NCBI RefSeq assembly: GCF_028369135.1
Contig: NZ_JAPWHW010000006.1
Location: forward strand, 62,001 to 126,000
Length of the DNA: 64,000 nucleotides
Origin: Roseovarius sp. ZX-A-9
GTDB taxonomy: Bacteria; Pseudomonadota; Alphaproteobacteria; Rhodobacterales; Rhodobacteraceae
Reading direction: 5' to 3'
Shown: piece after piece, positions 1 through 64,000 of the stretch
Layout of the letters: the number at the start of each line of letters is the position of its first letter
Position numbering within the stretch: position 1 is the stretch's first letter
Program-made: the position numbers and the translations under genes
Notes under the pieces: model-generated
Told to the model about the DNA's origin: nothing
What the model saw: the letters and a program-made list of their open reading frames with translations, nothing else
The model's database searches: none

Positions 1-165
1 CAGAGCCGGCGCCGTGACCATTTCCGTATAAAGCAGCGTCTCGCTGCTCAGCAGCCGGTGCAGCACGCGGCAGTGCCGGTCGGTCCAATCCATCATGGGT
101 GCGACGGAGAGACGAGAAGCCCGCCGGACGCCCGAAATCCCTTGTTTTGCTGGATCTACGCTCAT
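1..165 (-). CDS. dusA: tRNA-dihydrouridine synthase A, N-terminal part, cut by the window edge
   Basis: The minus strand from 165 to the left edge encodes 55 residues that match the start of the flavoenzyme DusA, which reduces uridines in the tRNA D-loop. The segment [14 protein letters not shown] followed by LLYTEMVT is the family's N-terminal signature: the FMN-binding first strand of the TIM barrel and the second strand. The ATG at 165 is preceded by an AGG at short spacing; a GTG two codons upstream (171) is an alternative. The rest of the gene lies outside the window, so integrity cannot be judged. Confidence 0.85.
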
Positions 166-482
166 GGTCACCTGACCCACTTCCCTCTATTTCGGGGCCT
201 TTTGACCCCGTTTTTGGGGGTGGTGCAACAAAATGTTGCACCGGGCCCGAATTGTTGCACCGCTCTCCAACTCCTCCGGAGCCTCGCCGCCTCAATGCGA
301 AGGCGAGGTCTCCGCCGGAAGCGCCGGTGAGAGATATCGAACCCTGGACAAAGTTCCAACCGGCGCCCGCCGCCCGGTTCGATCTCCCGAACATCGGCAA
401 CAATTTTCCGGAAGGAGGCCCGAATGGGTACCAGCCCTCCTCACGGAATTCTGTTCTTGTCGGAAGCGGGGAATCTGAGTTT

Positions 483-653
483 TCACACAGCCTCGGCCCA
501 TTGCTGCCGTTCGTCAGCTATACCTATACAAACAAGGGCAATCCTTTGACGGTCTCATTGCCTGACGACGTAGGCGATTATGAAGCCCGATATTTTTCAG
601 GCCAAGATGGCGTTGTCCTGGGTGCAGGCTCGCTGACGGTCACAGCAGACTGA
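483..653 (+). pseudogene. Remnant of the C-terminus of a VWA-domain-type protein
   Basis: One forward frame ending in TGA at 653 encodes YTYTNKGNPLTVSLP, then GDYEARYFSGQDGVVL and a terminal LTVTAD. This resembles the C-terminal beta-sandwich of VWA-domain proteins of Rhodobacteraceae, which usually read YTYTrG, GDYElRYvl and a final LTV strand. No plausible start, signal peptide or upstream VWA/MIDAS sequence is seen; the same frame runs upstream into dusA antisense sequence. I read it as a leftover tail of a deleted gene. The family link is by eye only. Confidence 0.45.
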
Positions 654-689
654 CCACGGTGATGGGACTCGTGTGGCAGAAGCTTGGGG

Positions 690-1181
690 TTAGCTATCGG
701 CTTGACGTGCGAGAACAGTCGCACGTGCCCGTTTGACCGCAAACCAACCGCCAACAAGACCGGTAAAGATCAGGCCCGCCGAACAAAACAGTGAGAGCCA
801 GAAGTAACGTGTAAGATAGCCCAAATCGACCGCGCTTTGCTTGGGGTCGTCTGGCAGATACCAAACGTCAATCGGGCCGCCCTCGCTCAGAGTGTCGAAA
901 AGCTGTTCTCTGACACGTTGATTCCCACGGTTATACGGATCGGCTTCGGTGGCGAAGATGTAGGCGACATCGTAGGTATTTGGCTTGTTCGTTATGGTCT
1001 CGTGCAAATTGGTGACTTCACCGACCACCTTGATGCCGCTGTCCGAGAATGCGGCCGCTGTCCGATAGTCGGACATCTTGAGCATCCCAAGCCCGATGCC
1101 CGCAATGATAAGCAATGGGTAGACCCATATTTGTTGACGCCACATCACGCCGGTCACTGTCTGTTTCTGTCCGTCCATCAT
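690..1181 (-). CDS. DUF3592-like small membrane protein
   Basis: A 163-residue protein with a hydrophobic segment near residues 16-34, a soluble loop of about 90 residues and a second hydrophobic segment near 125-150. The loop contains TYDVAYIFA and PIDVWYLPDDPKQSAVD, the pattern of DUF3592 proteins, in which a beta-rich domain lies between two membrane helices. Function is unknown. The start at 1181 follows AAAGGACATT. It is the last of three consecutive minus-strand genes (2394 to 690) with small gaps, probably one operon whose other members are secreted proteins. Confidence 0.7.
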   Translation of the reverse strand: MMDGQKQTVTGVMWRQQIWVYPLLIIAGIGLGMLKMSDYRTAAAFSDSGIKVVGEVTNLHETITNKPNTYDVAYIFATEADPYNRGNQRVREQLFDTLSEGGPIDVWYLPDDPKQSAVDLGYLTRYFWLSLFCSAGLIFTGLVGGWFAVKRARATVLARQADS

Positions 1182-1199
1182 AATGTCCTTTGCACCATG

Positions 1200-1781
1200 T
1201 CAGCGCGTCAGGGTCACAGCGCGCCAACTCTTCACCGGCATCCCCTTCACGATGGCTGACGTATGAAAAATCCCATACATTTGATCAGGGCCGACGACCA
1301 TCAAGCGCAGGGTCATATCCATCGTAGTGCCATCAATTGTGGCCTGTGTCCGACCGATCAGGCGGGCAAGGTTTTCAACGCCACATCCCATCAACGTCTC
1401 AACGTCAGATGACGACAGCATCGGAGCAGGAACGCCGTCTTTGCTCGCGTGAGCCTCAAAGCTCCAGGGAGGCTCGTCTGCCCAGTTAAACACAACGGGC
1501 TGCTGTGCCTCCGGGTGCGTGCCCACAAGCCCGCCATTTGGCGACATCTCGATTTGCATCGTTTCAACGTCACCACTTGCAGGAAAAGGCATCGTCATTG
1601 GGCCTGAAATCACATAGCCCGCATGATGCGTAATCTGCCAAGGGCCGACATACATGAGGCTGATCTTGTCCCAGGCTTTGGGTGAACCGTAGTTGCAGGC
1701 GACATTCGGCTCCGCCTGCGCAGCGGATGACGCCAACAAAGCGGATGCGATGCAGCAGATCAATGAAAAAGCCTTGGTCAT
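1200..1781 (-). CDS. Secreted protein of unknown function
   Basis: A 193-residue protein beginning MTKAFSLICCIASALLASSA, a clear Sec signal peptide with likely cleavage after AQA near residue 21. The mature part contains GPWQITHHAGYVISG and a C-terminal MTLRLMVVGPDQMYGIFH. I do not recognise the family. An ATG at 1781 is chosen because it places the signal peptide at the N-terminus; the frame is open for 34 more codons upstream but these overlap the preceding gene. It sits between another secreted protein and a DUF3592-like membrane protein, so an envelope role is likely by context only. Confidence 0.7.
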   Translation of the reverse strand: MTKAFSLICCIASALLASSAAQAEPNVACNYGSPKAWDKISLMYVGPWQITHHAGYVISGPMTMPFPASGDVETMQIEMSPNGGLVGTHPEAQQPVVFNWADEPPWSFEAHASKDGVPAPMLSSSDVETLMGCGVENLARLIGRTQATIDGTTMDMTLRLMVVGPDQMYGIFHTSAIVKGMPVKSWRAVTLTR

Positions 1782-1845
1782 TGTCTCACTCGCTTGTCGT
1801 TGGCGGGTTGCGTTCGCGTTTTTGACGCCATGAGGATGCGCCGCT

Positions 1846-2394
1846 TCATTGGTCCTGCAACAAGGCCTCGGGCAAGGTTGCACTAAACCTCCCGTCGATC
1901 TGCATCGTCTGCGACGGGTCGACCTGCCCGCTCACCAAATTATCGCTGTAATAGGCCGTGGAGGCAAAACTCCCTTCCAGGAAAAGGCCACCGTCGACCT
2001 CCTCAAGCGTCGACAGGGTAAAGACGGTTTGACCCTCCTCATTGGCCAGCCAGCCCGACGCCCAACCGTCAGCGAGATAGGTCAGCGACACGTTCAACGG
2101 CATCGTGGTGCCACCAACCGCCATGATATCAAACTTGAGCAGCAGGCTGTCTTTGGCCTCAGCGACAGTGTCCGCCGTCGGTTGCCCCCAAAGACTGAAA
2201 CTCTGCATATTTGCGACCGCGATTTTCAGGCCATGGCTTTGGCTCTGTCCCCCGTCTGACGTCAGAAACCAACTGCGTTCGGCGCCCTCAATGGTGGCTG
2301 TCAGAGTGCCGAAGACATCTTGAGCATAACAAAAGGTTGGCGCAAGGAAGAGTGCTGCAGCTAAAGCGATATCACGAAACATAAAATGTGACAT
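1846..2394 (-). CDS. Secreted protein of unknown function
   Basis: A 182-residue protein starting MSHFMFRDIALAAALFLAP, with a signal peptide and likely cleavage after CYAQ near residue 25. The mature part opens with FGTLTATIEGAERSWFLTSD and ends RFSATLPEALLQDQ; it looks like a beta-rich domain without cysteines. The start at 2394 has a strong GGAGG four bases upstream, better than any start further out. It is the first gene of the three-gene minus-strand run down to 690. I do not recognise the family. Confidence 0.7.
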   Translation of the reverse strand: MSHFMFRDIALAAALFLAPTFCYAQDVFGTLTATIEGAERSWFLTSDGGQSQSHGLKIAVANMQSFSLWGQPTADTVAEAKDSLLLKFDIMAVGGTTMPLNVSLTYLADGWASGWLANEEGQTVFTLSTLEEVDGGLFLEGSFASTAYYSDNLVSGQVDPSQTMQIDGRFSATLPEALLQDQ

Positions 2395-3197
2395 TGAACC
2401 TCCAGTAAAAGGGGAAAGCGATAGACCGTTGTAAAACAACGCGAGCATGTAAAAACCGCGTAATATCCACTTAAAATATGGCCGCCACGCCTCGTCTTCA
2501 CAGCCTCGGTCGCAACTATGCCTGAATAGTTCTATCCGTCAATGATCGCCGTCAAAACGGCGATATGGCCCGGAGAAAGACTTTGGATAGAACTAAACGG
2601 CTGCGGGCTCTTCCGAAACAGACAAACTGTTCCCCCTGCAAGGTCTATTCAACCCATTTCAAAATAAGGGTGGAGCAGGTGGCGGAACTGAATTGGACGG
2701 CTCCCCTTAAAATCCATGTAGCGACCATCCGGCAAGGTCCGCTTTGAAGATGGCGACCGAGCATAGCAAGACAGGAGAGAACGTCCGTTTCCTGCCACTC
2801 GCTACCCGGTAGCAACGCGCGGCCAAGCCCTCACACGAGAGTCCGACCTCCGTCCCGGTCAGGTTTACCACACGAATCCGCCTAGGCTACGGCTTTGCCT
2901 ATTCTGGTGGTTTCTGGCCAGAAGGGAGTGACATCAAACCCCCGTTGGGCATCATCGGAGGTTTGACCATGTCTCGCACCGCCCAACATAAGTAACGGTA
3001 CCTGATGGGGCAAATCCCCCGGCGGCCCGCCCACCGTTCGCCTCGGGGGCGGCAAGCACGCGGCGCGGGCCGTCTGCCCGTGCGAGCACCCTCTTGGACC
3101 ACTCCACCGGAGCGGCCCGGCGTGGTTGGGCGCGACGGGGCGAATGTGCCAGCATCCCGCCCCCTGATGGATCAAATCGACCGGTCCCGCGGGTATC
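2395..3197. other. Stretch of about 800 bases without a recognisable gene
   Basis: Between the secreted-protein operon and the aldehyde dehydrogenase I find no open frame with a convincing start, ribosome binding site or family motif. Several frames are open for 60-180 codons on the minus strand, but they are arginine/proline-rich and run into the downstream dehydrogenase antisense, as expected of GC-rich shadow frames. The first 60 bases should hold the promoter of the secreted-protein operon. No tRNA cloverleaf or insertion-sequence ends were recognised. Confidence 0.5.
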
Positions 3198-4673
3198 TCA
3201 GGCCCAGTCGCGGCAGACGTATTTGATTTCCATGAACTCTTCCATCCCGCGCCGTGCGCCTTCCCGGCCAAGGCCCGATTGCTTGGTACCGCCGAACGGG
3301 ATGGGTGCGCCGGTGACCTTGGTACGGTTGACCGCGACCATGCCAAATTGCAACGCGCGGCTGAGGCGGTAGATCCGGCGCGGATCATGGGTGTGCAGAT
3401 AGGCAACCAGCCCGTATTCAGTGTCATTGGCACGCCGAACGACCTCCTCTTCGGTATCGAAAGGGGCGATGGCGGCGACTGGCCCGAATGTTTCCTGGTG
3501 CAAAATCAACGCGTCTTGCGGGACATCCACCAGAACCGTGGGCTCGTAGAACAATGGCCCAAGCGCGTGGCGTTTGCCACCACAGGCCAGCCTTGCGCCT
3601 TTGGCAAGAGCGTCCGCCACGTGTTCTTCCTGCTTTTTCACCGCATTTTCATTCATCAAGGGACCAATATCGGGGTCATCCAGCCCCAAGCCAACGCGCA
3701 GCGCACTGGCGGCCTTGGTGAACTTCTCGCAAAACTCGGGATAGGCCGTGCGTTCAACGAAAATCCGGTTGGCACCCAGGCAATCCTGCCCGGAAGTGGC
3801 AAATTTGGCCTTGATCGCCTCGGACACGGCCGTCTCGATATCGGCCCCTTTGAAGACGATGACGGGGGCGTGACCACCAAGCTCCAGCACCAGCCGCTTG
3901 ATCGTAGCCGCCGATTGCCGGTACAAAAGTCGCCCAATCTCGGTCGAGCCGGTAAAGGACAGAGCCCTGACGCGCGTATCTTTGGTCCACGGCTCGACGA
4001 CAGTAGCCGCCTGCCCCGTCACCACGTTGAAGACACCCGCCGGTACTCCGGCGCGTTCGGCCAGCTCCGCTAGCGCCAGCGCCGAAAACGGCGTTTCCCC
4101 GGACGGGTGCGCGACAATCGTGCAGCCTGCCGCCATGGCTGCCGCCGCCTTGCGGGTCAGCATGGCGCAGGGAAAGTTCCAAGGTGTGATCAGGGCAGCA
4201 ACGCCCACCGGCTCCAGCCAGACTTCGACCTCGGCATCGGGCAAGTGGCTGGTCACGCTTTCGATATTGGGGCGCTTGGCCTCTTCTGCATAGAATTCCA
4301 CGAAGGCCGCAGCATAATCAATCTCGCCACGGGCCTCGGAAATCGGCTTACCCTGCTCCAGCACCATGATGCGTGCCAGATCCTCCTTATGCGTCAACAT
4401 CAGGTCGAACCAGCGCCGCAAAACGGCAGACCGCTCTTGCGGCAAGAACTGTGACCACGCCGCAAACGCATCCTGTGCCGCATCCACGGCGGCAGTGGAT
4501 TCCTCTGCCGAGAGCGATGCGACCTCGCCCAGCGATGCGCCGGTCGCGGGATCATGGACGCTGAATGTCTCGGCCGACGCAGCGGCGCACCATTTGCCTC
4601 CAATGTAGGAAAAACAACGCACCAGCGTCTTGTCCTGGATGTCATTGCGGGCGGATAGGGCAGTTTCATGCAT
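3198..4673 (-). CDS. NAD(P)-dependent succinate-semialdehyde/aspartate-semialdehyde-type dehydrogenase
   Basis: A 491-residue aldehyde dehydrogenase of the GabD/DoeC group. Landmarks are ITPWNFPCAMLTRKAA (cofactor entrance), FTGSTEIGRLL (dinucleotide fold), LELGGHAPVIVF with the general-base Glu near residue 263, and SGQDCLGANRIF with the catalytic Cys near 297. The usual Lys of the KPA/S-x-TP motif that contacts the cofactor ribose is His (AHPSGETPFSA). GabD oxidises succinate semialdehyde; the divergent neighbour doeA suggests it may instead serve as the aspartate-semialdehyde step of ectoine breakdown. The start at 4673 follows CTGGAG. The exact substrate is not decided by sequence. Confidence 0.85.
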   Translation of the reverse strand: MHETALSARNDIQDKTLVRCFSYIGGKWCAAASAETFSVHDPATGASLGEVASLSAEESTAAVDAAQDAFAAWSQFLPQERSAVLRRWFDLMLTHKEDLARIMVLEQGKPISEARGEIDYAAAFVEFYAEEAKRPNIESVTSHLPDAEVEVWLEPVGVAALITPWNFPCAMLTRKAAAAMAAGCTIVAHPSGETPFSALALAELAERAGVPAGVFNVVTGQAATVVEPWTKDTRVRALSFTGSTEIGRLLYRQSAATIKRLVLELGGHAPVIVFKGADIETAVSEAIKAKFATSGQDCLGANRIFVERTAYPEFCEKFTKAASALRVGLGLDDPDIGPLMNENAVKKQEEHVADALAKGARLACGGKRHALGPLFYEPTVLVDVPQDALILHQETFGPVAAIAPFDTEEEVVRRANDTEYGLVAYLHTHDPRRIYRLSRALQFGMVAVNRTKVTGAPIPFGGTKQSGLGREGARRGMEEFMEIKYVCRDWA

Positions 4674-4969
4674 GGGTTATATACTCCAGATTCCGCAGAT
4701 ATCCTGCCGATGCTGCAAAGAGGATGTGCCCGAAGAATCCGCCCCGCGCAGAAAGAACCGCTGCCAAAGGCGCGCTTTTCAGCCAAGATCAATGCCAGCC
4801 GCTGTGCGATGCGCCGCCCCTGCCTTCGCCGCCGACGGGCTTGCGCCGGATGGTGACGCGCGATGGCCGGAATTTTCGCTCGACGCCCCAAAAAGGGTTG
4901 CGGCAGGGCTAATTAGCAGCCAACCAGATGCCAGCAGAACAACGTCTGACCAATCAAAAGGGGTGTATC

Positions 4970-6157
4970 GTGCCGAAATCTAAAGATATTCCATTTACCA
5001 GATCCGAGTACGATCGCCGGATTGCGAAATGCCGTACAGCGATGCAGGCCATGGGGCTGGAAACGCTCATCGTTTCTGATCCGTCCAATATGGCATGGCT
5101 CACGGGCTATGATGGCTGGTCTTTCTATGTCCATCAGGCCGTCATTCTGTCCATGTCCGGTGATCCGCTCTGGTGGGGTCGCGCCATCGATGCCAACGGG
5201 GCAAGGCGCACGGTCTGGATGGAAGATGGCTGCGTCACCTCTTACGACGAATCCATGATCCAATCGACGGTGTCTCACCCGATGCAGGATCTGGCCCGCA
5301 AGCTGAGCGATCTTGGCCTGCCACATCGCCGCCTTGGCGTCGAAATGGACAACTATTATTTTTCCGGCAAGGCACTGGATACGCTGCGCGCGGAGTTACC
5401 CCAAACCGAGGTTCTGGATGCAAACCTGCTGGTGAACTGGGCGCGCGCGGTGAAGTCCGACGAAGAGCTGGGCTTCATGCGCAAGGCGGCACGCATCACC
5501 GAAAAGATCATCGCCAATGCTGTCGCGCGGATCGAGCCGGGCCTGCCCAAGAACAAGCTGGCTGCGCAAATTCTGGCAGACGGAATCGAGGGCATCGACG
5601 ATGACTGGGGGGATTACCCGGCTATCGTTCCGTTGCTGGCAGACGGCCCGAATGCTTCGGCTCCGCATCTGACATGGGACGGCAAACCGTTTGCAGATGG
5701 CGAGGCCACATTCTTTGAAGTGTCTGGGTGTTACCGCCGCTATCACGCCCCGATGTCGCGCACGATCTTTCTGGGGAAGCCGCCTACGGATCTGATCCAT
5801 GCCGAACAGGCGCTGGTTGCCGGGCTGGAGGCAGGGGTGGACGCGGCCAGAGCGGGCAACCGCGCGGCCGATGTGTCGATCGCGCTCAAGGCGGAATTGC
5901 GCAAGGCAGGGATCGAACGCCAGGGGCGCGTCGGCTATCCCATCGGGCTGTCATACCCACCCGATTGGGGCGAGCGCACGATTTCTCTGCGCGAGGATGA
6001 CGACACGATTCTGGAGCCGGGCATGACCTTTCATTTCATGCCGGGGCTATGGATGGATGACTGGGGCCTCGAGATCACCGAAACCATCGCGATCCGCGCG
6101 GATGGCCCTGCGGAATGCCTGGCCTCGGTGCCACGACAACTCTACGTCAAGAACTGA
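4970..6157 (+). CDS. doeA: Ectoine hydrolase (M24 peptidase/creatinase family)
   Basis: DoeA opens the ectoine ring to N-acetyl-2,4-diaminobutyrate in the ectoine degradation pathway. The 395-residue protein has the creatinase N-domain followed by the M24 pita-bread domain. The stretch LIVSDPSNMAWLTGYDGWSF and then GVEMDNYYFS near residue 110 are characteristic of this family. As in creatinase-like members the classical M24 metal ligands are not intact: the first Asp pair reads FEVSGCYRRYHAPMSRT and the GHGIG histidine region reads YPIGLSYPPDWGE. The GTG at 4970 follows AAAAGGGGTGTATC; an in-frame ATG at 4928 would add 14 residues but lacks a good binding site. doeB and the transaminase are not in the window. 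Confidence 0.85.
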   Translation: MPKSKDIPFTRSEYDRRIAKCRTAMQAMGLETLIVSDPSNMAWLTGYDGWSFYVHQAVILSMSGDPLWWGRAIDANGARRTVWMEDGCVTSYDESMIQSTVSHPMQDLARKLSDLGLPHRRLGVEMDNYYFSGKALDTLRAELPQTEVLDANLLVNWARAVKSDEELGFMRKAARITEKIIANAVARIEPGLPKNKLAAQILADGIEGIDDDWGDYPAIVPLLADGPNASAPHLTWDGKPFADGEATFFEVSGCYRRYHAPMSRTIFLGKPPTDLIHAEQALVAGLEAGVDAARAGNRAADVSIALKAELRKAGIERQGRVGYPIGLSYPPDWGERTISLREDDDTILEPGMTFHFMPGLWMDDWGLEITETIAIRADGPAECLASVPRQLYVKN

Positions 6158-6213
6158 CGTGCCCGCCCGCCAAGGCGTTGTTTGGCTGTAGGGTGTGACG
6201 CACCATGCTCCGA

Positions 6214-6245
6214 CGGGCGCAGACCGCATCATCGGTTTGCGCCCG
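6214..6245. terminator. Strong hairpin between convergent genes
   Basis: CGGGCGCAGACC (6214-6225) pairs with GGTTTGCGCCCG (6234-6245) around an eight-base loop, with one G-T wobble. It lies in the gap between doeA and the convergent tautomerase gene, where a bidirectional terminator is expected, but neither side has a T-run, so an intrinsic terminator is uncertain. Confidence 0.4.
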
Positions 6246-6295
6246 CAGATCAAGCCAGGACAGCGCGGATACAATTCCCGTGCAGCGCGGTTGCG

Positions 6296-6481
6296 TCACT
6301 GGTCGCTATAGAGTGTTCCCCCACTCGCCCAGTGGGATTTTTCGACATCGGTGATGACGATCTGGACCGACTCCGGCGTGCCACCACAGGTCTTGATGAA
6401 CGCATCGGTCAGTTCGCGCGCCAGCGCGCGCTTTTGATCGGCATCGCGTCCAGCGAACATTTCAACCCGGATCATGGGCAT
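6296..6481 (-). CDS. 4-oxalocrotonate tautomerase-family protein
   Basis: A 61-residue protein starting MPMIRVEMFAGRDADQKRAL, the size and shape of 4-OT tautomerases. Removal of Met would expose the catalytic Pro1. Arg11, usual in this fold, fits the GRD segment, and the C-terminal half SVQIVITDVEKSHWASGG matches the second strand and hairpin. These enzymes shift keto-enol double bonds in aromatic-ring and other dienol catabolism. The start at 6481 follows AGAAGGAAATTCATC. It overlaps the end of a luciferase-like remnant on the same strand, so it has probably lost its former operon partner. Substrate unknown. Confidence 0.85.
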   Translation of the reverse strand: MPMIRVEMFAGRDADQKRALARELTDAFIKTCGGTPESVQIVITDVEKSHWASGGTLYSDQ

Positions 6482-6704
6482 GATGAATTTCCTTCTGTTG
6501 GGATAATTGGGGAGCCATCCCCCGCGGCGCGGGGCGGCCCGTGAAATACGGCATGACCTCTTCGGCAAATCTCCGCATCGCCTCAAGTGTCTCATTCTGG
6601 CTTGCGCCGATACTGAAGTTCAAGATCATTTCGTCAATCCGGACTTCAGCATAGGCGCCAAGGCGGTCGATCACTCTGCCCGCACCCGGTGAAAGGCGTC
6701 GCAT
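6462..6704 (-). pseudogene. C-terminal remnant of an LLM-class flavin-dependent oxidoreductase
   Basis: The frame encodes VIDRLGAYAEVRIDEMILNF followed by IGASQNETLEAMRRFAEEVMP, the last barrel strand and helix of bacterial luciferase-like monooxygenases. Upstream the frame closes with TGA a few codons before the homologous part, and no FMN-barrel body is present before the AAA+ operon begins at 6799. The tail continues with non-homologous residues and overlaps the tautomerase start, which suggests that the original stop is also lost. Only about 60 of an expected 350 residues remain. Confidence 0.7.
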
Positions 6705-6798
6705 CGCTATGCAAACAGATCACCGCCTCTCGATTGCGGCGTGGTCTGGATGTGCAGCCCGCACTTGACCGAGTGTTTGAGGCTGTTGCAGGGTCGCC

Positions 6799-8733
6799 CT
6801 ACCCCTTTTGCGCCAGGAACAGCCGCTTTGCCTCTTCCATCCGGCGCATTTCACGCACGGCATTTTCGATCGCCACTTCATCGGATTTATCGGCATATCG
6901 GAATTCGCTGTCGGCGTATCGGTTGATCTCCTGGATCACCATCTCGACCGTGATCGGCTGGCGTAACTCCTCGATCATGCCCTTCTTGGTCTCGTAGTCC
7001 TTGAAGAGGAAAAGCTCCGGCTCCTCCATCCACTCGTCGGGAAGTTCAAAATCCATCGCGCGCACCTTAACGGCATCGGTGATGTTCTTGATCGCCCGCC
7101 CCGTAAAGCGGTCATCGACTTCCTGGATACCCTTCAGATATGTGCCCAGCTTGGCAATCGTGTCGAGCTTGCCGATCTTGGCATCCACGGCCTCGTAGAC
7201 CCGCAGCAGCCCTTCCTCATGTGGTTTCGAATGCGATGCGAAACTGGCTGCGACCGCCTTCTTGATTTCCTGCGCGGCAAAGGCCTCATGATCGCCGAGC
7301 GGAATGTCGTGATTTCGCCCCATCAACAGGTTCAGAATGTCGATGTAATCCTCGCGGGTGATCGGCCCGTCCACCAGAAACCGCGCGCCCGCGCGCTGGC
7401 GCAACGCATCGTCCACATTCTCGGGGAAGTTCGAAAACATGCCAAAGGTGCAATTGCCACGCACGACCGTATTGGCGCCGGCAAAGCTCTCCATCAGCAC
7501 GGCGGTGATTTCCAGCTGACCGGACGACGATTGCCGGTCACCCCGTTTGCCCGCCAACTGGTCGATATCGTCGATCGTACCGAACCCGATCACACCCGGA
7601 TCAATGATCGAATTGATGAACGCCTTGGCGTTCTGCCCCGATTTGCCCTGATAGCTGTCGATGCTGTCGGTGCTCAGGTTCTGGTATCGAAACGGATACC
7701 CGGCGGTCTCGCAATAGCCGTGAATCAGGCCCGCCATCATCTGAATCAGCGTCGTCTTGCCCGTGCCCGGCTTACCATCGCCCATGAAGGTAAAGATGAA
7801 CCCGCCCAGATCGGCGAAGGGGTTCAGCCGCCGCTCGAAATCATAGGCCATCAGCATCTTTGCCAGCTTCAGCGCCTGATACTTGGCGATATGGTTGCCG
7901 ACCACCTCGTTGGGTTTCTTGAAGGTCATGGTCAGCGTGGTGGATTTCGCCTTGGACGATGGCGAGAAGCCGCGAATGGTGAAGTCATCCGCCTCTACCC
8001 GCCAACTGGCGCCGGTAAAGGCCCCCAGCCGCCCGGCATTCTGCGCCCTTAGCGCGATCTTCTCCATCAGCGCCTCGGCGTAGCCGGTGACGCAAGCCAC
8101 CAGCCGCGCGTCATCCGTGGCATGGGCGGCAATGGTCTTGTCCAGTTCCCACAGCGCGCCGTGCAGGGCGATCTGGGCGTTGTCGGTCAGAACCTCTTCG
8201 GCTTCGCCCACCTCAACCGACACTTCGCTGCCATGCGAACCCAGCAGAAAGGCGGCGGCATTGCCAAAGACATAAGCCACCGCCAACGCCTCGGCGCTCA
8301 GAAGCTCGCTGAATTCGGTCTTGCGGTTGGCGGGCAATGAACCTGCGAGATTGATCCGGCGCAGTTCAACCAGCCCGGTGGCCTCGGCATAGGTTTCGCC
8401 CACCGCCAGCGCGATGGCGAGTGCGCGCCGCAGGGCGTGCATCACCGTGGCCTGCAGGGGCGACACCAGCGGGTCGTCTCCATCCGCGCCTTTGATCCGC
8501 GCAATCAGCTGCACGCCTTCGGCCCGCGCGGTGCTGCGTGTGACCAGCCCCGGCGTGGTGCTACGGAACCGCCGCCGCGTGCCGACGCCCGATGACCGTT
8601 CGTCTTGCGGCGTGTCTGCCGATTTACCGATCCGGGGTGTATGATCGAAGCCCTGCAACATGCGCGTCGCGGCGTCGTAATGTTTGATCACGTCTGCTTC
8701 GCGCAGTTCCATCATGTCGGCTGTCAGGCTCAT
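6799..8733 (-). CDS. AAA+ family ATPase of an uncharacterised three-gene operon
   Basis: A 644-residue protein. The N-terminal half (about 1-290) is helical, alanine-rich and not recognised. The AAA+ core has Walker A GKPGTGKTT near residue 320, a Walker B-like IGFGTIDDIDQL near 385 with Asp-Asp rather than Asp-Glu, sensor-1 region FGMFSNFPENVDD and an arginine-finger candidate LRQRAGARF near 445. A helical lid follows, and the C-terminus ends REMRRMEEAKRLFLAQKG. It is the third gene after a coiled-coil protein and an unknown 374-residue protein, preceded by a long hairpin. A remodelling ATPase acting on its partners is the simplest inference; no process can be assigned. Confidence 0.8.
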   Translation of the reverse strand: MSLTADMMELREADVIKHYDAATRMLQGFDHTPRIGKSADTPQDERSSGVGTRRRFRSTTPGLVTRSTARAEGVQLIARIKGADGDDPLVSPLQATVMHALRRALAIALAVGETYAEATGLVELRRINLAGSLPANRKTEFSELLSAEALAVAYVFGNAAAFLLGSHGSEVSVEVGEAEEVLTDNAQIALHGALWELDKTIAAHATDDARLVACVTGYAEALMEKIALRAQNAGRLGAFTGASWRVEADDFTIRGFSPSSKAKSTTLTMTFKKPNEVVGNHIAKYQALKLAKMLMAYDFERRLNPFADLGGFIFTFMGDGKPGTGKTTLIQMMAGLIHGYCETAGYPFRYQNLSTDSIDSYQGKSGQNAKAFINSIIDPGVIGFGTIDDIDQLAGKRGDRQSSSGQLEITAVLMESFAGANTVVRGNCTFGMFSNFPENVDDALRQRAGARFLVDGPITREDYIDILNLLMGRNHDIPLGDHEAFAAQEIKKAVAASFASHSKPHEEGLLRVYEAVDAKIGKLDTIAKLGTYLKGIQEVDDRFTGRAIKNITDAVKVRAMDFELPDEWMEEPELFLFKDYETKKGMIEELRQPITVEMVIQEINRYADSEFRYADKSDEVAIENAVREMRRMEEAKRLFLAQKG

Positions 8734-8746
8734 CTTTTTCTCCCCC

Positions 8747-8801
8747 TGCCGGGCTGAAGTCCGGCCTAGCAGTTTGTCGCAGGCCGGGCGTCAGCCCGGC
8801 A
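8747..8801. repeat. REP-like inverted pair forming a long hairpin
   Basis: Two 21-base units, 8747-8767 (TGCCGGGCTGAAGTCCGGCCT) described here by its ends TGCCGGGC and CCGGCCT, and 8781-8801, face each other across a 13-base spacer; each unit is itself partly palindromic. Only about two positions differ between one unit and the reverse complement of the other. The pair lies in the 73-base gap between the second and third genes of the AAA+ operon, so the transcript would carry a very stable stem-loop between them. It resembles REP/BIME doublets. Confidence 0.65.
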
Positions 8802-8806
8802 ACGGT

Positions 8807-9931
8807 TCAATATCGCAACACCCGTCCCCCGGCGCTGACCACGTATTTCGTGACGCTGGCAAAACCCGGCGGGTTCTTTTCGGCCAGCACCTGATAGGGG
8901 CGCTCGGGCAGAATGATACTGCGGCTCTGGCGGGTCGCGCCGGTCTCGGCCCCGCGCCCGGAAAACGGGTCGAGCGCGAAAATCTCGCGTTCCACCGAGC
9001 CGAACCAGCCAGTGCGTTCTAGCTTGGTTCGTTCGCTCTCCAGCACTTCATCGGTCCAGGCCAGGGCCCAGTCCTGCCCCTCGGGTGCATCTGCATCGCG
9101 CAGAACGTCGCGCAGCGGCCCGATCTGCTGCGTATAGCTGTGCGAATACATCGGTCCGACATGGAACCGGCGCAAACGCTTGGGATGCAGGTCCGAGAAT
9201 GCCTCGTCGACGCCACGCGCGATGGTCAGCAGTTTCAGCCCGCCCAGCGCCTGGCCCATCAGGTGTGTCTGGCACGCGGGCCAACGCTCCTCATCCTTGG
9301 CCAGCGCGTAGCGCCCGGTATCCTCGACCTCCATCACATAGATCGTCGGCAGGTTGATCTGGCTGTCATAGACCGCCCAGTGCAGCAGATAGCGCCGCCG
9401 CTCTCCCAGCCCGCTTTGCCAGATGATCTGCGGATCGTTCCGCGCCCAGAATAGATGCCCGCGCCGCAGTTCTTCGTAGTAGAGCCGCTGCGACAGCGCG
9501 AATTGTAGCCGCGTCGGGATCTGCCGCGCGCCGATGATCTGCTCGACCATCTGCGCCTTGAGCTGATCGGCACTCGGCATTCCGTCCAGATGCCGCGCCG
9601 CCTGCTGCGCGTCGTTGGCCATGACCAGCAACTCGTTGAACACCGGAAAGCCGCTCTCGTGGTTGTCCATCTGAAGCGTGCCAAATGATTGGCCCGCGTC
9701 ACGTCCCGCGAACAGGTATTTCATCCCCAGCGCGCGGAAACTATAGGCGATGCCCTGCATGTAGCCGGTCAGGATCTCGACCTCATCCCTGGACAGGGAG
9801 TCTTCGGCATGCATCACCGCCGCAACACGGGCCAGATGCCCGGTGATCCGCTCGAACTTGGTGAAATAGCGGCGGCTGGCCGCAAGATCTGCCAGCCTGA
9901 CATGGTCGGATTTCGGCGCGCGATCCGTCAT
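8807..9931 (-). CDS. Conserved hypothetical protein (DUF6638-like), partner of AAA+ ATPase
   Basis: A 374-residue soluble protein without signal peptide or membrane segments. Visible landmarks are SRRYFTKFERITGHLARVAA near residue 17, a run HLFWARNDPQIIWQSGLGER near 160, LPTIYVMEVEDTGRYAL near 200, HVGPMYSHSYTQQIGPLRDV near 265, and a C-terminal VTKYVVSAGGRVLRY. I tentatively connect it to DUF6638, known only as a protein of unknown function; no catalytic motif is obvious. MTDRAPKSDH at 9931 is the likely start (AGGCAGGTACA upstream) rather than the frame's first ATG at 9967. It is the middle gene between a coiled-coil protein and an AAA+ ATPase, which argues for one complex. Confidence 0.7.
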   Translation of the reverse strand: MTDRAPKSDHVRLADLAASRRYFTKFERITGHLARVAAVMHAEDSLSRDEVEILTGYMQGIAYSFRALGMKYLFAGRDAGQSFGTLQMDNHESGFPVFNELLVMANDAQQAARHLDGMPSADQLKAQMVEQIIGARQIPTRLQFALSQRLYYEELRRGHLFWARNDPQIIWQSGLGERRRYLLHWAVYDSQINLPTIYVMEVEDTGRYALAKDEERWPACQTHLMGQALGGLKLLTIARGVDEAFSDLHPKRLRRFHVGPMYSHSYTQQIGPLRDVLRDADAPEGQDWALAWTDEVLESERTKLERTGWFGSVEREIFALDPFSGRGAETGATRQSRSIILPERPYQVLAEKNPPGFASVTKYVVSAGGRVLRY

Positions 9932-9993
9932 TGTACCTGCCTGCCCTGCACGGCGGCGGAACAGCACATCACGTGACGTCGACTGAACAAGGT

Positions 9994-11070
9994 TCAGGCC
10001 CCATACAGGTTCTTGTCGTGCTTCTCGATGATCGCCTGAAAGCGGCGGGCAAACCGCTCGTCGGCCTTGGCCTTGGCCTCCAGCACGTCGCGGGCGAACA
10101 CCATGTGCTCTTCGTGGCTCTCCATCATCTCGGCCATTTTCTTGTTGGTCGCGGCACCGATTCCCGCCATCGCCTGTTGCGCCTCTTTGTCGGTCTCGAC
10201 ACCGATCTCGTTGATCCGGTGCGCCACGTCTTGCTGTTGCGCGGTTTTCAGGGACTTGGTCAGCGCATCATAGAGCACCACGCGCTGCTTGGTGTCTGTC
10301 TGCAGCTTGTTGATCAGCACCATCTGGGTCGCCGCCTGATTTTGCAGGCTGTCGACCCATGTCTTGCCCTTTTCGATATAGCGCTCCAGCGTCTGGGATT
10401 TGCTCAGCTTGACCTGCTCGGACTGCACCAGCTCGTTGTATTTCGCGTTCATTTCGGCCAGCTGCGTTTCCAGCTTGGTGCGGGCCGCGGCATCCGTTTC
10501 ATTGGCGATCTTGTTTTCCAGAGCGATGATATCGGGATCCATTGCCGTGATCTGTGCGCGGATATCCTCCAGCTCGCCCACGGTGAATTCCCGTTCGTCC
10601 AGCGTTTCGGTCAGGTTCTCGCTGACCTTGGCCTTGTGGGTCTCCAGCGTGGCCAGCTGGCTTTGCAAAAGTTTCACGATCACATCGGATTTCGAGATGA
10701 GATCCTGCAGTTTGTCGTCGATGCTCGCACTGCGCACCCGGTCCTGCCGCATCGCGTCCGAGCGCGATTGGCTGAAGAAACCGACGAAGCTTTCCCAGCC
10801 GGTCTTGTTGCGCATCTCGTCGAAATCGCGGCTGAAGGCAGCGGTGATATCATCCAGCCCCATGATCAGCTCGGCGATGTTGGCGTTCATCACCTCGGTA
10901 TGGGCGTGAACATCCTCCAGCGAGGCGTTCTCGATATCCAGAACCGCATCCTCGCCGCCCTTGATCTTGGCGCGCGCGGCTTCGATCTGGCTGGTCACTT
11001 CGGCAATCTTGGCCTGAGCCGCGCTTACCTCTGCCTGTGAGTCCCGTACCTGTGCGTCCAGATTTGCCAT
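9994..11070 (-). CDS. Long coiled-coil protein, first gene of the AAA+ operon (TelA-like architecture)
   Basis: A 358-residue, strongly charged and almost entirely helical protein. Heptad-like stretches cover about residues 1-50 (AEVSAAQAKIAEVTSQIEAA), 125-240 and 290-355, interrupted near residue 90 by a short aromatic break GWESFVGFFSQSRSDAM. No signal peptide or membrane helix is seen. The order of helical blocks around an FFS/R break recalls TelA (toxic anion resistance) proteins, but this is architecture, not a confirmed match. It begins at 11070, 62 bases upstream of the DUF6638-like gene, and is followed by the AAA+ ATPase. A scaffold or substrate for that ATPase is a reasonable inference. 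Confidence 0.7.
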   Translation of the reverse strand: MANLDAQVRDSQAEVSAAQAKIAEVTSQIEAARAKIKGGEDAVLDIENASLEDVHAHTEVMNANIAELIMGLDDITAAFSRDFDEMRNKTGWESFVGFFSQSRSDAMRQDRVRSASIDDKLQDLISKSDVIVKLLQSQLATLETHKAKVSENLTETLDEREFTVGELEDIRAQITAMDPDIIALENKIANETDAAARTKLETQLAEMNAKYNELVQSEQVKLSKSQTLERYIEKGKTWVDSLQNQAATQMVLINKLQTDTKQRVVLYDALTKSLKTAQQQDVAHRINEIGVETDKEAQQAMAGIGAATNKKMAEMMESHEEHMVFARDVLEAKAKADERFARRFQAIIEKHDKNLYGA

Positions 11071-11182
11071 GTCAGCCTGATCCCCGATTTTTCTGCGCTG
11101 CCCCCAATATACGGGACCGTTGCCCCATTTGAAATATCACGCAGGCCGGAGTCCAATGAAAACCGCAGTGGCACGGCGGGGA

Positions 11183-11968
11183 TCAGCCGCGTTTCGGTGT
11201 CCAATGCGGCGGGCCGGAGGCGCCAGTGTCGCGGGTCAGGTTGACGCTGTATTCGTAGCGGTCGGGTCGGTAATAGGTTTCGAGATACTCGAACGCCGTG
11301 CCATCCGCGCCGCGCATGACGCGCCGCATCAGGGTCAGAGGCCCGCCCACCGCGACGCCCAGATGCGGTGCGATTTCGGGCGGTGCGGCCACAGCCGTCA
11401 GGCGCTGCTCGACCTGCGCAGCCCGCAGCCCTGCCGCCTCCAGCACACCGATAACCGTCCGGTTGCCCAGCGTGAACGTGTCTATATAGCCCGCAGACAA
11501 GGGCGGCAGGTAACAGGCAGAGTAGGATATCGGGCCCGTTTCATCGCGCCGCACCCGGACAATGCGCAACACGCCACCCGCAGTCACCGCGTCGCCTGTC
11601 CAGTCAGGCAGACGATCCGATGCCACCTCGATCAGCGTAACAGAGGTCCCGGCCTCGAAATCGGCGATATTCTGGTTCAACCCGTCAAAGCTGTCCGGTG
11701 CCGCGCGTGCGCTGGGTGGACAGGTCGCGAACGTGCCGCGCCCGCGTTGACGGGCCACAAGGTTCCGCTCGGCCAGCAAGGACATCGCATGCCGGATCGT
11801 GACGCGAGACACATCAAAACGGGCTGCCAAGGCGTCTTCGCTGGGCATGGGCGTATCGGTGGGATAGTGCCCGGTCCTGATTTCACGTTCCAGCACCATG
11901 AATATCTTGAAATACAGCGGCATGGCCTGCATCGCGTCATGGCCCGCACTGCGGTCGACCCCGTTCAT
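11183..11968 (-). CDS. GntR-family transcriptional regulator, HutC/UTRA type
   Basis: A 261-residue regulator. Residues about 17-85 form the GntR winged helix (PSEDALAARFDVSRVTIRHA, then GRGTFA), and the rest is a UTRA ligand-binding domain ending VNLTRDTGASG. HutC-type members sense small metabolites such as amino acids or sugar acids. Its ATG overlaps the stop of the upstream aminotransferase gene by ATGA, so the two are translated together and the regulator probably controls that enzyme. A dyad in front of the pair at 13291-13318 is a candidate operator. Confidence 0.9.
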   Translation of the reverse strand: MNGVDRSAGHDAMQAMPLYFKIFMVLEREIRTGHYPTDTPMPSEDALAARFDVSRVTIRHAMSLLAERNLVARQRGRGTFATCPPSARAAPDSFDGLNQNIADFEAGTSVTLIEVASDRLPDWTGDAVTAGGVLRIVRVRRDETGPISYSACYLPPLSAGYIDTFTLGNRTVIGVLEAAGLRAAQVEQRLTAVAAPPEIAPHLGVAVGGPLTLMRRVMRGADGTAFEYLETYYRPDRYEYSVNLTRDTGASGPPHWTPKRG

Positions 11969-13257
11969 TTCCCGCCACCCTCGCGCGCCATGGCGGCGAA
12001 CGCCATGTCATAGGCTGCGATGGTCTCGGCAATATCCGCCGCAGTATGGGCGGCAGTGGTATAGGACAGGCCGCGCCCGATGATCTGCACGCCCGCCTGC
12101 AGCAAATGACCGGCAAAGCGCGCCGTTGCCGGGAAATCGGCCTGCGCGGTATCCGCCAGCGAGCGCATTTCAGCCACGCCAAGCGCCAGTTGCAGCGCCG
12201 ATCCAGTGCGGTTGACCGCACAGACCGTATCATGGCGCGCTGCCGCCTCGCGCAAGCCCGTCTCCAACTGCGCCGCCAACCCGTCAATAAGCGGATAGAG
12301 CGTCTGGGCATTGGCCTTCAGGTGAGAAATGCAGGCAATGGAGGCCGCGACAGAGACCGGATTGCCGTTGAACGTGCCGCGATGAAACAGCCGCCCGCTG
12401 CTGACCGGTTCCATCACCGCGTCAGAGCCCGCGACCGCGCCGATCGGCAGCCCGCCCCCCATCGCCTTGCCGATCACCGCCAGATCAGGCGTTACCCCGT
12501 GCAGCTGCTGTGCGCCGCCCAGCGACAACCGGTAGCCGGTTATCACCTCGTCAAAGATCAGCACAACGCCATGGCGTTCGGTCAATGCCCGCACTTCGGC
12601 CAGAAACCCGTCAGGCGGCGTGAAACAGCCGCCATTCACGGCCACCGGCTCCAGGATCACGGCGGCAAAATCAGAGGTCAGCACTTCGGCCAGCGCGGTG
12701 GCATCGCCCCAATCCAGAATCGTCAGCGATGCCGCGGCACCCGGATCCTGACCAATGGTGCCCGGCCCGTCATTGCCATACGCACCGGCGACCTGCACTC
12801 CGTCCATCCAGCCGTGGTAATTGCCGCGAAACTTGACCACCCGCGTCCGGCCCGTCGCCGCCCGCGCGATGCGCAGCGCCAGTTGGATCGCTTCGGAACC
12901 GGAGCTGACAAAGGCGCATTTCTGTGCGGCAGGCAGAGTTTCGCAAATCAGTTCTGCCAGAGCCGCTTCACCGGCATGTACGCTGGCGGTGCGCAGGCCG
13001 CGATCCATCTCGGCCTTGACCGCGTCGATCACGCATGACGGGGAATGCCCCAGGATCAGAGGCCCGTACCCTGCCGCGTAGTCGATGAACCGGCTGCCCG
13101 CCTTGTCCCAGACATGGGCGTTTGCCGCCCGGTCCGCCACGATCGGTGCCGGCAATTGCCGCCCGCGCGGCGTCGAAGAGACACCGTAGCTGAGCGTTTT
13201 CAGAGCGCGTGCGCGATAGGATTTCGCGACTTCAAAGCTGGCGGGGTCTGGAATCAT
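11965..13257 (-). CDS. Class III aminotransferase, glutamate-1-semialdehyde mutase-like
   Basis: A 430-residue PLP enzyme. FVSSGSEAIQLALRIARAAT near residue 120 binds the phosphate, FRGNYHGWMDGVQ places the ring-stacking aromatic, LIFDEVITGYR near 230 carries the PLP-pyridine Asp, and VIGKAMGGGLPIGA contains the Schiff-base Lys near 260. The closest look is HemL-like, but the genetic context (own GntR regulator, no heme genes) suggests a catabolic aminotransferase or aminomutase. ATG at 13257 is preferred over the GTG at 13269 because GAGGTG lies eight bases before it. The stop overlaps the GntR start. Confidence 0.85.
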   Translation of the reverse strand: MIPDPASFEVAKSYRARALKTLSYGVSSTPRGRQLPAPIVADRAANAHVWDKAGSRFIDYAAGYGPLILGHSPSCVIDAVKAEMDRGLRTASVHAGEAALAELICETLPAAQKCAFVSSGSEAIQLALRIARAATGRTRVVKFRGNYHGWMDGVQVAGAYGNDGPGTIGQDPGAAASLTILDWGDATALAEVLTSDFAAVILEPVAVNGGCFTPPDGFLAEVRALTERHGVVLIFDEVITGYRLSLGGAQQLHGVTPDLAVIGKAMGGGLPIGAVAGSDAVMEPVSSGRLFHRGTFNGNPVSVAASIACISHLKANAQTLYPLIDGLAAQLETGLREAAARHDTVCAVNRTGSALQLALGVAEMRSLADTAQADFPATARFAGHLLQAGVQIIGRGLSYTTAAHTAADIAETIAAYDMAFAAMAREGGGK

Positions 13258-13290
13258 GTGGGTTAGCACCTCGGGTCATCATAATGTTCT

Positions 13291-13318
13291 ATCTATAATA
13301 CCTTTATTTGTAATAGAT
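13291..13318. promoter_or_regulatory. Candidate GntR operator upstream of the aminotransferase/GntR operon
   Basis: ATCTAT (13291-13296) and ATAGAT (13313-13318) form the perfect outer arms of a 28-base AT-rich dyad with an imperfect centre. It lies 34 bases before the aminotransferase start in otherwise GC-rich sequence, the position expected for autoregulation by the downstream GntR protein. The assignment is by symmetry and position only. Confidence 0.45.
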
Positions 13319-13387
13319 GTATTACTCCAGCCCTTTAACGAGGCTGAAATCAGGAAAATCCTGTGATATTAAATCTTCGGCGCGTCG

Positions 13388-13924
13388 TCAGACGCCGTGC
13401 TGGACGTCCTCGTGCGCCTTGCCCATGGTCTCGCGCTGCAGGAACATCAACCCAATGAACTCCAGCCCCGAGACCATCGAATCCATCAACAATTCCACCA
13501 CCTTGGGCGTCGGCACACGTCCATCGACCAAGTAGAACTCCTCGGGCACCTCGACAACACCGAGCGTGGTATAGGATTTGAAATTGGTCTGCAGGTGATT
13601 GCAGGTCCAGTCCATGTTCATCCGCAAAGGTATCTTCAGGAAGTTGTTAGGCGCGGTGTGCCAGACCGAGATCCCTTTCTCGTCGACCAACTTGAATTCA
13701 AAGCTCACCCCGGAATTGGGGCGAAATTCGCTGGTCATGACTGATCTTGCGATGTTCTGGCAGCATTCGAACACGTCCCGAAACTCGGCCGAAGGAAACT
13801 GTTCGGTGACCGTCTTTTCCTCGGCGCGGCCTTGGTAAGTGATGGTCACACGTCCCGAGCCATCGGCGTTTTCCGTCACATCCACGGATTTGACGTCAAT
13901 CTCGTATGTTTGGGTCTCCAGCAT
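13388..13924 (-). CDS. Hypothetical protein of unknown function
   Basis: A 178-residue soluble protein starting MLETQTYEIDVKSVDVTE and ending RETMGKAHEDVQHGV. It contains FECCQNIARSVMTSEFRPNS and NFLKIPLRMNMDWTCNHLQT, with three cysteines. No family is recognised and there is no signal peptide or membrane helix. The frame stays open upstream into the RidA-like gene on the other strand, but the ATG at 13924 has an AGGA ten bases before it and keeps the divergent arrangement clean. Divergence from the RidA-like gene hints at shared control. Coding status rests on the balanced composition and the start signal. Confidence 0.6.
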   Translation of the reverse strand: MLETQTYEIDVKSVDVTENADGSGRVTITYQGRAEEKTVTEQFPSAEFRDVFECCQNIARSVMTSEFRPNSGVSFEFKLVDEKGISVWHTAPNNFLKIPLRMNMDWTCNHLQTNFKSYTTLGVVEVPEEFYLVDGRVPTPKVVELLMDSMVSGLEFIGLMFLQRETMGKAHEDVQHGV

Positions 13925-14104
13925 GGAATTCGGTCCTGTCGCGATTTGAGGGCCCCGGCCTGCCACCGTCTCCGGCGGTCCGGCCTGGGTCTTGCTTGTT
14001 ACAACATAGACATAGCGCGCCCGAGCATCCATGAAATAGTGGAATTGAAAATCGTCGACTTGCCCGGAAGTCGCCGCGGGCAAGAATCCCAGAGGAGAAC
14101 ACAC

Positions 14105-14491
14105 ATGAAAACCGTCCATATCCCCGAAAAATTTCGACATTACTACGACGATTGGCATTTTTCCGCCGCGGTTGACGCCGGGCCGATGGTGTATCTTTCG
14201 GGCTGCACCGCGTCGCACCCCGACAAGGACATGCCGGACGACCCCGAAGCACAGTTTCACGACGCCTTCGCCAAGCTGGGCGCATATCTGGCCGAGGCCG
14301 GACTGGGATTCGCCGATGTGGTCGAAATCACCACCTTTCACGTCGACATGCGCAAACACGCCGACACGTTCGCAGCGGTGAAAGATCAGTATATCGGCGA
14401 GCCCTACCCCGCCTGGTCCGCGATTGGCGTCACCGAACTCATGCACCCCAGGGCGCTGGTGGAAATTCGCGCAGTGGCCTGGCGGGGATAG
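14105..14491 (+). CDS. RidA/YjgF-family protein lacking the deaminase arginine
   Basis: A 128-residue RidA-fold protein: MVYLSGCTASHPDKDMPD, then FAKLGAYLAEAGLGFADVVE, VDMRKHADTFAAVKDQYIGE and a C-terminal ALVEIRAVAWRG. In enamine/imine deaminases the loop before the last strand reads PAR with the catalytic Arg (Arg105 in enteric RidA); here it reads PAW (EPYPAWSAIG). It therefore resembles Rid subfamilies without that residue, and imine deamination should not be assumed. The start at 14105 has a strong GAGGAGA upstream. It faces the BKACE gene and lies in a cluster with two aminotransferases, whose products could yield reactive enamines. Confidence 0.85.
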   Translation: MKTVHIPEKFRHYYDDWHFSAAVDAGPMVYLSGCTASHPDKDMPDDPEAQFHDAFAKLGAYLAEAGLGFADVVEITTFHVDMRKHADTFAAVKDQYIGEPYPAWSAIGVTELMHPRALVEIRAVAWRG

Positions 14492-14536
14492 CGGGCAGCC
14501 CTGCAAAAACGCAAGGCGAACGGACCAGCCAGATCG

Positions 14537-15316
14537 CTACCCCGAAGCGCATCCGGCGATCAACGCGGCAACCTCGGCCACCCGCGCGGCGTTGTCCGCC
14601 GCGATGCTGCCGTCGCGCATCGTGATGTTGTTCTCGAATCCCACGCGCAGCTTGCCGCCCGCCCGGTGCGCCGCCAGCAGGCAATCGCTCTCGTGGCGGC
14701 CAAAGGCGCAGAGCCCCCAGTCAGGCGTCATGCCATATGCGTGCGTGGCCTCGATGAAGGGCTTCAGATCATCCGGTGTGCTCTCGCGCGCCTCAGTGTA
14801 ACGCCCGAGCACGAAGATCACTTGCAACGCAGGATCGGTCAGCATCTGCGGAGCAAGGGTTTCGGCCAGCAGCGCCAGATCCTGCGGATCATAGAGGATA
14901 TGTTGCACCGCGATTCCCTGCGCCGCGCAGGTTTCGTAAAAATCCCGCGCTTCGGTGGCGCGCGTTCCACTGCGAATTTCGCGGATCGACATTGACACAA
15001 GGCGCGCGCCTGCCGCCAGTGCCACGGCGCGCTGATGCGCTGCCTCGTATCGCCCCGCCGCCTCGGTGGTGATCTGCACCGCCATGCCGGGCACCGCCTC
15101 GGCCAACAGCGCCAGAGCATCGCGATAGCGCACGGCGTCGAGCAGATGCGCGCCGTCTGCGTCACGCAGATGCAAATGCAGCCCATCCGCCCCCGCCGCA
15201 TGGCAGGCGCGCGCCACTTCGACCGTTTCGGTCAGCGTGACCGGCAATGCGGGGTGATACGCCTTGCCGTGCCGCGCACCGTTCGGCGCGACCATCAGCC
15301 TTGGCAATGGCGTCAT
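14537..15316 (-). CDS. Beta-keto acid cleavage enzyme (BKACE, DUF849)
   Basis: A 259-residue TIM-barrel enzyme of the BKACE family, which condenses a beta-keto acid with acetyl-CoA and splits it to acetoacetate and a new acyl-CoA; the founding member Kce acts on 3-keto-5-aminohexanoate in lysine fermentation. The zinc-binding HxH is in ADGLHLHLRD near residue 47, and RVGFENNI near 230 is the conserved strand before the last loop. The ATG overlaps the stop of the upstream aminotransferase (ATGA), so both act in one pathway: the aminotransferase would make the keto acid. The residues that decide substrate cannot be read with confidence. Confidence 0.88.
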   Translation of the reverse strand: MTPLPRLMVAPNGARHGKAYHPALPVTLTETVEVARACHAAGADGLHLHLRDADGAHLLDAVRYRDALALLAEAVPGMAVQITTEAAGRYEAAHQRAVALAAGARLVSMSIREIRSGTRATEARDFYETCAAQGIAVQHILYDPQDLALLAETLAPQMLTDPALQVIFVLGRYTEARESTPDDLKPFIEATHAYGMTPDWGLCAFGRHESDCLLAAHRAGGKLRVGFENNITMRDGSIAADNAARVAEVAALIAGCASG

Positions 15317-16635
15317 CCCAGCACGGTCCTGAAGGCGGTGCCCAGTTTATCCACCAACTCATCGATCTGGGCCTCGGTCAGGATAAAGGGCGGGGCCAGC
15401 AACACGTGATCCCCTCTCCGCCCGTCGATCGTGCCGCCCATCGGGTAGCACAGCAGGCCCGCGTCGAAGGCCGCCTTTTTCAGCGCCTTGTTGACGCCGC
15501 GCGCGGGATCGAACGGGGCCTTGGTCTCGCGGTCCTCAACCACTTCCAGCCCGTAGAACATGCCGCGCCCGCGAATGTCGCCGATATGCGGATGCTGCCC
15601 GAACGCCGCGCGCAGCTTGGCGTCGAGCACGTGGCCCAGTTCCGCCGCACGCGCCGTCAGCCCGCCATCCGTTAGCTTCCGGACCACTGCCAACCCCGCC
15701 GCGCAGGCTGTCGGGTGGCCGATATATGTATGCCCGTGCTGGAAAAAGCCCGTCCCATCAGCAATCGCATCATGGATCGCAGCCGAACACAGCGTCGCGC
15801 CGATCGGCTGATAGCCGGCCCCCAACCCCTTGGCGATCGTCACGATATCAGGGCGCACGCCCTCCTGCTCGCAGGCAAAGAGCGTCCCGGTCCGGCCCAT
15901 GCCGCACATCACCTCGTCGAGAATCAGCAGAATGCCGTGGCGGTCGCAAATCTCGCGGATACGCTTGAAATATCCCGGAACCGGCGGCACCGCGCCCAGC
16001 GTCGCGCCGACGACAGGTTCGGCAACGAAGCCGATCACCGTTTCGGGACCAACACGCTGCAGTTCCGCTTCCAACTCGTCCGCGACGCGGATGCCATATG
16101 CCTCGGCGCTCTCGTCCTCGCGCTGATCACGGTAGGCGTAGCAAGGCGCGATATGGCTGGTACCGATCATCAGTGGCGCAAATGGCTCCTTGCGCCAGGC
16201 ATTACCGCCGGTAGCCAGCGCCGCCAGCGTGTTGCCATGATAGCTCTGACGGCGGGCGATGAACCGATCGCGCTCTGGCTGGCCGATCTCCAGCATGTAT
16301 TGCCGCGCCAGTTTCAACGCAGCCTCAACCGCCTCGGACCCGCCCGAGACAAAGTAAACCCGGTCAATCCCTTCTGGCGCATGCGCAATGAGCAGATCGG
16401 CCAGCTCTTCGGCGGGTTCAGAGGTGAAGAAGGATGTATGCGCATAGGCCATGCGGCCCACCTGCGCCTGTATCGCGGCAATCACATCCGGGTCTGAATG
16501 CCCCAGACACGACACCGCCGCGCCCCCCGATCCATCGAGATAGGCGCGACCATCAGTGTCAAAGAGATACGGCCCCTCACCACGCGTGGCGAGGCGTGGA
16601 GGAGATTTGGAATGGCGGGGAAAGACATGGCTCAT
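15313..16635 (-). CDS. Class III (omega) aminotransferase coupled to BKACE
   Basis: A 440-residue PLP aminotransferase. VYFVSGGSEAVEAALKLAR near residue 95 is the phosphate cup, RRQSYHGNTLAALATGGNAW gives the stacking Tyr, LLILDEVMCGMGRTG near 240 carries the cofactor Asp, and IVTIAKGLGAGYQP has the Schiff-base Lys near 270. Such enzymes move amino groups from omega-amino or beta-amino acids to pyruvate or 2-oxoglutarate. Its stop overlaps the BKACE start by four bases. The gene is divergent from an RpiR regulator, with a palindrome between them, which suggests control by that regulator. Confidence 0.88.
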   Translation of the reverse strand: MSHVFPRHSKSPPRLATRGEGPYLFDTDGRAYLDGSGGAAVSCLGHSDPDVIAAIQAQVGRMAYAHTSFFTSEPAEELADLLIAHAPEGIDRVYFVSGGSEAVEAALKLARQYMLEIGQPERDRFIARRQSYHGNTLAALATGGNAWRKEPFAPLMIGTSHIAPCYAYRDQREDESAEAYGIRVADELEAELQRVGPETVIGFVAEPVVGATLGAVPPVPGYFKRIREICDRHGILLILDEVMCGMGRTGTLFACEQEGVRPDIVTIAKGLGAGYQPIGATLCSAAIHDAIADGTGFFQHGHTYIGHPTACAAGLAVVRKLTDGGLTARAAELGHVLDAKLRAAFGQHPHIGDIRGRGMFYGLEVVEDRETKAPFDPARGVNKALKKAAFDAGLLCYPMGGTIDGRRGDHVLLAPPFILTEAQIDELVDKLGTAFRTVLG

Positions 16636-16689
16636 GGCAAATCGCTATCCTTGAGAGGGATGAGTCGCGCGCTTCCGCGACCGTCGAAA

Positions 16690-16705
16690 TGAAACATATG
16701 ATTCA
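16690..16705. promoter_or_regulatory. Candidate RpiR operator in the divergent promoter
   Basis: TGAAACATATGATTCA is a 16-base palindrome of the form TGAA-n-CATATG-n-TTCA with a single mismatched pair. Two further TGAAACA half-sites follow at about 16729-16746. A TTGACA at 16710-16715 could be the -35 box for the RpiR gene. The position, between the aminotransferase/BKACE operon and the RpiR/TAXI-TRAP genes, suits control of both by RpiR. Confidence 0.5.
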
Positions 16706-16766
16706 TCGCTTGACAAGATATGAAACACTTGAAACACTCCCCTTCTGGCACATGTGGAGGTGGTAT

Positions 16767-17654
16767 TTGTTGTACGGCACATTCGCGCAACGGTTGGCGA
16801 TGGAGTATGACCAACTGAGCGATCGGCTACGTCAGGCCGGTGATTACGTCATGGCCAACCCACTCAACACCGCCACGCGTAGCCTGCGGTCCATCGCGGC
16901 CGAAGCAGCGCTGCCACCCGCCACTTTCTCGCGCATGGCGCGACGGCTGGGATACACTTCGTTCGAACTGTTGCGCGACGAGATGCGCTCGCGAATCGAC
17001 CGCCAGATCGACTCGCACAGCCACAGCTTTGCCGACCGGGCACGGCGTCTTCAGCAGGATAGCTCGACCGGCGCGCTTGACTTTTTCGGCGCGCATCGCG
17101 ACGCTTGTCTGGCAAATGTGCAAACCCTCGCAGCGGGTGTGGATCACGCCCTGCTGGAATGGACTGTCGAGCGTCTGCATCGGTCGCGACGGGTCCTGTT
17201 GCTGGGCGCATTGGGATCGACGGGGATAGTGGAACATATGTCATATATGGCGAACTTCCTGACCGACAACTGGCACATGGCCGGACGCATGGGCGCGTCA
17301 GTCGGCAGCGCCTTGACCGGACTGGGCCCAGAAGATTCGCTGGTCATCGTGACCAAGCCGCCCTTCGCCCGCAAATCCATCCTCGCCGCCAATCAGGCCA
17401 AGGAACAGGGTGTCTTTTTGGTGGTGATCACCGACAGCCATACCTGCCCGGCGCTGGCCAAGGCCGATGCCGGTCTGCTGGTCCCCACCAGCAGCCCGCA
17501 TTTCTTCTCGTCTTACGTCGCGACACTCTTTCTGGTCGAGACGATGATCGGCATGCTCGCAGGGCGCAGCGGTGCAGAGGCCACGGCCCGCATCGCCGAA
17601 GTCGAAAGACGCAATCGCAAGCTTGAAGAAGCGAGCGATCGTCACGAAACCTAA
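16767..17654 (+). CDS. MurR/RpiR-family transcriptional regulator
   Basis: A 295-residue RpiR regulator: an N-terminal helix-turn-helix (LRSIAAEAALPPATFSRMA near residue 40) and a SIS sugar-phosphate-type domain (RVLLLGALGSTGIVEHMSYM near 150; VTKPPFARKSILAANQA; ITDSHTCPALAKAD). The N-terminus of the family normally starts about 12 residues before LRQAGDYV. A perfect GGAGG at 16756-16760 precedes TTG codons at 16767 and 16770, so a TTG start is proposed; ATG codons at 16689 and 16752 lie on or before that Shine-Dalgarno. It is followed at 24 bases by the TAXI-TRAP genes and probably senses their substrate or a derivative. Confidence 0.85.
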   Translation: MLYGTFAQRLAMEYDQLSDRLRQAGDYVMANPLNTATRSLRSIAAEAALPPATFSRMARRLGYTSFELLRDEMRSRIDRQIDSHSHSFADRARRLQQDSSTGALDFFGAHRDACLANVQTLAAGVDHALLEWTVERLHRSRRVLLLGALGSTGIVEHMSYMANFLTDNWHMAGRMGASVGSALTGLGPEDSLVIVTKPPFARKSILAANQAKEQGVFLVVITDSHTCPALAKADAGLLVPTSSPHFFSSYVATLFLVETMIGMLAGRSGAEATARIAEVERRNRKLEEASDRHET

Positions 17655-17678
17655 GAACATCAGTAACAAAGGGAGAAA

Positions 17679-18650
17679 ATGATGTTTTCCAAGTTCAAGT
17701 TCACAATAGCAGGTGCCGCGATGGCCACGCTGATGGCCCCGGCTGCCTATGCCGAGGAGTTCATCACCATCGGCACAGGGGGCGTCACCGGTGTCTACTA
17801 TCCCACCGGCGGCGCGATCTGCCGACTGGTAAACAAGGGCCGCAAGGAACACGGCATCCGCTGTTCGGTCGAATCGACCGGCGGTTCGGTCTACAACATC
17901 AAGACCATCCGCGCAGGCGAGCTGGAATTCGGCGTCGTGCAGTCCGACTGGCAGTACCACGCCTACAATGGTTCCTCACTGTTTGAGGAAGACGGTGCCT
18001 TCGAAGGGCTGCGCGCGGTCTTCTCGATCCATCCCGAGCCGTTCACCGTCGTGGCGCGTGCCGATAGCGGGATCAAGACGTTCGACGATCTCAAGGGCAA
18101 GCGCGTCAACCTCGGCAACCCCGGATCGGGTGCACGCGGCACTTTTGAAGTCGTGATGGAAAAGAAGGGCTGGACCACTGACGATTTCGCCCTCGCAGCC
18201 GAGCTGAAGCCGGCTGAGCAATCCGCGGCACTGTGCGACAACCAGGTGGATGCCATCGTCTTTACCGTCGGCCACCCGTCGGGCACCATTCAGGAAGCAA
18301 CCACCGCCTGCGACTCGGTTCTGGTCAGCGTGACCGGCCCCGAAATCGACGCCCTGATCGCCGATAACCCGTTCTACCGGACAGCCATCGTTCCCGGCGG
18401 CATGTATCGCGGTTCGGACGAGGACACCGCGACATTCGGCGTCGGCGCCACGCTGGTCAGCTCGACAGATGTGAGCGAAGATGCGGTCTATGCTCTCGTC
18501 AGCGCCGTCTTCGAAAATTTCGATGCATTCCAGGGCCTGCACCCGGCCTTTGCGAACCTCAAGGCCGAGGAAATGGCAACCGCCGGTCTGTCGGCGCCTC
18601 TGCATGACGGCGCGGCAAAGTACTATCGTGAAAAAGGCTGGATCGAGTAA
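17679..18650 (+). CDS. TAXI-family TRAP transporter substrate-binding protein
   Basis: A 323-residue periplasmic receptor. The signal peptide covers about residues 1-26 (cleavage after AYA). The mature start FITIGTGGVTGVYYPTGG is the TAXI family signature, followed by CSVESTGGSVYNI, LKGKRVNLGNPGSGARGT near 130 and DNQVDAIVFTVGHPSG near 190. TAXI receptors hand small organic acids or amino acids to a fused TRAP permease, here the next gene. Start at 17679 (ATGATG) follows GGGAGAAA. No ligand can be deduced; neighbouring BKACE and aminotransferases favour an amino or keto acid. Confidence 0.92.
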   Translation: MMFSKFKFTIAGAAMATLMAPAAYAEEFITIGTGGVTGVYYPTGGAICRLVNKGRKEHGIRCSVESTGGSVYNIKTIRAGELEFGVVQSDWQYHAYNGSSLFEEDGAFEGLRAVFSIHPEPFTVVARADSGIKTFDDLKGKRVNLGNPGSGARGTFEVVMEKKGWTTDDFALAAELKPAEQSAALCDNQVDAIVFTVGHPSGTIQEATTACDSVLVSVTGPEIDALIADNPFYRTAIVPGGMYRGSDEDTATFGVGATLVSSTDVSEDAVYALVSAVFENFDAFQGLHPAFANLKAEEMATAGLSAPLHDGAAKYYREKGWIE

Positions 18651-18774
18651 ATCGATCTGAGCACACATCTGGCAGGGGCGGCCCGAGCGGCCCCTGCCAA
18701 CCGATGAGAAGCCTGAAAAATAACAAAAATCAGCCGCGTGATCAAAATGCGCAGCGGGACAGGGAGACGATGGA

Positions 18775-21384
18775 ATGGTCGACGACAAGCAGGGCAAGGG
18801 CCCTCTGAGTGAAGCGGAACTACAGGAGCTGGTCGCCTCCTCCGACGCGGGGGGACGCAACCCGTCCAATTCCAGCGTCGCGATGCTGCTGGCCATTGTG
18901 GCCGTGGTCTGGTCGGTCTTTCAGGTGCTGCTGGCATCGCCTGTTTCGAATTATGTGCTACCGGGCGACGTGATCAACAACTCGCGCCAGATTCACTTGG
19001 CCTTTGCCGTTTTCCTCGCCTTCATGGCTTACCCTGCGCTAAAATCCAGCCCCCGCAACTATGTGCCCATTCAGGATTGGGTCATGGGGCTCATCGGAGC
19101 GGTAATCGCGCTCTACGGCTACATCGTGTATGACAAGATCGTCAGCAACGGCGGGCTGGCCGACGACACCGACAAATGGGTGGCGCTGATCGGTCTGATC
19201 CTGCTGTTCGAGGGCGCGCGCCGCGCGCTGGGTCCCGCAATGGCGATCATCGCCACGATCTTCCTCGCCTACGTCTTTTTCGGCGCTTCCCCCTGGGTAC
19301 CCGAAGTCATCCGCTGGAAGGGGGCGTCGCTGCAGAAGGCGATGAGCCACATGTGGATCACCTCCGAGGGAGTGTTCGGCATCGCATTGGGCGTGTCGAC
19401 CAAGTTCGTGTTCCTCTTCGTCCTCTTCGGCGCATTGCTGGAGAAGGCCGGAGCGGGCAACTACTTTATCAAGATGGCATTCGGCGCGCTGGGTCACCTG
19501 CGCGGCGGCCCGGCCAAGGCTGCGGTTGTCGGCTCTGCCGCGACCGGCCTGATCTCGGGCTCTTCCATCGCGAACGTTGTCACCACGGGTACCTTCACCA
19601 TCCCGCTGATGAAGCGTGTGGGCTTCAGCTCTGAAAAGGCCGGTGCGGTCGAGGTCGCATCCTCGGTCAACGGGCAGATCATGCCGCCCGTGATGGGCGC
19701 TGCGGCCTTCCTGATGGTGGAATATGTCGGCATTTCCTATGTCGAGGTGATCACCCATGCCTTCCTGCCGGCTGCGATCTCTTATGTCGCGCTGGTCTAT
19801 ATCGTCCATCTTGAGGCGGTGAAGAACAATATGCCGACGCTGGGCAACCGCGTCGTGTCGATGGGCAAGACCATCGGCGGCATGGCCATCTTCTTCGTCG
19901 CCTTCGCAGCGCTCTGCTATGGCGTGCAGTACCCGGTCGGCTGGGTCGTGGCGATGACCGATAATTCCGGCATCGTCCTGTCGGCGCTGATCGTGTTGGC
20001 CTATATCGCGCTGCTTTGGCTTGCGTCCAAGGGGCCCGATCTGGAACCTGACGACCCCAACGCCCCCGAGGTCGAACTGCCCGTCGTGGGCGAGATCTAC
20101 AAATCCGGGCTTTACTTCCTTCTGCCGATCATCGTGCTGGTCTACTTCCTGATGATCGAGCAGAAATCACCCGGCCTCTCTGCCTTCTGGGCGACGATGC
20201 TGCTGTTCGTGATCCTGCTGACCCAGCGCCCGCTCAAGGCGATGTTCCGCGGTGCGGGTGAAATGGGCGATCATCTGAAAGAGGGTGCGCTTGATCTTTG
20301 GCAGGGCCTTATCGACGGGGCGCGCAACATGATCGGTATCGGCCTGGCCACGGCCACGGCCGGCGTGATCGTGGGCACCGTGACGCTGACCGGCGTGGGC
20401 CAAGTCATGGCCGATCTGGTCGAGTTCCTGTCGGGTGGCAATCTGATCCTGATGCTGATCATGGTCGGGCTTCTCAGCCTCATCCTGGGGATGGGCCTGC
20501 CGACCACGGCCAACTACATCGTCGTCAGTTCGCTGATGGCCGGGGTCGTGGTGCAACTGGGTGCTCAGTCGGGCCTGATCGTGCCGCTGATCGCGGTCCA
20601 CTTGTTCGTGTTCTACTTCGGCATCATGGCGGACGTGACGCCACCCGTGGGGCTGGCCAGCTTTGCCGCTGCCGCCGTGTCGGGCGGGGACGCGATCAAG
20701 ACCGGGTTCATCGCATTCTTCTACAGCTTGCGGACCGTGGCACTGCCTTTCGTGTTCATCTTCAACACCGACCTGTTGCTGATCGATGTGACATGGACAC
20801 AGGGGATATTGGTGGCCATATCGGCGACCATTGCGATCCTGGTCTTTACCGCGGGCACGATGAACTACTTCCTGGTCAAGAACCGCATCTACGAAAGCGT
20901 GGCTCTTATCCTGGTGGCGTTCCTGCTGTTCAGACCCGACTATGTGATGGACCGCATTCAACCACCGTTCAAATTCCTCGAACCAACCGCATTGGAGCAG
21001 GCCCTTGATGCCGCGCAGCCCGGTGACGAGGTTCGGGTAATCGTCACGGGCCCCGATTTCGACACCGGCCAGCCGGCGGAAACCGCGCTGCAGATGTCCA
21101 TTGAGGGCGAAGGCACCGGTGCCGAGCGACTGGAGGCATTCGGCCTACTGGTGATGGTAGAGGACGGCGTTGTGAAGCTGGACGAACCGATGTTCGGCAC
21201 ACCTTTTGCTGACAATCTTCAGGGCTTCGACTTCTACGGCGATACCCCCGTTACGCTAACCACGGTCAAGGCCTCGGCAGATCAGATGCCCAAGGAGCTT
21301 GTCTTTATCCCGGCCCTGTTGCTGCTGGCGCTGATCGCCATGTTGCAACGTGGCCGCATGTCCAAGGAAGGAGTGCCCGCATGA
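18775..21384 (+). CDS. TRAP transporter permease, fused 4TM/12TM subunits with C-terminal DUF3394
   Basis: An 869-residue membrane protein combining the small (DctQ-like) and large (DctM-like) TRAP subunits, as is usual for TAXI systems. Hydrophobic segments cover most of residues 40-720. DctM landmarks include AATGLISGSSIANVVTTG near 245, ASSVNGQIMPPVMGAAAFLM near 300 and GMGLPTTANYIVVSSLM near 575. The final part (about 740-869) is a soluble domain plus one last helix, matching the DUF3394 tail. It uses a sodium gradient to import the ligand delivered by the TAXI receptor. The stop overlaps the universal stress protein start (ATGA). Confidence 0.92.
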   Translation: MVDDKQGKGPLSEAELQELVASSDAGGRNPSNSSVAMLLAIVAVVWSVFQVLLASPVSNYVLPGDVINNSRQIHLAFAVFLAFMAYPALKSSPRNYVPIQDWVMGLIGAVIALYGYIVYDKIVSNGGLADDTDKWVALIGLILLFEGARRALGPAMAIIATIFLAYVFFGASPWVPEVIRWKGASLQKAMSHMWITSEGVFGIALGVSTKFVFLFVLFGALLEKAGAGNYFIKMAFGALGHLRGGPAKAAVVGSAATGLISGSSIANVVTTGTFTIPLMKRVGFSSEKAGAVEVASSVNGQIMPPVMGAAAFLMVEYVGISYVEVITHAFLPAAISYVALVYIVHLEAVKNNMPTLGNRVVSMGKTIGGMAIFFVAFAALCYGVQYPVGWVVAMTDNSGIVLSALIVLAYIALLWLASKGPDLEPDDPNAPEVELPVVGEIYKSGLYFLLPIIVLVYFLMIEQKSPGLSAFWATMLLFVILLTQRPLKAMFRGAGEMGDHLKEGALDLWQGLIDGARNMIGIGLATATAGVIVGTVTLTGVGQVMADLVEFLSGGNLILMLIMVGLLSLILGMGLPTTANYIVVSSLMAGVVVQLGAQSGLIVPLIAVHLFVFYFGIMADVTPPVGLASFAAAAVSGGDAIKTGFIAFFYSLRTVALPFVFIFNTDLLLIDVTWTQGILVAISATIAILVFTAGTMNYFLVKNRIYESVALILVAFLLFRPDYVMDRIQPPFKFLEPTALEQALDAAQPGDEVRVIVTGPDFDTGQPAETALQMSIEGEGTGAERLEAFGLLVMVEDGVVKLDEPMFGTPFADNLQGFDFYGDTPVTLTTVKASADQMPKELVFIPALLLLALIAMLQRGRMSKEGVPA

Positions 21385-21821
21385 GCCGGAGTGGAAAACC
21401 TGTCCTGTGCGCCATCGACGTCAGCAACAAGGGGCTCGACGCCAACGTGTTGCAGGAAGCCGCGCGCATGGCCAAGATGAACGATGCGCAGCTCGATGTG
21501 ATCACCGTGCTGCCGGATCTGGGCATGAGCATCGTCGGCGGTTACTTTGACAAGGATCATCACGAAAAGGCGCTGGCACAGGCCAGCGCGCTAATGCGCG
21601 AAATGATCGAGGAAGCGCTGGGGCCGGAAGCAAACGCATCCATCCGCCATTTGGTGGCCACCGGCAGCGCCTATGAGGAAATCCTCAAGGCGGCCAAGGC
21701 GGCCGATAGCGGCCTGATCGTCATCGGTGCGCAAAAGCCCGATCTGCACGATTTCCTGATCGGCCCGAACGCATCGCGCGTGGTCCGCCACGCCAACTGT
21801 TCAGTCTATGTGGTCCGGTAA
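21381..21821 (+). CDS. Universal stress protein associated with a TRAP transporter
   Basis: A 146-residue UspA-fold protein: PVLCAIDVSNKGLDANVLQE at the start, the ATP-binding region VATGSAYEEILKAAK near 95, LIVIGAQKP near 115 and the closing G-x9-G-S/N type loop LIGPNASRVVRHANCSVYVV. It overlaps the TRAP permease gene by ATGA. A similar arrangement is known for TeaD of Halomonas, which tunes the ectoine TRAP transporter, so a role in transporter regulation is likely. A strong terminator follows at once, marking the end of the operon. Confidence 0.9.
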   Translation: MSRSGKPVLCAIDVSNKGLDANVLQEAARMAKMNDAQLDVITVLPDLGMSIVGGYFDKDHHEKALAQASALMREMIEEALGPEANASIRHLVATGSAYEEILKAAKAADSGLIVIGAQKPDLHDFLIGPNASRVVRHANCSVYVVR

Positions 21822-21844
21822 GCCGAGTCATTCGTGATCCATTG

Positions 21845-21873
21845 AAAGGGCGCATTTCGGTGCGCCCTTTTTT
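21845..21873 (+). terminator. Rho-independent terminator after the TAXI-TRAP/usp operon
   Basis: AAAGGGCGCA (21845-21854) pairs perfectly with TGCGCCCTTT (21861-21870) around a TTTCGG loop and is followed by more T residues, six in a row in all. It lies 24 bases after the usp stop. Confidence 0.92.
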
Positions 21874-21934
21874 GGGTCCGCCAACTTCCGCCCGACGGGT
21901 ACTTACCCGGCTTCGGATCGCAGCTTCAATCGCC

Positions 21935-22822
21935 TCAAACGGCCTGCTCTACGTGCCGGAACTGTGCCATCATCCCCGCCTCCGAGCATTCTTCGGGCGA
22001 GAACGTGTAAAACTGCCGCAGCCGCGTCGTATCCAGCGCGATATGCTGCACCGCTCCATCAGGCGCGTCGGACCAGTCCCATGTCAGCCCGGCCGCTTGT
22101 GCCAGATCGCTCATGTTGCCGCCTCCGGGGGCCGCGACATTCAGGTAATCGGGCAGCCGCTCGGGCCATGTCGCGAGCGTCTCAATGATCCGGGCCAAGC
22201 TTTCGGGGCCGATATAAGGCCGGCTCGGCCCCTGCCCGTCTGCAAAGCGATCGATCCATAACGCGCCCCCCGCCTGGGCGTTGCGCATCAACGCATCCGC
22301 GCCGACAACATTGCCGATCCGCAGACAGCACACATCAATCCCCTGGTCGCGGTAGGGTTTGCAGGCCTGCTCCATCGCGAGCTTCGACGCACCGTAAAGC
22401 GTCGAGGGCCGGCAAGGCGCATCCTCTGTCAGTGGCATATCGCTGCTGTGGTCGTAGACCGCCGCGGAAGACGCGATCAGCACCCGCTCGCAGCCGGCAG
22501 CCTTGGCCGCTTCGAGGCAGGCCACGGCGAGGCCGACATTTGTGGAAAAATCCGCATCCGGTCCGGGGATCACCCCTGCGACCATGATCAGCGCGGCGGG
22601 TGTGCCATCATAGCGCACATAGCGCTCGAACGGTTCGGGCCCGTCCAGTGGCGCCCAGTAGAGCACACGGTCGCCGGGATCGGCGGGACCACGGCGCAAC
22701 TGCGGCACCAGCCGCATGGCGATCTCCGGATCATCGACCCAGGCGCGCCGCACCATGCGACCCACCTTGCCCGACGCGCCGACCATAAGCCAATCCGCTG
22801 CTGTCAGGTCAAGTCCGGGCAT
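21935..22822 (-). CDS. NAD-dependent epimerase/dehydratase (extended SDR)
   Basis: A 295-residue extended short-chain dehydrogenase. The N-terminal LMVGASGKVGRMVRRAW is the GxxGxxG cofactor motif. The catalytic Tyr and Lys are in RPSTLYGASKLAMEQAC near 145 (YxxxK), and RVLIASSAAVYDHSS near 120 supplies the Ser. Sugar-nucleotide epimerases and dehydratases share this pattern. Its start lies 14 bases inside the end of manC, so it belongs to the gmd-fcl-manC operon and probably acts on a GDP-sugar or related nucleotide, though the substrate is not evident. Confidence 0.8.
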   Translation of the reverse strand: MPGLDLTAADWLMVGASGKVGRMVRRAWVDDPEIAMRLVPQLRRGPADPGDRVLYWAPLDGPEPFERYVRYDGTPAALIMVAGVIPGPDADFSTNVGLAVACLEAAKAAGCERVLIASSAAVYDHSSDMPLTEDAPCRPSTLYGASKLAMEQACKPYRDQGIDVCCLRIGNVVGADALMRNAQAGGALWIDRFADGQGPSRPYIGPESLARIIETLATWPERLPDYLNVAAPGGGNMSDLAQAAGLTWDWSDAPDGAVQHIALDTTRLRQFYTFSPEECSEAGMMAQFRHVEQAV

Positions 22823-24254
22823 ACACGTCCTCGTAGCGGATGATATCGTCTTCGCCCAGATAGCTGCCGGTCTGGACCTCGATCAGGACCATTTCCAGTT
22901 TGCCGGGGTTTTCCATGCGGTGCACCGCACCGAGCGGGATATAAACGCTTTCGTTTTCGCCAATCAGCCGCACGTCACCATCCACCGTAACCTTGGCTGT
23001 GCCTTGCACGACAATCCAGTGTTCAGAGCGGTGATGATGGCTTTGCAGGCTCAGCGCCGCCCCCGGTTTGACCACGATACGCTTGACCTGAAACCGCTCG
23101 CCGATAACCAGGCTCTCGAACCAGCCCCAGGGGCGGTGGTCGACCGGAAACTCCGTTGCCTGTTTCGCGCCGCGCGCCTTGAGCGCTGTCACCGCCTCTT
23201 TCACCCGCTGGCTGTCACTGCGCGGGGCAACGATAACCGCATCCGGCATCGCCACGGCGATCATGTCCTGCAGCCCGATGCCGACCAGTTCCTGCGCGCC
23301 ATGCTCCGAGCGCAGCAACGTGCCTGCGCAGTCCAGCGCCGTGGCATGGTCCGACAGCACATTGCCCTCCGCGTCAGGCCCGCTTTCGGCCCAGACCGCG
23401 TTCCAGTCGCCCAGATCGGACCAGCCTGCGCCAAACGGCATGACCGCAAGGTTATCTGCGTGCTCCATGATGGCGTAATCAATCGAGTTTTCGGCCACAT
23501 CCGTCCAGGCAGCCGCGTCCAGCCGGGTAAAGCCCAGATCGTCCTTGGCCCCGTCCAGCGCGGCGCGGACAGGCGGGATCATGTCGGGCGCGTGCGCCTC
23601 GAACGCCGCGATCACTGCGCGCGCCGACAACAGAAAGATGCCGGCATTCCAAAGATAGCTGCCCTCTGCCAGCATTGCCTCGGCGCGGGCCATGTCGGGC
23701 TTTTCGACGAACCGCGCCAGTGATTGCGGCGTCGTTGCCGCCGCATCGGCCCCCTCCGCCAACTCCAGCCAGCCATAGCCGGTTTCCGCCCGTGTGGGCC
23801 GGATGCCGAATGTGACCAGATCGCCTGCCGCCGCACGCGGCGCCGCTGCCGCCACCGCGGCGCGGAATGCTGCACCATCCGGGATCACATGATCGGACGG
23901 CGCCACCAGCATCAGCGCATCCGCATCGCGCGCCGCCAACCACAGCGCCGCTACCAGCACGGCAGGAGCGGTATTGCGCCCTTCGGGCTCGATCAGCACG
24001 CCTTGCGGCTGGGTCTGCGCCGCCGCCAGCTGCTCCAGCACGATAAAGCGGAATGGCTCGCCGGTCAGGATCACCGGCGCGGCGAACGCATCCCCTGTCA
24101 AACGGCGGACCGACGCCTGAAACAGCGTCTCGTCGCCAATAAGGGGCGTGAACTGCTTGGGGAAGCTGCGGCGCGACAGCGGCCAAAGCCGTGTGCCGGA
24201 CCCGCCGCAGAGGATCACCGGATGGATAAGCGAGGTTTCAGTCATGCTCTGCAT
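22809..24254 (-). CDS. manC: Mannose-1-phosphate guanylyltransferase / mannose-6-phosphate isomerase
   Basis: A 481-residue bifunctional enzyme. The N-terminal nucleotidyltransferase begins HPVILCGGSGTRLWPLSR with PKQFTPL after it, the pyrophosphorylase signature; VAPSDHVI near 110 and FVEKPDMARA near 170 are the metal and sugar-phosphate sites. The C-terminal third is the type II phosphomannose isomerase cupin (RPWGWFESL near 370; LQSHHHRSEHWIVVQGTA near 405). It supplies GDP-mannose for the adjacent gmd and fcl products. ATG at 24254 is used; another at 24245 is equally possible. Confidence 0.93.
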   Translation of the reverse strand: MQSMTETSLIHPVILCGGSGTRLWPLSRRSFPKQFTPLIGDETLFQASVRRLTGDAFAAPVILTGEPFRFIVLEQLAAAQTQPQGVLIEPEGRNTAPAVLVAALWLAARDADALMLVAPSDHVIPDGAAFRAAVAAAAPRAAAGDLVTFGIRPTRAETGYGWLELAEGADAAATTPQSLARFVEKPDMARAEAMLAEGSYLWNAGIFLLSARAVIAAFEAHAPDMIPPVRAALDGAKDDLGFTRLDAAAWTDVAENSIDYAIMEHADNLAVMPFGAGWSDLGDWNAVWAESGPDAEGNVLSDHATALDCAGTLLRSEHGAQELVGIGLQDMIAVAMPDAVIVAPRSDSQRVKEAVTALKARGAKQATEFPVDHRPWGWFESLVIGERFQVKRIVVKPGAALSLQSHHHRSEHWIVVQGTAKVTVDGDVRLIGENESVYIPLGAVHRMENPGKLEMVLIEVQTGSYLGEDDIIRYEDVYART

Positions 24255-24281
24255 GTCACGGTTCGGGGCCGGATTTGCAAT

Positions 24282-25247
24282 TCACTTCTCCCTCACAGTG
24301 TCGGCATGGCGTTGAAACCATTCATATGTCTCGGCTATGCCCTCTTTCAATCCTGTGCGTGCCCGCCAGCCCATATCTGCCAGACGGCTCACATCCATCA
24401 GCTTGCGCTTGGTACCGTCGGGTTTGGACGTGTCATACGTGATCCGACCTTTGAACCCGGTGATCTCCGCCACCATCTGCGCCAGTTCCGCGATCGAAAC
24501 GTCGGTGCCGGTGCCGACATTGATATGGCTCAGCATCGGATCAGTGTTGGCGGCGTATGTCGCATGGTCCAGATCCATGACAAACAGGCTCGCTTCGGCC
24601 ATGTCGTCGACATGCAGGAACTCGCGGCGCGGCGTGCCGGTGCCCCAGATCACCACCTCGGGCGCACCGTCCCTCACCGCCTCGTGAAACCGCCGTAGCA
24701 TCGCGGGCAGCACATGGCTGTTCTCGGGATGGAAATTGTCGCCCGGCCCGTAAAGGTTGGTCGGCATGACGCTGCGGTAATCCGTACCATGCTGCCGGTT
24801 ATAGCTCTCGCACAGCTTGATGCCCGCGATCTTGGCCACCGCATAGGGCTCGTTCGTCGGCTCCAGCACACCGGTCAGCAGCGCGTCCTCGCGCATCGGC
24901 TGCGCCACCGCGCGCGGGTAGATGCAGCTGGACCCTAGTTGTAGCAGGCGTGTGACGCCCGCCGCGAAAGCCTGATGGATGACATTACATTCGATCATCA
25001 GGTTGTCGTAAATGAAATCGGCAGGATAAGTGTTGTTGGCATGAATGCCCCCCACTCTCGCCGCCGCCAGAATAACCGCATCGGGCCGCTCGCTTTGCAT
25101 GAATGCACGTACCGCCGCCTGATCTGTCAGGTCCAGCTCCGCATGGGTACGGGTCACGATGGCGCTCCCATCCATGCCACGCGCCAGCAACTGCCGATGG
25201 ATCGCACCGCCCACCATGCCGCGATGCCCTGCCAGGTAGATTTTCAT
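24282..25247 (-). CDS. fcl: GDP-L-fucose synthase
   Basis: A 321-residue extended SDR that epimerises and reduces GDP-4-keto-6-deoxymannose to GDP-L-fucose. [16 protein letters not shown] is the cofactor motif; [16 protein letters not shown] near 105 and [16 protein letters not shown] near 135 hold the Ser-Tyr-Lys catalytic set; [20 protein letters not shown] is the family's most typical stretch. The ATG at 25247 with GAGGGC upstream is preferred over an ATG six codons earlier that would overlap gmd. It lies directly after gmd and before manC. Confidence 0.93.
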
Positions 25248-25261
25248 GGCGCCCTCGCCCA

Positions 25262-26380
25262 TCAATTCTCGGAACTCACGGGCAGATCATAGCCGTGTTC
25301 CTTCAGCAGCGCATGCCGCCGCGCGGTGCGCAAATCCTCAGCGACCATCTCGGCACACATTTCCTGAGCGGTGATCTGCGGCTCCCAGCCCAGCACATCG
25401 CGCGCCTTGCTGGGATCGCCCAACAACGTCTCGACCTCGGCGGGGCGGAAATAACGCGGGTCAATGCGCACGATCACGTCGCCGGGCTTGACCGCCGGAG
25501 CCATGTCCGAAGTGACGCGAGTAACGGTGCCGGTCTCGTCCAGCCCGGTGCCGGAAAATTCCAGTTCGATACCCAGTTCCGCCGCCGACATGATGATGAA
25601 ATCACGCACCGAATACTGCTTGCCCGTGGCAATCACGAAATCGTCCGGCTTGTCCTGTTGCAGCATCATCCACTGCATGCGCACATAGTCCTTCGCGTGA
25701 CCCCAGTCGCGCAACGCGTCGATATTGCCCATATGCAGGCAATCATCCAGCCCCTGAGAGATGTTGGCCAGCCCGCGGGTGATCTTGCGGGTGACGAAGG
25801 TTTCGCCCCGGCGCGGGCTCTCGTGGTTAAACAGGATGCCGTTGCAGGCATACATGCCGTAGGATTCGCGGTAATTCACGCAGATCCAGTAGGAATAGAG
25901 CTTGGCCACCGCATAGGGTGAACGCGGGTAGAACGGGGTGGTCTCGGATTGCGGGGTTTCCTGCACCAAACCGTAAAGCTCGGACGTCGAAGCCTGATAG
26001 AACCGACAGGTCTTTTCCATGCCCAGAAACCGGATCGCTTCCAGCAGGCGCAGCGTGCCCATCGCATCGACATCCGCCGTATATTCCGGGGACTCGAAGC
26101 TGACCGCCACATGGCTCTGCGCACCAAGGTTATAGACCTCATCGGGTTTGATCTCGGCAATCAGGCGCGTCAGGTTCGAGGTATCGGTCAAATCACCGTA
26201 ATGCAGTTTCAGCTTCGGGTTCGGCTCGTGCGGGTCCTGATAGATATGATCGATCCGCTGGGTGTTGAACGACGACGCGCGCCGCTTGATCCCGTGCACC
26301 TCGTAGCCCTTTTCCAACAGCAGTTCGGCCAGATAAGAACCATCCTGCCCGGTGATCCCGGTGATAAGGGCACGTTTCAT
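25262..26380 (-). CDS. gmd: GDP-mannose 4,6-dehydratase
   Basis: A 372-residue extended [23 protein letters not shown] is the NADP motif of GMD, followed by [38 protein letters not shown] near 100, and [11 protein letters not shown] / [19 protein letters not shown] with the catalytic Thr/Ser, Glu, Tyr and Lys. It makes GDP-4-keto-6-deoxymannose, the substrate of fcl 14 bases downstream. ATG at 26380 has GGAG seven bases upstream; a GTG three codons earlier (26389) overlaps that site. The locus probably feeds fucose or a related 6-deoxyhexose into surface polysaccharide. Confidence 0.95.
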
Positions 26381-26576
26381 GTCGGTCACTCCAGCCGCCT
26401 AGCGTCCGGGCCGCTCTTGCGCGCGCCCGATCATCCATATGGTTCCTAAACGTTGAGAGTTTCGGGGGCAACTGAAAGCAGGCCGCGATTTGCCTGCCGC
26501 GTCCTGCTGCCAAGGCGCTTTCAATAATGTAAGCGCTCTGCGTCTGGCCTGCGGTTCAGATCAATTCCAAAACGCT

Positions 26577-27056
26577 TCAGCCCGCCAATTCGCACCAGAT
26601 GATGACCATCATGACGGCCCAGGCCAACGTGACAAGTACCGGCGGCCCAAGCGCCGTGTAACGCCCGCGTACCTCCGTGCCGCTGTCCAAACCGTCTCCG
26701 ATCAAGCCGGGCAAGAGCTTTGCGCCCCCGAATTCTTGCATGACCCCTACGACGCCTGCATCCGTGTCACCTCGCCATTTCTGGGCGGTTGCCTCAATCG
26801 ACTCGTAAGCGGCCCGCACGCTGAACCAGGTCACAACCGCCGACGATATACCAAGAACCCCGAAAACAGTCATGATCGCGGCAATTATCCCGACTTCGAA
26901 TCTGTCATCAGCCTGGGTAAGCAGCGCGAATGAAGTGAAAAGCAATGCTTGAAACGTCACGAACCAGATTGTCCTTTGCCCGACCAGCCCGTCTTCATGC
27001 GCAACCTTTTCGCGGAAAGCCTTGTAGACCTCCAATGCATATTCTCTTTCGTCCAC
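26577..27056 (-). CDS. Small membrane protein of unknown function
   Basis: A 159-residue protein with a charged N-terminal helix (DEREYALEVYKAFREKVAHE), two hydrophobic segments near residues 32-50 and 60-85 (GIIAAIMTVFGVLGISSAVV) and a last one near 140-157. The layout, with a soluble loop before the final helix, resembles small helical membrane proteins often annotated as hypothetical; no enzyme motif is visible. A GTG at 27056 is proposed because GGAGGGGGCAAAAGG precedes it. It lies upstream of gmd on the same strand with a 196-base gap, so it is probably separately expressed. Confidence 0.65.
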   Translation of the reverse strand: MDEREYALEVYKAFREKVAHEDGLVGQRTIWFVTFQALLFTSFALLTQADDRFEVGIIAAIMTVFGVLGISSAVVTWFSVRAAYESIEATAQKWRGDTDAGVVGVMQEFGGAKLLPGLIGDGLDSGTEVRGRYTALGPPVLVTLAWAVMMVIIWCELAG

Positions 27057-27175
27057 CCTTTTGCCCCCTCCAGCCGCACACCGGCCAGACAAGCCTAGGC
27101 CGCAACCGACCCACCAAACAATAGCTTTGGCGGGACGCCCTTCAGCTATCCCCTGTTTCCGGCGACACCGCGCCC

Positions 27176-27331
27176 TCAGCCACCCAACGCCTCTCCCATC
27201 CAGCGTTGCAAAAGCAGGATCGAGTGTTCGGATTGCACTCCATTGCGCGGGTCCACCTCATTGTTCTCGCCGCCGACCAAATGCCAGCCGCGCCAGACCT
27301 CCAAGTTGCCAGCGCCCACTCCCAAAGTGCG
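27176..27331 (-). pseudogene. Short decayed reading frame, family unknown
   Basis: A 51-codon open stretch between two stops reads RTLGVGAGNLEVWRGWHLV and continues ENNEVDPRNGVQSEHSILLL to end WMGEALGG. The composition looks like the C-terminus of a real protein, unlike the arginine-rich shadow frames around it, but no start codon with a binding site is present and upstream codons are out of frame. I do not recognise the family. It may be a fragment left by deletion. Confidence 0.3.
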
Positions 27332-27572
27332 TCACGGGCGCCGGGAAAGCGCCCTCCCACGGAGGCGTGGGACTGCATCATGATTTACAAAAATCAATTT
27401 CATTTAGCGATACATTCGGAATTTCAACAGAAAAGCTTTTTATTTATCAATTTTATTGAACGAATTCAGATTTAACCCTGCCCCCGGCTCTCCAGCCGGT
27501 TCACAGGTATAAGCGTGGTAAGAACAGGCCATCACACGCGCGATGCCCTGCCCGCTGACCAGCTGATGCGCC

Positions 27573-27785
27573 GTGATGCTGGACGATGCTGTTGTCAGGG
27601 CCACGACCTCGCTTACCTGCGGACATAGCGTCGGGCACATTTTGGCCTTTGCCTATGTGAAACCGCATGCCAATGTGGCCGGAAACGTGGCCCTAACCCC
27701 CATCGCCGCTCAACCGCGCGCCGCGCTTATCCTGACCGCCCCGGCCCATGATCCAAGCGGCCTGCGCCCCCGATCAGAGGACTGA
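27573..27785 (+). pseudogene. Remnant of the GcvT-C terminal domain of a dimethylglycine/sarcosine dehydrogenase-type protein
   Basis: The frame encodes ATTSLTCGHSVGHILAFAYV and ends APAHDPSGLRPRSED. In FAD-dependent dimethylglycine and sarcosine dehydrogenases the last domain reads vTSGGYGHsVGksiAlAYV, then a basic strand and paeplYDPsnarmR. About 65 residues of an expected 800 remain; no FAD domain or folate barrel precedes it. The zinc-alcohol-dehydrogenase operon begins 40 bases downstream, so the remnant may mark a lost upstream member of that operon. Confidence 0.55.
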
Positions 27786-27825
27786 GTCCCGTGATTTGCT
27801 ACCCCCAAGAGACGAAGGAACAAAC

Positions 27826-28911
27826 ATGAACGACCTGCCCCCCCGGATGCGCGCTATGGTCCTCATGCGGCACGGTGATCTCGACGCCTATGAATGGCAC
27901 GAGGATTGGCCGACACCACAGCCGGGACCGATGGATGTGATCATCAAAGTTGCTGCCTGCGGGCTGAACAATACCGACGTCAACACGCGCTCGGGCTGGT
28001 ACTCCAAGGCCGTCAGCGAGGCCACCACCGGTGGCAGTTACGACACGGTAGGCGCCGACGACCCGACCTGGGGCGGCGCGCCCATTACCTTTCCGCGCAT
28101 TCAGGGGGTCGATGTTGTGGGTCATGTCGTCGCCGTCGGCGCAGAGGCGGACGCTTCGCTGATCGGCCGCCGCGTGCTGGTCGATGGCTGGCAGCGCGAC
28201 TGGAGCGATCCGGACAACAAGGACAAGACCGGCTATTTCGGCAGCGAATGCGATGGCGGCTATGCCGAGTACACCCGGGCCGACATGCGCGATGTCGCTC
28301 CCATCTCGTCCGATCTGTCCGATGCCGAATTGGCGACGTTCCAGTGCAGCTACTCCACAGCCGAGGGCATGCTGGCCCGCGCCAATGTGGGCCCGGACGA
28401 CACGGTGCTGGTCCCCGGCGCGTCGGGCGGCGTTGGCGGTGCGCTGATCCAGCTGGCAAAGCGGCGCGGCGCGCGGGTGATCGCGATGGCGTCAGAGGCC
28501 AAACATGCGGATGTCGCCCGCATGGGGCCTGACCGCATCCTGCCGCGCGCGCCCGATGATCTGCACGCCACGTTGAAGGACGAGCGGATCACAGTCGTGG
28601 CCGACGTGGTGGGCGGCGATCAGTGGCCCGCCCTCATTGACACACTGGAACGCGGCGGGCGCTACACGATCTCCGGTGCCATCGCGGGTCCGATGGTCAC
28701 GCTCGATCTGCGCACGCTCTACCTGCGCGATCTTACCTTTACCGGCTCGACCGTCATTCCGCAGCAGGTGTTCCACGATCTTGTCGGCTATATCGAGCGC
28801 GGCGAGGTCAAGCCGATGCTCGCCGCCACCTACAAGCTGGAGCAGCTCCGCGAAGCGCAGGTCGCCTTTATCGCCAAGAAACACACCGGCAACATCGTGG
28901 TCACGCCGTGA
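27826..28911 (+). CDS. Zinc-type alcohol dehydrogenase (MDR superfamily)
   Basis: A 361-residue medium-chain dehydrogenase/reductase. The GroES-like N-domain has IIKVAACGLNNTDVNTRSGW with the catalytic-site Cys near residue 45 and FPRIQGVDVVGHVVAVG; the cofactor motif is LVPGASGGVGGALIQLAKRR near 205. The four-Cys structural zinc lobe is absent. It may oxidise an alcohol or reduce an enoyl compound. Start at 27826 follows GAAGGAACAAAC. Its TGA overlaps the GTG of dddQ, so the two are coupled; a role beside DMSP cleavage, for example on 3-hydroxypropionate or acrylate derivatives, is possible but unproven, and it is not a clear AcuI. Confidence 0.85.
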   Translation: MNDLPPRMRAMVLMRHGDLDAYEWHEDWPTPQPGPMDVIIKVAACGLNNTDVNTRSGWYSKAVSEATTGGSYDTVGADDPTWGGAPITFPRIQGVDVVGHVVAVGAEADASLIGRRVLVDGWQRDWSDPDNKDKTGYFGSECDGGYAEYTRADMRDVAPISSDLSDAELATFQCSYSTAEGMLARANVGPDDTVLVPGASGGVGGALIQLAKRRGARVIAMASEAKHADVARMGPDRILPRAPDDLHATLKDERITVVADVVGGDQWPALIDTLERGGRYTISGAIAGPMVTLDLRTLYLRDLTFTGSTVIPQQVFHDLVGYIERGEVKPMLAATYKLEQLREAQVAFIAKKHTGNIVVTP

Positions 28912-29510
28912 CCGCACGAGCAGCCTTTCACTCAGCGCTCGATGCCGCACGCGACTGGCACGCCGCACTGCCAGCCATGGCCGCGTTTACGGACTGGCCG
29001 GATGATCTGCGCTATGCCGCCCGCGCGCCGGTGTCCCGCCCAGTTCTGCCCTTGATGGAGCGCGATCCGGGCCATGCCAGCCCGCAAAGCGCTCGCTTAC
29101 AGGCCGCACTTCTGGCCGCAGCACCTCATGCCGAATGGCGCCTGACCTATACCGAGGAAGAAGTGGGCCGCGACTTTCTGAACCGCTTCGCCTGGTTCGA
29201 GCTTGCCGGGCCGGACGGGCATTTCGTGACCGATCAGTGCCGGATCACCGTGGCCTATTGGGGGCGGAACCTGTTTTATGCGCGCCACTGGCACGAGCCC
29301 GAAGAACTCTACACCGTCGTCTCGGGCAGTGGCATCTTCATGGTCGACAACCAGCCTGACCTGATCCTCGGCCCCGGAGACACGCGCCTGCATCTGAGCA
29401 ACCAGCCGCACGCCCTGCGCACCCAAAACGACCCGATTCTGGTGCTGGTGATCTGGCGCGGTGCCGGGCTGGCCGATGATCCGCGCATGGTTCCGGAGGA
29501 TGCGTCGTGA
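28908..29510 (+). CDS. dddQ: DMSP lyase, DddQ-type cupin
   Basis: DddQ cleaves dimethylsulfoniopropionate to dimethyl sulfide and acrylate. The 200-residue length matches, and the C-terminal cupin has YARHWHEPEELYTVVSGSG: His129, Glu133 and Tyr135 reproduce the H-x3-E-x-Y spacing of the metal/catalytic residues described for DddQ, with the fourth ligand at His168 in SNQPHALRT. The GTG start at 28908 overlaps the stop of the zinc-dehydrogenase gene. Downstream lie an enolase-superfamily pseudogene and a small cupin. Related lyase-fold cupins with other substrates exist, so activity should be treated as likely but not proved. Confidence 0.8.
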   Translation: MTARAAFHSALDAARDWHAALPAMAAFTDWPDDLRYAARAPVSRPVLPLMERDPGHASPQSARLQAALLAAAPHAEWRLTYTEEEVGRDFLNRFAWFELAGPDGHFVTDQCRITVAYWGRNLFYARHWHEPEELYTVVSGSGIFMVDNQPDLILGPGDTRLHLSNQPHALRTQNDPILVLVIWRGAGLADDPRMVPEDAS

Positions 29511-29534
29511 GGATCAGGATGCGTCGTGAGGATC
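29498..29534 (+). repeat. 18-base tandem duplication at the dddQ stop
   Basis: GGATGCGTCGTGAGGATC occurs at 29498-29515 and again at 29517-29534 with one A between. The first copy holds the dddQ TGA. The second holds the GTG start of the following enolase-superfamily gene. Removing one 19-base unit would restore a GTGA stop-start overlap like the others in this operon. Confidence 0.95.
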
Positions 29535-30573
29535 GCACGGATAGACGCCTACCAGGTCGATCTGCCGGTCAGCGGCGGGAACTACCGCCTGTCGGGCGGG
29601 CGCAGCTACACCAGTTATGATGCCACGATCGTTCGCGTGACCGCCGATTGCGGGCGCATCGGCTGGGGCGAAAGCACGCCATTCGGCGCCACCTATGTCG
29701 CGGCTCACGCGGGCAGTGCGCGCGCCGGGCTGGCGCTGCTGGCGCCCGCGCTGATCGGCATGGACCCGACCCACCACGACCGCCTGTGGGAGCGGATGCA
29801 ACTGACGCTGAGCGGCCACCGCGCTGCGCGTTGCACGGTTGATGTGGCGTGTTGGGACATTGCCGCGCAGGCCGCCGGTTTGCCGCTGTGCGATCTGCTG
29901 GGCGGGCGGGTGTCCGGCCCGGTGCCGGTGATATCCTCAATCGGCAGCGATACGCCAGAAGCGATGCGCGCGAGCGTCGCGCGCCACCGTGCCGACGGGT
30001 TCATGGGGCATTCGATCAAGATCGGCGCATCAGAGGTCGAGGGCGGCCCGGGGCTGGATGCAGAGCGCATCCGCGCCTGCCTGGCTGATCGCCAAACCGG
30101 CGAATGGTTCCTCGCCGATGCCAATAACGGCCTCACGCCCGAACATGCATTGCGCACACTGCCCGGTGCCGATCCTGCTTGACGAGTTGATCCAGTCCGA
30201 AGCCGACCTGATCCACGCCATCGCCAATGACAGCTGTGACGGCGTCGGCCTGAAACTATCCAAACAGGGCGGCATAACCGCGATGATCCGCCAGCGCAGC
30301 ATCGCGGCGGCGGCGGGCATGGTGTTGTCGGTGCAGGACACGGTCGGCTCGGAAATCAGCTTTGCCGCGATCCTGCATCTGGCCCAGTCGACACCGCGTC
30401 ACCTGTTTCGCTGCGCACTCGACACCCGCGCGATGATCAAAGGCTCGGTTGCAGCCTTCGATGCCCCGATCCACAATGGCGGCGCCGAGGCCCCGGTCAC
30501 CCCCGGTCTCGGCGTGACACCCGATCACGCCTGCCTCGGTGCACCATTTTCAACCTGGAAGGACCCCATATGA
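29526..30573 (+). pseudogene. Mandelate racemase/muconate lactonizing enzyme-family protein, frameshifted with internal deletion
   Basis: The first part (29526-30182) encodes 218 residues of an enolase-superfamily enzyme: the N-terminal capping domain (MRIARIDAYQVDLPV, GRIGWGESTPFG) and the first barrel strands, with KIGAS near 168 and LADANNGLTPEHALR near 195. It then meets a stop. Another frame resumes with VPILLDELIQSEADLIHAI, the third acid strand, and continues through GLKLSKQGGITAMIRQRSI and VLSVQDTVGSEISFAA to a stop at 30573. About 30-35 residues expected between the two parts are missing, so a deletion that is not a multiple of three broke the gene. The cupin start overlaps the old stop by ATGA. 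Confidence 0.85.
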
Positions 30574-30854
30574 CCATGACCTGCACCGCAACCCAGATGA
30601 TCGATGACGCCCGCGTACGCGTCACCCGGTTCGACTTTGCGCCCGGACAGCAGACCGGCTGGCATACCCACGGGTTTGACTACGTGATCACCGCGCTCAC
30701 CGATTGCCATATGCGGCTGGAACTGCCCGGCGGCGAGGTCAATGACGTCACCGTGCCCGCAGGCACCGTTTATCGCCGCAATGAAGGCGTGGAGCATAAC
30801 GTGATCAACGGCGGCGACGCGCCGATGGCCTTTGTCGAAGTCGAGATAAAGTGA
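30570..30854 (+). CDS. Small single-domain cupin
   Basis: A 94-residue cupin: VTRFDFAPGQQTGWHTHGFD near residue 15, MRLELPGGEVNDVTVPAGTV and HNVINGGDAPMAFVEVEIK at the end. HTH around residue 32 and His near 77 could bind a metal, while the usual glutamate of motif 1 is replaced in the FDYV segment. It is intact and starts at 30570 (ATGACCATG) with GGAAGGA upstream, overlapping the stop of the broken enolase-superfamily gene; the next broken gene starts with GTG inside its own stop. It is one of the surviving members of the dddQ operon. Substrate unknown. Confidence 0.8.
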   Translation: MTMTCTATQMIDDARVRVTRFDFAPGQQTGWHTHGFDYVITALTDCHMRLELPGGEVNDVTVPAGTVYRRNEGVEHNVINGGDAPMAFVEVEIK

Positions 30855-31220
30855 AAATCACGCGCATAACAGTCTATGCGCTCGACCTGCCGCTCACCCA
30901 TCCCAATTTCCTGTCGGGTGGGCGGCTGCGCTTCGATACGCGCGACAGCAGTTTCGTGCGCATTGATACCGATGCGGGTCTGCCCGGTTAGGGAGAAGGC
31001 TGCTCCAGTCGGCATACCTACCTGCCCTTCCACGCCTACGCCCAATCCCCCCTCGACATCGCCTGCTGGGATATCCTCGGCCAATCCGCGCAGATGCCGC
31101 ACTGGCAGCTTTTCGGCGGACACGTCTGCGAAGGCGGCTCGCTAAAGCCGAACCACCCAGCACACCAGACCTCGGCATCATTCCGGACCCGGATCAACTG
31201 GGCACGCCTGTCGCCATGTT
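30851..31220 (+). pseudogene. Second mandelate racemase-family gene, nonsense mutation and deletions
   Basis: From the GTG at 30851 the frame reads VKITRITVYALDLPLTHPNF and SFVRIDTDAGLPG, then TAG at 30989-30991 where family members have Trp (GxxGWGEGC), a single TGG to TAG change. The same frame continues GEGCSSRHTYLPFHA and jumps directly to SPLDIACWDILGQSA, missing roughly 45 residues. After GGHVCEGG the barrel is gone; another frame gives DLGIIPDPDQLGTPVA, the usual C-terminus, ending near 31216. The gene is therefore a decayed paralogue of the first one. Confidence 0.85.
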
Positions 31221-31300
31221 ACGAGTCTGCGCCATGACAGACACGCGCCTCCGGGCATCGGACTTCATTTCATCTTTCCAAAAATACCTTTGGGGGTGAA

Positions 31301-31340
31301 TTGGCCCCCTTGGGCCAAGAGGGGGCCAACGGCCCCCTTT
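31301..31340. repeat. Overlapping GC-rich hairpins, terminator-like
   Basis: TTGGCCCCCT (31301-31310) pairs perfectly with AGGGGGCCAA (31320-31329). The same AGGGGGCC can instead pair with GGCCCCCT (31331-31338), followed by TT. The two stems exclude each other. The element lies after the decayed dddQ operon and may be its terminator or a dispersed repeat. Confidence 0.6.
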
Positions 31341-31420
31341 CCCCGGCGACGCGCGCCCGCGCGGCGCTATCCCTGCCAGAGACACGCCGATGAATCTTTC
31401 CCGCATCTCCCTGCGACGCG

Positions 31421-31500
31421 GTCATCACCAGCCCCATCCGGCTGGACACCGATACCGGCCTCGGCATCACATCGGACCGGCTCGGCAGGCCCGCCAAGGG
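31421..31500 (+). pseudogene. Possible third enolase-superfamily C-terminal fragment
   Basis: One frame reads ITSPIRLDTDTGLGITSDRL and then GRPAKG. This resembles the closing GLGIxPDxDRLG segment of mandelate racemase-family proteins seen also at 31170-31216. It is very short and could be chance; it would fit a further deleted paralogue of the neighbouring pseudogenes. Confidence 0.3.
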
Positions 31501-31520
31501 TGCCGCCGCGCAGATTTTCT

Positions 31521-31570
31521 TGAGAATCATTCTCATCTCACTTGACAAATTGAGAATGATTGTCATTAAC
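31521..31570 (+). promoter_or_regulatory. Fur/Mur-type boxes over the sitABCD promoter
   Basis: TGAGAATCATTCTCA (31521-31535) is a perfect seven-base dyad with one central base. A second, imperfect box TGAGAATGATTGTCA lies at 31551-31565. A TTGACA at 31542-31547 sits between them and could be the -35 element. The pattern matches Fur-family (Fur, or Mur in alphaproteobacteria) operators and explains metal control of the transporter that starts at 31629. Confidence 0.85.
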
Positions 31571-31628
31571 AGTTGCAACACCTAACTAACTTACCATACC
31601 CCCGCCCTCTCACCTTTCCGGAGACATC

Positions 31629-32528
31629 ATGCCCGTCATTCGACTGACCCACCTTGCCGCGACGTTCATCCTTGCTCTCACGGCCACCGTCGCTTCGGCA
31701 GACAAGTTGAAAGTCGTGACCACCTTCACCGTTCTGGCCGACATGGCCCAGAACGTGGCCGGCGACGCAGCCGAGGTCGTGTCAATCACCAAGCCCGGCG
31801 CTGAAATACACGGCTACGAGCCGACACCGCGCGATATCGTGCGCGCCTCGGATGCCGATCTGGTCCTGTGGAACGGCATGAACCTCGAACTGTGGTTCGA
31901 ACAGTTCCTCCGCCATCTGGGCGATATCCCCTCAGCCACATTGACCGACGGGATCGACCCGATCTCGATCTCGTCGGGGTCTTATCAGGGCCAACCGAAC
32001 CCGCATGCCTGGATGGGGCTGGATAACGCGCTGATCTACATCGACAACATCACCGCTGCCCTGTCCACGCACGACCCCGATAACGCCGCCACCTACGCGG
32101 CCAACGCTGACCGCTACAAGGCCAGACTGCGCGAAGTGATGGAGCCGCTGCGCGCACAAATCGCCGCGATCCCGCAGGCGCAGCGCTGGCTTGTCACCTG
32201 CGAGGGTGCCTTCAGCTATCTGGCCCGCGACTTTGGGCTGCAAGAACTCTATCTGTGGCCGATGAACGCCGATCAGGTTGGCACGCCCCAGCAGGTCCGC
32301 TCGGTGATTGACGGGGTCCGCGAACACGATATTCCCGTGGTCTTCTGCGAAAGCACCGTGCGCACCGCCCCCGCCGAACAGGTCGCGCGCGAAACTGGCG
32401 CGCGTTACGGCGGTGTGCTCTATGTCGACAGCCTCAGTACCGCGGACGGTCCGGTGCCGACCTATCTCGATCTGTTGCGCGTCACCTCGCAGACCGTCGT
32501 GGACGGGCTGACCGGCGCGGGAAACTGA
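31629..32528 (+). CDS. sitA: Manganese/iron ABC transporter substrate-binding protein
   Basis: A 299-residue cluster A-I metal receptor with signal peptide (residues 1-24, cleavage after ASA). [18 protein letters not shown] starts the mature domain; the metal ligands are His near 61 ([14 protein letters not shown]), His near 125 ([10 protein letters not shown]), Glu near 195 ([14 protein letters not shown]) and an acidic residue near 265 (VLYVDSLS). This His-His-Glu-Asp set is usual for Mn/Fe receptors such as SitA, in contrast to zinc receptors with a His-rich loop, which is absent. It follows the Fur/Mur boxes and leads a four-gene operon. Confidence 0.9.
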
Positions 32529-32556
32529 GCCTGTGCAAAACAAAGGAAATCGAGCC

Positions 32557-33456
32557 ATGTCAGAGCCAGCCCAAAGCCAGACACAGGCCACACGAGAAAT
32601 CATCAATGAGCCGGGCCTCTCGGCTCAGGGCGTCACTGTCACCTATCGCAACGGGATGACCGCGCTCTGGGATGCGAGTTTCGAGATCCCGCGCGGCACG
32701 GTGGCGGCATTGGTCGGCGTGAACGGTGCCGGAAAATCCACGCTGTTCAAGGCGATCATGGGGTTCGTTCCCGCCGCCAAGGGCGAGATTCGTCTGCTGG
32801 GACGCACCGTGAAACAGGCGCTGCGCGAAAACCTCGTGGCCTATGTGCCGCAATCCGAAGAGGTGGACTGGGCCTTTCCCGTGCTGGTCGAGGACGTCGT
32901 GATGATGGGCCGCTATGGTCACATGGGATTCCTGCGCCGCCCCTCAAAGGCGGACCGCGACGCAGTGGACACCGCGCTGACGCGCGTGAACATGCAAGAC
33001 TTCCGCCTGCGCCAGATCGGCGAATTGTCTGGCGGGCAGCGCAAGCGCGTCTTTCTCGCCCGAGCGTTGGCACAGGATGGGCAGATTATCCTGCTGGACG
33101 AACCTTTTACCGGTGTCGACGTGAAAACAGAGGATCAGATCGTGGCGCTCTTGCGCGAGCTGCGCGACGAGGGCCGGGTGATGCTGGTCTCGACCCACAA
33201 CCTGGGCTCGGTGCCGGAGTTTTGCGACCGCACGATCCTGGTCAAGGGCACCGTGCTGGCCTACGGACCGACCGAGACCACGTTCACACGCGCCAACCTG
33301 GAGGCGGCGTTCGGCGGCGTGCTGCGCCACTTCACCCTCGGCGGCGATCAGTTGCACGATGACGAGGACGCCCGCAGCATCACGATCTTTTCCGACGATG
33401 AACGCCCGCTGGTCCAATATGGCGACGTGACACACACCACGGAGCCGGGTGCATGA
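32557..33456 (+). CDS. sitB: Manganese/iron ABC transporter ATP-binding protein
   Basis: A 299-residue ABC ATPase. Walker A is GVNGAGKST near residue 50, the Q-loop follows in [12 protein letters not shown], the signature is [16 protein letters not shown] near 150 and Walker B is [19 protein letters not shown] holds the switch His. SEEVDW after the Q-loop is typical for metal-type importers. ATG at 32557 with AAAGGAAATCGAGCC upstream is preferred over a GTG at 32533. Its stop overlaps the sitC start. Confidence 0.92.
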
Positions 33457-34337
33457 TGCAGACCCTGCTGGAGCCCTTCGCCTACGCGTATATGACCAAT
33501 GCGATGTGGGTATCGGCCCTTGTCGGTGCGGTCTGCGCGTTCCTGTCGGCCTATCTCATGCTCAAAGGCTGGTCGCTGATCGGCGACGCGCTCAGCCATT
33601 CGGTCGTGCCGGGAGTGGCCGGGGCCTATATCCTTGGCCTGCCATTTGCCTTGGGGGCATTTGTCGCAGGCGGGCTGGCGGCGGGGGCGATGCTGTTTCT
33701 GTCCGAGCGCTCAGGGCTGAAGGTTGATGTAATCATCGGGCTGATCTTTACCTCTTTCTTCGGACTGGGCCTGTTCATGATCTCGCTCAATCCGATGTCG
33801 GTCAGCATCCAGACGATCACCATGGGCAACATCCTGGCAATCACGCCCGAAGACACTTGGCAATTGGCCATCATCGGCTTCGTGTCGCTGGCGGTGCTGC
33901 TGGCCAAGTGGAAGGATCTGATGGTGGTGTTCTTCGATGAAAGCCACGCGCGGTCCATCGGGTTACGCCCCGGTCTGCTCAAGGCGATTTTCTTCATGCT
34001 GCTGTCGGCCTCGGTCGTGGCGGCGATGCAGACGGTCGGCGCTTTCCTGGTGATCGCCATGGTGGTGACGCCGGGGGCAACGGCCTATCTGCTCTGTGAC
34101 CGGTTTCCTCGCCTGATCGCCACATCCGTCGCCATTGGCGCAATCAGCAGCTTCCTGGGGGCCTATATCAGCTTCTTTCTTGATGGCGCGACCGGCGGCA
34201 TCATCGTGACGCTCCAGACATGCGTGTTCCTGGTCGCGTTCTTTTTGGCGCCGAAACACGGGCTGCTGGCGGCGCGACGCCGTGCGGCGCAGGCGCTCCA
34301 CGGAGGCCCACCAACGGCCGAGGAGGAGCGCGCGTGA
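33453..34337 (+). CDS. sitC: Manganese/iron ABC transporter permease
   Basis: A 294-residue membrane protein with about eight helices of the ABC-3 (ZnuB/SitC) family. [20 protein letters not shown] near residue 35 is the conserved cytoplasmic loop, and [20 protein letters not shown] near 195 is another family block. The C-terminus is charged and soluble ([13 protein letters not shown]). It overlaps sitB by ATGA and sitD by one base of its stop, so the operon is tightly coupled. Confidence 0.92.
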
Positions 34338-35176
34338 TGGATATCGAAACGCTGTTGATGCCGTTCCGTTTTGATTTCATGCTGAACGCTTTCTATATCG
34401 GGATGCTCGTGGCGGTGCCCACGGCGCTCTTGTCATGCTTTCTGGTGCTCAAGGGCTGGGCGCTGATGGGAGATGCGGTCAGCCATGCCGTGCTGCCGGG
34501 GATCGTGCTGGCCTATATCCTGGGCATTCCACTGATCATCGGGGCCTTCGCGGCGGGCATGACCTGCGCGCTCGCCACCGGCTATTTGGCGGGCAACAGC
34601 CGGGTCAAGGAAGACACCGTGATGGGCGTCGTCTTCTCTGGCATGTTCGGGATCGGGCTGGTGCTTTACGTCTCGATCGAGACGAATGCGCATCTCGATC
34701 ACATCCTCTTTGGCAACATGCTGGGGGTGGAGGCCCACGAGCTGTGGACGGCTGGCCTGATTGCGCTGGTCGTCTCGGCCGCGCTGTTGCTGAAATGGAA
34801 GGACCTGTTGTTGCACAGCTTTGACCCGGCGCAGGCACGTGCGACGGGCTTGCCGGTGAACCTGCTGCATTACGGCCTTCTGGCGGCGCTGTCGCTTACC
34901 ATCGTGGCGACGCTCTCGGCTGCCGGTCTGATCCTGGCCATCGGCCTGCTGATCGCGCCGGGGGCGATCGCGTTTCTGCTGGTGCGCCGGTTCGGCACGA
35001 TGCTGATTGTCGCGGTGGCGGTCTGCCTCTTTTCGATACTGGCGGGCACATATGCCAGCTTTTTCATCGACAGCGCCCCGGCCCCCACCATCATACTGAT
35101 CCTAACCGCGCTCTTCATCGCGGCCTTCCTGCGCCGGATCTGGGTGACCCGGCGCGCAGCACGGCGTCTGGTCTGA
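34337..35176 (+). CDS. sitD: Manganese/iron ABC transporter permease, second subunit
   Basis: A 279-residue ABC-3 permease, paralogous to sitC (LKGWALMGDAVSHAVLPGIV near residue 35; SAAGLILAIGLLIAPGAIAF near 195). Two different permeases are expected for SitABCD systems. ATG at 34337 overlaps the sitC stop (ATGA) and follows GGAGGAG, so the 39 upstream in-frame codons inside sitC are not used. The gene ends 15 bases from the convergent CoxE-like gene. Confidence 0.92.
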   Translation: MDIETLLMPFRFDFMLNAFYIGMLVAVPTALLSCFLVLKGWALMGDAVSHAVLPGIVLAYILGIPLIIGAFAAGMTCALATGYLAGNSRVKEDTVMGVVFSGMFGIGLVLYVSIETNAHLDHILFGNMLGVEAHELWTAGLIALVVSAALLLKWKDLLLHSFDPAQARATGLPVNLLHYGLLAALSLTIVATLSAAGLILAIGLLIAPGAIAFLLVRRFGTMLIVAVAVCLFSILAGTYASFFIDSAPAPTIILILTALFIAAFLRRIWVTRRAARRLV

Positions 35177-35190
35177 ACGCGCTCCGGCGC

Positions 35191-36423
35191 TCAGCCTTGC
35201 ATCTCGCGCATCAGGCGCGGTTTCTCGCCTGCGCCGTCCAGCGCGCGGGCCAGATCCGACATCGCATCCAGCGAATGACAGGCGTGAAAGCTGCCTACAT
35301 GCGGCAGGATCGCCCGGATGCCCCCCGCCTTTGGCGCGAACCCGTCCCAGCGTAGCAGCGGGTTGAGCCATATGAGCTTGCGGCACGATAGCGCCAGCCG
35401 TTCTGCTTCACGCGCCAGCAGCGTGGTATCGCCACGCTCCAGCCCGTCGGTGATCAGCAGCACCGCCGCCCCCTGCCCCAGCACACGGCGCGACCAGTCC
35501 CGATTGAACCGCGCCAGCGCATCTCCGATCCGTGTGCCGCCCTGCCAGTCGGGCGCATCCTGCCCGGCGGCCTCCAGCGCCAGATCGACATCCTTCAGAT
35601 GCAGGGCGCGGGTCACGTTCGTCAGTTGCGTACCAAAGGTAAAGCCGTGCACATCGCCCCAGCCAGAATTTGGCGCCCAGACGAGAGCATGGAGGAAATG
35701 CATCATCATACGCGAATAGACCGACATCGAGCCTGAGATATCGCAAAGCACCACCAGGTTCGGGGGGCGCATGCGCGGCTTCTTGAAGGGGATCGCGTGC
35801 ATTTCGCCCCCCCGCCGCATGGCGCGCCGCAGCATCTGCCGCGTGTCCGGCACCCGGCCCGCCGCGCTGGCGACAAAACGGCGGGTCATCAGCGGATCAA
35901 TGGGCAGGCGCAATGTACGGATCGTACGGGCGGCCTGTACGATCTCGGCCGCGCTCATCTGTTCGAAATCCATCTGGCGGAGCTGCTCGTGTTGCGACCA
36001 GCTGAATGTCGCGTCAAGCTCGATCTCTTCGCGTTCCGGCGCCTGCGCGGGACGCCCCTGCGCTTCGCTCAGCGCTTCGGCGGCGCGGCGCTCGGCAGGC
36101 TCCGGCTTGGCCTCGTCCTCGCCGCCCATGGCCTGGACCAGCGGCAGCATCATCTTCATCATCCGCTCCAGATACTCCGGATCGCGCCAGAAGAAGGTAA
36201 AGACCTGATGAAAGGTCTGCAGATGTTCGGGCCGGGTGATCAGGCAGGCGCGCAGCGTGTGATAGAAATCCTGCCGCTTGGTAAAACCCGCCCGCTCGAC
36301 CGCCTCGACGGCCACATGCACCTGTGCTGTCCCGACATTGACGCCTGCCCGGCGCAGGGCGCGGGCGAAATGCACGATATTTTGCGCCAGGCGGCCATGC
36401 GTTTCTGGCAGGCTCGCCCCCAT
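35191..36423 (-). CDS. VWA-domain protein of the CoxE family
   Basis: A 410-residue protein. The N-terminal half is helical (FARALRRAGVNVGTAQVHVA), followed by an acidic linker, and the C-terminal half is a VWA domain with a complete MIDAS: LCDISGSMSVYS near residue 220, the Thr in GGTRIGDALARF near 300 and LLITDGLERGD near 330. CoxE with a MoxR ATPase matures metalloenzymes such as CO dehydrogenase or acts in related chaperone pairs. It starts two bases after the MoxR stop. No CO-dehydrogenase genes are in the window, so the client is unknown. Confidence 0.85.
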   Translation of the reverse strand: MGASLPETHGRLAQNIVHFARALRRAGVNVGTAQVHVAVEAVERAGFTKRQDFYHTLRACLITRPEHLQTFHQVFTFFWRDPEYLERMMKMMLPLVQAMGGEDEAKPEPAERRAAEALSEAQGRPAQAPEREEIELDATFSWSQHEQLRQMDFEQMSAAEIVQAARTIRTLRLPIDPLMTRRFVASAAGRVPDTRQMLRRAMRRGGEMHAIPFKKPRMRPPNLVVLCDISGSMSVYSRMMMHFLHALVWAPNSGWGDVHGFTFGTQLTNVTRALHLKDVDLALEAAGQDAPDWQGGTRIGDALARFNRDWSRRVLGQGAAVLLITDGLERGDTTLLAREAERLALSCRKLIWLNPLLRWDGFAPKAGGIRAILPHVGSFHACHSLDAMSDLARALDGAGEKPRLMREMQG

Positions 36424-36424
36424 A

Positions 36425-37339
36425 TCAGGACGCGCGCGCCAGATCCGCGCGGGCACTGTCGAGGATGCGCGACGCCTCGGCCCCGGCGATTTTCGCGATG
36501 TCATCCTGATATTTCAGCACGGCCCCCAGCGTGTCCGACACCATCTCGGGCGACAGCGCCACCGCATCGAGCGCCACGAGACAGCGCGCCCAGTCCACGG
36601 TTTCGGCCACGCCGGGATTCTTGAACAGGTCCATCCCGCGCAGGCGCTGGACGAAGGCCACGATTTCGGCGGACAGAACGGCTTCGCATTCCGGCACGCG
36701 GGCGGTCAGGATCTCAAGCTCGCGGGCATAGTCCGGATAATCGACCCAGTGATAGAGACAGCGGCGCTTCAGGGCATCATGCACCTCACGCGTCCGGTTC
36801 GAGGTCAGGATCACGATGGGCGGCTCGACGGCTTTGACCGTGCCCAGTTCGGGGATGGTGACCTGAAAATCCGACAGCGCCTCCAACAAGAACGCCTCGA
36901 AAGGTGCATCGGTGCGGTCAACCTCGTCGATCAACAGTACGGGCGGGCCACTGGCATGCGGCTCCATCGCCTCCAGCAGCGGACGCCGAATGAGGTAGGC
37001 ATCCGAAAAGAGCTCGGCCTGCAGCGCGCCACGATCTGCCCCGCCTGACGCCTCGGCGGTCCGGATGGCAATCATCTGGGCGGCAAAGTTCCATTCGTAG
37101 ATCGCGGATGCCGCATCCAGCCCCTCGTAGCATTGCAGCCGGATCAGCCGCCGCCCCAGCCCCGCGGCAATCGCCTTGGCGATCTCGGTCTTGCCGACAC
37201 CGGCCTCGCCTTCGAGAAAGAGCGGTTTGCCCAGGCTGAGCCCCAGAAAGGCCACCGTGCCGAGATCGCGCCCGCAGATATAGTTCTGTGCCGCCAGAAG
37301 GCTGAGCGTCTCATCGATACTTTGGGGAACATCAGACAT
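36425..37339 (-). CDS. MoxR-family AAA+ ATPase (CoxD-like)
   Basis: A 304-residue AAA+ ATPase. Walker A is GEAGVGKTEIAKAIA near residue 40, Walker B VLLIDEVDRTDAPFEAF near 130, sensor 1 IVILTSNRTREVHDALKRR near 165 with arginine finger region, and the C-terminal lid ends RADLARAS. MoxR ATPases work with VWA proteins as chaperones; the CoxE-like gene follows immediately. The start at 37339 begins MSDVPQSIDETL. It is close to CoxD of carboxydotrophs in length and order, but here forms an orphan pair. Confidence 0.88.
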   Translation of the reverse strand: MSDVPQSIDETLSLLAAQNYICGRDLGTVAFLGLSLGKPLFLEGEAGVGKTEIAKAIAAGLGRRLIRLQCYEGLDAASAIYEWNFAAQMIAIRTAEASGGADRGALQAELFSDAYLIRRPLLEAMEPHASGPPVLLIDEVDRTDAPFEAFLLEALSDFQVTIPELGTVKAVEPPIVILTSNRTREVHDALKRRCLYHWVDYPDYARELEILTARVPECEAVLSAEIVAFVQRLRGMDLFKNPGVAETVDWARCLVALDAVALSPEMVSDTLGAVLKYQDDIAKIAGAEASRILDSARADLARAS

Positions 37340-37399
37340 ACAACACCGCAGCCTCCGCTAAAATCATTGGTGTTGACCGTAGCACAGCCGCGCCGACCT

Positions 37400-38344
37400 T
37401 CAACCTTGTGCCAGCACATCACGCAGAAACACGGTGGTAAAGATGTCTTGATGCACCCCACCGAGATTCTTGAACACGGTGATGTCATCACGCGACTGGC
37501 GCCCCTCTGCACTGCCTTGCACCAGTTGGAACAGATCGCCGCGAATATCCGACCATTTCAGCGCACCGGACGCGACCGGCAGCGCCAATTCGCCGATATT
37601 CTCCCATTCGCGGGACGAACAGGTGTAGAGCCGCCCGCGCCGCATGGCATCGTCATCGGCCTCGCGCATATGCGGCAGATAGGCCCCGATGAGGTCGAGA
37701 TGCGCGCCAGGTTTCAGCAGCGCGCCCCGCACCAGCGGCACGGTGGACATGGTCACGCAGCTGATCACATCCGCGCTTGCCACCGCACTGTCGAGATCAG
37801 GCGCGACCTCGGCTGCCAGCCCCTCGTCGCGCAGCGTGGCGGCCAATGCTTCGGCGCGCTCTGCGGTGCGATTCCAGATCCGCACTCGCGCGAGGCTGGG
37901 CCGCGCCGCGCGATGCGCCATGACCGCGTGCCACGCCAGCCCGCCGGCACCCACCACCAGCAATTCGCGTGGCGCGGGCGGTGCCAGAAGTGACGCACCG
38001 ACGCCCGAGATCGCCGCCGTCTTGCGATACGTCATCGCCTCTCCGTCCGCGACCAGCACCGGCGCGCCGGTATCCACATCGAACGCCGCCACCGCGCCCA
38101 GAACGGTGCCCAGCGGCGGGTTGCGGTCGCGGTTTCCCGGGAACACGCCGACCATCTTGACCACGATCAAGGTGTCCGCCATCCAGCCCGGCAGCGTGAC
38201 AAAGCGGTTGGCCGAACCGGCCGGATCATCCTCTACATGCGTGACCGCCACCGGCATCCTGCCTTCGTGAAAGCGCGTCAGCGCCGGGATCAGCGCATCG
38301 TAAGGCAGGCGCGCGTGGACCTCATTGGCATCGATCATCTGCAT
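37400..38344 (-). CDS. Ornithine cyclodeaminase/mu-crystallin family protein
   Basis: A 314-residue protein of the OCD family. VVKMVGVFPGN near residue 60 and AMTYRKTAAISGVGASLLA near 105 hold the substrate-binding Lys/Arg and Thr; the dinucleotide motif is LLVVGAGGLAWHAV near 130, where the usual GxGxQA has Trp in place of Gln; HLDLIGAYLPHMREADDD near 220 holds the catalytic Asp. Members act as ornithine or other amino-acid cyclodeaminases or as ketimine reductases. Start at 38344 follows GGAGG. It is divergent from a demethylase-like flavoprotein, so a role on proline- or N-methyl-amino-acid derivatives is possible. Confidence 0.85.
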   Translation of the reverse strand: MQMIDANEVHARLPYDALIPALTRFHEGRMPVAVTHVEDDPAGSANRFVTLPGWMADTLIVVKMVGVFPGNRDRNPPLGTVLGAVAAFDVDTGAPVLVADGEAMTYRKTAAISGVGASLLAPPAPRELLVVGAGGLAWHAVMAHRAARPSLARVRIWNRTAERAEALAATLRDEGLAAEVAPDLDSAVASADVISCVTMSTVPLVRGALLKPGAHLDLIGAYLPHMREADDDAMRRGRLYTCSSREWENIGELALPVASGALKWSDIRGDLFQLVQGSAEGRQSRDDITVFKNLGGVHQDIFTTVFLRDVLAQG

Positions 38345-38482
38345 GAGAAGCCTCCTTGCAAGGTTGGTTGTCCCCTACCCTACCGCGCGCGCTTCCGCCG
38401 CCAAGCGGAAATTCTGCTTTGATCACGCGGCCTGCTGTGGTCAGATTTGGACGTAATCAACTCTGATCCGGAGGCGCGCATC

Positions 38483-40513
38483 ATGGACGCATCAAACCCT
38501 CAGGCCGACCCGCTGTTGCAACCCTTCCGGATCGGCCATCTGGAACTGCGCAACCGGATCATGAGCACCAGCCACGCCATCGGCTATGGCGAGCACGGCA
38601 TGCCAGCGCAGCGATATCAGCTCTATCACGAGGAAAAGGCAAAGGGTGGCATCGGTCTGACTATGTTCGGCGGTTCCACCAACGTGTCGCGCGACAGTGC
38701 CAACACCTTTGACCAGCTGAATGCGCGCAGCGATGACGTGATCCCCTATTTCCGCGAGTTTTCCGACCGGGTGCACCGGCATGGCAGCGCGATCATGTGC
38801 CAGTTGACCCATCTGGGCGGGCGCAGCGTCTGGCGCGGCGACAACTGGCTGCCCACCGTGTCGCCCTCGCGGTTTCGCGAACCACTGCATCGCGGCGTTT
38901 CCAAGGAAATGGAGCGCACCGACATCACCCGCGTGATCGAAGATTTCGGCCAGGCGGCGCGGCGGTGTTACGAAGGCGGGCTGGACGGGTGCGAATTGCA
39001 TGTCACCGGGCATCTGATCGGCCAGTTCTGGTCGCCAGGCATCAACCGGCGCACGGATGATTTCGGCGGCAGCATCGAGAACCGCGCGCGGTTCGGGCTG
39101 ATGGTGCTGGAGGAGATCCGCCGCCAGGTCGGTGCGCGGTTCCTGGTCGGAATCCGCATGGTCGTGGGCGAAGGCGACAATGGCCTCATGAGCGATGACG
39201 AATACCTGGAAATGGCGCGGCTGCATGAAAAATCCGGCCTGATCGATTTTTTCAACTTTGGCTACGGGCGCATCGACACCGAGATCGGGCTGGCCCAGTA
39301 CATGCCGGGCATGGCACTGGGGCTGGCACCGCAACTGCGCCCGGTGGCGGCGTTCCGGCGGCATGTGGGGCTGCCGGTATTTCACGCGGCACGGATCAAC
39401 GACATGGCCACCGCCCGGCATGCCGTCAGCGAGGGTCATGTGGATCTGGTGGGCATGACCCGCGCGCATATCGCCGATCCGCATATCGCACGCAAACTGG
39501 GGATCGGGGCCGAGCCGCAGATCCGCCCCTGCGTCGGCGCCACCTATTGTTCGTGGCACGGCAGTTGCATCCACAATCCGGCAATCGGGCGCGAGGCCAC
39601 GATCCCGAACCGCCCCGAGCGCAGCGCCCATCCGCGCCGGGTGACGGTCGTGGGCGCGGGCCCCGGCGGGCTGGAGGCGGCGCGCCTGTGCGCCGAGCGC
39701 GGCCATGCTGTCACGTTGCTGGAGGCGGCGCCGAAGGCCGGCGGTCAGGTGCTGCTTGCTGCCGCGATGGACAAGCGCCGCGATCTGGCGGGCATCGTCG
39801 ATTGGCGCGTGTCCGAGTTGGAGCGGCTGGGCGTGCAGATCCGCTATAACTGCCTTGCCGACGAAGATACGATTGCCGCGACCGCCCCCGATACGGTGAT
39901 CATCGCCACCGGCGGCGTGCCCGACCGGCTGGAGGACATCCCCGGCACCGATCTGGGCACGCCGCTATGGGAAGCGCTGGAATCGCCGTCGCAGCTTGAG
40001 GGAGAGACGGTGTTCTACGACGGTACCGGCACGGTTGCGGGCATCTCGGGGGCGCATACGCTGGCCTCGAAAGGCAACGGGCGTCTGATCTACGTCACCC
40101 CCGACAGCACCGCGGGCGCCGAGATGAGCCCGATAGAGCGCCCGTTGTCGATGCGCGCGCTCTATCGCGCCAAGGTGGAGTTGCGCCCCGACCTTTGCCT
40201 GCGCGCGGTGGAGCGCAAGGATAACCGGTTGCAACTGACGCTGGAGAACAGCTTTACCGGCGAGCCACAGATGATCGAATGCGATCAGTTGATCTATGAG
40301 CACGGCACGCTGCCGGTTGACGATCTCTATCACGCCTTGGCACCCGGCGCCCGCAATGGCGGGGTCATCGACCAACAGGCACTGCTGGAGGCGCAACCCC
40401 AGCCAAAGCGCGGCGGCGATGGTTATGACCTCTACCGGATTGGCGATGCGGTTTCGTCACGCGACATTCACGCGGCCATTCTGGAAGCAGCGCGGCTGTG
40501 TTCGCGGATGTAG
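38483..40513 (+). CDS. FMN/FAD/Fe-S flavoprotein of the dimethylglycine/N-methylproline demethylase type
   Basis: A 676-residue Old Yellow Enzyme-type protein with an FMN barrel (1-350), an Fe-S segment and a C-terminal NAD(P)/FAD domain (VTVVGAGPGGLEAARLCAER near 390). The barrel has QLTHLGGRS and GVELHVTG-like GCELHVTGHLIGQFWSPGIN; the Fe-S region reads RPCVGATYCSWHGSCIHNP near 349. The RPCVGAxYC and CIHNxA/P parts are typical of DgcA-like demethylases, but the loop between the second and third Cys has five residues instead of about eleven. It probably removes an N-methyl group oxidatively. ATG at 38483 follows GGAGGCGCGCATC. The divergent OCD-like gene supports amino-acid-derived substrates. 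Confidence 0.8.
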   Translation: MDASNPQADPLLQPFRIGHLELRNRIMSTSHAIGYGEHGMPAQRYQLYHEEKAKGGIGLTMFGGSTNVSRDSANTFDQLNARSDDVIPYFREFSDRVHRHGSAIMCQLTHLGGRSVWRGDNWLPTVSPSRFREPLHRGVSKEMERTDITRVIEDFGQAARRCYEGGLDGCELHVTGHLIGQFWSPGINRRTDDFGGSIENRARFGLMVLEEIRRQVGARFLVGIRMVVGEGDNGLMSDDEYLEMARLHEKSGLIDFFNFGYGRIDTEIGLAQYMPGMALGLAPQLRPVAAFRRHVGLPVFHAARINDMATARHAVSEGHVDLVGMTRAHIADPHIARKLGIGAEPQIRPCVGATYCSWHGSCIHNPAIGREATIPNRPERSAHPRRVTVVGAGPGGLEAARLCAERGHAVTLLEAAPKAGGQVLLAAAMDKRRDLAGIVDWRVSELERLGVQIRYNCLADEDTIAATAPDTVIIATGGVPDRLEDIPGTDLGTPLWEALESPSQLEGETVFYDGTGTVAGISGAHTLASKGNGRLIYVTPDSTAGAEMSPIERPLSMRALYRAKVELRPDLCLRAVERKDNRLQLTLENSFTGEPQMIECDQLIYEHGTLPVDDLYHALAPGARNGGVIDQQALLEAQPQPKRGGDGYDLYRIGDAVSSRDIHAAILEAARLCSRM

Positions 40514-40526
40514 ATCGTTTGAACAG

Positions 40527-41240
40527 TCAGCCTGCGATCGTGGTTCGCGCCGCCCGCAGCCAATTGTCGAACAGTTCCGCCGCCAGCGCATCCTGCTGCC
40601 CGGCCCGCGTGGTGAAATCCGCGATCAGCCGATCCGGAAAGTCCGGCCCTCCCATCGCCGCCAGATCATCGGTCACGCCCGGTATGGCGTACCAGTCCTG
40701 CAAGGTCGTAAGATCCACCTCGGGGTGGAACTGCACCGAAAACACGCCCCTTGGCCCCTGCAGCGTCTGATGCGCGCAAAGCGGGCTGCTCCAGCCTGCA
40801 CGAAATCTAGGCGGCACGACACTCACCTCGGCGCTATGCCATTGAAAGACTTCGCGGCCGTCCTCGGCGCCTGCGCCCAATACCGCATCGCCGCCGGTGA
40901 TCGGCAGCAAGCCCAATTCGCGCGAACGCGCAGCGCCGACCTGCCCGCCACAGGCCGCCGCAAGCAGTTGATGCCCGAAGCAGATGCCGAAATATGGCTT
41001 ACCGGCGTTCACCGCATCGGCGATAAAGGCAATCTCGGAGGTGAGCCATGGGTACGCCTGCGTCTCCCAGACCTGCATCGCCCCGCCCATCACCCAGAGC
41101 GCATCAAAGCTGTCCTGCGCGGGCCATTCGGTGACCTCCGGCGCGATGATCGCCGTTGTGCCAAGGCCATTTGCAGCAAACAGCCCACGAAAGCGCCCCG
41201 CATGAACGCCCTCATCGTGCTGAACGATCAGAACACGCAT
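40527..41240 (-). CDS. Type 1 glutamine amidotransferase-like protein
   Basis: A 237-residue class I amidotransferase domain. The nucleophile elbow is GICFGHQLLAAACGG with Cys near residue 85; the catalytic His-Glu pair is in VFSVQFHPEVDLTTL near 171-173. WHSAEVSVVPP is the usual oxyanion-side strand. Stand-alone members include GuaA-like hydrolases and gamma-glutamyl-amine hydrolases. ATG at 41240 (MRVLIVQHDEG) matches typical N-termini; an ATG five codons upstream is possible. It converges on the demethylase-like gene. Possible substrates include gamma-glutamylated amines, by context only. Confidence 0.85.
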   Translation of the reverse strand: MRVLIVQHDEGVHAGRFRGLFAANGLGTTAIIAPEVTEWPAQDSFDALWVMGGAMQVWETQAYPWLTSEIAFIADAVNAGKPYFGICFGHQLLAAACGGQVGAARSRELGLLPITGGDAVLGAGAEDGREVFQWHSAEVSVVPPRFRAGWSSPLCAHQTLQGPRGVFSVQFHPEVDLTTLQDWYAIPGVTDDLAAMGGPDFPDRLIADFTTRAGQQDALAAELFDNWLRAARTTIAG

Positions 41241-41255
41241 CGCCCGGCCCCGCAT

Positions 41256-41747
41256 TTCAGTGTCCCGGATAAATTGCGGGGCCGCGATGACGGGCTCGCG
41301 GGCACCTGCACCCCGGTGACCAGCACATTGGTGGATCTGGCGTTTTCGTCGCGGATCAGGGGGGCTGTGGCCATGGATATGTCTCCGTTCATCCCGGAGC
41401 AGTCTGCGCCGGATTCGCGGGATTTGAAAAGAGGGGATGCGCGCCAGTATCCAGCCCTGTACCAGATGCGTTGAAAGACCACGTTAGACCCCGAACGCAA
41501 TATGGTTCGGGGTAGGCCAATGCCCTCGCAAAAATCTGCGGGCTTGGTTTCATCGTCCCGGATGGCAGTTGTGCGGACTTAGCGCCATTTCGCGGCGCCT
41601 GTGCTTATGGCCGCGTGCGTAAAGTGTGCCAAAAACGATGGTTTTTTTCAGTCCAGAAACGCATGAATTCTGGCTGCGCTTGCCGCTTGATTGGCCGTGC
41701 GAAGGCGACAGTTGGGTCGAAGGCATGGACTTTAGGCAGTGACAAGC
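41256..41747. other. About 490 bases without a recognisable gene
   Basis: No frame here has both a start signal and a familiar motif. A 90-codon minus-strand frame (41228-41500) runs into the amidotransferase N-terminus and is judged non-coding. The segment contains one perfect hairpin at 41489-41512 and the end of the VPLPA gene region. Confidence 0.5.
41489..41512. repeat. Perfect eight-base inverted repeat
   Basis: CCCCGAAC (41489-41496) and GTTCGGGG (41505-41512) flank an eight-base loop GCAATATG. There is no T-run on either side. It could be a transcript-end structure of the amidotransferase leader or an element end; purpose unknown. Confidence 0.6.
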
Positions 41748-42455
41748 TCAGTCGACTTTCTTGCGCCGCTTCAGAAAGCCGAGGCCGAGCAATCCCGACA
41801 GCATGAGCGGCAAACCTGCGGGCAGAGGCACAGGTGTGAGGGGTGGCGGTAAATCCGCCACCTGTACGAGACCGTTCAAAGTTTCGCCTGCATCACCGCT
41901 AACTTCGCCTGCAAATAGATAGAGTGAGGGACCAATCGGGATTGTGGGAGCAAAGACAGCGGTTAGGCTGCCACCATCTCCAAGTGTGAGGCTACCGGTT
42001 CCGAAAAAGATGCCGTCGATATCACCCAAAGTGGCCCATCCCTCATCAACGGATGTGGCGGATGATGCTCCGTTAAACGGCCCGCCCGACGTGGATGTCG
42101 GCGTTCCACCGCCCCTAACACTTCCCGCGCTATACAAGAAGCTCGTTGCAAAAATCCTGTCTGCAGATGTTGCTAAGGATCCATCAAGATCAAGAAAAAT
42201 CGCATCAAGGTCAAAGCCGGAATAAATCCCTGCGGAGCCGCCTACCCCGGAGTTAGAGTCGTTCACAGTGATTGCACCAATTTCTGTAAGACCTAAGCCA
42301 GTTAGGTCGGCGCGATACATTCTTGTGGATTGTGCCGTTCCGCTTGTGTCAATACCTACATCAGTAAAGACGGGTGTGACAGTTGCCGCAAGTGCAGCAG
42401 ATGACATTGCGACAATAGTTGCGAGCGTTAGTCCGCCAAAAAGTTTTTTTTCCAT
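41748..42455 (-). CDS. Surface protein with VPLPA-type C-terminal sorting signal
   Basis: A 235-residue secreted protein. MEKKLFGGLTLATIVAMSSA is the signal peptide, with cleavage after ALA near 24. The body is rich in Gly, Ser, Thr and Asp (GGSAGIYSGFDLDAIFLDLD near 70) and lacks cysteines, as in many PEP-CTERM-like exoproteins. The C-terminus has the tripartite sorting signal VPLPAGLPLMLSGLLGLGFL followed by KRRKKVD: motif, membrane helix and basic tail. Such proteins are processed by exosortase/rhombosortase-like systems and occur with exopolysaccharide. ATG at 42455 with GGGGGAAGTGGTT upstream is chosen. It is monocistronic. Confidence 0.88.
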   Translation of the reverse strand: MEKKLFGGLTLATIVAMSSAALAATVTPVFTDVGIDTSGTAQSTRMYRADLTGLGLTEIGAITVNDSNSGVGGSAGIYSGFDLDAIFLDLDGSLATSADRIFATSFLYSAGSVRGGGTPTSTSGGPFNGASSATSVDEGWATLGDIDGIFFGTGSLTLGDGGSLTAVFAPTIPIGPSLYLFAGEVSGDAGETLNGLVQVADLPPPLTPVPLPAGLPLMLSGLLGLGFLKRRKKVD

Positions 42456-42989
42456 AACCACTTCCCCCAAGGTTTGCGAGCAAGACCCGATTTGAACACT
42501 CCAAAAATATTAGGAAAAGCGTAACGAAGGCCTGCAACAAAAGCCAGACTTATGTTGACGTAGCGTCATCTAAGTGCAGCTTTCGGCAGAAGCCTATGAA
42601 TGAAGGCGGTGCCGGAGATTTGAGAGGCGGGCCGCAGTGCGTCAGCCAAAGATCACGGAATTCGGCATCCATCACTCGAGTGTCGCAGCGGTTGCGGGCC
42701 GTCACGAAGAAGCCAGGCATCTGGGCAAAAAAACTGGCCAATATTTGTTCGCAAAAAACGCTCCTTTTTGTAACAACTACAAAAAAAGAACAATTTCAGC
42801 TGCCAGAAACCCCGCTCAAAACCCAAGAAGTTGTTGAACGTTTTGGCCTCACTGGTGACACGGCCATTCGTACACAATGCAGCATCGGTCAAAGTGGACT
42901 CGAAGCGGACGTTCGCCCTCTTGAAGATCGCGACCATCAAAACATCTTTAAAGGGGATGTGCGCCAGCGGAACCTGCCCTGCCCGGTTT
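42456..42989. other. About 530 bases without a recognisable gene
   Basis: The region between the VPLPA gene start and the end of the winged-helix regulator contains an AT-rich segment (about 42735-42800, with long A and T runs) within GC-rich surroundings. A minus-strand frame at 42550-42741 encodes 63 residues including CDTRVMDAEFRDLWLTHCGP, but I see no family and no good start. The upstream part should carry the VPLPA promoter. Confidence 0.45.
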
Positions 42990-43523
42990 TCAGAGCGACG
43001 CGGCAGCCCGGCTGGCCTGATCGTACTGCCCGGACAACGCGCGCAGTTTGCTGGCAAATTCGCGCAGATCCGGCCCCGACATATCGGAGGCAGGCAACCC
43101 TTCCAGCAGGCACTGGCGGCGCACGTCGCGGTAGGCTTCGCACAGCGTGCTTCCGACGTCAGAGGTTCGGTAGAACACCTCTTTGCCGCGTTTTTCCGAC
43201 ACAAGAAAGCCCGCCTTGAGAAGTTTGCGCAGCGCGTAGTTGACGGTGTGGCTGTCCTCGATATTCAGCAGGAAACAGATGTCCGACAGACGCTTGTCAC
43301 GGCCGCGATGATTGACGTTGTGCAGGATCAGGATATCGAGCGGGCTGAGATCGGCCTGCCCCGCCGCAGCCATGCAGCGTGTCATCCACCGCGAGAAGGC
43401 ATTGAACACGATGATCAGGCCGAATTCCAGCTCGGACAGCTCCCACCCCTCGCCCTCTGCCAGATGTCGGGAAGAGACGATTCGGCGTTTCTCCGGGTGG
43501 CTATCAGCGCTGTTCTCGGTCAT
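42990..43523 (-). CDS. Winged-helix (MarR-type) transcriptional regulator
   Basis: A 177-residue regulator. A helical N-terminus (LSELEFGLIIVFNAFSRWM) precedes a MarR-like winged helix: LSPLDILILHNVNHRGRDKR near 60, LSDICFLLNIEDSHTVNYAL recognition region near 80, then LLKAGFLVSEKRGKEVFYRT as wing. It is divergent from the TRAP/5-oxoprolinase operon starting at 43767 and is the obvious candidate for its control. A short dyad upstream (43545-43558) may be its operator. Confidence 0.85.
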   Translation of the reverse strand: MTENSADSHPEKRRIVSSRHLAEGEGWELSELEFGLIIVFNAFSRWMTRCMAAAGQADLSPLDILILHNVNHRGRDKRLSDICFLLNIEDSHTVNYALRKLLKAGFLVSEKRGKEVFYRTSDVGSTLCEAYRDVRRQCLLEGLPASDMSGPDLREFASKLRALSGQYDQASRAAASL

Positions 43524-43544
43524 CCTCGGCCCTTCTCTGCGATA

Positions 43545-43558
43545 AAACGCATACGTTT
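43545..43558. promoter_or_regulatory. Candidate operator in the regulator/TRAP divergent region
   Basis: AAACG (43545-43549) and CGTTT (43554-43558) form a small perfect dyad 22 bases before the winged-helix regulator gene. Further on, TTGACA at 43697-43702 precedes an AT-rich stretch and could be the -35 box of the TRAP operon. Both are inferred from position and symmetry. Confidence 0.35.
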
Positions 43559-43766
43559 CGACAGTGTTTTGTCACAATATACTTCAGAAATCAACGCGGA
43601 TTCGGGGCCATCCTGTGCATCCCTGCACGTCAGATTTCAAGAATTACATTTTGAATCAGGTGCATACAGAGATCATTTCCCGGCTACAGTTTTACATTGA
43701 CATAATACATACAAATCGCAAACATAATGCCAACAAAAGCAACCATAAACTTCAGGGAGACCAACG

Positions 43767-44738
43767 ATGTTCGTATCACGTTACTTTGGCGGCGCGATTG
43801 CCGCGCTGGCCGGGCTTGCCGTTGCCGCACAGGCCGACACATGGGATATGCCGACCCCTTATCCGGACGCGACATTCCACACCGCAAACATCCATCAGTT
43901 CGCCAAGGACGTGGCGGAGGCGACGGATGGCGCGCTCGAAATCAAGGTGCATTCCGCCGGGTCGCTGTTCAAGCACCCCGAGATCAGCAAGGCCGTGCGC
44001 AGCGGTCAGGTGCCCATCGGCGAGTTTTTCCTGTCGCTGCTGGCCAATGACAATCCGGTGTTCGGTGCCGATTCACTGCCTTTCCTAGCGACCAGCTACG
44101 ACGATGCCGAGCGTCTGTGGGCGGCGCAAAAGAGTGTTATCGACGGGCTGCTGGATGCGCAGGGCCTGATGGTGCTTTACGCCGTGCCATGGCCGCCGCA
44201 GGGCCTTTACACCACCAAGCAGATCGATTCAGTGGCGGACCTGGCGGGGCTGAAATTCCGCACCTATAACGCCACGCTCGAAGAATTCGCCAACCTTGCG
44301 GGCGCCGCGCCGACACAGGTCGAAGTGCCGGACATCCCGCAGGCCTTCTCGACCGGACGGGTCGAGGCGATGATCACCTCACCTTCCACCGGCGCCAACT
44401 CGAAGGCGTGGGATTTCCTGAGCCATTACACCGACATTCAGGCCTGGCTGCCCAAGAACATCATCGTGGTGAACAAGCGGTCCTTCCGCCGCCTTGACGA
44501 GGCCACCCAGAACGCGGTTCTCAAAGCGGCAGCGGCGGCAGAAGCCCGCGGCCTGGAAATGAGCAAGAAGGAGACCGATGAAAAGGTCGCTATCCTGCGT
44601 GAGAACGGCATCACGGTGGTCGAACCTTCGGAAGAGTTGATGAGCGGGCTGCGCGAGATTGGCGCACAGATGCTGGAGAACTGGAAGGCCGAAGCCGGCG
44701 ACGAAGGAGCCGCGCTGCTGGACGCCTACCAGAAGTAA
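43767..44738 (+). CDS. dctP: TRAP transporter substrate-binding protein, DctP family
   Basis: A 323-residue periplasmic receptor with signal peptide (residues 1-23, cleavage after AQA). WDMPTPYPDATFHTANIHQF starts the mature protein; LKFRTYNATLEEFANLAGA near 155 contains the Arg that binds the ligand carboxylate, and VEVPDIPQAFSTGRVEAMIT near 180 is the family hinge block. Because the operon continues into pxpBCA, 5-oxoproline (pyroglutamate) is the likely ligand. A hairpin terminator follows the gene and should make receptor mRNA more abundant than permease mRNA. Confidence 0.92.
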   Translation: MFVSRYFGGAIAALAGLAVAAQADTWDMPTPYPDATFHTANIHQFAKDVAEATDGALEIKVHSAGSLFKHPEISKAVRSGQVPIGEFFLSLLANDNPVFGADSLPFLATSYDDAERLWAAQKSVIDGLLDAQGLMVLYAVPWPPQGLYTTKQIDSVADLAGLKFRTYNATLEEFANLAGAAPTQVEVPDIPQAFSTGRVEAMITSPSTGANSKAWDFLSHYTDIQAWLPKNIIVVNKRSFRRLDEATQNAVLKAAAAAEARGLEMSKKETDEKVAILRENGITVVEPSEELMSGLREIGAQMLENWKAEAGDEGAALLDAYQK

Positions 44739-44750
44739 CCGAGAGACTGC

Positions 44751-44779
44751 GGCCGGGCGAATAATCGCCCGGCCTTTTT
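44751..44779 (+). terminator. Intergenic attenuating terminator after dctP
   Basis: GGCCGGGCGA (44751-44760) pairs perfectly with TCGCCCGGCC (44765-44774) around ATAA, followed by TTTTT. It lies between the receptor gene and the permease genes of one operon, a common way to keep receptor expression high. Confidence 0.88.
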
Positions 44780-44800
44780 CATCGACCAGGGGGGACGGTC

Positions 44801-45349
44801 ATGCGGCGCAGTCTTGATTTCATCTACAATACCGCGGGCGCGCTTGCCGCCTTCTTCATCGTCGCGATCGTCGCGCTGGTCTTTGCGCAGGTCTGTCTGA
44901 ACCTTGCGGACAAGGTCTCGGCCGCGATCACCGGTCAGGCAATCGGCCTGACAATCCCGTCTTACTCTGATTTCACCGGCTTTTTCCTCGCCGCTGCGAC
45001 CTTTCTCGCCCTGGCCTATTGCCTGCGGGCGGGTGGCCATATCCGGGTGACGCTGTTGCTGGGGCAGTTGCCCAAACGGGCGCAGCGCGGCTTCGAGATG
45101 CTGGTGACGGCCATTGCGCTGGCGATGACCGGTTACGCGACCTGGTACATGGGCCTTCTGGTCGCGGAGTCGCTGGAATACGGCGATCGCAGTTCCGGCA
45201 TGGTGTCGATCCCGATCTGGATACCGCAACTGCCTGTGGCGCTCGGCCTTGGCATCCTTACCCTCGCGCTGATCGATGAACTGGTCAGCCTCGCGCGCGG
45301 CGCCCCTGCCTCTTGGGATGGCAAGGGCGAAAACCTGCTGAGCGAATAG
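44801..45349 (+). CDS. dctQ: TRAP transporter small permease, DctQ family
   Basis: A 182-residue protein with four hydrophobic segments (near residues 10-32, 48-68, 88-110 and 135-155), the size and topology of DctQ. YCLRAGGHIRVTLLLGQLPK between helices 2 and 3 is the conserved GGHIRV loop of the family. It begins 62 bases after dctP, behind the attenuator, and is followed 11 bases later by dctM. Confidence 0.9.
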   Translation: MRRSLDFIYNTAGALAAFFIVAIVALVFAQVCLNLADKVSAAITGQAIGLTIPSYSDFTGFFLAAATFLALAYCLRAGGHIRVTLLLGQLPKRAQRGFEMLVTAIALAMTGYATWYMGLLVAESLEYGDRSSGMVSIPIWIPQLPVALGLGILTLALIDELVSLARGAPASWDGKGENLLSE

Positions 45350-45359
45350 GAGAACGCCG

Positions 45360-46655
45360 ATGTCCATCGCCATCCTTTCCCTCATCCTGCTGGTTTTGCT
45401 CTTTGCCTTTCTGGGGGCCGGGCTTTGGGTCGCCTTCGCGCTGCTGGGCGTCGGCATCGCCGCGATGGCGCTCTTTACCGACGCGCCGCTGGGGCTGGTC
45501 ATGGCCACGACCATGTGGGGCCATTCCAACAGTTGGGCACTGGCCGCGCTGCCGCTGTTCATCTGGATGGGAGAGATCCTGTTTCGCTCGCGCCTGAGCG
45601 AGGACATGTTCGCAGGTCTCAGCCCCTGGATGAACCGCCTCCCGGGGCAGTTGCTGCACGTCAACATCTTTGCCTGCGGGATATTTGCTGCGGTCTCCGG
45701 CTCCTCCGCCGCAACCGCCGCCACAATCGGCAAGCTGTCGATCCCCGAACTCAGCGCGCGCGGCTATCCCGAGAAACTGGTGATCGGCACGCTGGCCGGG
45801 TCGGCCACGCTGGGCCTGCTCATTCCGCCGTCGATCATCCTGATCGTCTATGGCGTGGCAACCGAACAATCCATCGCCCGCCTGTTTGTGGCTGGCGTGC
45901 TGCCCGGCGTGCTGCTGGTCACGCTCTTTGTCGGCTATGTGATCGTCTGGGCGCTGCTCAACCGAGCGTCGCTGCCGGTCGAGGACATGCGCGTGGGTTT
46001 TCGCGAAAAGCTGCACCGGGCGCGCCGCCTGCTGCCGGTGATGGGGCTGATCGCGGGGGTCATCGGGTCGATCTATGCCGGGATCGCCTCGCCCACCGAT
46101 GCCGCCGCCGTTGGCGTCGTATTGGCGCTCGTCCTGTCGTGGAGCACCGGCACGCTGACGCGCAAGAGCTTCGTCCACGGGCTGATGGGGGCAACCGTGA
46201 CGTCGTGCATGATCGCCTTCATTCTGGCGGGGGCGTCGTTTCTGACGGTCGCCATGGGGTTCACGGGGATTCCACGGGTTCTGGCGGAATGGATCGGCGG
46301 CATGGGCCTGTCGACCTTTACACTGCTGGCCGCGCTCACGCTCTTCTTTGTCGTTCTGGGCTGCTTCCTCGATGGTATTTCCGTGGTCGTGCTGACCGCA
46401 TCGGTGATCATGCCGATGGTGCTGGAGGCGGGTATCGATCCGCTGTGGTTCGGCATCTTTCTAGTGATCGTGGTCGAGATGAGCCAGATTACCCCGCCGG
46501 TTGGCTTCAACCTCTTTGTCCTTCAATCACTGACCGGGCGGGACATCCTGACCGTGGCCCGTGCGGCGCTGCCGTTCTTCTTCCTGATGGTGCTGGCGCT
46601 GGCAATCATCGTCGTTTTCCCCGCAATTGTGACCTACCTTCCGGAGCAGATGTGA
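45360..46655 (+). CDS. dctM: TRAP transporter large permease, DctM family
   Basis: A 431-residue membrane protein with about twelve helices. FAAVSGSSAATAATIGKLSI near 110 and GTLAGSATLGLLIPPSIILI near 145 are family hallmarks; VVEMSQITPPVGFNLFVLQS near 375 is the conserved late loop. It is the sodium-coupled translocator partner of DctP and DctQ. Its TGA overlaps the GTG start of pxpB (GTGA), linking transport directly with 5-oxoproline hydrolysis. Confidence 0.93.
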   Translation: MSIAILSLILLVLLFAFLGAGLWVAFALLGVGIAAMALFTDAPLGLVMATTMWGHSNSWALAALPLFIWMGEILFRSRLSEDMFAGLSPWMNRLPGQLLHVNIFACGIFAAVSGSSAATAATIGKLSIPELSARGYPEKLVIGTLAGSATLGLLIPPSIILIVYGVATEQSIARLFVAGVLPGVLLVTLFVGYVIVWALLNRASLPVEDMRVGFREKLHRARRLLPVMGLIAGVIGSIYAGIASPTDAAAVGVVLALVLSWSTGTLTRKSFVHGLMGATVTSCMIAFILAGASFLTVAMGFTGIPRVLAEWIGGMGLSTFTLLAALTLFFVVLGCFLDGISVVVLTASVIMPMVLEAGIDPLWFGIFLVIVVEMSQITPPVGFNLFVLQSLTGRDILTVARAALPFFFLMVLALAIIVVFPAIVTYLPEQM

Positions 46656-47395
46656 CCCAGCCCCTGTCCGATCCCATGCCGCAAATCGTCACTGCGGGTG
46701 TTGATGGAATGCTGGTGCGGTTCGCCGACCGGCTGAGCGAGCCCGCCAACCGCGCCGCGCTGGCATTCCGGGCCGCCGTGGAAAGCCTTGGCTGGGACGG
46801 GGTCGAGGAAACGTCCTCTACCCTCGTTTCGACCTTTCTGCGCTTCGATCCATTGCATTTGTCCCATGACGATCTGCGCGCACAGTTGGCGACCCTGCTG
46901 AAATCCCAAGACTGGTATGCCGCAGATCTGCCCCAAGGCCGGCGGTTGTGGCGCATTCCGGCGGTCTTTGGCACCGACATGGCGCCGCAACTGGAACAGG
47001 CGGCACAGGCTGCAGGCATGACCGAAAGCGAGGCGATCGCCTCCCTGACCCGGGCGCGCGTGCGGGTCCAGTCCATCGGCTTTGCCCCCGGACAGCCCTA
47101 TCTGGGCGAGTTGCCGGAGGCCTGGGACATCTCGCGCCAGAGCACGATCACGCCGCGCGTGCCAGCCGGTGCGGTGGCCGTCGCGATACGGCAGTTCGTG
47201 GTGTTTTCACGCCCTTCCCCCACCGGGTGGCTGCATGTTGCGCAGATCTCGGCACAGCTGTTCCGGCCCGAGGCCGATACACCCTTTCTGCTGCGCCCCG
47301 GCGACGACGTGCAATTCATCGCGACCGAGCCCGGCGCGCTGGAACAGATGCGCAGCGACCCACAGGGCGGCGCTACGTCAGAGGCAATCGAATGA
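46652..47395 (+). CDS. pxpB: 5-oxoprolinase subunit B
   Basis: A 247-residue KipI/PxpB protein; with PxpA and PxpC it forms the ATP-dependent prokaryotic 5-oxoprolinase that turns pyroglutamate into glutamate. VRVQSIGFAPGQPYLGELPE near residue 140 and TPRVPAGAVAVAIRQ near 170 are the conserved cyclophilin-like-fold blocks. GTG at 46652 overlaps the dctM stop and follows CGGAG. The TGA overlaps the pxpC ATG. Confidence 0.9.
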   Translation: MTQPLSDPMPQIVTAGVDGMLVRFADRLSEPANRAALAFRAAVESLGWDGVEETSSTLVSTFLRFDPLHLSHDDLRAQLATLLKSQDWYAADLPQGRRLWRIPAVFGTDMAPQLEQAAQAAGMTESEAIASLTRARVRVQSIGFAPGQPYLGELPEAWDISRQSTITPRVPAGAVAVAIRQFVVFSRPSPTGWLHVAQISAQLFRPEADTPFLLRPGDDVQFIATEPGALEQMRSDPQGGATSEAIE

Positions 47396-48408
47396 CCCGC
47401 ATGTTGACCATTCACCGCGCCGGGCCGGGCATGACGGTGCAGGATGCAGGCCGCCCCGGCTGGCTCGATTTCGGCCTGTCGCGCGGCGGGGCCGCCGACA
47501 TGCTGGCGCTGGCCGAGGGCGCGGCGCTGCTGGGCGAAAAGGGCACGCATACGGCCATTGAAATGGCCGCGATGGGCGGAGAGTTCGAAGCGTCAGAGGA
47601 TATGCGCATCGCGCTGACCGGCGCACCGATGAAAGCCAGCATCGCTGGCACAAGCTTGGCCTGGAATGCCAGCCACCTTCTGCCCGCGGGCGCGCGGCTG
47701 AGCATCGGCGCGGCGCAGACCGGCAATTACGGATATCTGCATGTCGGTGGCGGCATCGACACGCCCGAGCACCTGGGCGCGCGCTCGGCCCATATTGCAG
47801 CAGGCGTCGGTGCGGCACTGGACTCCGACACCGTTCTGAAGATCGGCCCTGACCGGGGTGGTGCCACGGGTATGACGCTGGATGTGGAGGACCGCTTTGG
47901 CGGTGGCGAGATCCGCATCGTCGCCAGTTTTCAGACCAAGCTCTTTGCCCAAGAGGAACTGACCCGACTGGAGGCCACCGAGCTGCGCCGCGACCCGCGC
48001 GGCAACCGCATGGGCATCCGGCTGGAACCTGACGGTGACGGCTTTCACGCGGAAAGCGGGCGTACTGTCGTATCAGAGGTGGTCATGCCCGGCGATATCC
48101 AGGTCACCGGCGATGGCACGCCCTTCGTGCTGATGACCGAGTGCCAGACCACGGGCGGCTATCCGCGTATCGGCACGGTTCTGCCCTGCGATCTGCGCCG
48201 CGTGGCACAGGCAGCCCCCGGCGCGCGGCTACGGTTCCGCTTTGTCACGCTGGCGGAAGCCGTCGAGCTGGAGCGCGCGGATCGCAAGATGCTGGCAACG
48301 CTGCCGCAGCGTCTGCGCGCGCTGATACGCGACCCGCACATGATGACCGACCTGCTGTCCTATCAACTGATCAGCGGTGTCGTCAGTGGCACCGAAGACG
48401 ACCCGTAA
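47392..48408 (+). CDS. pxpC: 5-oxoprolinase subunit C
   Basis: A 338-residue KipA/PxpC protein. LTIHRAGPGMTVQDAGRPGW with LSRGGAAD after it is the classic biotin-dependent-carboxylase-like N-terminus; GYLHVGGGIDTPEHLGARSA near 120 and LMTECQTTGGYPRIGTVLPC near 245 are also conserved. It completes the PxpBC half of 5-oxoprolinase. Start overlaps the pxpB stop by ATGA. It is 35 bases before pxpA. Confidence 0.92.
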   Translation: MTRMLTIHRAGPGMTVQDAGRPGWLDFGLSRGGAADMLALAEGAALLGEKGTHTAIEMAAMGGEFEASEDMRIALTGAPMKASIAGTSLAWNASHLLPAGARLSIGAAQTGNYGYLHVGGGIDTPEHLGARSAHIAAGVGAALDSDTVLKIGPDRGGATGMTLDVEDRFGGGEIRIVASFQTKLFAQEELTRLEATELRRDPRGNRMGIRLEPDGDGFHAESGRTVVSEVVMPGDIQVTGDGTPFVLMTECQTTGGYPRIGTVLPCDLRRVAQAAPGARLRFRFVTLAEAVELERADRKMLATLPQRLRALIRDPHMMTDLLSYQLISGVVSGTEDDP

Positions 48409-48443
48409 AACACCCTCTGGAACGACCACGAAGGAGACCTCAA

Positions 48444-49238
48444 ATGACCAGATCTGTCGACCTGAACGCCGATATGGGCGAAGGCTATGGCGCGTGGGAC
48501 ATCGGCGACGATGCCGCACTGCTGAAAATCGTCACCTCGGCCAACATCGCCTGCGGCATGCATGCGGGCGACTGGAATGTGATGGCGCGCACCATGGCGG
48601 CCGCGGTGCAGAACGGTGTCGGGATCGGCGCGCATCCCGGCTTTCCCGATCTGCACGGGTTCGGCCGCAACCGCATGAATCTGCCGCTGCCGTCGCTGCA
48701 AAACCTGGTGCGCTATCAGGTTGGTGCAGCGCAGGCGATGGCCCGCGCAGCGGGCGGCGCGGTGCGTCATCTGAAACTGCACGGCGCGCTGGCCAACATG
48801 ACGTCCGAGGATGAGGCAATGGCGCGGGCCTGCTACGAAGCGGCGCTGTCGGTGGCGCCGGATATCATCATCATGGTGCTTGCAGGCACCGCGCAACAGC
48901 GCGCGGCGACCGATCTGGGCTGTGGCATGGCCTGCGAGATTTTCGCGGATCGCGCCTATAACGACGATGCAACGCTGGTGGACCGTTCCCTGCCCGGCGC
49001 GGTGATCCACGACCCTGACGTGGCAGGCCCGCGCATAGCCGAGATGGTCCGTGAAGGAGCGATCATCACAGCCAGCGGCAAACGCATCGAGACGCGCATC
49101 GACACGATCTGCCTGCATGGCGACACGCCCACCGCAGTGAAGATCGCAGGCGAAGTGCGCCGCGCGCTGGAAGGTAACGGCGTGACGCTGGCGCAGTTCT
49201 CGGGCGCACCGGGGGGATACGCGCCCTATTCTGCCTAA
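48444..49238 (+). CDS. pxpA: 5-oxoprolinase subunit A (LamB/YcsF family)
   Basis: A 264-residue LamB/YcsF protein. VDLNADMGEGYGAWDIGDD at the N-terminus, SANIACGMHAGDWNVMARTM near 30, GIGAHPGFPDLHGFGRNRMN near 60 and VRHLKLHGALANM near 110 are the hallmark His/Asp-rich metal-site blocks. It supplies the hydrolytic half of 5-oxoprolinase. ATG at 48444 follows a perfect AAGGAGACCTCAA. The last base-pairs overlap the stop of the convergent small gene on the other strand. Confidence 0.93.
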   Translation: MTRSVDLNADMGEGYGAWDIGDDAALLKIVTSANIACGMHAGDWNVMARTMAAAVQNGVGIGAHPGFPDLHGFGRNRMNLPLPSLQNLVRYQVGAAQAMARAAGGAVRHLKLHGALANMTSEDEAMARACYEAALSVAPDIIIMVLAGTAQQRAATDLGCGMACEIFADRAYNDDATLVDRSLPGAVIHDPDVAGPRIAEMVREGAIITASGKRIETRIDTICLHGDTPTAVKIAGEVRRALEGNGVTLAQFSGAPGGYAPYSA

Positions 49239-49459
49239 TTCGTGGGCGCGGGTTCGGGCGGCAACAGCGAACAGCCGTCCAGCGCCTCCCCCTTGGCCAG
49301 GGCCGCTTCGCATGCCTTGGCCTTTCGGGCCGCGTGGATCTTCTGCATGCTGCCTTTGCGCGCGGCGCAGACATCGCATTCGGGCCTGTCAGGAATGGTC
49401 CCCTGCCCGCCCACCGGCTCTGCAAGCACGAGCAACGCCGCCAGTAAAAACCCCATCAT
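49235..49459 (-). CDS. Small secreted cysteine-containing protein coupled to a flavoprotein gene
   Basis: A 74-residue protein: MMGFLLAALLVLAEPVGGQG is a likely signal peptide, followed by PDRPECDVCAARKGS with a CxxC, a basic helix (KIHAARKAKACEAALAKGEA) and a proline-rich end. There are four cysteines. The ATG at 49459 overlaps the TGA of the TMADH-like gene (ATGA), which argues that it is real and coexpressed. Function is unknown; a periplasmic redox or metal-binding role is only a guess. Confidence 0.6.
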   Translation of the reverse strand: MMGFLLAALLVLAEPVGGQGTIPDRPECDVCAARKGSMQKIHAARKAKACEAALAKGEALDGCSLLPPEPAPTN

Positions 49460-51522
49460 CGCGCCTCCGATCCGACATCAATCCGGTCATGGCGCAGCGG
49501 TTCGTCCATCTCGACCACCGTGCCCAATTCTCGCGCGTAGCGATGCCCGGCATAGACCGCCGAGGCGATGATCGCTGGCGCCTCGCAATCTCCGATACGG
49601 TGCAAGGTGAATGGCAGCCCTTCGGCCCCTTCCCCCGCCCGCAGGTCGTGAAAGAGAGTATCGACTGGCCTGCGCGCGGTCACCATCACCACGTGGCGAG
49701 CGGGCAGCCTGCGTTCGGCACCGGTATAGGCGCAGGCCAGTTGCACCTCTTGCCCGTCGAAACCAGCGATGACATGCGCCGTTTCGATCCCGATCCCGAG
49801 GGTCATCATGTGGGTGCGAATGCGCCACCGCTCAGAGGTATTCGCGGCCCAGCGCGACACGCTGTCAGACGGCGTGCAATAGGTCACGTCCAGCCCCGCC
49901 TGATGCAGCCTCTCGGCGATGACGCCGCCCATGTAATAGCCGTCGCCGTCATAAACCAGTGTCGGCCCGTCCGGCAGGGTGCCCTCCATGATATCGTCGG
50001 GCGTCAGCACCCGGGTGGCCGCGTCCCCCGTGGCAATCTGATGGAACACCTCGTCATCGAACATCTCCTTGCGCCAGCGCGCGCCCGTGGCGATAGCCAC
50101 GTGATCGGCCTCGACCGCCATCACATCGGCCACGCCCATCACGCTTTCGCGGAAGATATCCACGTTAGGCATGACCAGCAGTTGCTGTTCGCGGTAGTCG
50201 CGTACGCGGATATACTCGGACATCCCCGGCAGCGCCGCTTCGCGCGTCACCCGCCCACCGATCTCGCGGCCTGCTTCGGCCAGCATCACCTCGTAGCCGC
50301 GCTGGCCAAGTGCGCGCGCGGCCTCCAGCCCCGCGGGGCCGGCGCCGACCACCAGCACCCGGCCCTCGGTCGGCTTCTCGGCAATGATCTCGGGGTGCCA
50401 GCCGCGTCGCCATTCCTCGCCCATTGTCGGATTCTGGGTGCAACGGATCGGGGCGCTCAGACTGTCACCGGCATAGCAAATGTTGCAGCCGATGCATTCG
50501 CGTATGTCCTCCGGGCGGCCCTCTTCGATCTTGCGCGGCAGGAACGGGTCAGCGATGGACGGGCGCGCCGCGCCGATAAAATCGGTGACGCCACGCCGGA
50601 TTTGGGACACCATCGTATCAGGCGAGGTAAAACGGCCCACCGTCACCACAGGCTTGTCCGTGACGGACTTTACCCATGACATGTAGGGTTCCAGCGGAGC
50701 CTCCTTGACGAAGCGCGAGACGCCCATTTCCAGGGAATAATCAGCGATATTGATGTCCCACAGGTCCGGCAATCCCTGCAGCATCTGGAACATGTCGCGG
50801 CGCTCGCCCTCGATCGGCACGCCGTCCTCGCCGATTTCTTCGTCAGCGGAAAACCGGACGGCGACGGCGCAGGTATCGCCCACCGCGTCCTTGGTTTCCT
50901 CGATCAGTTCGCGCACGAGGCGCACGCGGTTCTCCAGTGACCCGCCATATTCGTCGCTGCGCGTATTCATGCGCGGGTTGAGGAAATTCGACAGCATGTA
51001 GCCGTGGGTCGCATAGACATAGACGATATCGAAGCCCGCATCGCGCGCCCGGATCGCGGCGCGTTTGTGCCAGTGGCGGAAGGTGCGGATATCGTCCTTG
51101 TCCATCGCGCGGCACTGGAACGGATGTCCGGCGGTGTTGGGCACGCTGGCCAGATCCATCGGCGGCAGGCGGCTCATCATGTTGGGTGACCGCGCGCCGC
51201 CATACCAAAGCTCTGCCCCGGCCAGCGATCCGTGCGCGTGGACCGCATCGGTCATCAGCCGGTGCGCGCGCACATCGCTGTCGTCCCAGAGAGAGGCATA
51301 GGCATGCGGCAGATCATCCGACGTGGGGTGGATGGAATTGTATTCGGTGCAAACCACGCCCCAGCCGCCTTCGGCCTTGACCCCGCGCATCGCCGCCAGC
51401 GTGCGCGGGCGCAAGAACCCCATGCCGGTACAATGGGGCACCTGATAGAACCGGTTGGGCGCGGTCACCGGCCCAATCTGCATCGGCTCGAACAGGATGT
51501 CGTACCTTCGGTCTCTGCTCAT
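49456..51522 (-). CDS. Trimethylamine-dehydrogenase-like flavoprotein with altered substrate pocket
   Basis: A 688-residue FMN/4Fe-4S/ADP-domain protein. RFYQVPHCTGMG keeps the cysteine (residue 31) that carries 6-S-cysteinyl-FMN in trimethylamine dehydrogenase; VVCTEYNSIHP keeps Tyr60. The Fe-S motif ECIGCNICYAGDSLSAPIRC and RRGWHPE match. But of the aromatic bowl that binds trimethylamine, Trp264 and Trp355 are missing: those regions read DYSLEMGVSRF and CYAGDSLSAP. The enzyme therefore probably oxidises another secondary or tertiary amine. ATG at 51522 with GGAG eight bases upstream is preferred over a GTG at 51531. It follows a TetR gene and the ABC transporter in one minus-strand run. 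Confidence 0.85.
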   Translation of the reverse strand: MSRDRRYDILFEPMQIGPVTAPNRFYQVPHCTGMGFLRPRTLAAMRGVKAEGGWGVVCTEYNSIHPTSDDLPHAYASLWDDSDVRAHRLMTDAVHAHGSLAGAELWYGGARSPNMMSRLPPMDLASVPNTAGHPFQCRAMDKDDIRTFRHWHKRAAIRARDAGFDIVYVYATHGYMLSNFLNPRMNTRSDEYGGSLENRVRLVRELIEETKDAVGDTCAVAVRFSADEEIGEDGVPIEGERRDMFQMLQGLPDLWDINIADYSLEMGVSRFVKEAPLEPYMSWVKSVTDKPVVTVGRFTSPDTMVSQIRRGVTDFIGAARPSIADPFLPRKIEEGRPEDIRECIGCNICYAGDSLSAPIRCTQNPTMGEEWRRGWHPEIIAEKPTEGRVLVVGAGPAGLEAARALGQRGYEVMLAEAGREIGGRVTREAALPGMSEYIRVRDYREQQLLVMPNVDIFRESVMGVADVMAVEADHVAIATGARWRKEMFDDEVFHQIATGDAATRVLTPDDIMEGTLPDGPTLVYDGDGYYMGGVIAERLHQAGLDVTYCTPSDSVSRWAANTSERWRIRTHMMTLGIGIETAHVIAGFDGQEVQLACAYTGAERRLPARHVVMVTARRPVDTLFHDLRAGEGAEGLPFTLHRIGDCEAPAIIASAVYAGHRYARELGTVVEMDEPLRHDRIDVGSEAR

Positions 51523-51549
51523 GTGGTTCACTCCATTTGCGGCGGATGT

Positions 51550-52245
51550 TCAATCAATGCCCGTCTTGCTCGCACCCTCACTGTCAAAGATCGGCATGGC
51601 GATATGGCGGGGAAAGACCGACGCCAGATAGGCCCGTATCTGTGCCTTGGCCTGTGGGCGGCTGAAATGCTCGGGATACATCAGGATATTGAGGCAGATT
51701 CCGTCATAGAGCCCTTCGAGCGTGTAGGCGATCTGCTGTGCGGGCGGTCCGGTGTGGTCGCCCTCGCCGATGATCTCTGCGCAGAGCGCCCTGGACACGC
51801 CCAGTCGTTCATCGTCGATCTGGTCCACCAGATCGCGATACCGCGCCCGCCGCCCGGCCTCGCCGTAAAAGGCGTACCAGACGGCCAGCTTCTTGCGCGT
51901 GCAGATCCGCGGGTGAAAATGCGCATCAACGATGGCGAGCAGTTTTTCGGGCGCGCCCAGTCCGGCGTCACGGTAGGATTTCATCCAGTGGTCGTGATGC
52001 TCGCGGGCCAGATACATCAGCGTTTCTTCCAGCAGGTTCTGCTTGCTCTGGAAATGAAAGTTGACGATCCCGATCGACAATCCGGCAAACTCGGTCACGG
52101 TGGACATGGTGGTACCGGCGATGCCGTGTTTGGCAATCGAATTGATGGTTGCATCAATCAACTGCTGGCGCCGCACCTCCTTGGAGGCAGTGCGCCGGGA
52201 CGCCGGTGCCTTGCGGTCTGCGCTGGAGGGCTTGGTCGTCGGCAT
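51550..52245 (-). CDS. TetR-family regulator, BetI-like
   Basis: A 231-residue regulator with a basic N-terminal tail (about 1-22). The helix-turn-helix spans TINSIAKHGIAGTTMSTVTE and FAGLSIGIVNFHFQSKQNLL, close to BetI. The rest is a helical ligand domain (WYAFYGEAGRRARYRDLVDQ near 115). BetI senses choline; here the neighbours are a polyamine-type ABC transporter and a TMADH-like enzyme, so a quaternary or methylated amine is a plausible effector. ATG at 52245 with GAGGA upstream is used. It lies 68 bases after the ABC ATPase gene and 27 bases before the flavoprotein start. Confidence 0.88.
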   Translation of the reverse strand: MPTTKPSSADRKAPASRRTASKEVRRQQLIDATINSIAKHGIAGTTMSTVTEFAGLSIGIVNFHFQSKQNLLEETLMYLAREHHDHWMKSYRDAGLGAPEKLLAIVDAHFHPRICTRKKLAVWYAFYGEAGRRARYRDLVDQIDDERLGVSRALCAEIIGEGDHTGPPAQQIAYTLEGLYDGICLNILMYPEHFSRPQAKAQIRAYLASVFPRHIAMPIFDSEGASKTGID

Positions 52246-52313
52246 GGCAATATTGTCCTCGGAGTGGTGGTCCCGGCTCTTGGTCGGCGGCGGGTTGGTG
52301 GTGCCCGGGCGCG

Positions 52314-53420
52314 TCAGTCGCCTTGCAGGATCACGATGGACTCGGGCGACCATGACAGCCAGACCTGCGCACCGATGCCCTGCTCGCGCGCTTCGCGCCC
52401 GCCACGCGATTGATTGGGGGTGGAGACGGCAATCGGTGTCTCCTTGCCCTCGATGGCGACGTGGAAATGGCTGCGTTCGCCCAGATAGGCGGCTTCGCAG
52501 ACCTTTCCTGCCACCGCATGCGCCGTATCGGGTTTTTCCGGCGTCAGTGAAAACTTCTCGGGGCGCAGCGCGACCTGCACCGGGGCGCCGTCGGGCTGGG
52601 TTATATTCTCGATCGGCATGGGGAAGGTCCCCAGCCCCTCGGCCTCAATCGCGGCACTGGCGGCACCGTTGCGGCGGACCGTTGCGGGAAAGAAGTTCAT
52701 GTTCCCGATAAAGCTGGCGACCGCGCGGGTCTTTGGCGACTCGTAGAGCCCTTCAGGCGTGTCCACCTGCAGCACCTTGCCCCCCGCCATCACCGCGATC
52801 CGGTCCGACAGGGTCAGCGCCTCTTCCTGGTCGTGGGTGACAAAGACGAAGGTGATACCGACCTGCCGTTGCAGCGCGCGCAGTTCCAGCTGCATCTGTT
52901 CGCGCAACTGCTTGTCCAGCGCGCCCAGCGGTTCATCCAGCAGCAGAACCTTGGGCCGCAGGATCAGCGCCCGCGCCAGCGCGATCCGCTGCCGCTGCCC
53001 GCCCGACAACTGCGTCGCCTTGCGGTCGCCATAGCCCGGCAGCTTGATCAGCTCCAGCATCTCATCGACCATTTCGCGGCGCTTGGCGCGCGGCAGTTTC
53101 TTTTTGCGCAAGCCGTAGGCGATGTTGTCCGCAACGCTGAGATGCGGAAAGATCGCGTAGCTCTGGAACACCATGTTCACCGGGCGGCGATGCGGCGGCA
53201 CGTCCGACATCGGCTGCCCGTCGATATAGATCTCGCCCTTGGTCGTCGATTCGAACCCCGCCAGCATCCGCAACAGCGTGGTCTTGCCGCAGCCCGATGC
53301 CCCCAGAAGCGAGAAGAATTCCCCCTTCCCGATATCAATCGATATCTCGTCGACCGCCTGAAACGCGCCGAAGAACTTGCTCACGCGGTCGATCAAGATG
53401 AATGCGTCTGCATGGGTCAT
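52314..53420 (-). CDS. Polyamine-type ABC transporter ATP-binding protein
   Basis: A 368-residue PotA-like ATPase. Walker A is LGASGCGKTTLLRMLAG near residue 40, the Q-loop MVFQSYAIFPHLSV, signature LSGGQRQRIALARALILRP near 135 and Walker B VLLLDEPLGALD. The C-terminal TOBE domain (about 280-368) includes VALRPEKFSL. It energises import by the two adjacent permeases. Start at 53420, 14 bases after the permease stop. Confidence 0.93.
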   Translation of the reverse strand: MTHADAFILIDRVSKFFGAFQAVDEISIDIGKGEFFSLLGASGCGKTTLLRMLAGFESTTKGEIYIDGQPMSDVPPHRRPVNMVFQSYAIFPHLSVADNIAYGLRKKKLPRAKRREMVDEMLELIKLPGYGDRKATQLSGGQRQRIALARALILRPKVLLLDEPLGALDKQLREQMQLELRALQRQVGITFVFVTHDQEEALTLSDRIAVMAGGKVLQVDTPEGLYESPKTRAVASFIGNMNFFPATVRRNGAASAAIEAEGLGTFPMPIENITQPDGAPVQVALRPEKFSLTPEKPDTAHAVAGKVCEAAYLGERSHFHVAIEGKETPIAVSTPNQSRGGREAREQGIGAQVWLSWSPESIVILQGD

Positions 53421-53434
53421 GTGCCGGGCGCCCT

Positions 53435-54241
53435 TTATTGGTCAGATTCAAGACCCCGCCGCCCGAAATACTGGGCGACGAAGACCACGAAAAACGAAAC
53501 GAAGAGGATCAGCGCAGACAGCGCCAAGATCGACGGGAATTCCTGGGGAAAGCGCAGCTGCCCCCAGATATACATCGGCAGCGTGGGGTCGGTGCCGGTC
53601 AGAAAGAACGCCATGATGAATTCATCGAACGAGATGGTGAAGGACAACAACAGGCTGGCCACGATGCCGGGAAACACCATCGGCATCGTCACACGCCAGA
53701 AGGTCCACCAACCGTTTTCGCCCAGATCGGCCGACGCCTCCTCCATGGATTTGTCGAACCCTTCGAACCGCGGCAGCAATGTTGCCACCGCGAAAGGCAG
53801 GCAGACGATCAGGTGGCCCAGCGTCACGGTAAACAGCGACAGCGGCACGCCCAGCCGGCTCATCAGGATCAGCAGCGCCACACCAAAGATGATCCCCGGT
53901 ATGACCAGCGGCATCATGATGAACGTCACCAACACGTTCTTGCCCGGCAGCCGATAGCGGGTGATCGCGCGCGCAGCGATAACGCCGAGAATGGTCGAAA
54001 TCACGGCCACCGCCGCGCCCACCTTGACGCTGTTCCACAGCGCGTTCCACACCGGCTCGCGGCTCCATAATTCGACATACCACTTGGTTGTCAGACCGGT
54101 CAGCGGAAACTTTACATAGACCGAGTCATTGAAGCTGAAGAGCGGGATGAAGAGCACCGGCAGATACAGAACCACGAGAAAGAGGATCGCGTAGATCTGC
54201 AACGGTCGGTTGGGGCGTTTGATATACGAAAGATCGCTCAT
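53435..54241 (-). CDS. Polyamine-type ABC transporter permease, PotC-like
   Basis: A 268-residue permease with six helices. The EAA loop reads MEEASADLGENGWWTFWRVT near residue 165 and precedes the LP-type MPMVFPGI, as in binding-protein-dependent inner-membrane components. LFVVLYLPVLFIPLFSFNDS near 20 is typical of PotC. ATG at 54241 overlaps the stop of the PotB-like gene (ATGA). Confidence 0.92.
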   Translation of the reverse strand: MSDLSYIKRPNRPLQIYAILFLVVLYLPVLFIPLFSFNDSVYVKFPLTGLTTKWYVELWSREPVWNALWNSVKVGAAVAVISTILGVIAARAITRYRLPGKNVLVTFIMMPLVIPGIIFGVALLILMSRLGVPLSLFTVTLGHLIVCLPFAVATLLPRFEGFDKSMEEASADLGENGWWTFWRVTMPMVFPGIVASLLLSFTISFDEFIMAFFLTGTDPTLPMYIWGQLRFPQEFPSILALSALILFVSFFVVFVAQYFGRRGLESDQ

Positions 54242-55164
54242 GCAATTTTCTCCCTCGCGAGGCGGGTGATGAACAAGAACACCAGCGCAATCAAAGAAAT
54301 CCACATCATCAGGACCATCGACAGCGTGGCCCCCATCGGCCAGTTGTTCACCGGGCCGAATTGCAACTGGATGAAATTGCCGATCATCGCGCCATCCGGC
54401 CCGCCCAGCAATGCCGGCGTGATATAGTCACCCGTGGTGGGGATGAAGATCAGGAAACACGCCGCGATCACGCCGGGCAGCGACAGCGGCAACGTGATCC
54501 GCATGAACCGCGCCACCGGCCCGTCGCCCAGATCGGTGGCCGCCTCCAGCAGCGACTTGTCGATCTTTTCAAGGCTGACATAGAGCGGCAGGATCGCGAA
54601 AGCCGCCCATGCATGGGCCAGCGTGATGATCACCGCCTCCTGGCTGTACAGGAGGAATTCCAGCGGCGCCTCGATCAGTCCAACAGCCATCAGGCCGGAA
54701 TTGATCACCCCCTCATAGCCGAGGATCACCTTCCAAGCGAAAACCCGCAACAGGTAGCTGGTCCAGAATGGCAGTGTCATCAGGATGATCCACATCATCT
54801 TGTTTCGATGGACGTGGAAGGCGACAAAATAGGCCATCGGGTAGCACAGGATAACCGTGGCAACCGTGGCAATGCCCGAAATCCAGAACGACCGGCTGAG
54901 CAATGCGCCATAGATCGGTTCGTTCCATGTCCGCGCGTAGTTGGCCATCGTCAGTGTCGTGTCGAAATCGAAGCCCTGACGGGTCCAGAGGCTCATCGTG
55001 ACGAGGATGAAAAACGGGGCGATGATGCCGACCCCCATAACCAGCAATGTCGGCGTCATCAGCAGAAAACCACGCAGGTTCTCGTGGCGGTGAAGCAGCC
55101 CGCTCAGCCCGCCCCGGCCAGGACTGCGCTGCGCTTTCGTGCTGGAATTCGACGTTTCTGTCAT
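54238..55164 (-). CDS. Polyamine-type ABC transporter permease, PotB-like
   Basis: A 308-residue permease. After a Ser/Arg-rich cytoplasmic tail (1-30), hydrophobic segments begin at FLLMTPTLLVMGVGIIAPFF. The EAA loop is LLEAATDLGDGPVARFMRIT near 205, followed by LPLSLPGV. TFPFWTSYLLRVFAW-like LPFWTSYLLRVFAWKVIL near 135 is characteristic of PotB. It lies downstream of the receptor gene behind an attenuator hairpin. Confidence 0.92.
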   Translation of the reverse strand: MTETSNSSTKAQRSPGRGGLSGLLHRHENLRGFLLMTPTLLVMGVGIIAPFFILVTMSLWTRQGFDFDTTLTMANYARTWNEPIYGALLSRSFWISGIATVATVILCYPMAYFVAFHVHRNKMMWIILMTLPFWTSYLLRVFAWKVILGYEGVINSGLMAVGLIEAPLEFLLYSQEAVIITLAHAWAAFAILPLYVSLEKIDKSLLEAATDLGDGPVARFMRITLPLSLPGVIAACFLIFIPTTGDYITPALLGGPDGAMIGNFIQLQFGPVNNWPMGATLSMVLMMWISLIALVFLFITRLAREKIA

Positions 55165-55190
55165 CCGGCCCTACCAATTCTGGAACATCT

Positions 55191-55223
55191 GAAAAGGCCC
55201 GCAAACCTGGGGTTCGCGGGCCT
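55191..55223 (-). terminator. Attenuating terminator after the receptor gene (minus strand)
   Basis: Read on the minus strand, AGGCCCGCGAACC (55223-55211) pairs with GGTTTGCGGGCCT (55207-55195) with one mismatch around a short loop, followed by TTTTC. It lies in the 72-base gap between the receptor gene and the first permease gene, so it should lower permease transcription relative to the receptor. Confidence 0.82.
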
Positions 55224-55236
55224 GGCAGCGCGGCGT

Positions 55237-56367
55237 TCAGAAACCGGCCTTGATCTGTTCGAACGTCTCGTTCATCTTCGTTTCCCACTCTTGGGTCTGC
55301 GGCACCTGGAAATGGCCCGCAGACAAGACTTCGGAGGGGGTCTTGCTCAGCCCGAGGCTGTCCAGCTTGGCCGCGTCAAACGCATCGAACGCCTTGATGT
55401 TGGAGTGACCGTAACCATAATCGTTGATCATGAAATGCCCGGTCTCGACGCTCAGCAGGCTGTCGATGATCTCATACGCCTTGTCGACCTTGGGCGCGTC
55501 CTTGTGAATCATCAGGCCACAGACCCAGGTCAGCGCGCCTTCCTTCGGCTTGGCAAACTTGACCGGCACGCCTTCGGCCTGCAACTGCACCGCAGAGCTT
55601 GCCCAGGTCATCGACGCGACCATCTCTCCTGAGGACAGCGCCTGCTCCAGCGTTGTGTTGTCGTCGGTATAGGTCCGCATCAGCGGGCGCTGTTCGCGCA
55701 TCACTGCGGCGATCTTCTCGAACGCCTCGGGCGTGTCGATATCCTTGAAATCGACCCCCGCCTTGATCGCCCCGACCCACCATGCGTCAGCCCCCGAGCC
55801 GAGCGAGCCGAGCTTGCCCGAATATTTCGGGTCCCACAGGATATCCCAGCTCTCTTCCTTGCCCTCCAGATCGACAAGGTCGGTCCGGTAGGTGATCGAG
55901 GTCTGACCCCAGTCGAAGGGCGCCATCCAGATCGAACCGCCTTCGGCATCGTTGCCCTCAAGGTCGACCAGCGCCGGAATGACATCGGGCCAGTTGCCCA
56001 GACGCGACGGGTCGATCGGCTGGAACAGTCCGGTCGCGACCCAGCGCGGCATCGCCTGATTGCACGGGTGTGACACGTCCACGACGAACCCGCCGCGCAT
56101 CTTGGTCAGCGCCTCTTCGGAGCCGCCGAAAACGGCAAAGTTTGGCATCTCGCCATTGTTGTTCGCCATATAGGGACCGAACAACTCAGGGATGTCATAC
56201 CCGCCCCATGTGAAATACGTCCCCTGATCCTCGGGGGCGGCCATCGCGCGTCGCGCACCCGCTGGCAACGTGGCGATCGCCACCCCGCTTGCCAGTAGTG
56301 AGCGTGCAAACGCCCGGCGACTCATCTTGCCTTCGCGCACCGCGCCTAGCTGATCAACAATATCCAT
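55237..56367 (-). CDS. Polyamine-type ABC transporter substrate-binding protein (Tat-exported)
   Basis: A 376-residue PotD/PotF-like receptor. The N-terminus has a twin-arginine signal, MSRRAFARSLLASGVAIATL near residue 15, cleaved after a later AMA near 43. The mature part contains TYFTWGGYDIPELFGPYMAN, VVDVSHPCNQAMPRWVATGL near 95 and WMAPFDWGQTSITYRTDLVD near 150. Family members bind polyamines, opines, or compounds such as glycine betaine analogues. The start at 56367 follows AAGGGAG. A BetI-like operator candidate lies 130 bases upstream. Confidence 0.9.
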   Translation of the reverse strand: MDIVDQLGAVREGKMSRRAFARSLLASGVAIATLPAGARRAMAAPEDQGTYFTWGGYDIPELFGPYMANNNGEMPNFAVFGGSEEALTKMRGGFVVDVSHPCNQAMPRWVATGLFQPIDPSRLGNWPDVIPALVDLEGNDAEGGSIWMAPFDWGQTSITYRTDLVDLEGKEESWDILWDPKYSGKLGSLGSGADAWWVGAIKAGVDFKDIDTPEAFEKIAAVMREQRPLMRTYTDDNTTLEQALSSGEMVASMTWASSAVQLQAEGVPVKFAKPKEGALTWVCGLMIHKDAPKVDKAYEIIDSLLSVETGHFMINDYGYGHSNIKAFDAFDAAKLDSLGLSKTPSEVLSAGHFQVPQTQEWETKMNETFEQIKAGF

Positions 56368-56496
56368 CTCTGTCAGACTCCCTTATGGTATGGCCCGGAT
56401 TATTATGTACCGGTTATCCGTGGATGATCACCCGAGTGCTGACACCAGTCAATGTAAAAGAACGCAGCCATAGCGGGTGGAATCCCACGCCCACTT

Positions 56497-56514
56497 ATTG
56501 AACATTCATTCAAT
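56497..56514. promoter_or_regulatory. BetI-like operator candidate upstream of the ABC receptor gene
   Basis: ATTGAACATTCATTCAAT has perfect six-base arms ATTGAA and TTCAAT around an imperfect centre. This TTGAA-n-TTCAA type of dyad is typical of BetI/TetR operators. It lies between the receptor gene (starting 56367, minus) and the end of the second TetR gene. Confidence 0.65.
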
Positions 56515-56645
56515 GGTTAAATTCTGATCGGATTTTTGCCGGGTATCCTGCCCGCCCGCCGCCACGCCGGAAGCCGACCCGCCCTAATCGCCGCCAAAGA
56601 CGAAAATGGCGGCGAGCAAAAAGCAGGCGCAATTGCCGACCACGT

Positions 56646-57302
56646 TCACGCGCGGTCAATATGCCCTACAAGCGTGGGCACCATCCGGCCCAGAAAGACC
56701 CGTGTGGCTCGTTCGGCCCGGGCGCGGTCGATCGCACCGGGGGCGACGTGCAGATGCTGCCAATACCCGTCTGTCAGCGTCTCCATCCAGTCCGCCAGTT
56801 CTTCGGCCGCGCCAGGTGCCGCGCCTTGCATCAAGGCCGACCAGACCCGGGTCAGTGCGTCGCGGCGGCGCTGGTCGAACTCCTGCGCCACTTCGGCATA
56901 TTGCGCGGAAAAGCGCAGCTCGCCCCAGAATGCGAACCAGAGCGGCAGCACCTTGGGCCCGCAGGCGCGGGGATCAAAATCGGCAGCAACAATCGCGCCC
57001 AGTTGTTCGCGAGGATCCTCCCCCGCCTTCTCCAGCGCGCGCATCCAGAGCGCCTCGTACTGGGAATATAGATCGCGCAGCGTCTCGGTCAGCAACCCGT
57101 TTTTGGACTTGAAATAGAAGACGGCCACGCCCTGGCTCAGCCCGGCCTCGTCCGCGACGGTGGCCAGAGTCGTGCGGGCCAGCCCGTGCGTCAGGATCGA
57201 CCGCTTGGCCGCGTCAAGCAACTGCCGCCGTCTTCGATTCGCGTTTTCGGTACGCTCTTTTCGCGGTCTGGAGCGTGTTTCAGCCATATCATGCCTTTTC
57301 AT
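56646..57302 (-). CDS. TetR-family regulator, BetI-like (second copy in the locus)
   Basis: A 218-residue regulator. RRRRQLLDAAKRSILTHGLA leads into the helix-turn-helix ARTTLATVADEAGLSQGVAV with FYFKSKNGLL, as in BetI. The helical ligand domain includes LPLWFAFWGELRFSAQYAEV near 105. It is about the same size as the other TetR protein of the locus (51550-52245) and shares the WxAFxGE block, so they are paralogues. ATG at 57302 (GAGG upstream) or 57287 can be the start. It is divergent from the FAD-oxidase operon, with a palindrome in the gap. Confidence 0.88.
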   Translation of the reverse strand: MKRHDMAETRSRPRKERTENANRRRRQLLDAAKRSILTHGLARTTLATVADEAGLSQGVAVFYFKSKNGLLTETLRDLYSQYEALWMRALEKAGEDPREQLGAIVAADFDPRACGPKVLPLWFAFWGELRFSAQYAEVAQEFDQRRRDALTRVWSALMQGAAPGAAEELADWMETLTDGYWQHLHVAPGAIDRARAERATRVFLGRMVPTLVGHIDRA

Positions 57303-57358
57303 TCCGGGCGCCTCATCCCCTTTTTGGCACAGGAAATCAGCGCCGTCAGCCCTTATTT

Positions 57359-57378
57359 TTATGTGAGCGCTCAAATAA
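57359..57378. promoter_or_regulatory. TetR operator candidate in the divergent promoter
   Basis: TGAGCGCTCA (57364-57373) is a perfect palindrome, extended by TTAT and ATAA on the two sides to a 20-base dyad with a single mismatched pair. It lies between the BetI-like gene (minus) and the FAD-oxidase operon (plus), where a shared operator is expected. Confidence 0.7.
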
Positions 57379-57429
57379 CTTTACCCGGAGGCCCGTCCCG
57401 GTCTAGATTGGCCGCAGGGAACCTCTCAT

Positions 57430-59067
57430 ATGACCGAAAACACCAAATATGACGCGATCATCGCGGGCGCGGGCCATAACGGCCTGACCACGGCCGCCTA
57501 TCTGGCGCGCGCGGGCCTGCGTGTTCTGGTGGTCGAGAAAAACGACTGGATCGGCGGCGCGGCGGTCAGCCGCTCGCTGCACGAGGGCTGGACCTACTCT
57601 AATTGCTCCTACGTCTGCTCGCTCTTGCGGCGCGAAATCGTGCGCGACCTCGATCTGCCCAAATTCGGGCTTCAGGTGATCCCCTACGAGGGCGGTGCCA
57701 GCTTTACCAAGAGCGGTGATTACTTCGCCTATTACTCGGACCATGACGCCCTGCGCCGGGAAATGGCGCGCCATTCCCCCCGCGATGCGGATGCTTACGC
57801 GCGCTACAGTCAGGCGATCATGCGCCAGTGCCGTTTCATCCGGCCCTTTCTGCTGCGCGACGCGCCGGACCCCACATCCCTGCGCCCGCGCGACCTGAAC
57901 GAACTGGCCTATCTGGTGAAAAAGGCCCACGGGCTGGGCAGTCGCGAGCTTGGCGAAACGCTGCGATTCTGGACCATGTCCATCGGTGATCTGCTGGACG
58001 AGCATTTCGAGAATGACCTGATCAAGGCGCATCTGGCAGGCTCCGGCATCATCGGCACTGGCCTCGGTGTTTATTCGCCGGGTACGGCCTACGTTCTGCT
58101 GCATCACTACATGGGCGATCTGGATGGCGGCATCGGCGCATGGGGCTTTGCCCGGGGCGGGATGGGCGCAATCACCGCCGCGATGGGGGCCGCGTTCGAG
58201 CATTTCGGCGGCACGATCCGGACCGGCTCGGGCGTCGAGGAATTCATCGTCGAAAACGGTCGGGTCATCGGCGTCGCGCTGGAGAATGGCGATACGTTCC
58301 ACGCGCCGGTGGTGGCGTCGAACATGGATGTCAAACGCACCTTCCTGAAGCACGTCCCGCGCGCCAAGCTGCCCGGTGATTTCGCCACCGCGGTCGAGCG
58401 TTTCAAGATTCGCGGCTCTTCGGCCAAGCTGAATATCGCGCTGGACCGGATGCCCGACATGCCTGCCGCGCCGCCTCATGCCAGTTTCCTGCGTGGCGAT
58501 ATGCACGTCTCGGAAAGCCTGATGGAGCTGGAACGTGCCTATGATGACTGGAAGGATGGCCGCTGGTCCGCCAAACCCTATATCGACATGCTGATCCCCA
58601 GCCAGATCGACCCAACCATGGCCCCGTCAGGCAGCCACATGATGACGGTCTTCGTGCAATACGCGCCCTATGACCTGGAGGTGAACGGCACCCGGTCAGG
58701 CGCGAATTGGGATGATGCGCAGCGCGCCGCGATGGCCGAGGTGGTGATCGACCGTATCGCCATAGCCTGCCCCGACATACGCGAGCGTATTGTTCACAAG
58801 GAGGTCCGCAGCCCCGCCGATATCGAGCGTGAAGTCGGTCTGACCGAAGGCAACATTTTCCAGGGCGAACTCACGTTCGATCAGCTGCTGTTTAACCGGC
58901 CTGTACCGGGATTTTCCCAGTACGAATCTCCCATCAAGGGGCTCTATCTGGTCGGCTCCTCCGCCCATCCCGGCGGCGGGGTCATGGGCGCGCCCGGCGC
59001 CAATGCCGCGCGCGCCATCCTGCGGCGCGAAACCCGTGACAACCGCATGAAGGGTTACGCCGCATGA
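57430..59067 (+). CDS. FAD-dependent oxidoreductase, CrtI/amine-oxidase type (first paralogue)
   Basis: A 545-residue flavoprotein. IIAGAGHNGLTTAAYLARAG with VVEKNDWIGG after it is the dinucleotide fold; the C-terminal FAD-contact block reads LYLVGSSAHPGGGVMGAPGA near 510. The overall shape is that of CrtI-like phytoene-desaturase/amine-oxidase relatives, but there are no carotenoid genes here. ARGGMGAITAAMGAAFEHFG near 240 is the family's central motif. It is the first gene of a five-gene operon with a paralogue, a GcvT-like protein, an aminotransferase and a dioxygenase, which points to catabolism of a methylated amine. The TGA overlaps the next ATG. Confidence 0.85.
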   Translation: MTENTKYDAIIAGAGHNGLTTAAYLARAGLRVLVVEKNDWIGGAAVSRSLHEGWTYSNCSYVCSLLRREIVRDLDLPKFGLQVIPYEGGASFTKSGDYFAYYSDHDALRREMARHSPRDADAYARYSQAIMRQCRFIRPFLLRDAPDPTSLRPRDLNELAYLVKKAHGLGSRELGETLRFWTMSIGDLLDEHFENDLIKAHLAGSGIIGTGLGVYSPGTAYVLLHHYMGDLDGGIGAWGFARGGMGAITAAMGAAFEHFGGTIRTGSGVEEFIVENGRVIGVALENGDTFHAPVVASNMDVKRTFLKHVPRAKLPGDFATAVERFKIRGSSAKLNIALDRMPDMPAAPPHASFLRGDMHVSESLMELERAYDDWKDGRWSAKPYIDMLIPSQIDPTMAPSGSHMMTVFVQYAPYDLEVNGTRSGANWDDAQRAAMAEVVIDRIAIACPDIRERIVHKEVRSPADIEREVGLTEGNIFQGELTFDQLLFNRPVPGFSQYESPIKGLYLVGSSAHPGGGVMGAPGANAARAILRRETRDNRMKGYAA

Positions 59068-60620
59068 CTCGGTTTGATGCGATTGTGATCGGCGGCGGGA
59101 TCAACGGACTGACCGCAGCCGCCGTGCTGGCGCGGCGCGGCAAATCGGTCTGCGTGCTGGATCAGGCGGAAACCTTGGGCGGCATGGCAGCACCGGGGCC
59201 GGACGGCGCGCCGCGCGGCGCGCATCTGCTCTATAATCTCAGCCCGGCTGTCCGCCGCGATATCGGTCTTGGCAATCGCGACTGGCCGTTTCGTAGCGCC
59301 CCCCTGCCCTCGGTCGCGTTGTCACCCGATGGCCGCCATGTGGTGCTGCGCGGTGGCGAAGCGACAAATGGGGACAGCAGTGCCCATCCCGACGCGGACG
59401 CCTATCGCGCGCTGCACGGGCGGCTGGCCAAATACGGCGCGCTGCTGCGGCAACTGGCCGAGAATGCCCCGCCCGGCTTTGACGGCAAGCTCGCCTCGCG
59501 CAGCGCGTTACGTCAAATGATGCGGCTGGGCTGGTTCGGGCTCGGGCTCAAACGGCTGGGCCGCGACGAGATGCGCAATTTCCTGCGCGTGCTGCTATCC
59601 AATGCCTATGACACGATCCTGGACGAAATGCCCGATGGCCCGATGGCCGGACTGCTGGCCGCCGATGCGGTGCGCGGGGCGGCGGCCGGCCCGCGTGCCC
59701 CCGGCACCGTATTCAGCCTGATCTACCGCATGGGCCATGGCGGCGAGGTCACGCTGCCGATGGGCGGGATGAGCGCGCTATGCAGTGCCTTCGCAGACGC
59801 CGCGCGTAATGCGGGCTGTCAGATCGAGACCGGCGTTACTGTCACCCGCGTGCTGATCGAAGCGGGGGCTGCCTGCGGTGTCGAGACCGCCGATGGCCGC
59901 CAGATCACCGCGCCGCTGGTGTTGACCAGCACCGGGGCAGAGGTGACCTGCCACCTGGCCGGCCCGCAGCATTTCGATATCGAAGCGACGCGCCGGATGC
60001 GCAATGTTCGCGCCCGTGGCACCGCCGCCAAGGTAAATCTGCGGCTCAGCAGCCTGCCTGCGGTCATCGGGCTGAGCCGCGATCTGATGGCCGCGCGCCT
60101 CATAGCCGCGCCCTCTGCCACCTATGTAGAGCGTGCCTTCAACCCGTCGAAATACCGCGAGATGTCCCCCAACCCGGTGATCGAGGCAGTGATTCCGTCC
60201 GTCACCGACCCCGGCCTGACCTCTGGGGACAGTCATTACCTGTCAGCGATCGTGCAATACGCGCCGTGCGATCTGGAAGGCGGTTGGACCGAGACGGCAA
60301 AACGCGCGCTGGCGAAAGCAACCATCGACACGTTGGCCACCTACATGCCGGACCTGCCCGGCCAGATCACCGCGAGCGAAGTGCTGACCCCCGTCGATAT
60401 CGAGGCGCAGACCGGCGCGCCGGGCGGGCATTGGCACCATGCGGAAATGAGCCTTGACCAGTTGCTGACCTTGCGTCCGGCAAACGGGCTGGGGCGCTAT
60501 GCGCTGGGTCCTGCGGGGCTCTATCTCTGCGGCGCGTCGGCGCATCCGGGCGGCGACATCATGGGCCTTGCGGGCCGCAATGCGGCTCTGGCCGCGCTTG
60601 CATCGGAGGGCCGGAAATGA
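59064..60620 (+). CDS. FAD-dependent oxidoreductase, CrtI/amine-oxidase type (second paralogue)
   Basis: A 518-residue paralogue of the preceding protein. AIVIGGGINGLTAAAVLARR is the FAD motif, GHGGEVTLPMGGMSALCSAF near 230 corresponds to the partner's central block and LYLCGASAHPGGDIMGLAGR near 488 to its C-terminal block. The two are coupled by ATGA and probably form a heteromer or act in sequence, as occurs for other paired FAD enzymes. It overlaps the GcvT-like gene by four bases (ATGA). Confidence 0.85.
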   Translation: MTRFDAIVIGGGINGLTAAAVLARRGKSVCVLDQAETLGGMAAPGPDGAPRGAHLLYNLSPAVRRDIGLGNRDWPFRSAPLPSVALSPDGRHVVLRGGEATNGDSSAHPDADAYRALHGRLAKYGALLRQLAENAPPGFDGKLASRSALRQMMRLGWFGLGLKRLGRDEMRNFLRVLLSNAYDTILDEMPDGPMAGLLAADAVRGAAAGPRAPGTVFSLIYRMGHGGEVTLPMGGMSALCSAFADAARNAGCQIETGVTVTRVLIEAGAACGVETADGRQITAPLVLTSTGAEVTCHLAGPQHFDIEATRRMRNVRARGTAAKVNLRLSSLPAVIGLSRDLMAARLIAAPSATYVERAFNPSKYREMSPNPVIEAVIPSVTDPGLTSGDSHYLSAIVQYAPCDLEGGWTETAKRALAKATIDTLATYMPDLPGQITASEVLTPVDIEAQTGAPGGHWHHAEMSLDQLLTLRPANGLGRYALGPAGLYLCGASAHPGGDIMGLAGRNAALAALASEGRK

Positions 60621-61795
60621 GCGTTTTCACCGATCCCGCCCTTGGCCTGATCGACGGGCCGTTCCAGCCCCGGCTCGCAGAGCAGAGCCGCGCCAAGGCA
60701 TGGTATGGCTGGGCGGGCTATATTGCGCCTGCCGTGCTCGACTCGGTCGAGTTCGAATATTTTGCGTTGCGCAATCAGGCGTCGCTCTTTGACATCTCGC
60801 CGATGCATAAATACCGGATCGCGGGGCCCGACGCGCTGGCCGCGATCAACCGTCTGATTACCCGTGACGCCACCAAGATCGAGGTGGGCCGCGTCGCCTA
60901 CTGTGTCTGGTGCGACGAAGAGGGGATGGTCATCGACGATGGCACGCTCTTTCGGCTGGACGACACCGATTGGCGGCTCTGCTGTCAGGAGCCGATGCTG
61001 ACATGGCTGCTGGATGCCACATGGGGGTTTGACGCCACAGTGACGGACGAGAGCGACACCGTGGCGGGCCTTGCCTTGCAGGGACCGACAGCGTTTTCGA
61101 TCCTCGATGCGGCGGGCCTGGATGTGGCGGACCTCAAGCCGTTCGACTTGCGCGAGGTGGAGCCGGGGCTGATGATCTCGCGGACCGGGTTCACCGGCGA
61201 TCTGGGCTACGAGATCTGGATGGACCGCGACGCCGCCCTGCCCGTCTGGGACCGGCTGTGGGAGGCCGGCGCGCTCTGGGGTCTGCGCGCCATTGGCTAT
61301 GAGGCGCTGAACATCGCCCGGATCGAGGCCGGGTATCTGGCCGCGGGCGTCGATTTCCAACCCATCCACGCCACCGAGCGTCTGCACCGTGGCAAGACGC
61401 CGTTCGAGCTGGGCCTTGGCTGGCTGGTCAATTTCGACAAGGGGCATTTCAACGGCCGCCGCGCGCTTCTGGCGGCGCGGGATGCTCCGCGCACGCTGCT
61501 TCTGAAGGTCGATGTGGAAGGGTTCAAACCCGCCACCGGGGCTTTGGTCTACCATGCCAAGCGGCGTGAGGTCGGGCATATCACGTCCGGCCTGTGGTCG
61601 CCGACCGCCAAGCGCAACATCGCGCTGGCGCATGTAAAGGCATCCCACGCCCGGCAGCGCCCCGGCAACCTGTGGGCCGAAGTCTATACATCCCAAGAAG
61701 GCCAGTGGAGCACCCGGATGGCCCGGCTGATACCGCTGAAGACACCGTTTTTTGCGCCGCCGCGCGCCCGCGCCACGCCACCGGGCCGCATCTGA
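60617..61795 (+). CDS. Aminomethyltransferase-family (GcvT-like) protein
   Basis: A 392-residue folate-binding protein. FDISPMHKYRIAGPDALAAI near residue 58 is the GcvT start block; LALQGPTAFSILDAAG near 155 and SRTGFTGDLGYEIWMDRD near 190 (with the conserved Gly-Tyr-Glu) are the barrel hallmarks; NIARIEAGYLAAGVDF near 235 is the strand used for tetrahydrofolate binding. The C-terminal barrel includes GHITSGLWSPTAKRNIALAH. GcvT relatives accept one-carbon units from N-methyl compounds onto tetrahydrofolate, which fits two upstream FAD enzymes. It is not close to DmdA. Confidence 0.87.
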   Translation: MSVFTDPALGLIDGPFQPRLAEQSRAKAWYGWAGYIAPAVLDSVEFEYFALRNQASLFDISPMHKYRIAGPDALAAINRLITRDATKIEVGRVAYCVWCDEEGMVIDDGTLFRLDDTDWRLCCQEPMLTWLLDATWGFDATVTDESDTVAGLALQGPTAFSILDAAGLDVADLKPFDLREVEPGLMISRTGFTGDLGYEIWMDRDAALPVWDRLWEAGALWGLRAIGYEALNIARIEAGYLAAGVDFQPIHATERLHRGKTPFELGLGWLVNFDKGHFNGRRALLAARDAPRTLLLKVDVEGFKPATGALVYHAKRREVGHITSGLWSPTAKRNIALAHVKASHARQRPGNLWAEVYTSQEGQWSTRMARLIPLKTPFFAPPRARATPPGRI

Positions 61796-61825
61796 GGCAC
61801 CCAAGAGATCCAACCGGAGAGAGTA

Positions 61826-63217
61826 ATGACCGAGTTAGTAACCGCCGCCGCGAACACCCCTACCGACACCGACCTGACGGAATGGGACCGCGATCACCAC
61901 CTGCACCCCTGGGCCAGCACCGACAGTTGGCGCAGCGACGACTACATGCGCGTGAACACCGCGCGCGGCATCTATCTGTGGGACAGCACCGGCAAGCGGT
62001 TCATCGACGGGCCGGGCGGCATGTGGTGCGTGCAGATCGGCTATGGTCGCCAGGACATGGCCGACGCCATCGCCAAACAGGTGATGGAAATGCCCTATGC
62101 CTCGCCGTGGTCTTCGACCTCGGAACCGGCCGCCGTGCTGGCGCGCAAAATCGCCGAGCTTGCTCCGGGCGACCTGAATAACGTGTTTTTCACCACCGGT
62201 GGCTCGACCGCGGTCGATACCGCGCTGCGCACCGTGCAGTTCTATAACAACCGGCTTGGCCGCCCGGACAAGAAGCTGATCCTCGCCCGTGAGAAGGGCT
62301 ATCACGGTTCGACCTACCTTGCCTCGACGGTTACGGGCAAGGAACGGTTCAATACCAAGTTCGACAACGCCAGCGATCTGGTGCGCTTCTTGCCGGATGT
62401 GAACCCCTATGGGCGGCCCGAAGGCATGACGCTGGAGCAGTGGTGCGATCAGAAGGTCGGTGATCTGGAAGCGATGATCGAGACAGAGGGGGCCGACAAT
62501 ATCGGCGCGTTCATCGCCGAGCCGATCCTGTGTTCGGGTGGAGTGATCGTGCCCCCGCCCGGCTATCACAAGCGGACACTGGATATCTGCCGCAAGCATG
62601 ACATCCTTTATATCTCGGACGAGGTGGTGACAGGGTTTGGCCGCCTTGGCCACTGGTTCGCGTCAGAGGACGTGTTCGGCATCGTGCCGGACATGATCAC
62701 CTGCGCCAAGGGGCTGACCTCGGGTTATCTGCCGCTGGGGGCCTGCATCATGTCCGACGCATTACTGAAACGGATGGAGGCCCCGGCCGGCGAGGAGGTC
62801 TTCTACAATGGCTACACCTATTCCGGCCACCCGGTCAGCTGTGCCGCAGCCCTGAAGAATATCGAGATCATGGAAAACGAGGATATCCTCGGCCATGTAC
62901 TGCGGGTCACGCCGCATTTTCAGGCTCGGCTGAAACAGATCGGCGAGGATTTCGATATCGTCGGCGACGTGCGCGGCATGGGGTTGCTGGGTTGCATCGA
63001 ATGCCGCCCGGACCTGCCGCAAGAGACGTTCGATGCGCATCTGAAATTCGGCGCGCGGCTCGACATGGTCTGTGAGGAAATGGGTCTGATGCTGCGCCCG
63101 TCCGGCAATATGGCGGTTTTCTCGCCGCCGCTGATCATCACCAAAGACGAAATTGACGATATGTTCGACATCATGGAGGCGGGGCTGAAAAAGCTCAGCG
63201 CAGAATACAATGGTTGA
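61826..63217 (+). CDS. Class III aminotransferase
   Basis: A 463-residue PLP enzyme. [20 protein letters not shown] near 120 is the phosphate cup, [17 protein letters not shown] near 155 holds the stacking residue, [18 protein letters not shown] near 255 the cofactor Asp, and [18 protein letters not shown] near 290 the Schiff-base Lys. Such enzymes use omega-amino acids, beta-amino acids or polyamine derivatives. A good GGAGAGAG precedes the ATG at 61826. It follows the GcvT-like gene by 30 bases and overlaps the next gene by eight. Confidence 0.9.
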
Positions 63218-64000
63218 TATCAAGAGACTGAAGAACGACCCGGCCAGCGTGGCAGAAACCCTGCTGAAGGATGGCGCGGTGATCGTGGAAAACCTGGCGG
63301 AGCCTGCTCTGCTGGATCAGATACTGGCGGATTTCGATGCGCCGTTCGAGGAGCAGGGCGACAAGTTCGCCAATGACTTCAACGGGTACAAGACGCGCCG
63401 TCTGGCCAGCATCCTGGCCTACAGCACCGCGTCGGCGGACCTGATCGCGCATCCATTGGTGATGGGGGTTGCCGACCGCGTGCTGAAACGCCACTGCACC
63501 AACTACCGACTGGGCAGTTCCACCGCGATCGAAATTCACCCCGGTGAAGGCGGCCAGCAGTTGCACCGAGACGATGATTTCTATCCCATTCGCATCCCCG
63601 GCGTGGAGTTCCAGATTTCCGCCATGTGGGCGCTGACGGACTTCACGCTGGAAAACGGCGCAACCCGCGTGGTGCCCGGATCCCAAGACCTGCGCAAGAT
63701 CGCCGATATCCCCGAGACGGACGTGACGCAGGCCGTGATGCCGCGCGGGTCTGTCCTGTTCTACCTCGGCGGCGCGGTGCATGGCGGCGGCAAGAATGAA
63801 AGCGACGCCCCGCGCACCGGCCTGATCACCACCTATTCGCTGGGCTGGCTGCGGCAGGAAGAAAACATGTATCTGTCCGTGCCCCGTGAAAAGGCAGACG
63901 CCTACCCCGAACATGTCCGCCGCCTGATGGGCTATCAGGCGCATGGGCCGTATCTGGGCGTCTACCCGGACGATCCCGACGGTTACTGGTTCGACGCCTG
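63210..64000 (+). CDS. Phytanoyl-CoA dioxygenase-family protein, cut by the window end
   Basis: From the ATG at 63210, inside the end of the aminotransferase gene, 263 residues are readable to the edge. The double-stranded beta-helix has [11 protein letters not shown] near residue 110 (HxD), GAVHGGGKN near 190 (distal His) and [15 protein letters not shown] with the 2-oxoglutarate-binding Arg near 203. [15 protein letters not shown] is typical of PhyH proteins. It should be an Fe(II)/2-oxoglutarate oxygenase hydroxylating a small substrate of this operon. The C-terminus is outside the window. Confidence 0.88.

Follow-up and report, generated by a model that had tools for sequence, protein, structure and literature searches.

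The five genes at the end of the analysed window (the whole stretch of 64,000 nucleotides from Roseovarius sp. ZX-A-9) are best read, with a probability of about 0.58 in our estimate, as an operon for the folate-linked oxidative N-demethylation of an imported N-methylated amine. As judged from sequence comparison, its substrate is probably a quaternary ammonium compound at the outset, which is degraded to a primary omega-amine. An oxidative removal of N-methyl groups that captures the one-carbon unit, already proposed in a preliminary description of this DNA, gains support from the folate-site residues of the GcvT protein, from its match to trimethylamine N-oxide (TMAO) demethylase and from the presence of Rieske and/or MttB-like genes in 39 of the 66 long related loci among the matches listed.

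Results and Discussion

Gene content of the operon and its surroundings

The open frames, together with a Pfam match for each gene name, delineate a plus-strand operon (57430-64001) encoding two FAD oxidoreductases (FAD1 and FAD2), a GcvT-like protein, a class-III aminotransferase and a PhyH-type oxygenase (Table 1), with intergenic spacings of -4, -4, +30 and -8 bases along the five genes. The stop codon of the PhyH gene ends at 64001, one base beyond the window (full frame L004:1211-2002). The preliminary description of five closely spaced or overlapping genes, divergent from a BetI-like regulator and lying near a TMADH-like enzyme and a polyamine-type importer, was borne out throughout, the importer being represented by a receptor, an ATPase and two permeases, one of them barely over the model cut-off. 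Its statement that no assigned pathway has exactly this gene set also stands within the open-access literature searched (most subscription papers lie outside it), where no title or abstract start names a FAD1-FAD2-GcvT operon. Neither a Rieske nor an MttB gene was found beside the operon in the window's own cluster; elsewhere in the genome there are 15 Rieske-domain and eight MttB-family matches, and relatives of two of the Rieske reference types (RSKb, 64 %; RSKc, 46 %) are encoded away from the operon.

Table 1. Position and assignment of the operon genes and neighbouring features in the window.
Feature	Coordinates	Strand	Remarks
TMADH/histamine-dehydrogenase-class enzyme	49456..51531	-	bowl residues Y64, Y265, D356
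BetI-like TetR regulator 2	51550..52353	-	listed start overlaps ATPase gene; real start probably downstream
ABC ATPase	52314..53420	-	ABC_tran and TOBE_2
ABC permease 2	53435..54304	-	BPD_transp_1, 47.1 bits
ABC permease 1	54238..55164	-	BPD_transp_1, 28.1 bits, cut-off 26.4
PotD/PotF-class substrate-binding protein	55237..56367	-	family match
BetI-like TetR regulator 1	56646..57374	-	divergent from FAD1; TetR_N and BetI-type C-terminal domain
Palindrome TTATGTGAGCGCTCAAATAA	57359..57378	.	candidate operator between divergent TetR and FAD1 genes
FAD1	57430..59067	+	FAD oxidoreductase, CrtO/CrtI models nearest; amine-oxidase/desaturase fold
FAD2	59064..60620	+	FAD1 paralogue, 30 % identical; 4-base overlap with FAD1
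GcvT-like folate protein, stand-alone	60617..61795	+	Pfam GCV_T and GCV_T_C
Class-III aminotransferase	61826..63217	+	Pfam Aminotran_3; NCBIfam PRK07036
PhyH-type 2-oxoglutarate oxygenase	63210..64000	+	Pfam PhyH; HxD and later His

Conservation of the FAD1-FAD2-GcvT core

The comparative set of at least 99 loci (19 plus at least 80) was reduced to 95 by the removal of four duplicates; a length threshold of 19 kb then took another 29 loci out of the neighbour tally, leaving 66 long loci. The three core genes occur in the order FAD1-FAD2-GcvT in all 86 non-redundant loci with room downstream among the matches listed, in a test that also counted loci where the FAD2 position is taken by a second paralogue labelled FAD1; the presence of FAD1 itself in the 80 loci is by construction, as it served as the search query. 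These loci span Alpha-, Beta- and Gammaproteobacteria, and an order kept across genera in this way cannot be due to chance; the three genes form a genuine unit. FAD1 is its most conserved gene, with 60-92 % identity to the 95 relatives among the matches listed.

Neighbours were scored both by open frames and by tblastn, each label denoting the best match within the reference set rather than orthology; the following counts all refer to the 66 long loci among the matches listed. A Rieske gene resembling the quaternary-amine oxygenases is present in 37 of them, some of the labels being weak (7 of 27 RSKa at 31-37 % identity and 9 of 15 RSKc at 41-46 %), an MttB-like gene in four, and none of Rieske, MttB and PhyH in the stretch in 21. 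A class-III aminotransferase occurs somewhere in the stretch in 59 loci, in 40 of them within 4.5 kb of FAD1, and a Pot-type ATPase in 57. The demethylation model leaves unexplained one steady neighbour, a methyltransferase (42/66).

GcvT and its FAD partners

The GcvT protein matches the GCV_T model with 184.7 bits (cut-off 25.6), and its folate-site residues Y95, D108 and E199 are invariant in 72 of 72 GcvT sequences among the matches listed, D108 being the counterpart of T. maritima D96, which we take to be the conserved folate-site Asp. Two further T-protein positions have changed in the same 72 sequences: Asn112 is mostly Gln and Arg227 mostly Leu. The closest solved structure is that of TMAO demethylase.

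In dimethylglycine dehydrogenase and sarcosine oxidase, a DAO-type FAD oxidase is fused to or paired with GcvT. Both FAD1 and FAD2 have Pfam Amino_oxidase and DAO matches, the best DAO stretch covering just the dinucleotide site (residues 8-59 of FAD1 and 5-39 of FAD2), and their closest named families are CrtO and CrtI rather than the GcvT-coupled DAO-type oxidases. Neither protein thus qualifies as a DAO-type partner for GcvT.

The receptor and the TMADH-class enzyme

Four acidic residues of PotD (E36, D168, E171 and D257), presumably its ligand acids, correspond to G, S, D and C in the window receptor, which has thus lost most of these acids but keeps aromatic residues; PotF itself has Ala at 168. 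The 75 receptors compared, which include duplicate loci and second copies within one locus, fall among the matches listed into two types of 59 and 16 sequences. All 59 receptors of type 1, to which that of the window belongs, are devoid of E36, D168 and D257 (the type is defined by its Cys at 257, and this column therefore holds by construction) and share invariant HPC and WVCG residues. The other type has D257 in 16 of 16 and D36 in 14 of 16, and these receptors, by their sequence, may still bind polyamines. The existence of two types suggests more than one substrate. A dicationic polyamine, considered as the ligand of the window receptor, is weakened as a candidate by the loss of the PotD acids throughout type 1.

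The TMADH-class enzyme retains the flavin Cys (C34) and the 4Fe-4S Cys residues (C346, C349, C352 and C364), the counterparts of what we take to be the cofactor residues of TMADH, namely the Cys carrying 6-S-cysteinyl-FMN and four cluster Cys; equivalents of Tyr60 and His172 are kept as well. On the other hand, the aromatic bowl (presumably Tyr60-Trp264-Trp355 in TMADH) is not preserved: by an alignment judged by eye, it reads Tyr-Tyr-Asp here, Tyr-Trp-Trp in TMADH and Gln-Trp-Asp in histamine dehydrogenase 3k30.

The aminotransferase and PhyH

The preliminary description assigned processing of the remaining skeleton to the aminotransferase and the oxygenase. Transamination is plausible, given the frequency of the gene in related loci, and the aminotransferase reaches 639.8 bits with the NCBIfam model PRK07036, whose cut-off is 618 bits. 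The PhyH part did not hold as a general pathway step: PhyH is an accessory of a few loci, absent from most relatives (found in 6 of the 66 long loci among the matches listed). The protein itself matches PF05721 with 99.3 bits and keeps the metal ligands H119-R-D121 and the later His in 10 of 10 aligned rows, two of which are duplicate loci. Rieske or MttB genes are carried by none of the six PhyH loci versus 39 of the 60 others among the matches listed (Fisher p 0.003, ignoring kinship), a seventh PhyH locus, which is shorter than 19 kb and has neither gene, being left out of this count. All PhyH loci but one (L061) are Rhodobacteraceae-type. That PhyH might stand in for Rieske or MttB enzymes is kept as an idea only.

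Proposed pathway and alternative readings

In the proposed pathway, the PotD-class receptor and the ABC importer would bring in the compound, which the BetI-like repressors would sense. The quaternary nitrogen would be attacked first, by a Rieske oxygenase in many relatives and perhaps by an MttB-like enzyme in a few; in the subgroup of the window, this attack could fall to PhyH or to a Rieske enzyme encoded elsewhere. Homology and invariant residues are consistent with oxidation of the tertiary and secondary N-methyl groups by the TMADH-class enzyme and/or FAD1-FAD2, and with transfer of the methylene group to tetrahydrofolate via GcvT. The freed omega-amine would be removed by the class-III aminotransferase. 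Several observations weigh against this pathway: the nearness of the FAD pair to carotenoid enzymes, the lack of Rieske and MttB genes beside the window's operon and of Rieske, MttB and PhyH genes in 21 of the 66 long loci among the matches listed, the low identities behind some Rieske labels and the RefSeq naming of such genes, the altered Asn112 and Arg227 positions of GcvT, the steady methyltransferase neighbour and the existence of two receptor types.

Variant polyamine catabolism, in which a polyamine as such is the substrate, with its secondary amine bonds oxidised by the FAD pair and a different function for GcvT, would suit the frequent Pot-type ATPase, the amine-oxidase genes near the core in relatives, an aminotransferase paralogue (45 %) in the same genome that adjoins AguB and an agmatine-deiminase-like gene, and a gammaproteobacterial locus (L090) where a PuuA-like synthetase (211 bits, cut-off 650), a DAO oxidase and a class-I amidotransferase adjoin the core. 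We consider it unlikely, in view of the acids missing from the window-type receptors, the folate-site residues kept in GcvT and the Rieske and MttB partners, which N-methyl chemistry suits. A direct transfer of the methyl group to folate by GcvT, as in DmdA with the sulfonium compound DMSP, would leave the FAD pair to act on the demethylated product. GcvT does match the DmdA model (136.1 bits, cut-off 410), and a DMSP-lyase-family cupin occurs in 6 of the 66 long loci among the matches listed; yet the TMAO demethylase model scores higher (237.4 bits, cut-off 1100) and the fixed FAD1-FAD2-GcvT order is more in keeping with oxidation and folate transfer as one joint step, making this reading quite improbable.

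Desaturation by FAD1 and FAD2 in a biosynthetic or carotenoid-like core, with GcvT as a structural or repair protein, is very unlikely. CrtO and CrtI are the best named families of the pair, and the best fold match of FAD1 is 4rep; this fold does not discriminate between a desaturase and an oxidase. The FAD1 scores, however, are under both cut-offs (276.7 of 1000 bits for CrtO, far short, and 122 of 238.1 for crtI_fam), and the importer, repressor, aminotransferase and Rieske/MttB partners suit catabolism of an imported amine. As to a ring compound, homarine and trigonelline are marine N-methylated zwitterions, and both had been named as possible substrates; RefSeq labels the Rieske neighbours 'aromatic ring-hydroxylating', and 11 of the 80 loci among the matches listed contain a gene of the glyoxalase/dioxygenase superfamily. 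This gene, however, is on the opposite strand, past a gene of a peptidase family, and none of the NCBIfam models matched it; the classified neighbours (many are unclassified) include no known pyridinium-ring-opening enzyme, and the class-III aminotransferase and Pot-type importer better suit an aliphatic amine. No paper on homarine genes was listed in the open-access search. The proposal gained no support here, and we regard it as the least credible of these readings.

Relation to known systems

The preferred reading, folate-linked N-demethylation, relates the operon to TMAO demethylase (Tdm), dimethylglycine oxidase/dehydrogenase and heterotetrameric sarcosine oxidase, which share the GcvT-type folate domain with its conserved Tyr, Asp and Glu and the link to demethylation. 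Unlike in these enzymes, GcvT is here encoded by a gene of its own and is accompanied by two CrtO/CrtI-like proteins as FAD partners. GbcA, Stc2 and CntA, of the glycine betaine, stachydrine and carnitine Rieske systems, are nearest to the Rieske oxygenases of the relatives, whose genes nevertheless score under the GbcA cut-off, are joined to a class-III aminotransferase and a Pot-type importer and are absent from the window's cluster. The MttB-like genes near the core in a few loci recall the MtgB/MttB methyltransferases, whose corrinoid chemistry has no corresponding gene in the window's cluster; MtgBCD of roseobacters is such a system (PMC12478193).

A more far-reaching proposal, which we put forward tentatively, is that FAD1-FAD2-GcvT may represent a new class of folate-linked N-demethylases, with a CrtI-fold FAD pair replacing the DAO-type oxidase. 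Such a portable core would be joined to differing quaternary-amine openers (Rieske, MttB-like or, here, PhyH as a 2-oxoglutarate-dependent N-demethylase) and would consume methylated omega-amines that are not so far known to feed bacteria. According to PMC13390433, methylated amines make up an important share of the dissolved organic nitrogen in the sea, and a recurrent, patchily spread demethylation core would mean that part of their cycling is not yet readable from genomes. The substrate is directly testable by means of the fixed core, the signature of the receptor pocket and the single conserved palindrome.

Regulators and the candidate operator

The palindrome between the divergent regulator and FAD1 genes is conserved and is the sole such site found in the genome. 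Because it occupies the listed 5' end of the regulator 1 gene, the true start of this gene is probably internal. A second BetI-like TetR gene near the operon had been missed in the preliminary description. Both regulators score below the two NCBIfam BetI cut-offs of 201.3 and 118 bits (111.7 and 108 for regulator 1; 107.2 and 109.9 for regulator 2).

A conserved FAD1-FAD2-GcvT unit

The open frames agree with the preliminary description, which had placed a five-gene, candidate catabolic operon at these positions (see table). The two CrtO/CrtI-like FAD oxidoreductases, FAD1 and FAD2, and the stand-alone folate protein GcvT are joined by 4-base overlaps (FAD1/FAD2 and FAD2/GcvT), which fits translational coupling.

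Genes of the cluster (window positions)
Gene	Position	Strand	Remark
FAD1	57430-59067	+	open frame
FAD2	59064-60620	+	open frame
GcvT	60617-61795	+	open frame
Class-III aminotransferase	61826-63217	+	open frame
PhyH (2-oxoglutarate oxygenase)	63210-64001	+	last base outside window
BetI-like TetR gene		-	
PotD-class receptor		-	
Two permeases		-	
ATPase		-	
Second BetI-like TetR gene		-	
TMADH-class enzyme		-	

Searching the family's 149 genomes with the GcvT protein gave matches at E 1e-60 or better in 20, one of them the window's own, and all 19 others carry FAD1-FAD2-GcvT in identical order. An FAD1-alignment scan of named genomes extended this set; the best 80 loci among the matches listed come from roseobacters, Hoeflea, Mesorhizobium, Shinella, Phyllobacterium, Kiloniella, Comamonadaceae and marine Gammaproteobacteria, among others. 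Pooling both sources gave 99 loci (95 non-redundant), and in all 86 non-redundant loci with at least 4 kb downstream FAD1 is followed by FAD2 and then GcvT. Even sampling shows FAD1 to be uncommon and scattered: at E 1e-180 it is present in 7/289 genomes of the class and 6/299 of the phylum, with the window's genome counted in each. The nearest relative among the loci kept is Pseudohalocynthiibacter aestuariivivens (FAD1 92%), although records very near the window's genome may be missing from the search.

In 24 of 93 sequences, including the window's, the palindrome TTATTTGAGCGCTCAAATAA lies upstream of FAD1 with at most 4 mismatches; the motif was taken from the window and one relative, whose matches are therefore favoured. 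Among the 40 rows listed, none of the 30 plain shuffles per sequence had fewer than 5 mismatches. The palindrome occurs once in the window's genome (57359-57378) and overlaps the earliest start available to the TetR gene, which therefore probably begins further in. Upstream of the cluster (46948-49238) lie two genes, one with a carboxyltransferase domain and one of the LamB/YcsF family, as in 5-oxoprolinase PxpABC.

Receptor types and neighbouring genes

Alignment with PotD and PotF separates the 75 receptors into two types. The defining residue of type 1 (59, the window's included) is Cys at PotD position 257; these receptors have Gly in place of E36, no acid at D168 and Asp in place of E171, and keep W34, Y37, W229, W255 and, in 58 of 59, Y293. 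Type 2 keeps D257 in all 16 and D36 in 14. Judged by these residues, a classical polyamine is probably no ligand of the window's receptor, whose aromatic pocket with one acid would suit a methylated monocation. A methyltransferase is present at 34/37 type-1 vs 4/14 type-2 loci, and an aminotransferase of the window's type (PRK07036) at 35/37 vs 3/14.

Across 66 non-redundant loci that span 19 kb or more, a Pot-type ATPase occurs in 57, a class-III aminotransferase of either type in 59 (in 40 of them no more than 4.5 kb from FAD1), a SAM methyltransferase in 42, a TMADH-class gene in 14, PhyH in 6 and an MttB-like gene in 4. Rieske genes, labelled by their best match in a reference set, are found in 37 (RSKa 27, RSKb 13, RSKc 15). 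In the window's genome the SAM methyltransferase lies just downstream of the window (L004:2580-3458, minus strand).

Five marine gammaproteobacterial loci (L090, L097, L102, L106, L108; open frames) combine the core with a DAO gene and a gene of 459-461 aa; in L090 these are DAO-family and PuuA-like, respectively, and a class-I amidotransferase adjoins both. An arginine-deiminase/DDAH-family gene lies close to the core in L106 (6809-7687). In rhizobia, a protein of ~85 aa without Pfam match follows GcvT (L091:14400-14654; 34 matching loci in all) and resembles a segment that in other loci (L042:17013-17918; L039:16828-17694) either opens a DMSP-lyase-family cupin (PF16867) or immediately precedes it.

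Proposed route and candidate opening enzymes

The simplest account is import, opening, oxidative demethylation with folate capture, and transamination. An N-methylated amine would be imported and its quaternary form opened by an interchangeable enzyme; the TMADH-class enzyme and FAD1-FAD2 would oxidatively remove further methyl groups, GcvT would capture the one-carbon unit as methylene-THF, and the freed amine would then be transaminated. Only the genes present, their order, the invariant residues and the palindrome are established. The route has no step for the SAM methyltransferase, though 42 of the 66 loci carry one. In its way of working the core, known here from genes, is likened to THF-linked demethylases, but it is kept out of their membership because it lacks their defining DAO-type FAD partner.

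As to the opening enzyme, among solved structures RSKa (compared together with RSKb) is nearest to carnitine monooxygenase, and RSKb to 3n0q and 3vca (Stc2). Quaternary ammonium is the known target of GbcA, Stc2 and CntA. For GbcA, PMC12478193 describes this too. RSKc gives a full-length match to the GbcA model, scoring 295.6 bits (cut-off 670). Against a quaternary-amine reading, the names that RefSeq gives to Rieske neighbours are aromatic ring-hydroxylating or SRPBCC protein, and the identity behind some of the labels is 31-46%. None of the 6 PhyH loci carries Rieske or MttB, vs 39 of the 60 others (p 0.003, kinship ignored). Demethylation by PhyH has a precedent, since a family member is reported to demethylate 2'-O-methyl nucleosides (PMC12709175).

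Rhizobial loci (e.g. L104:15276-20217) carry, beyond the core, dipeptidase-family, glyoxalase/dioxygenase-superfamily and sulfatase-family genes, which may not belong to it; among the best 80 loci listed these labels number 13, 11 and 11, respectively. Homarine and trigonelline, earlier named as possible substrates, find no support in the genes of these loci, to which the comparison was confined; they are kept as low-probability candidates, since the glyoxalase/dioxygenase-superfamily gene lies near the core in those 11 loci.

The window's genome, the one counted, looks rich in methylated-amine genes: it has 15 matches to Rieske domains, 8 to the MttB family and 25 GCV_T-domain rows. Elsewhere in it (C61:22000-41000), a choline-type ABC importer, a choline-kinase-like gene and a DMGDH-like gene cluster with an aminotransferase paralogue, AguB, an agmatine-deiminase-like gene and a Rieske gene that shares 64% identity with RSKb.
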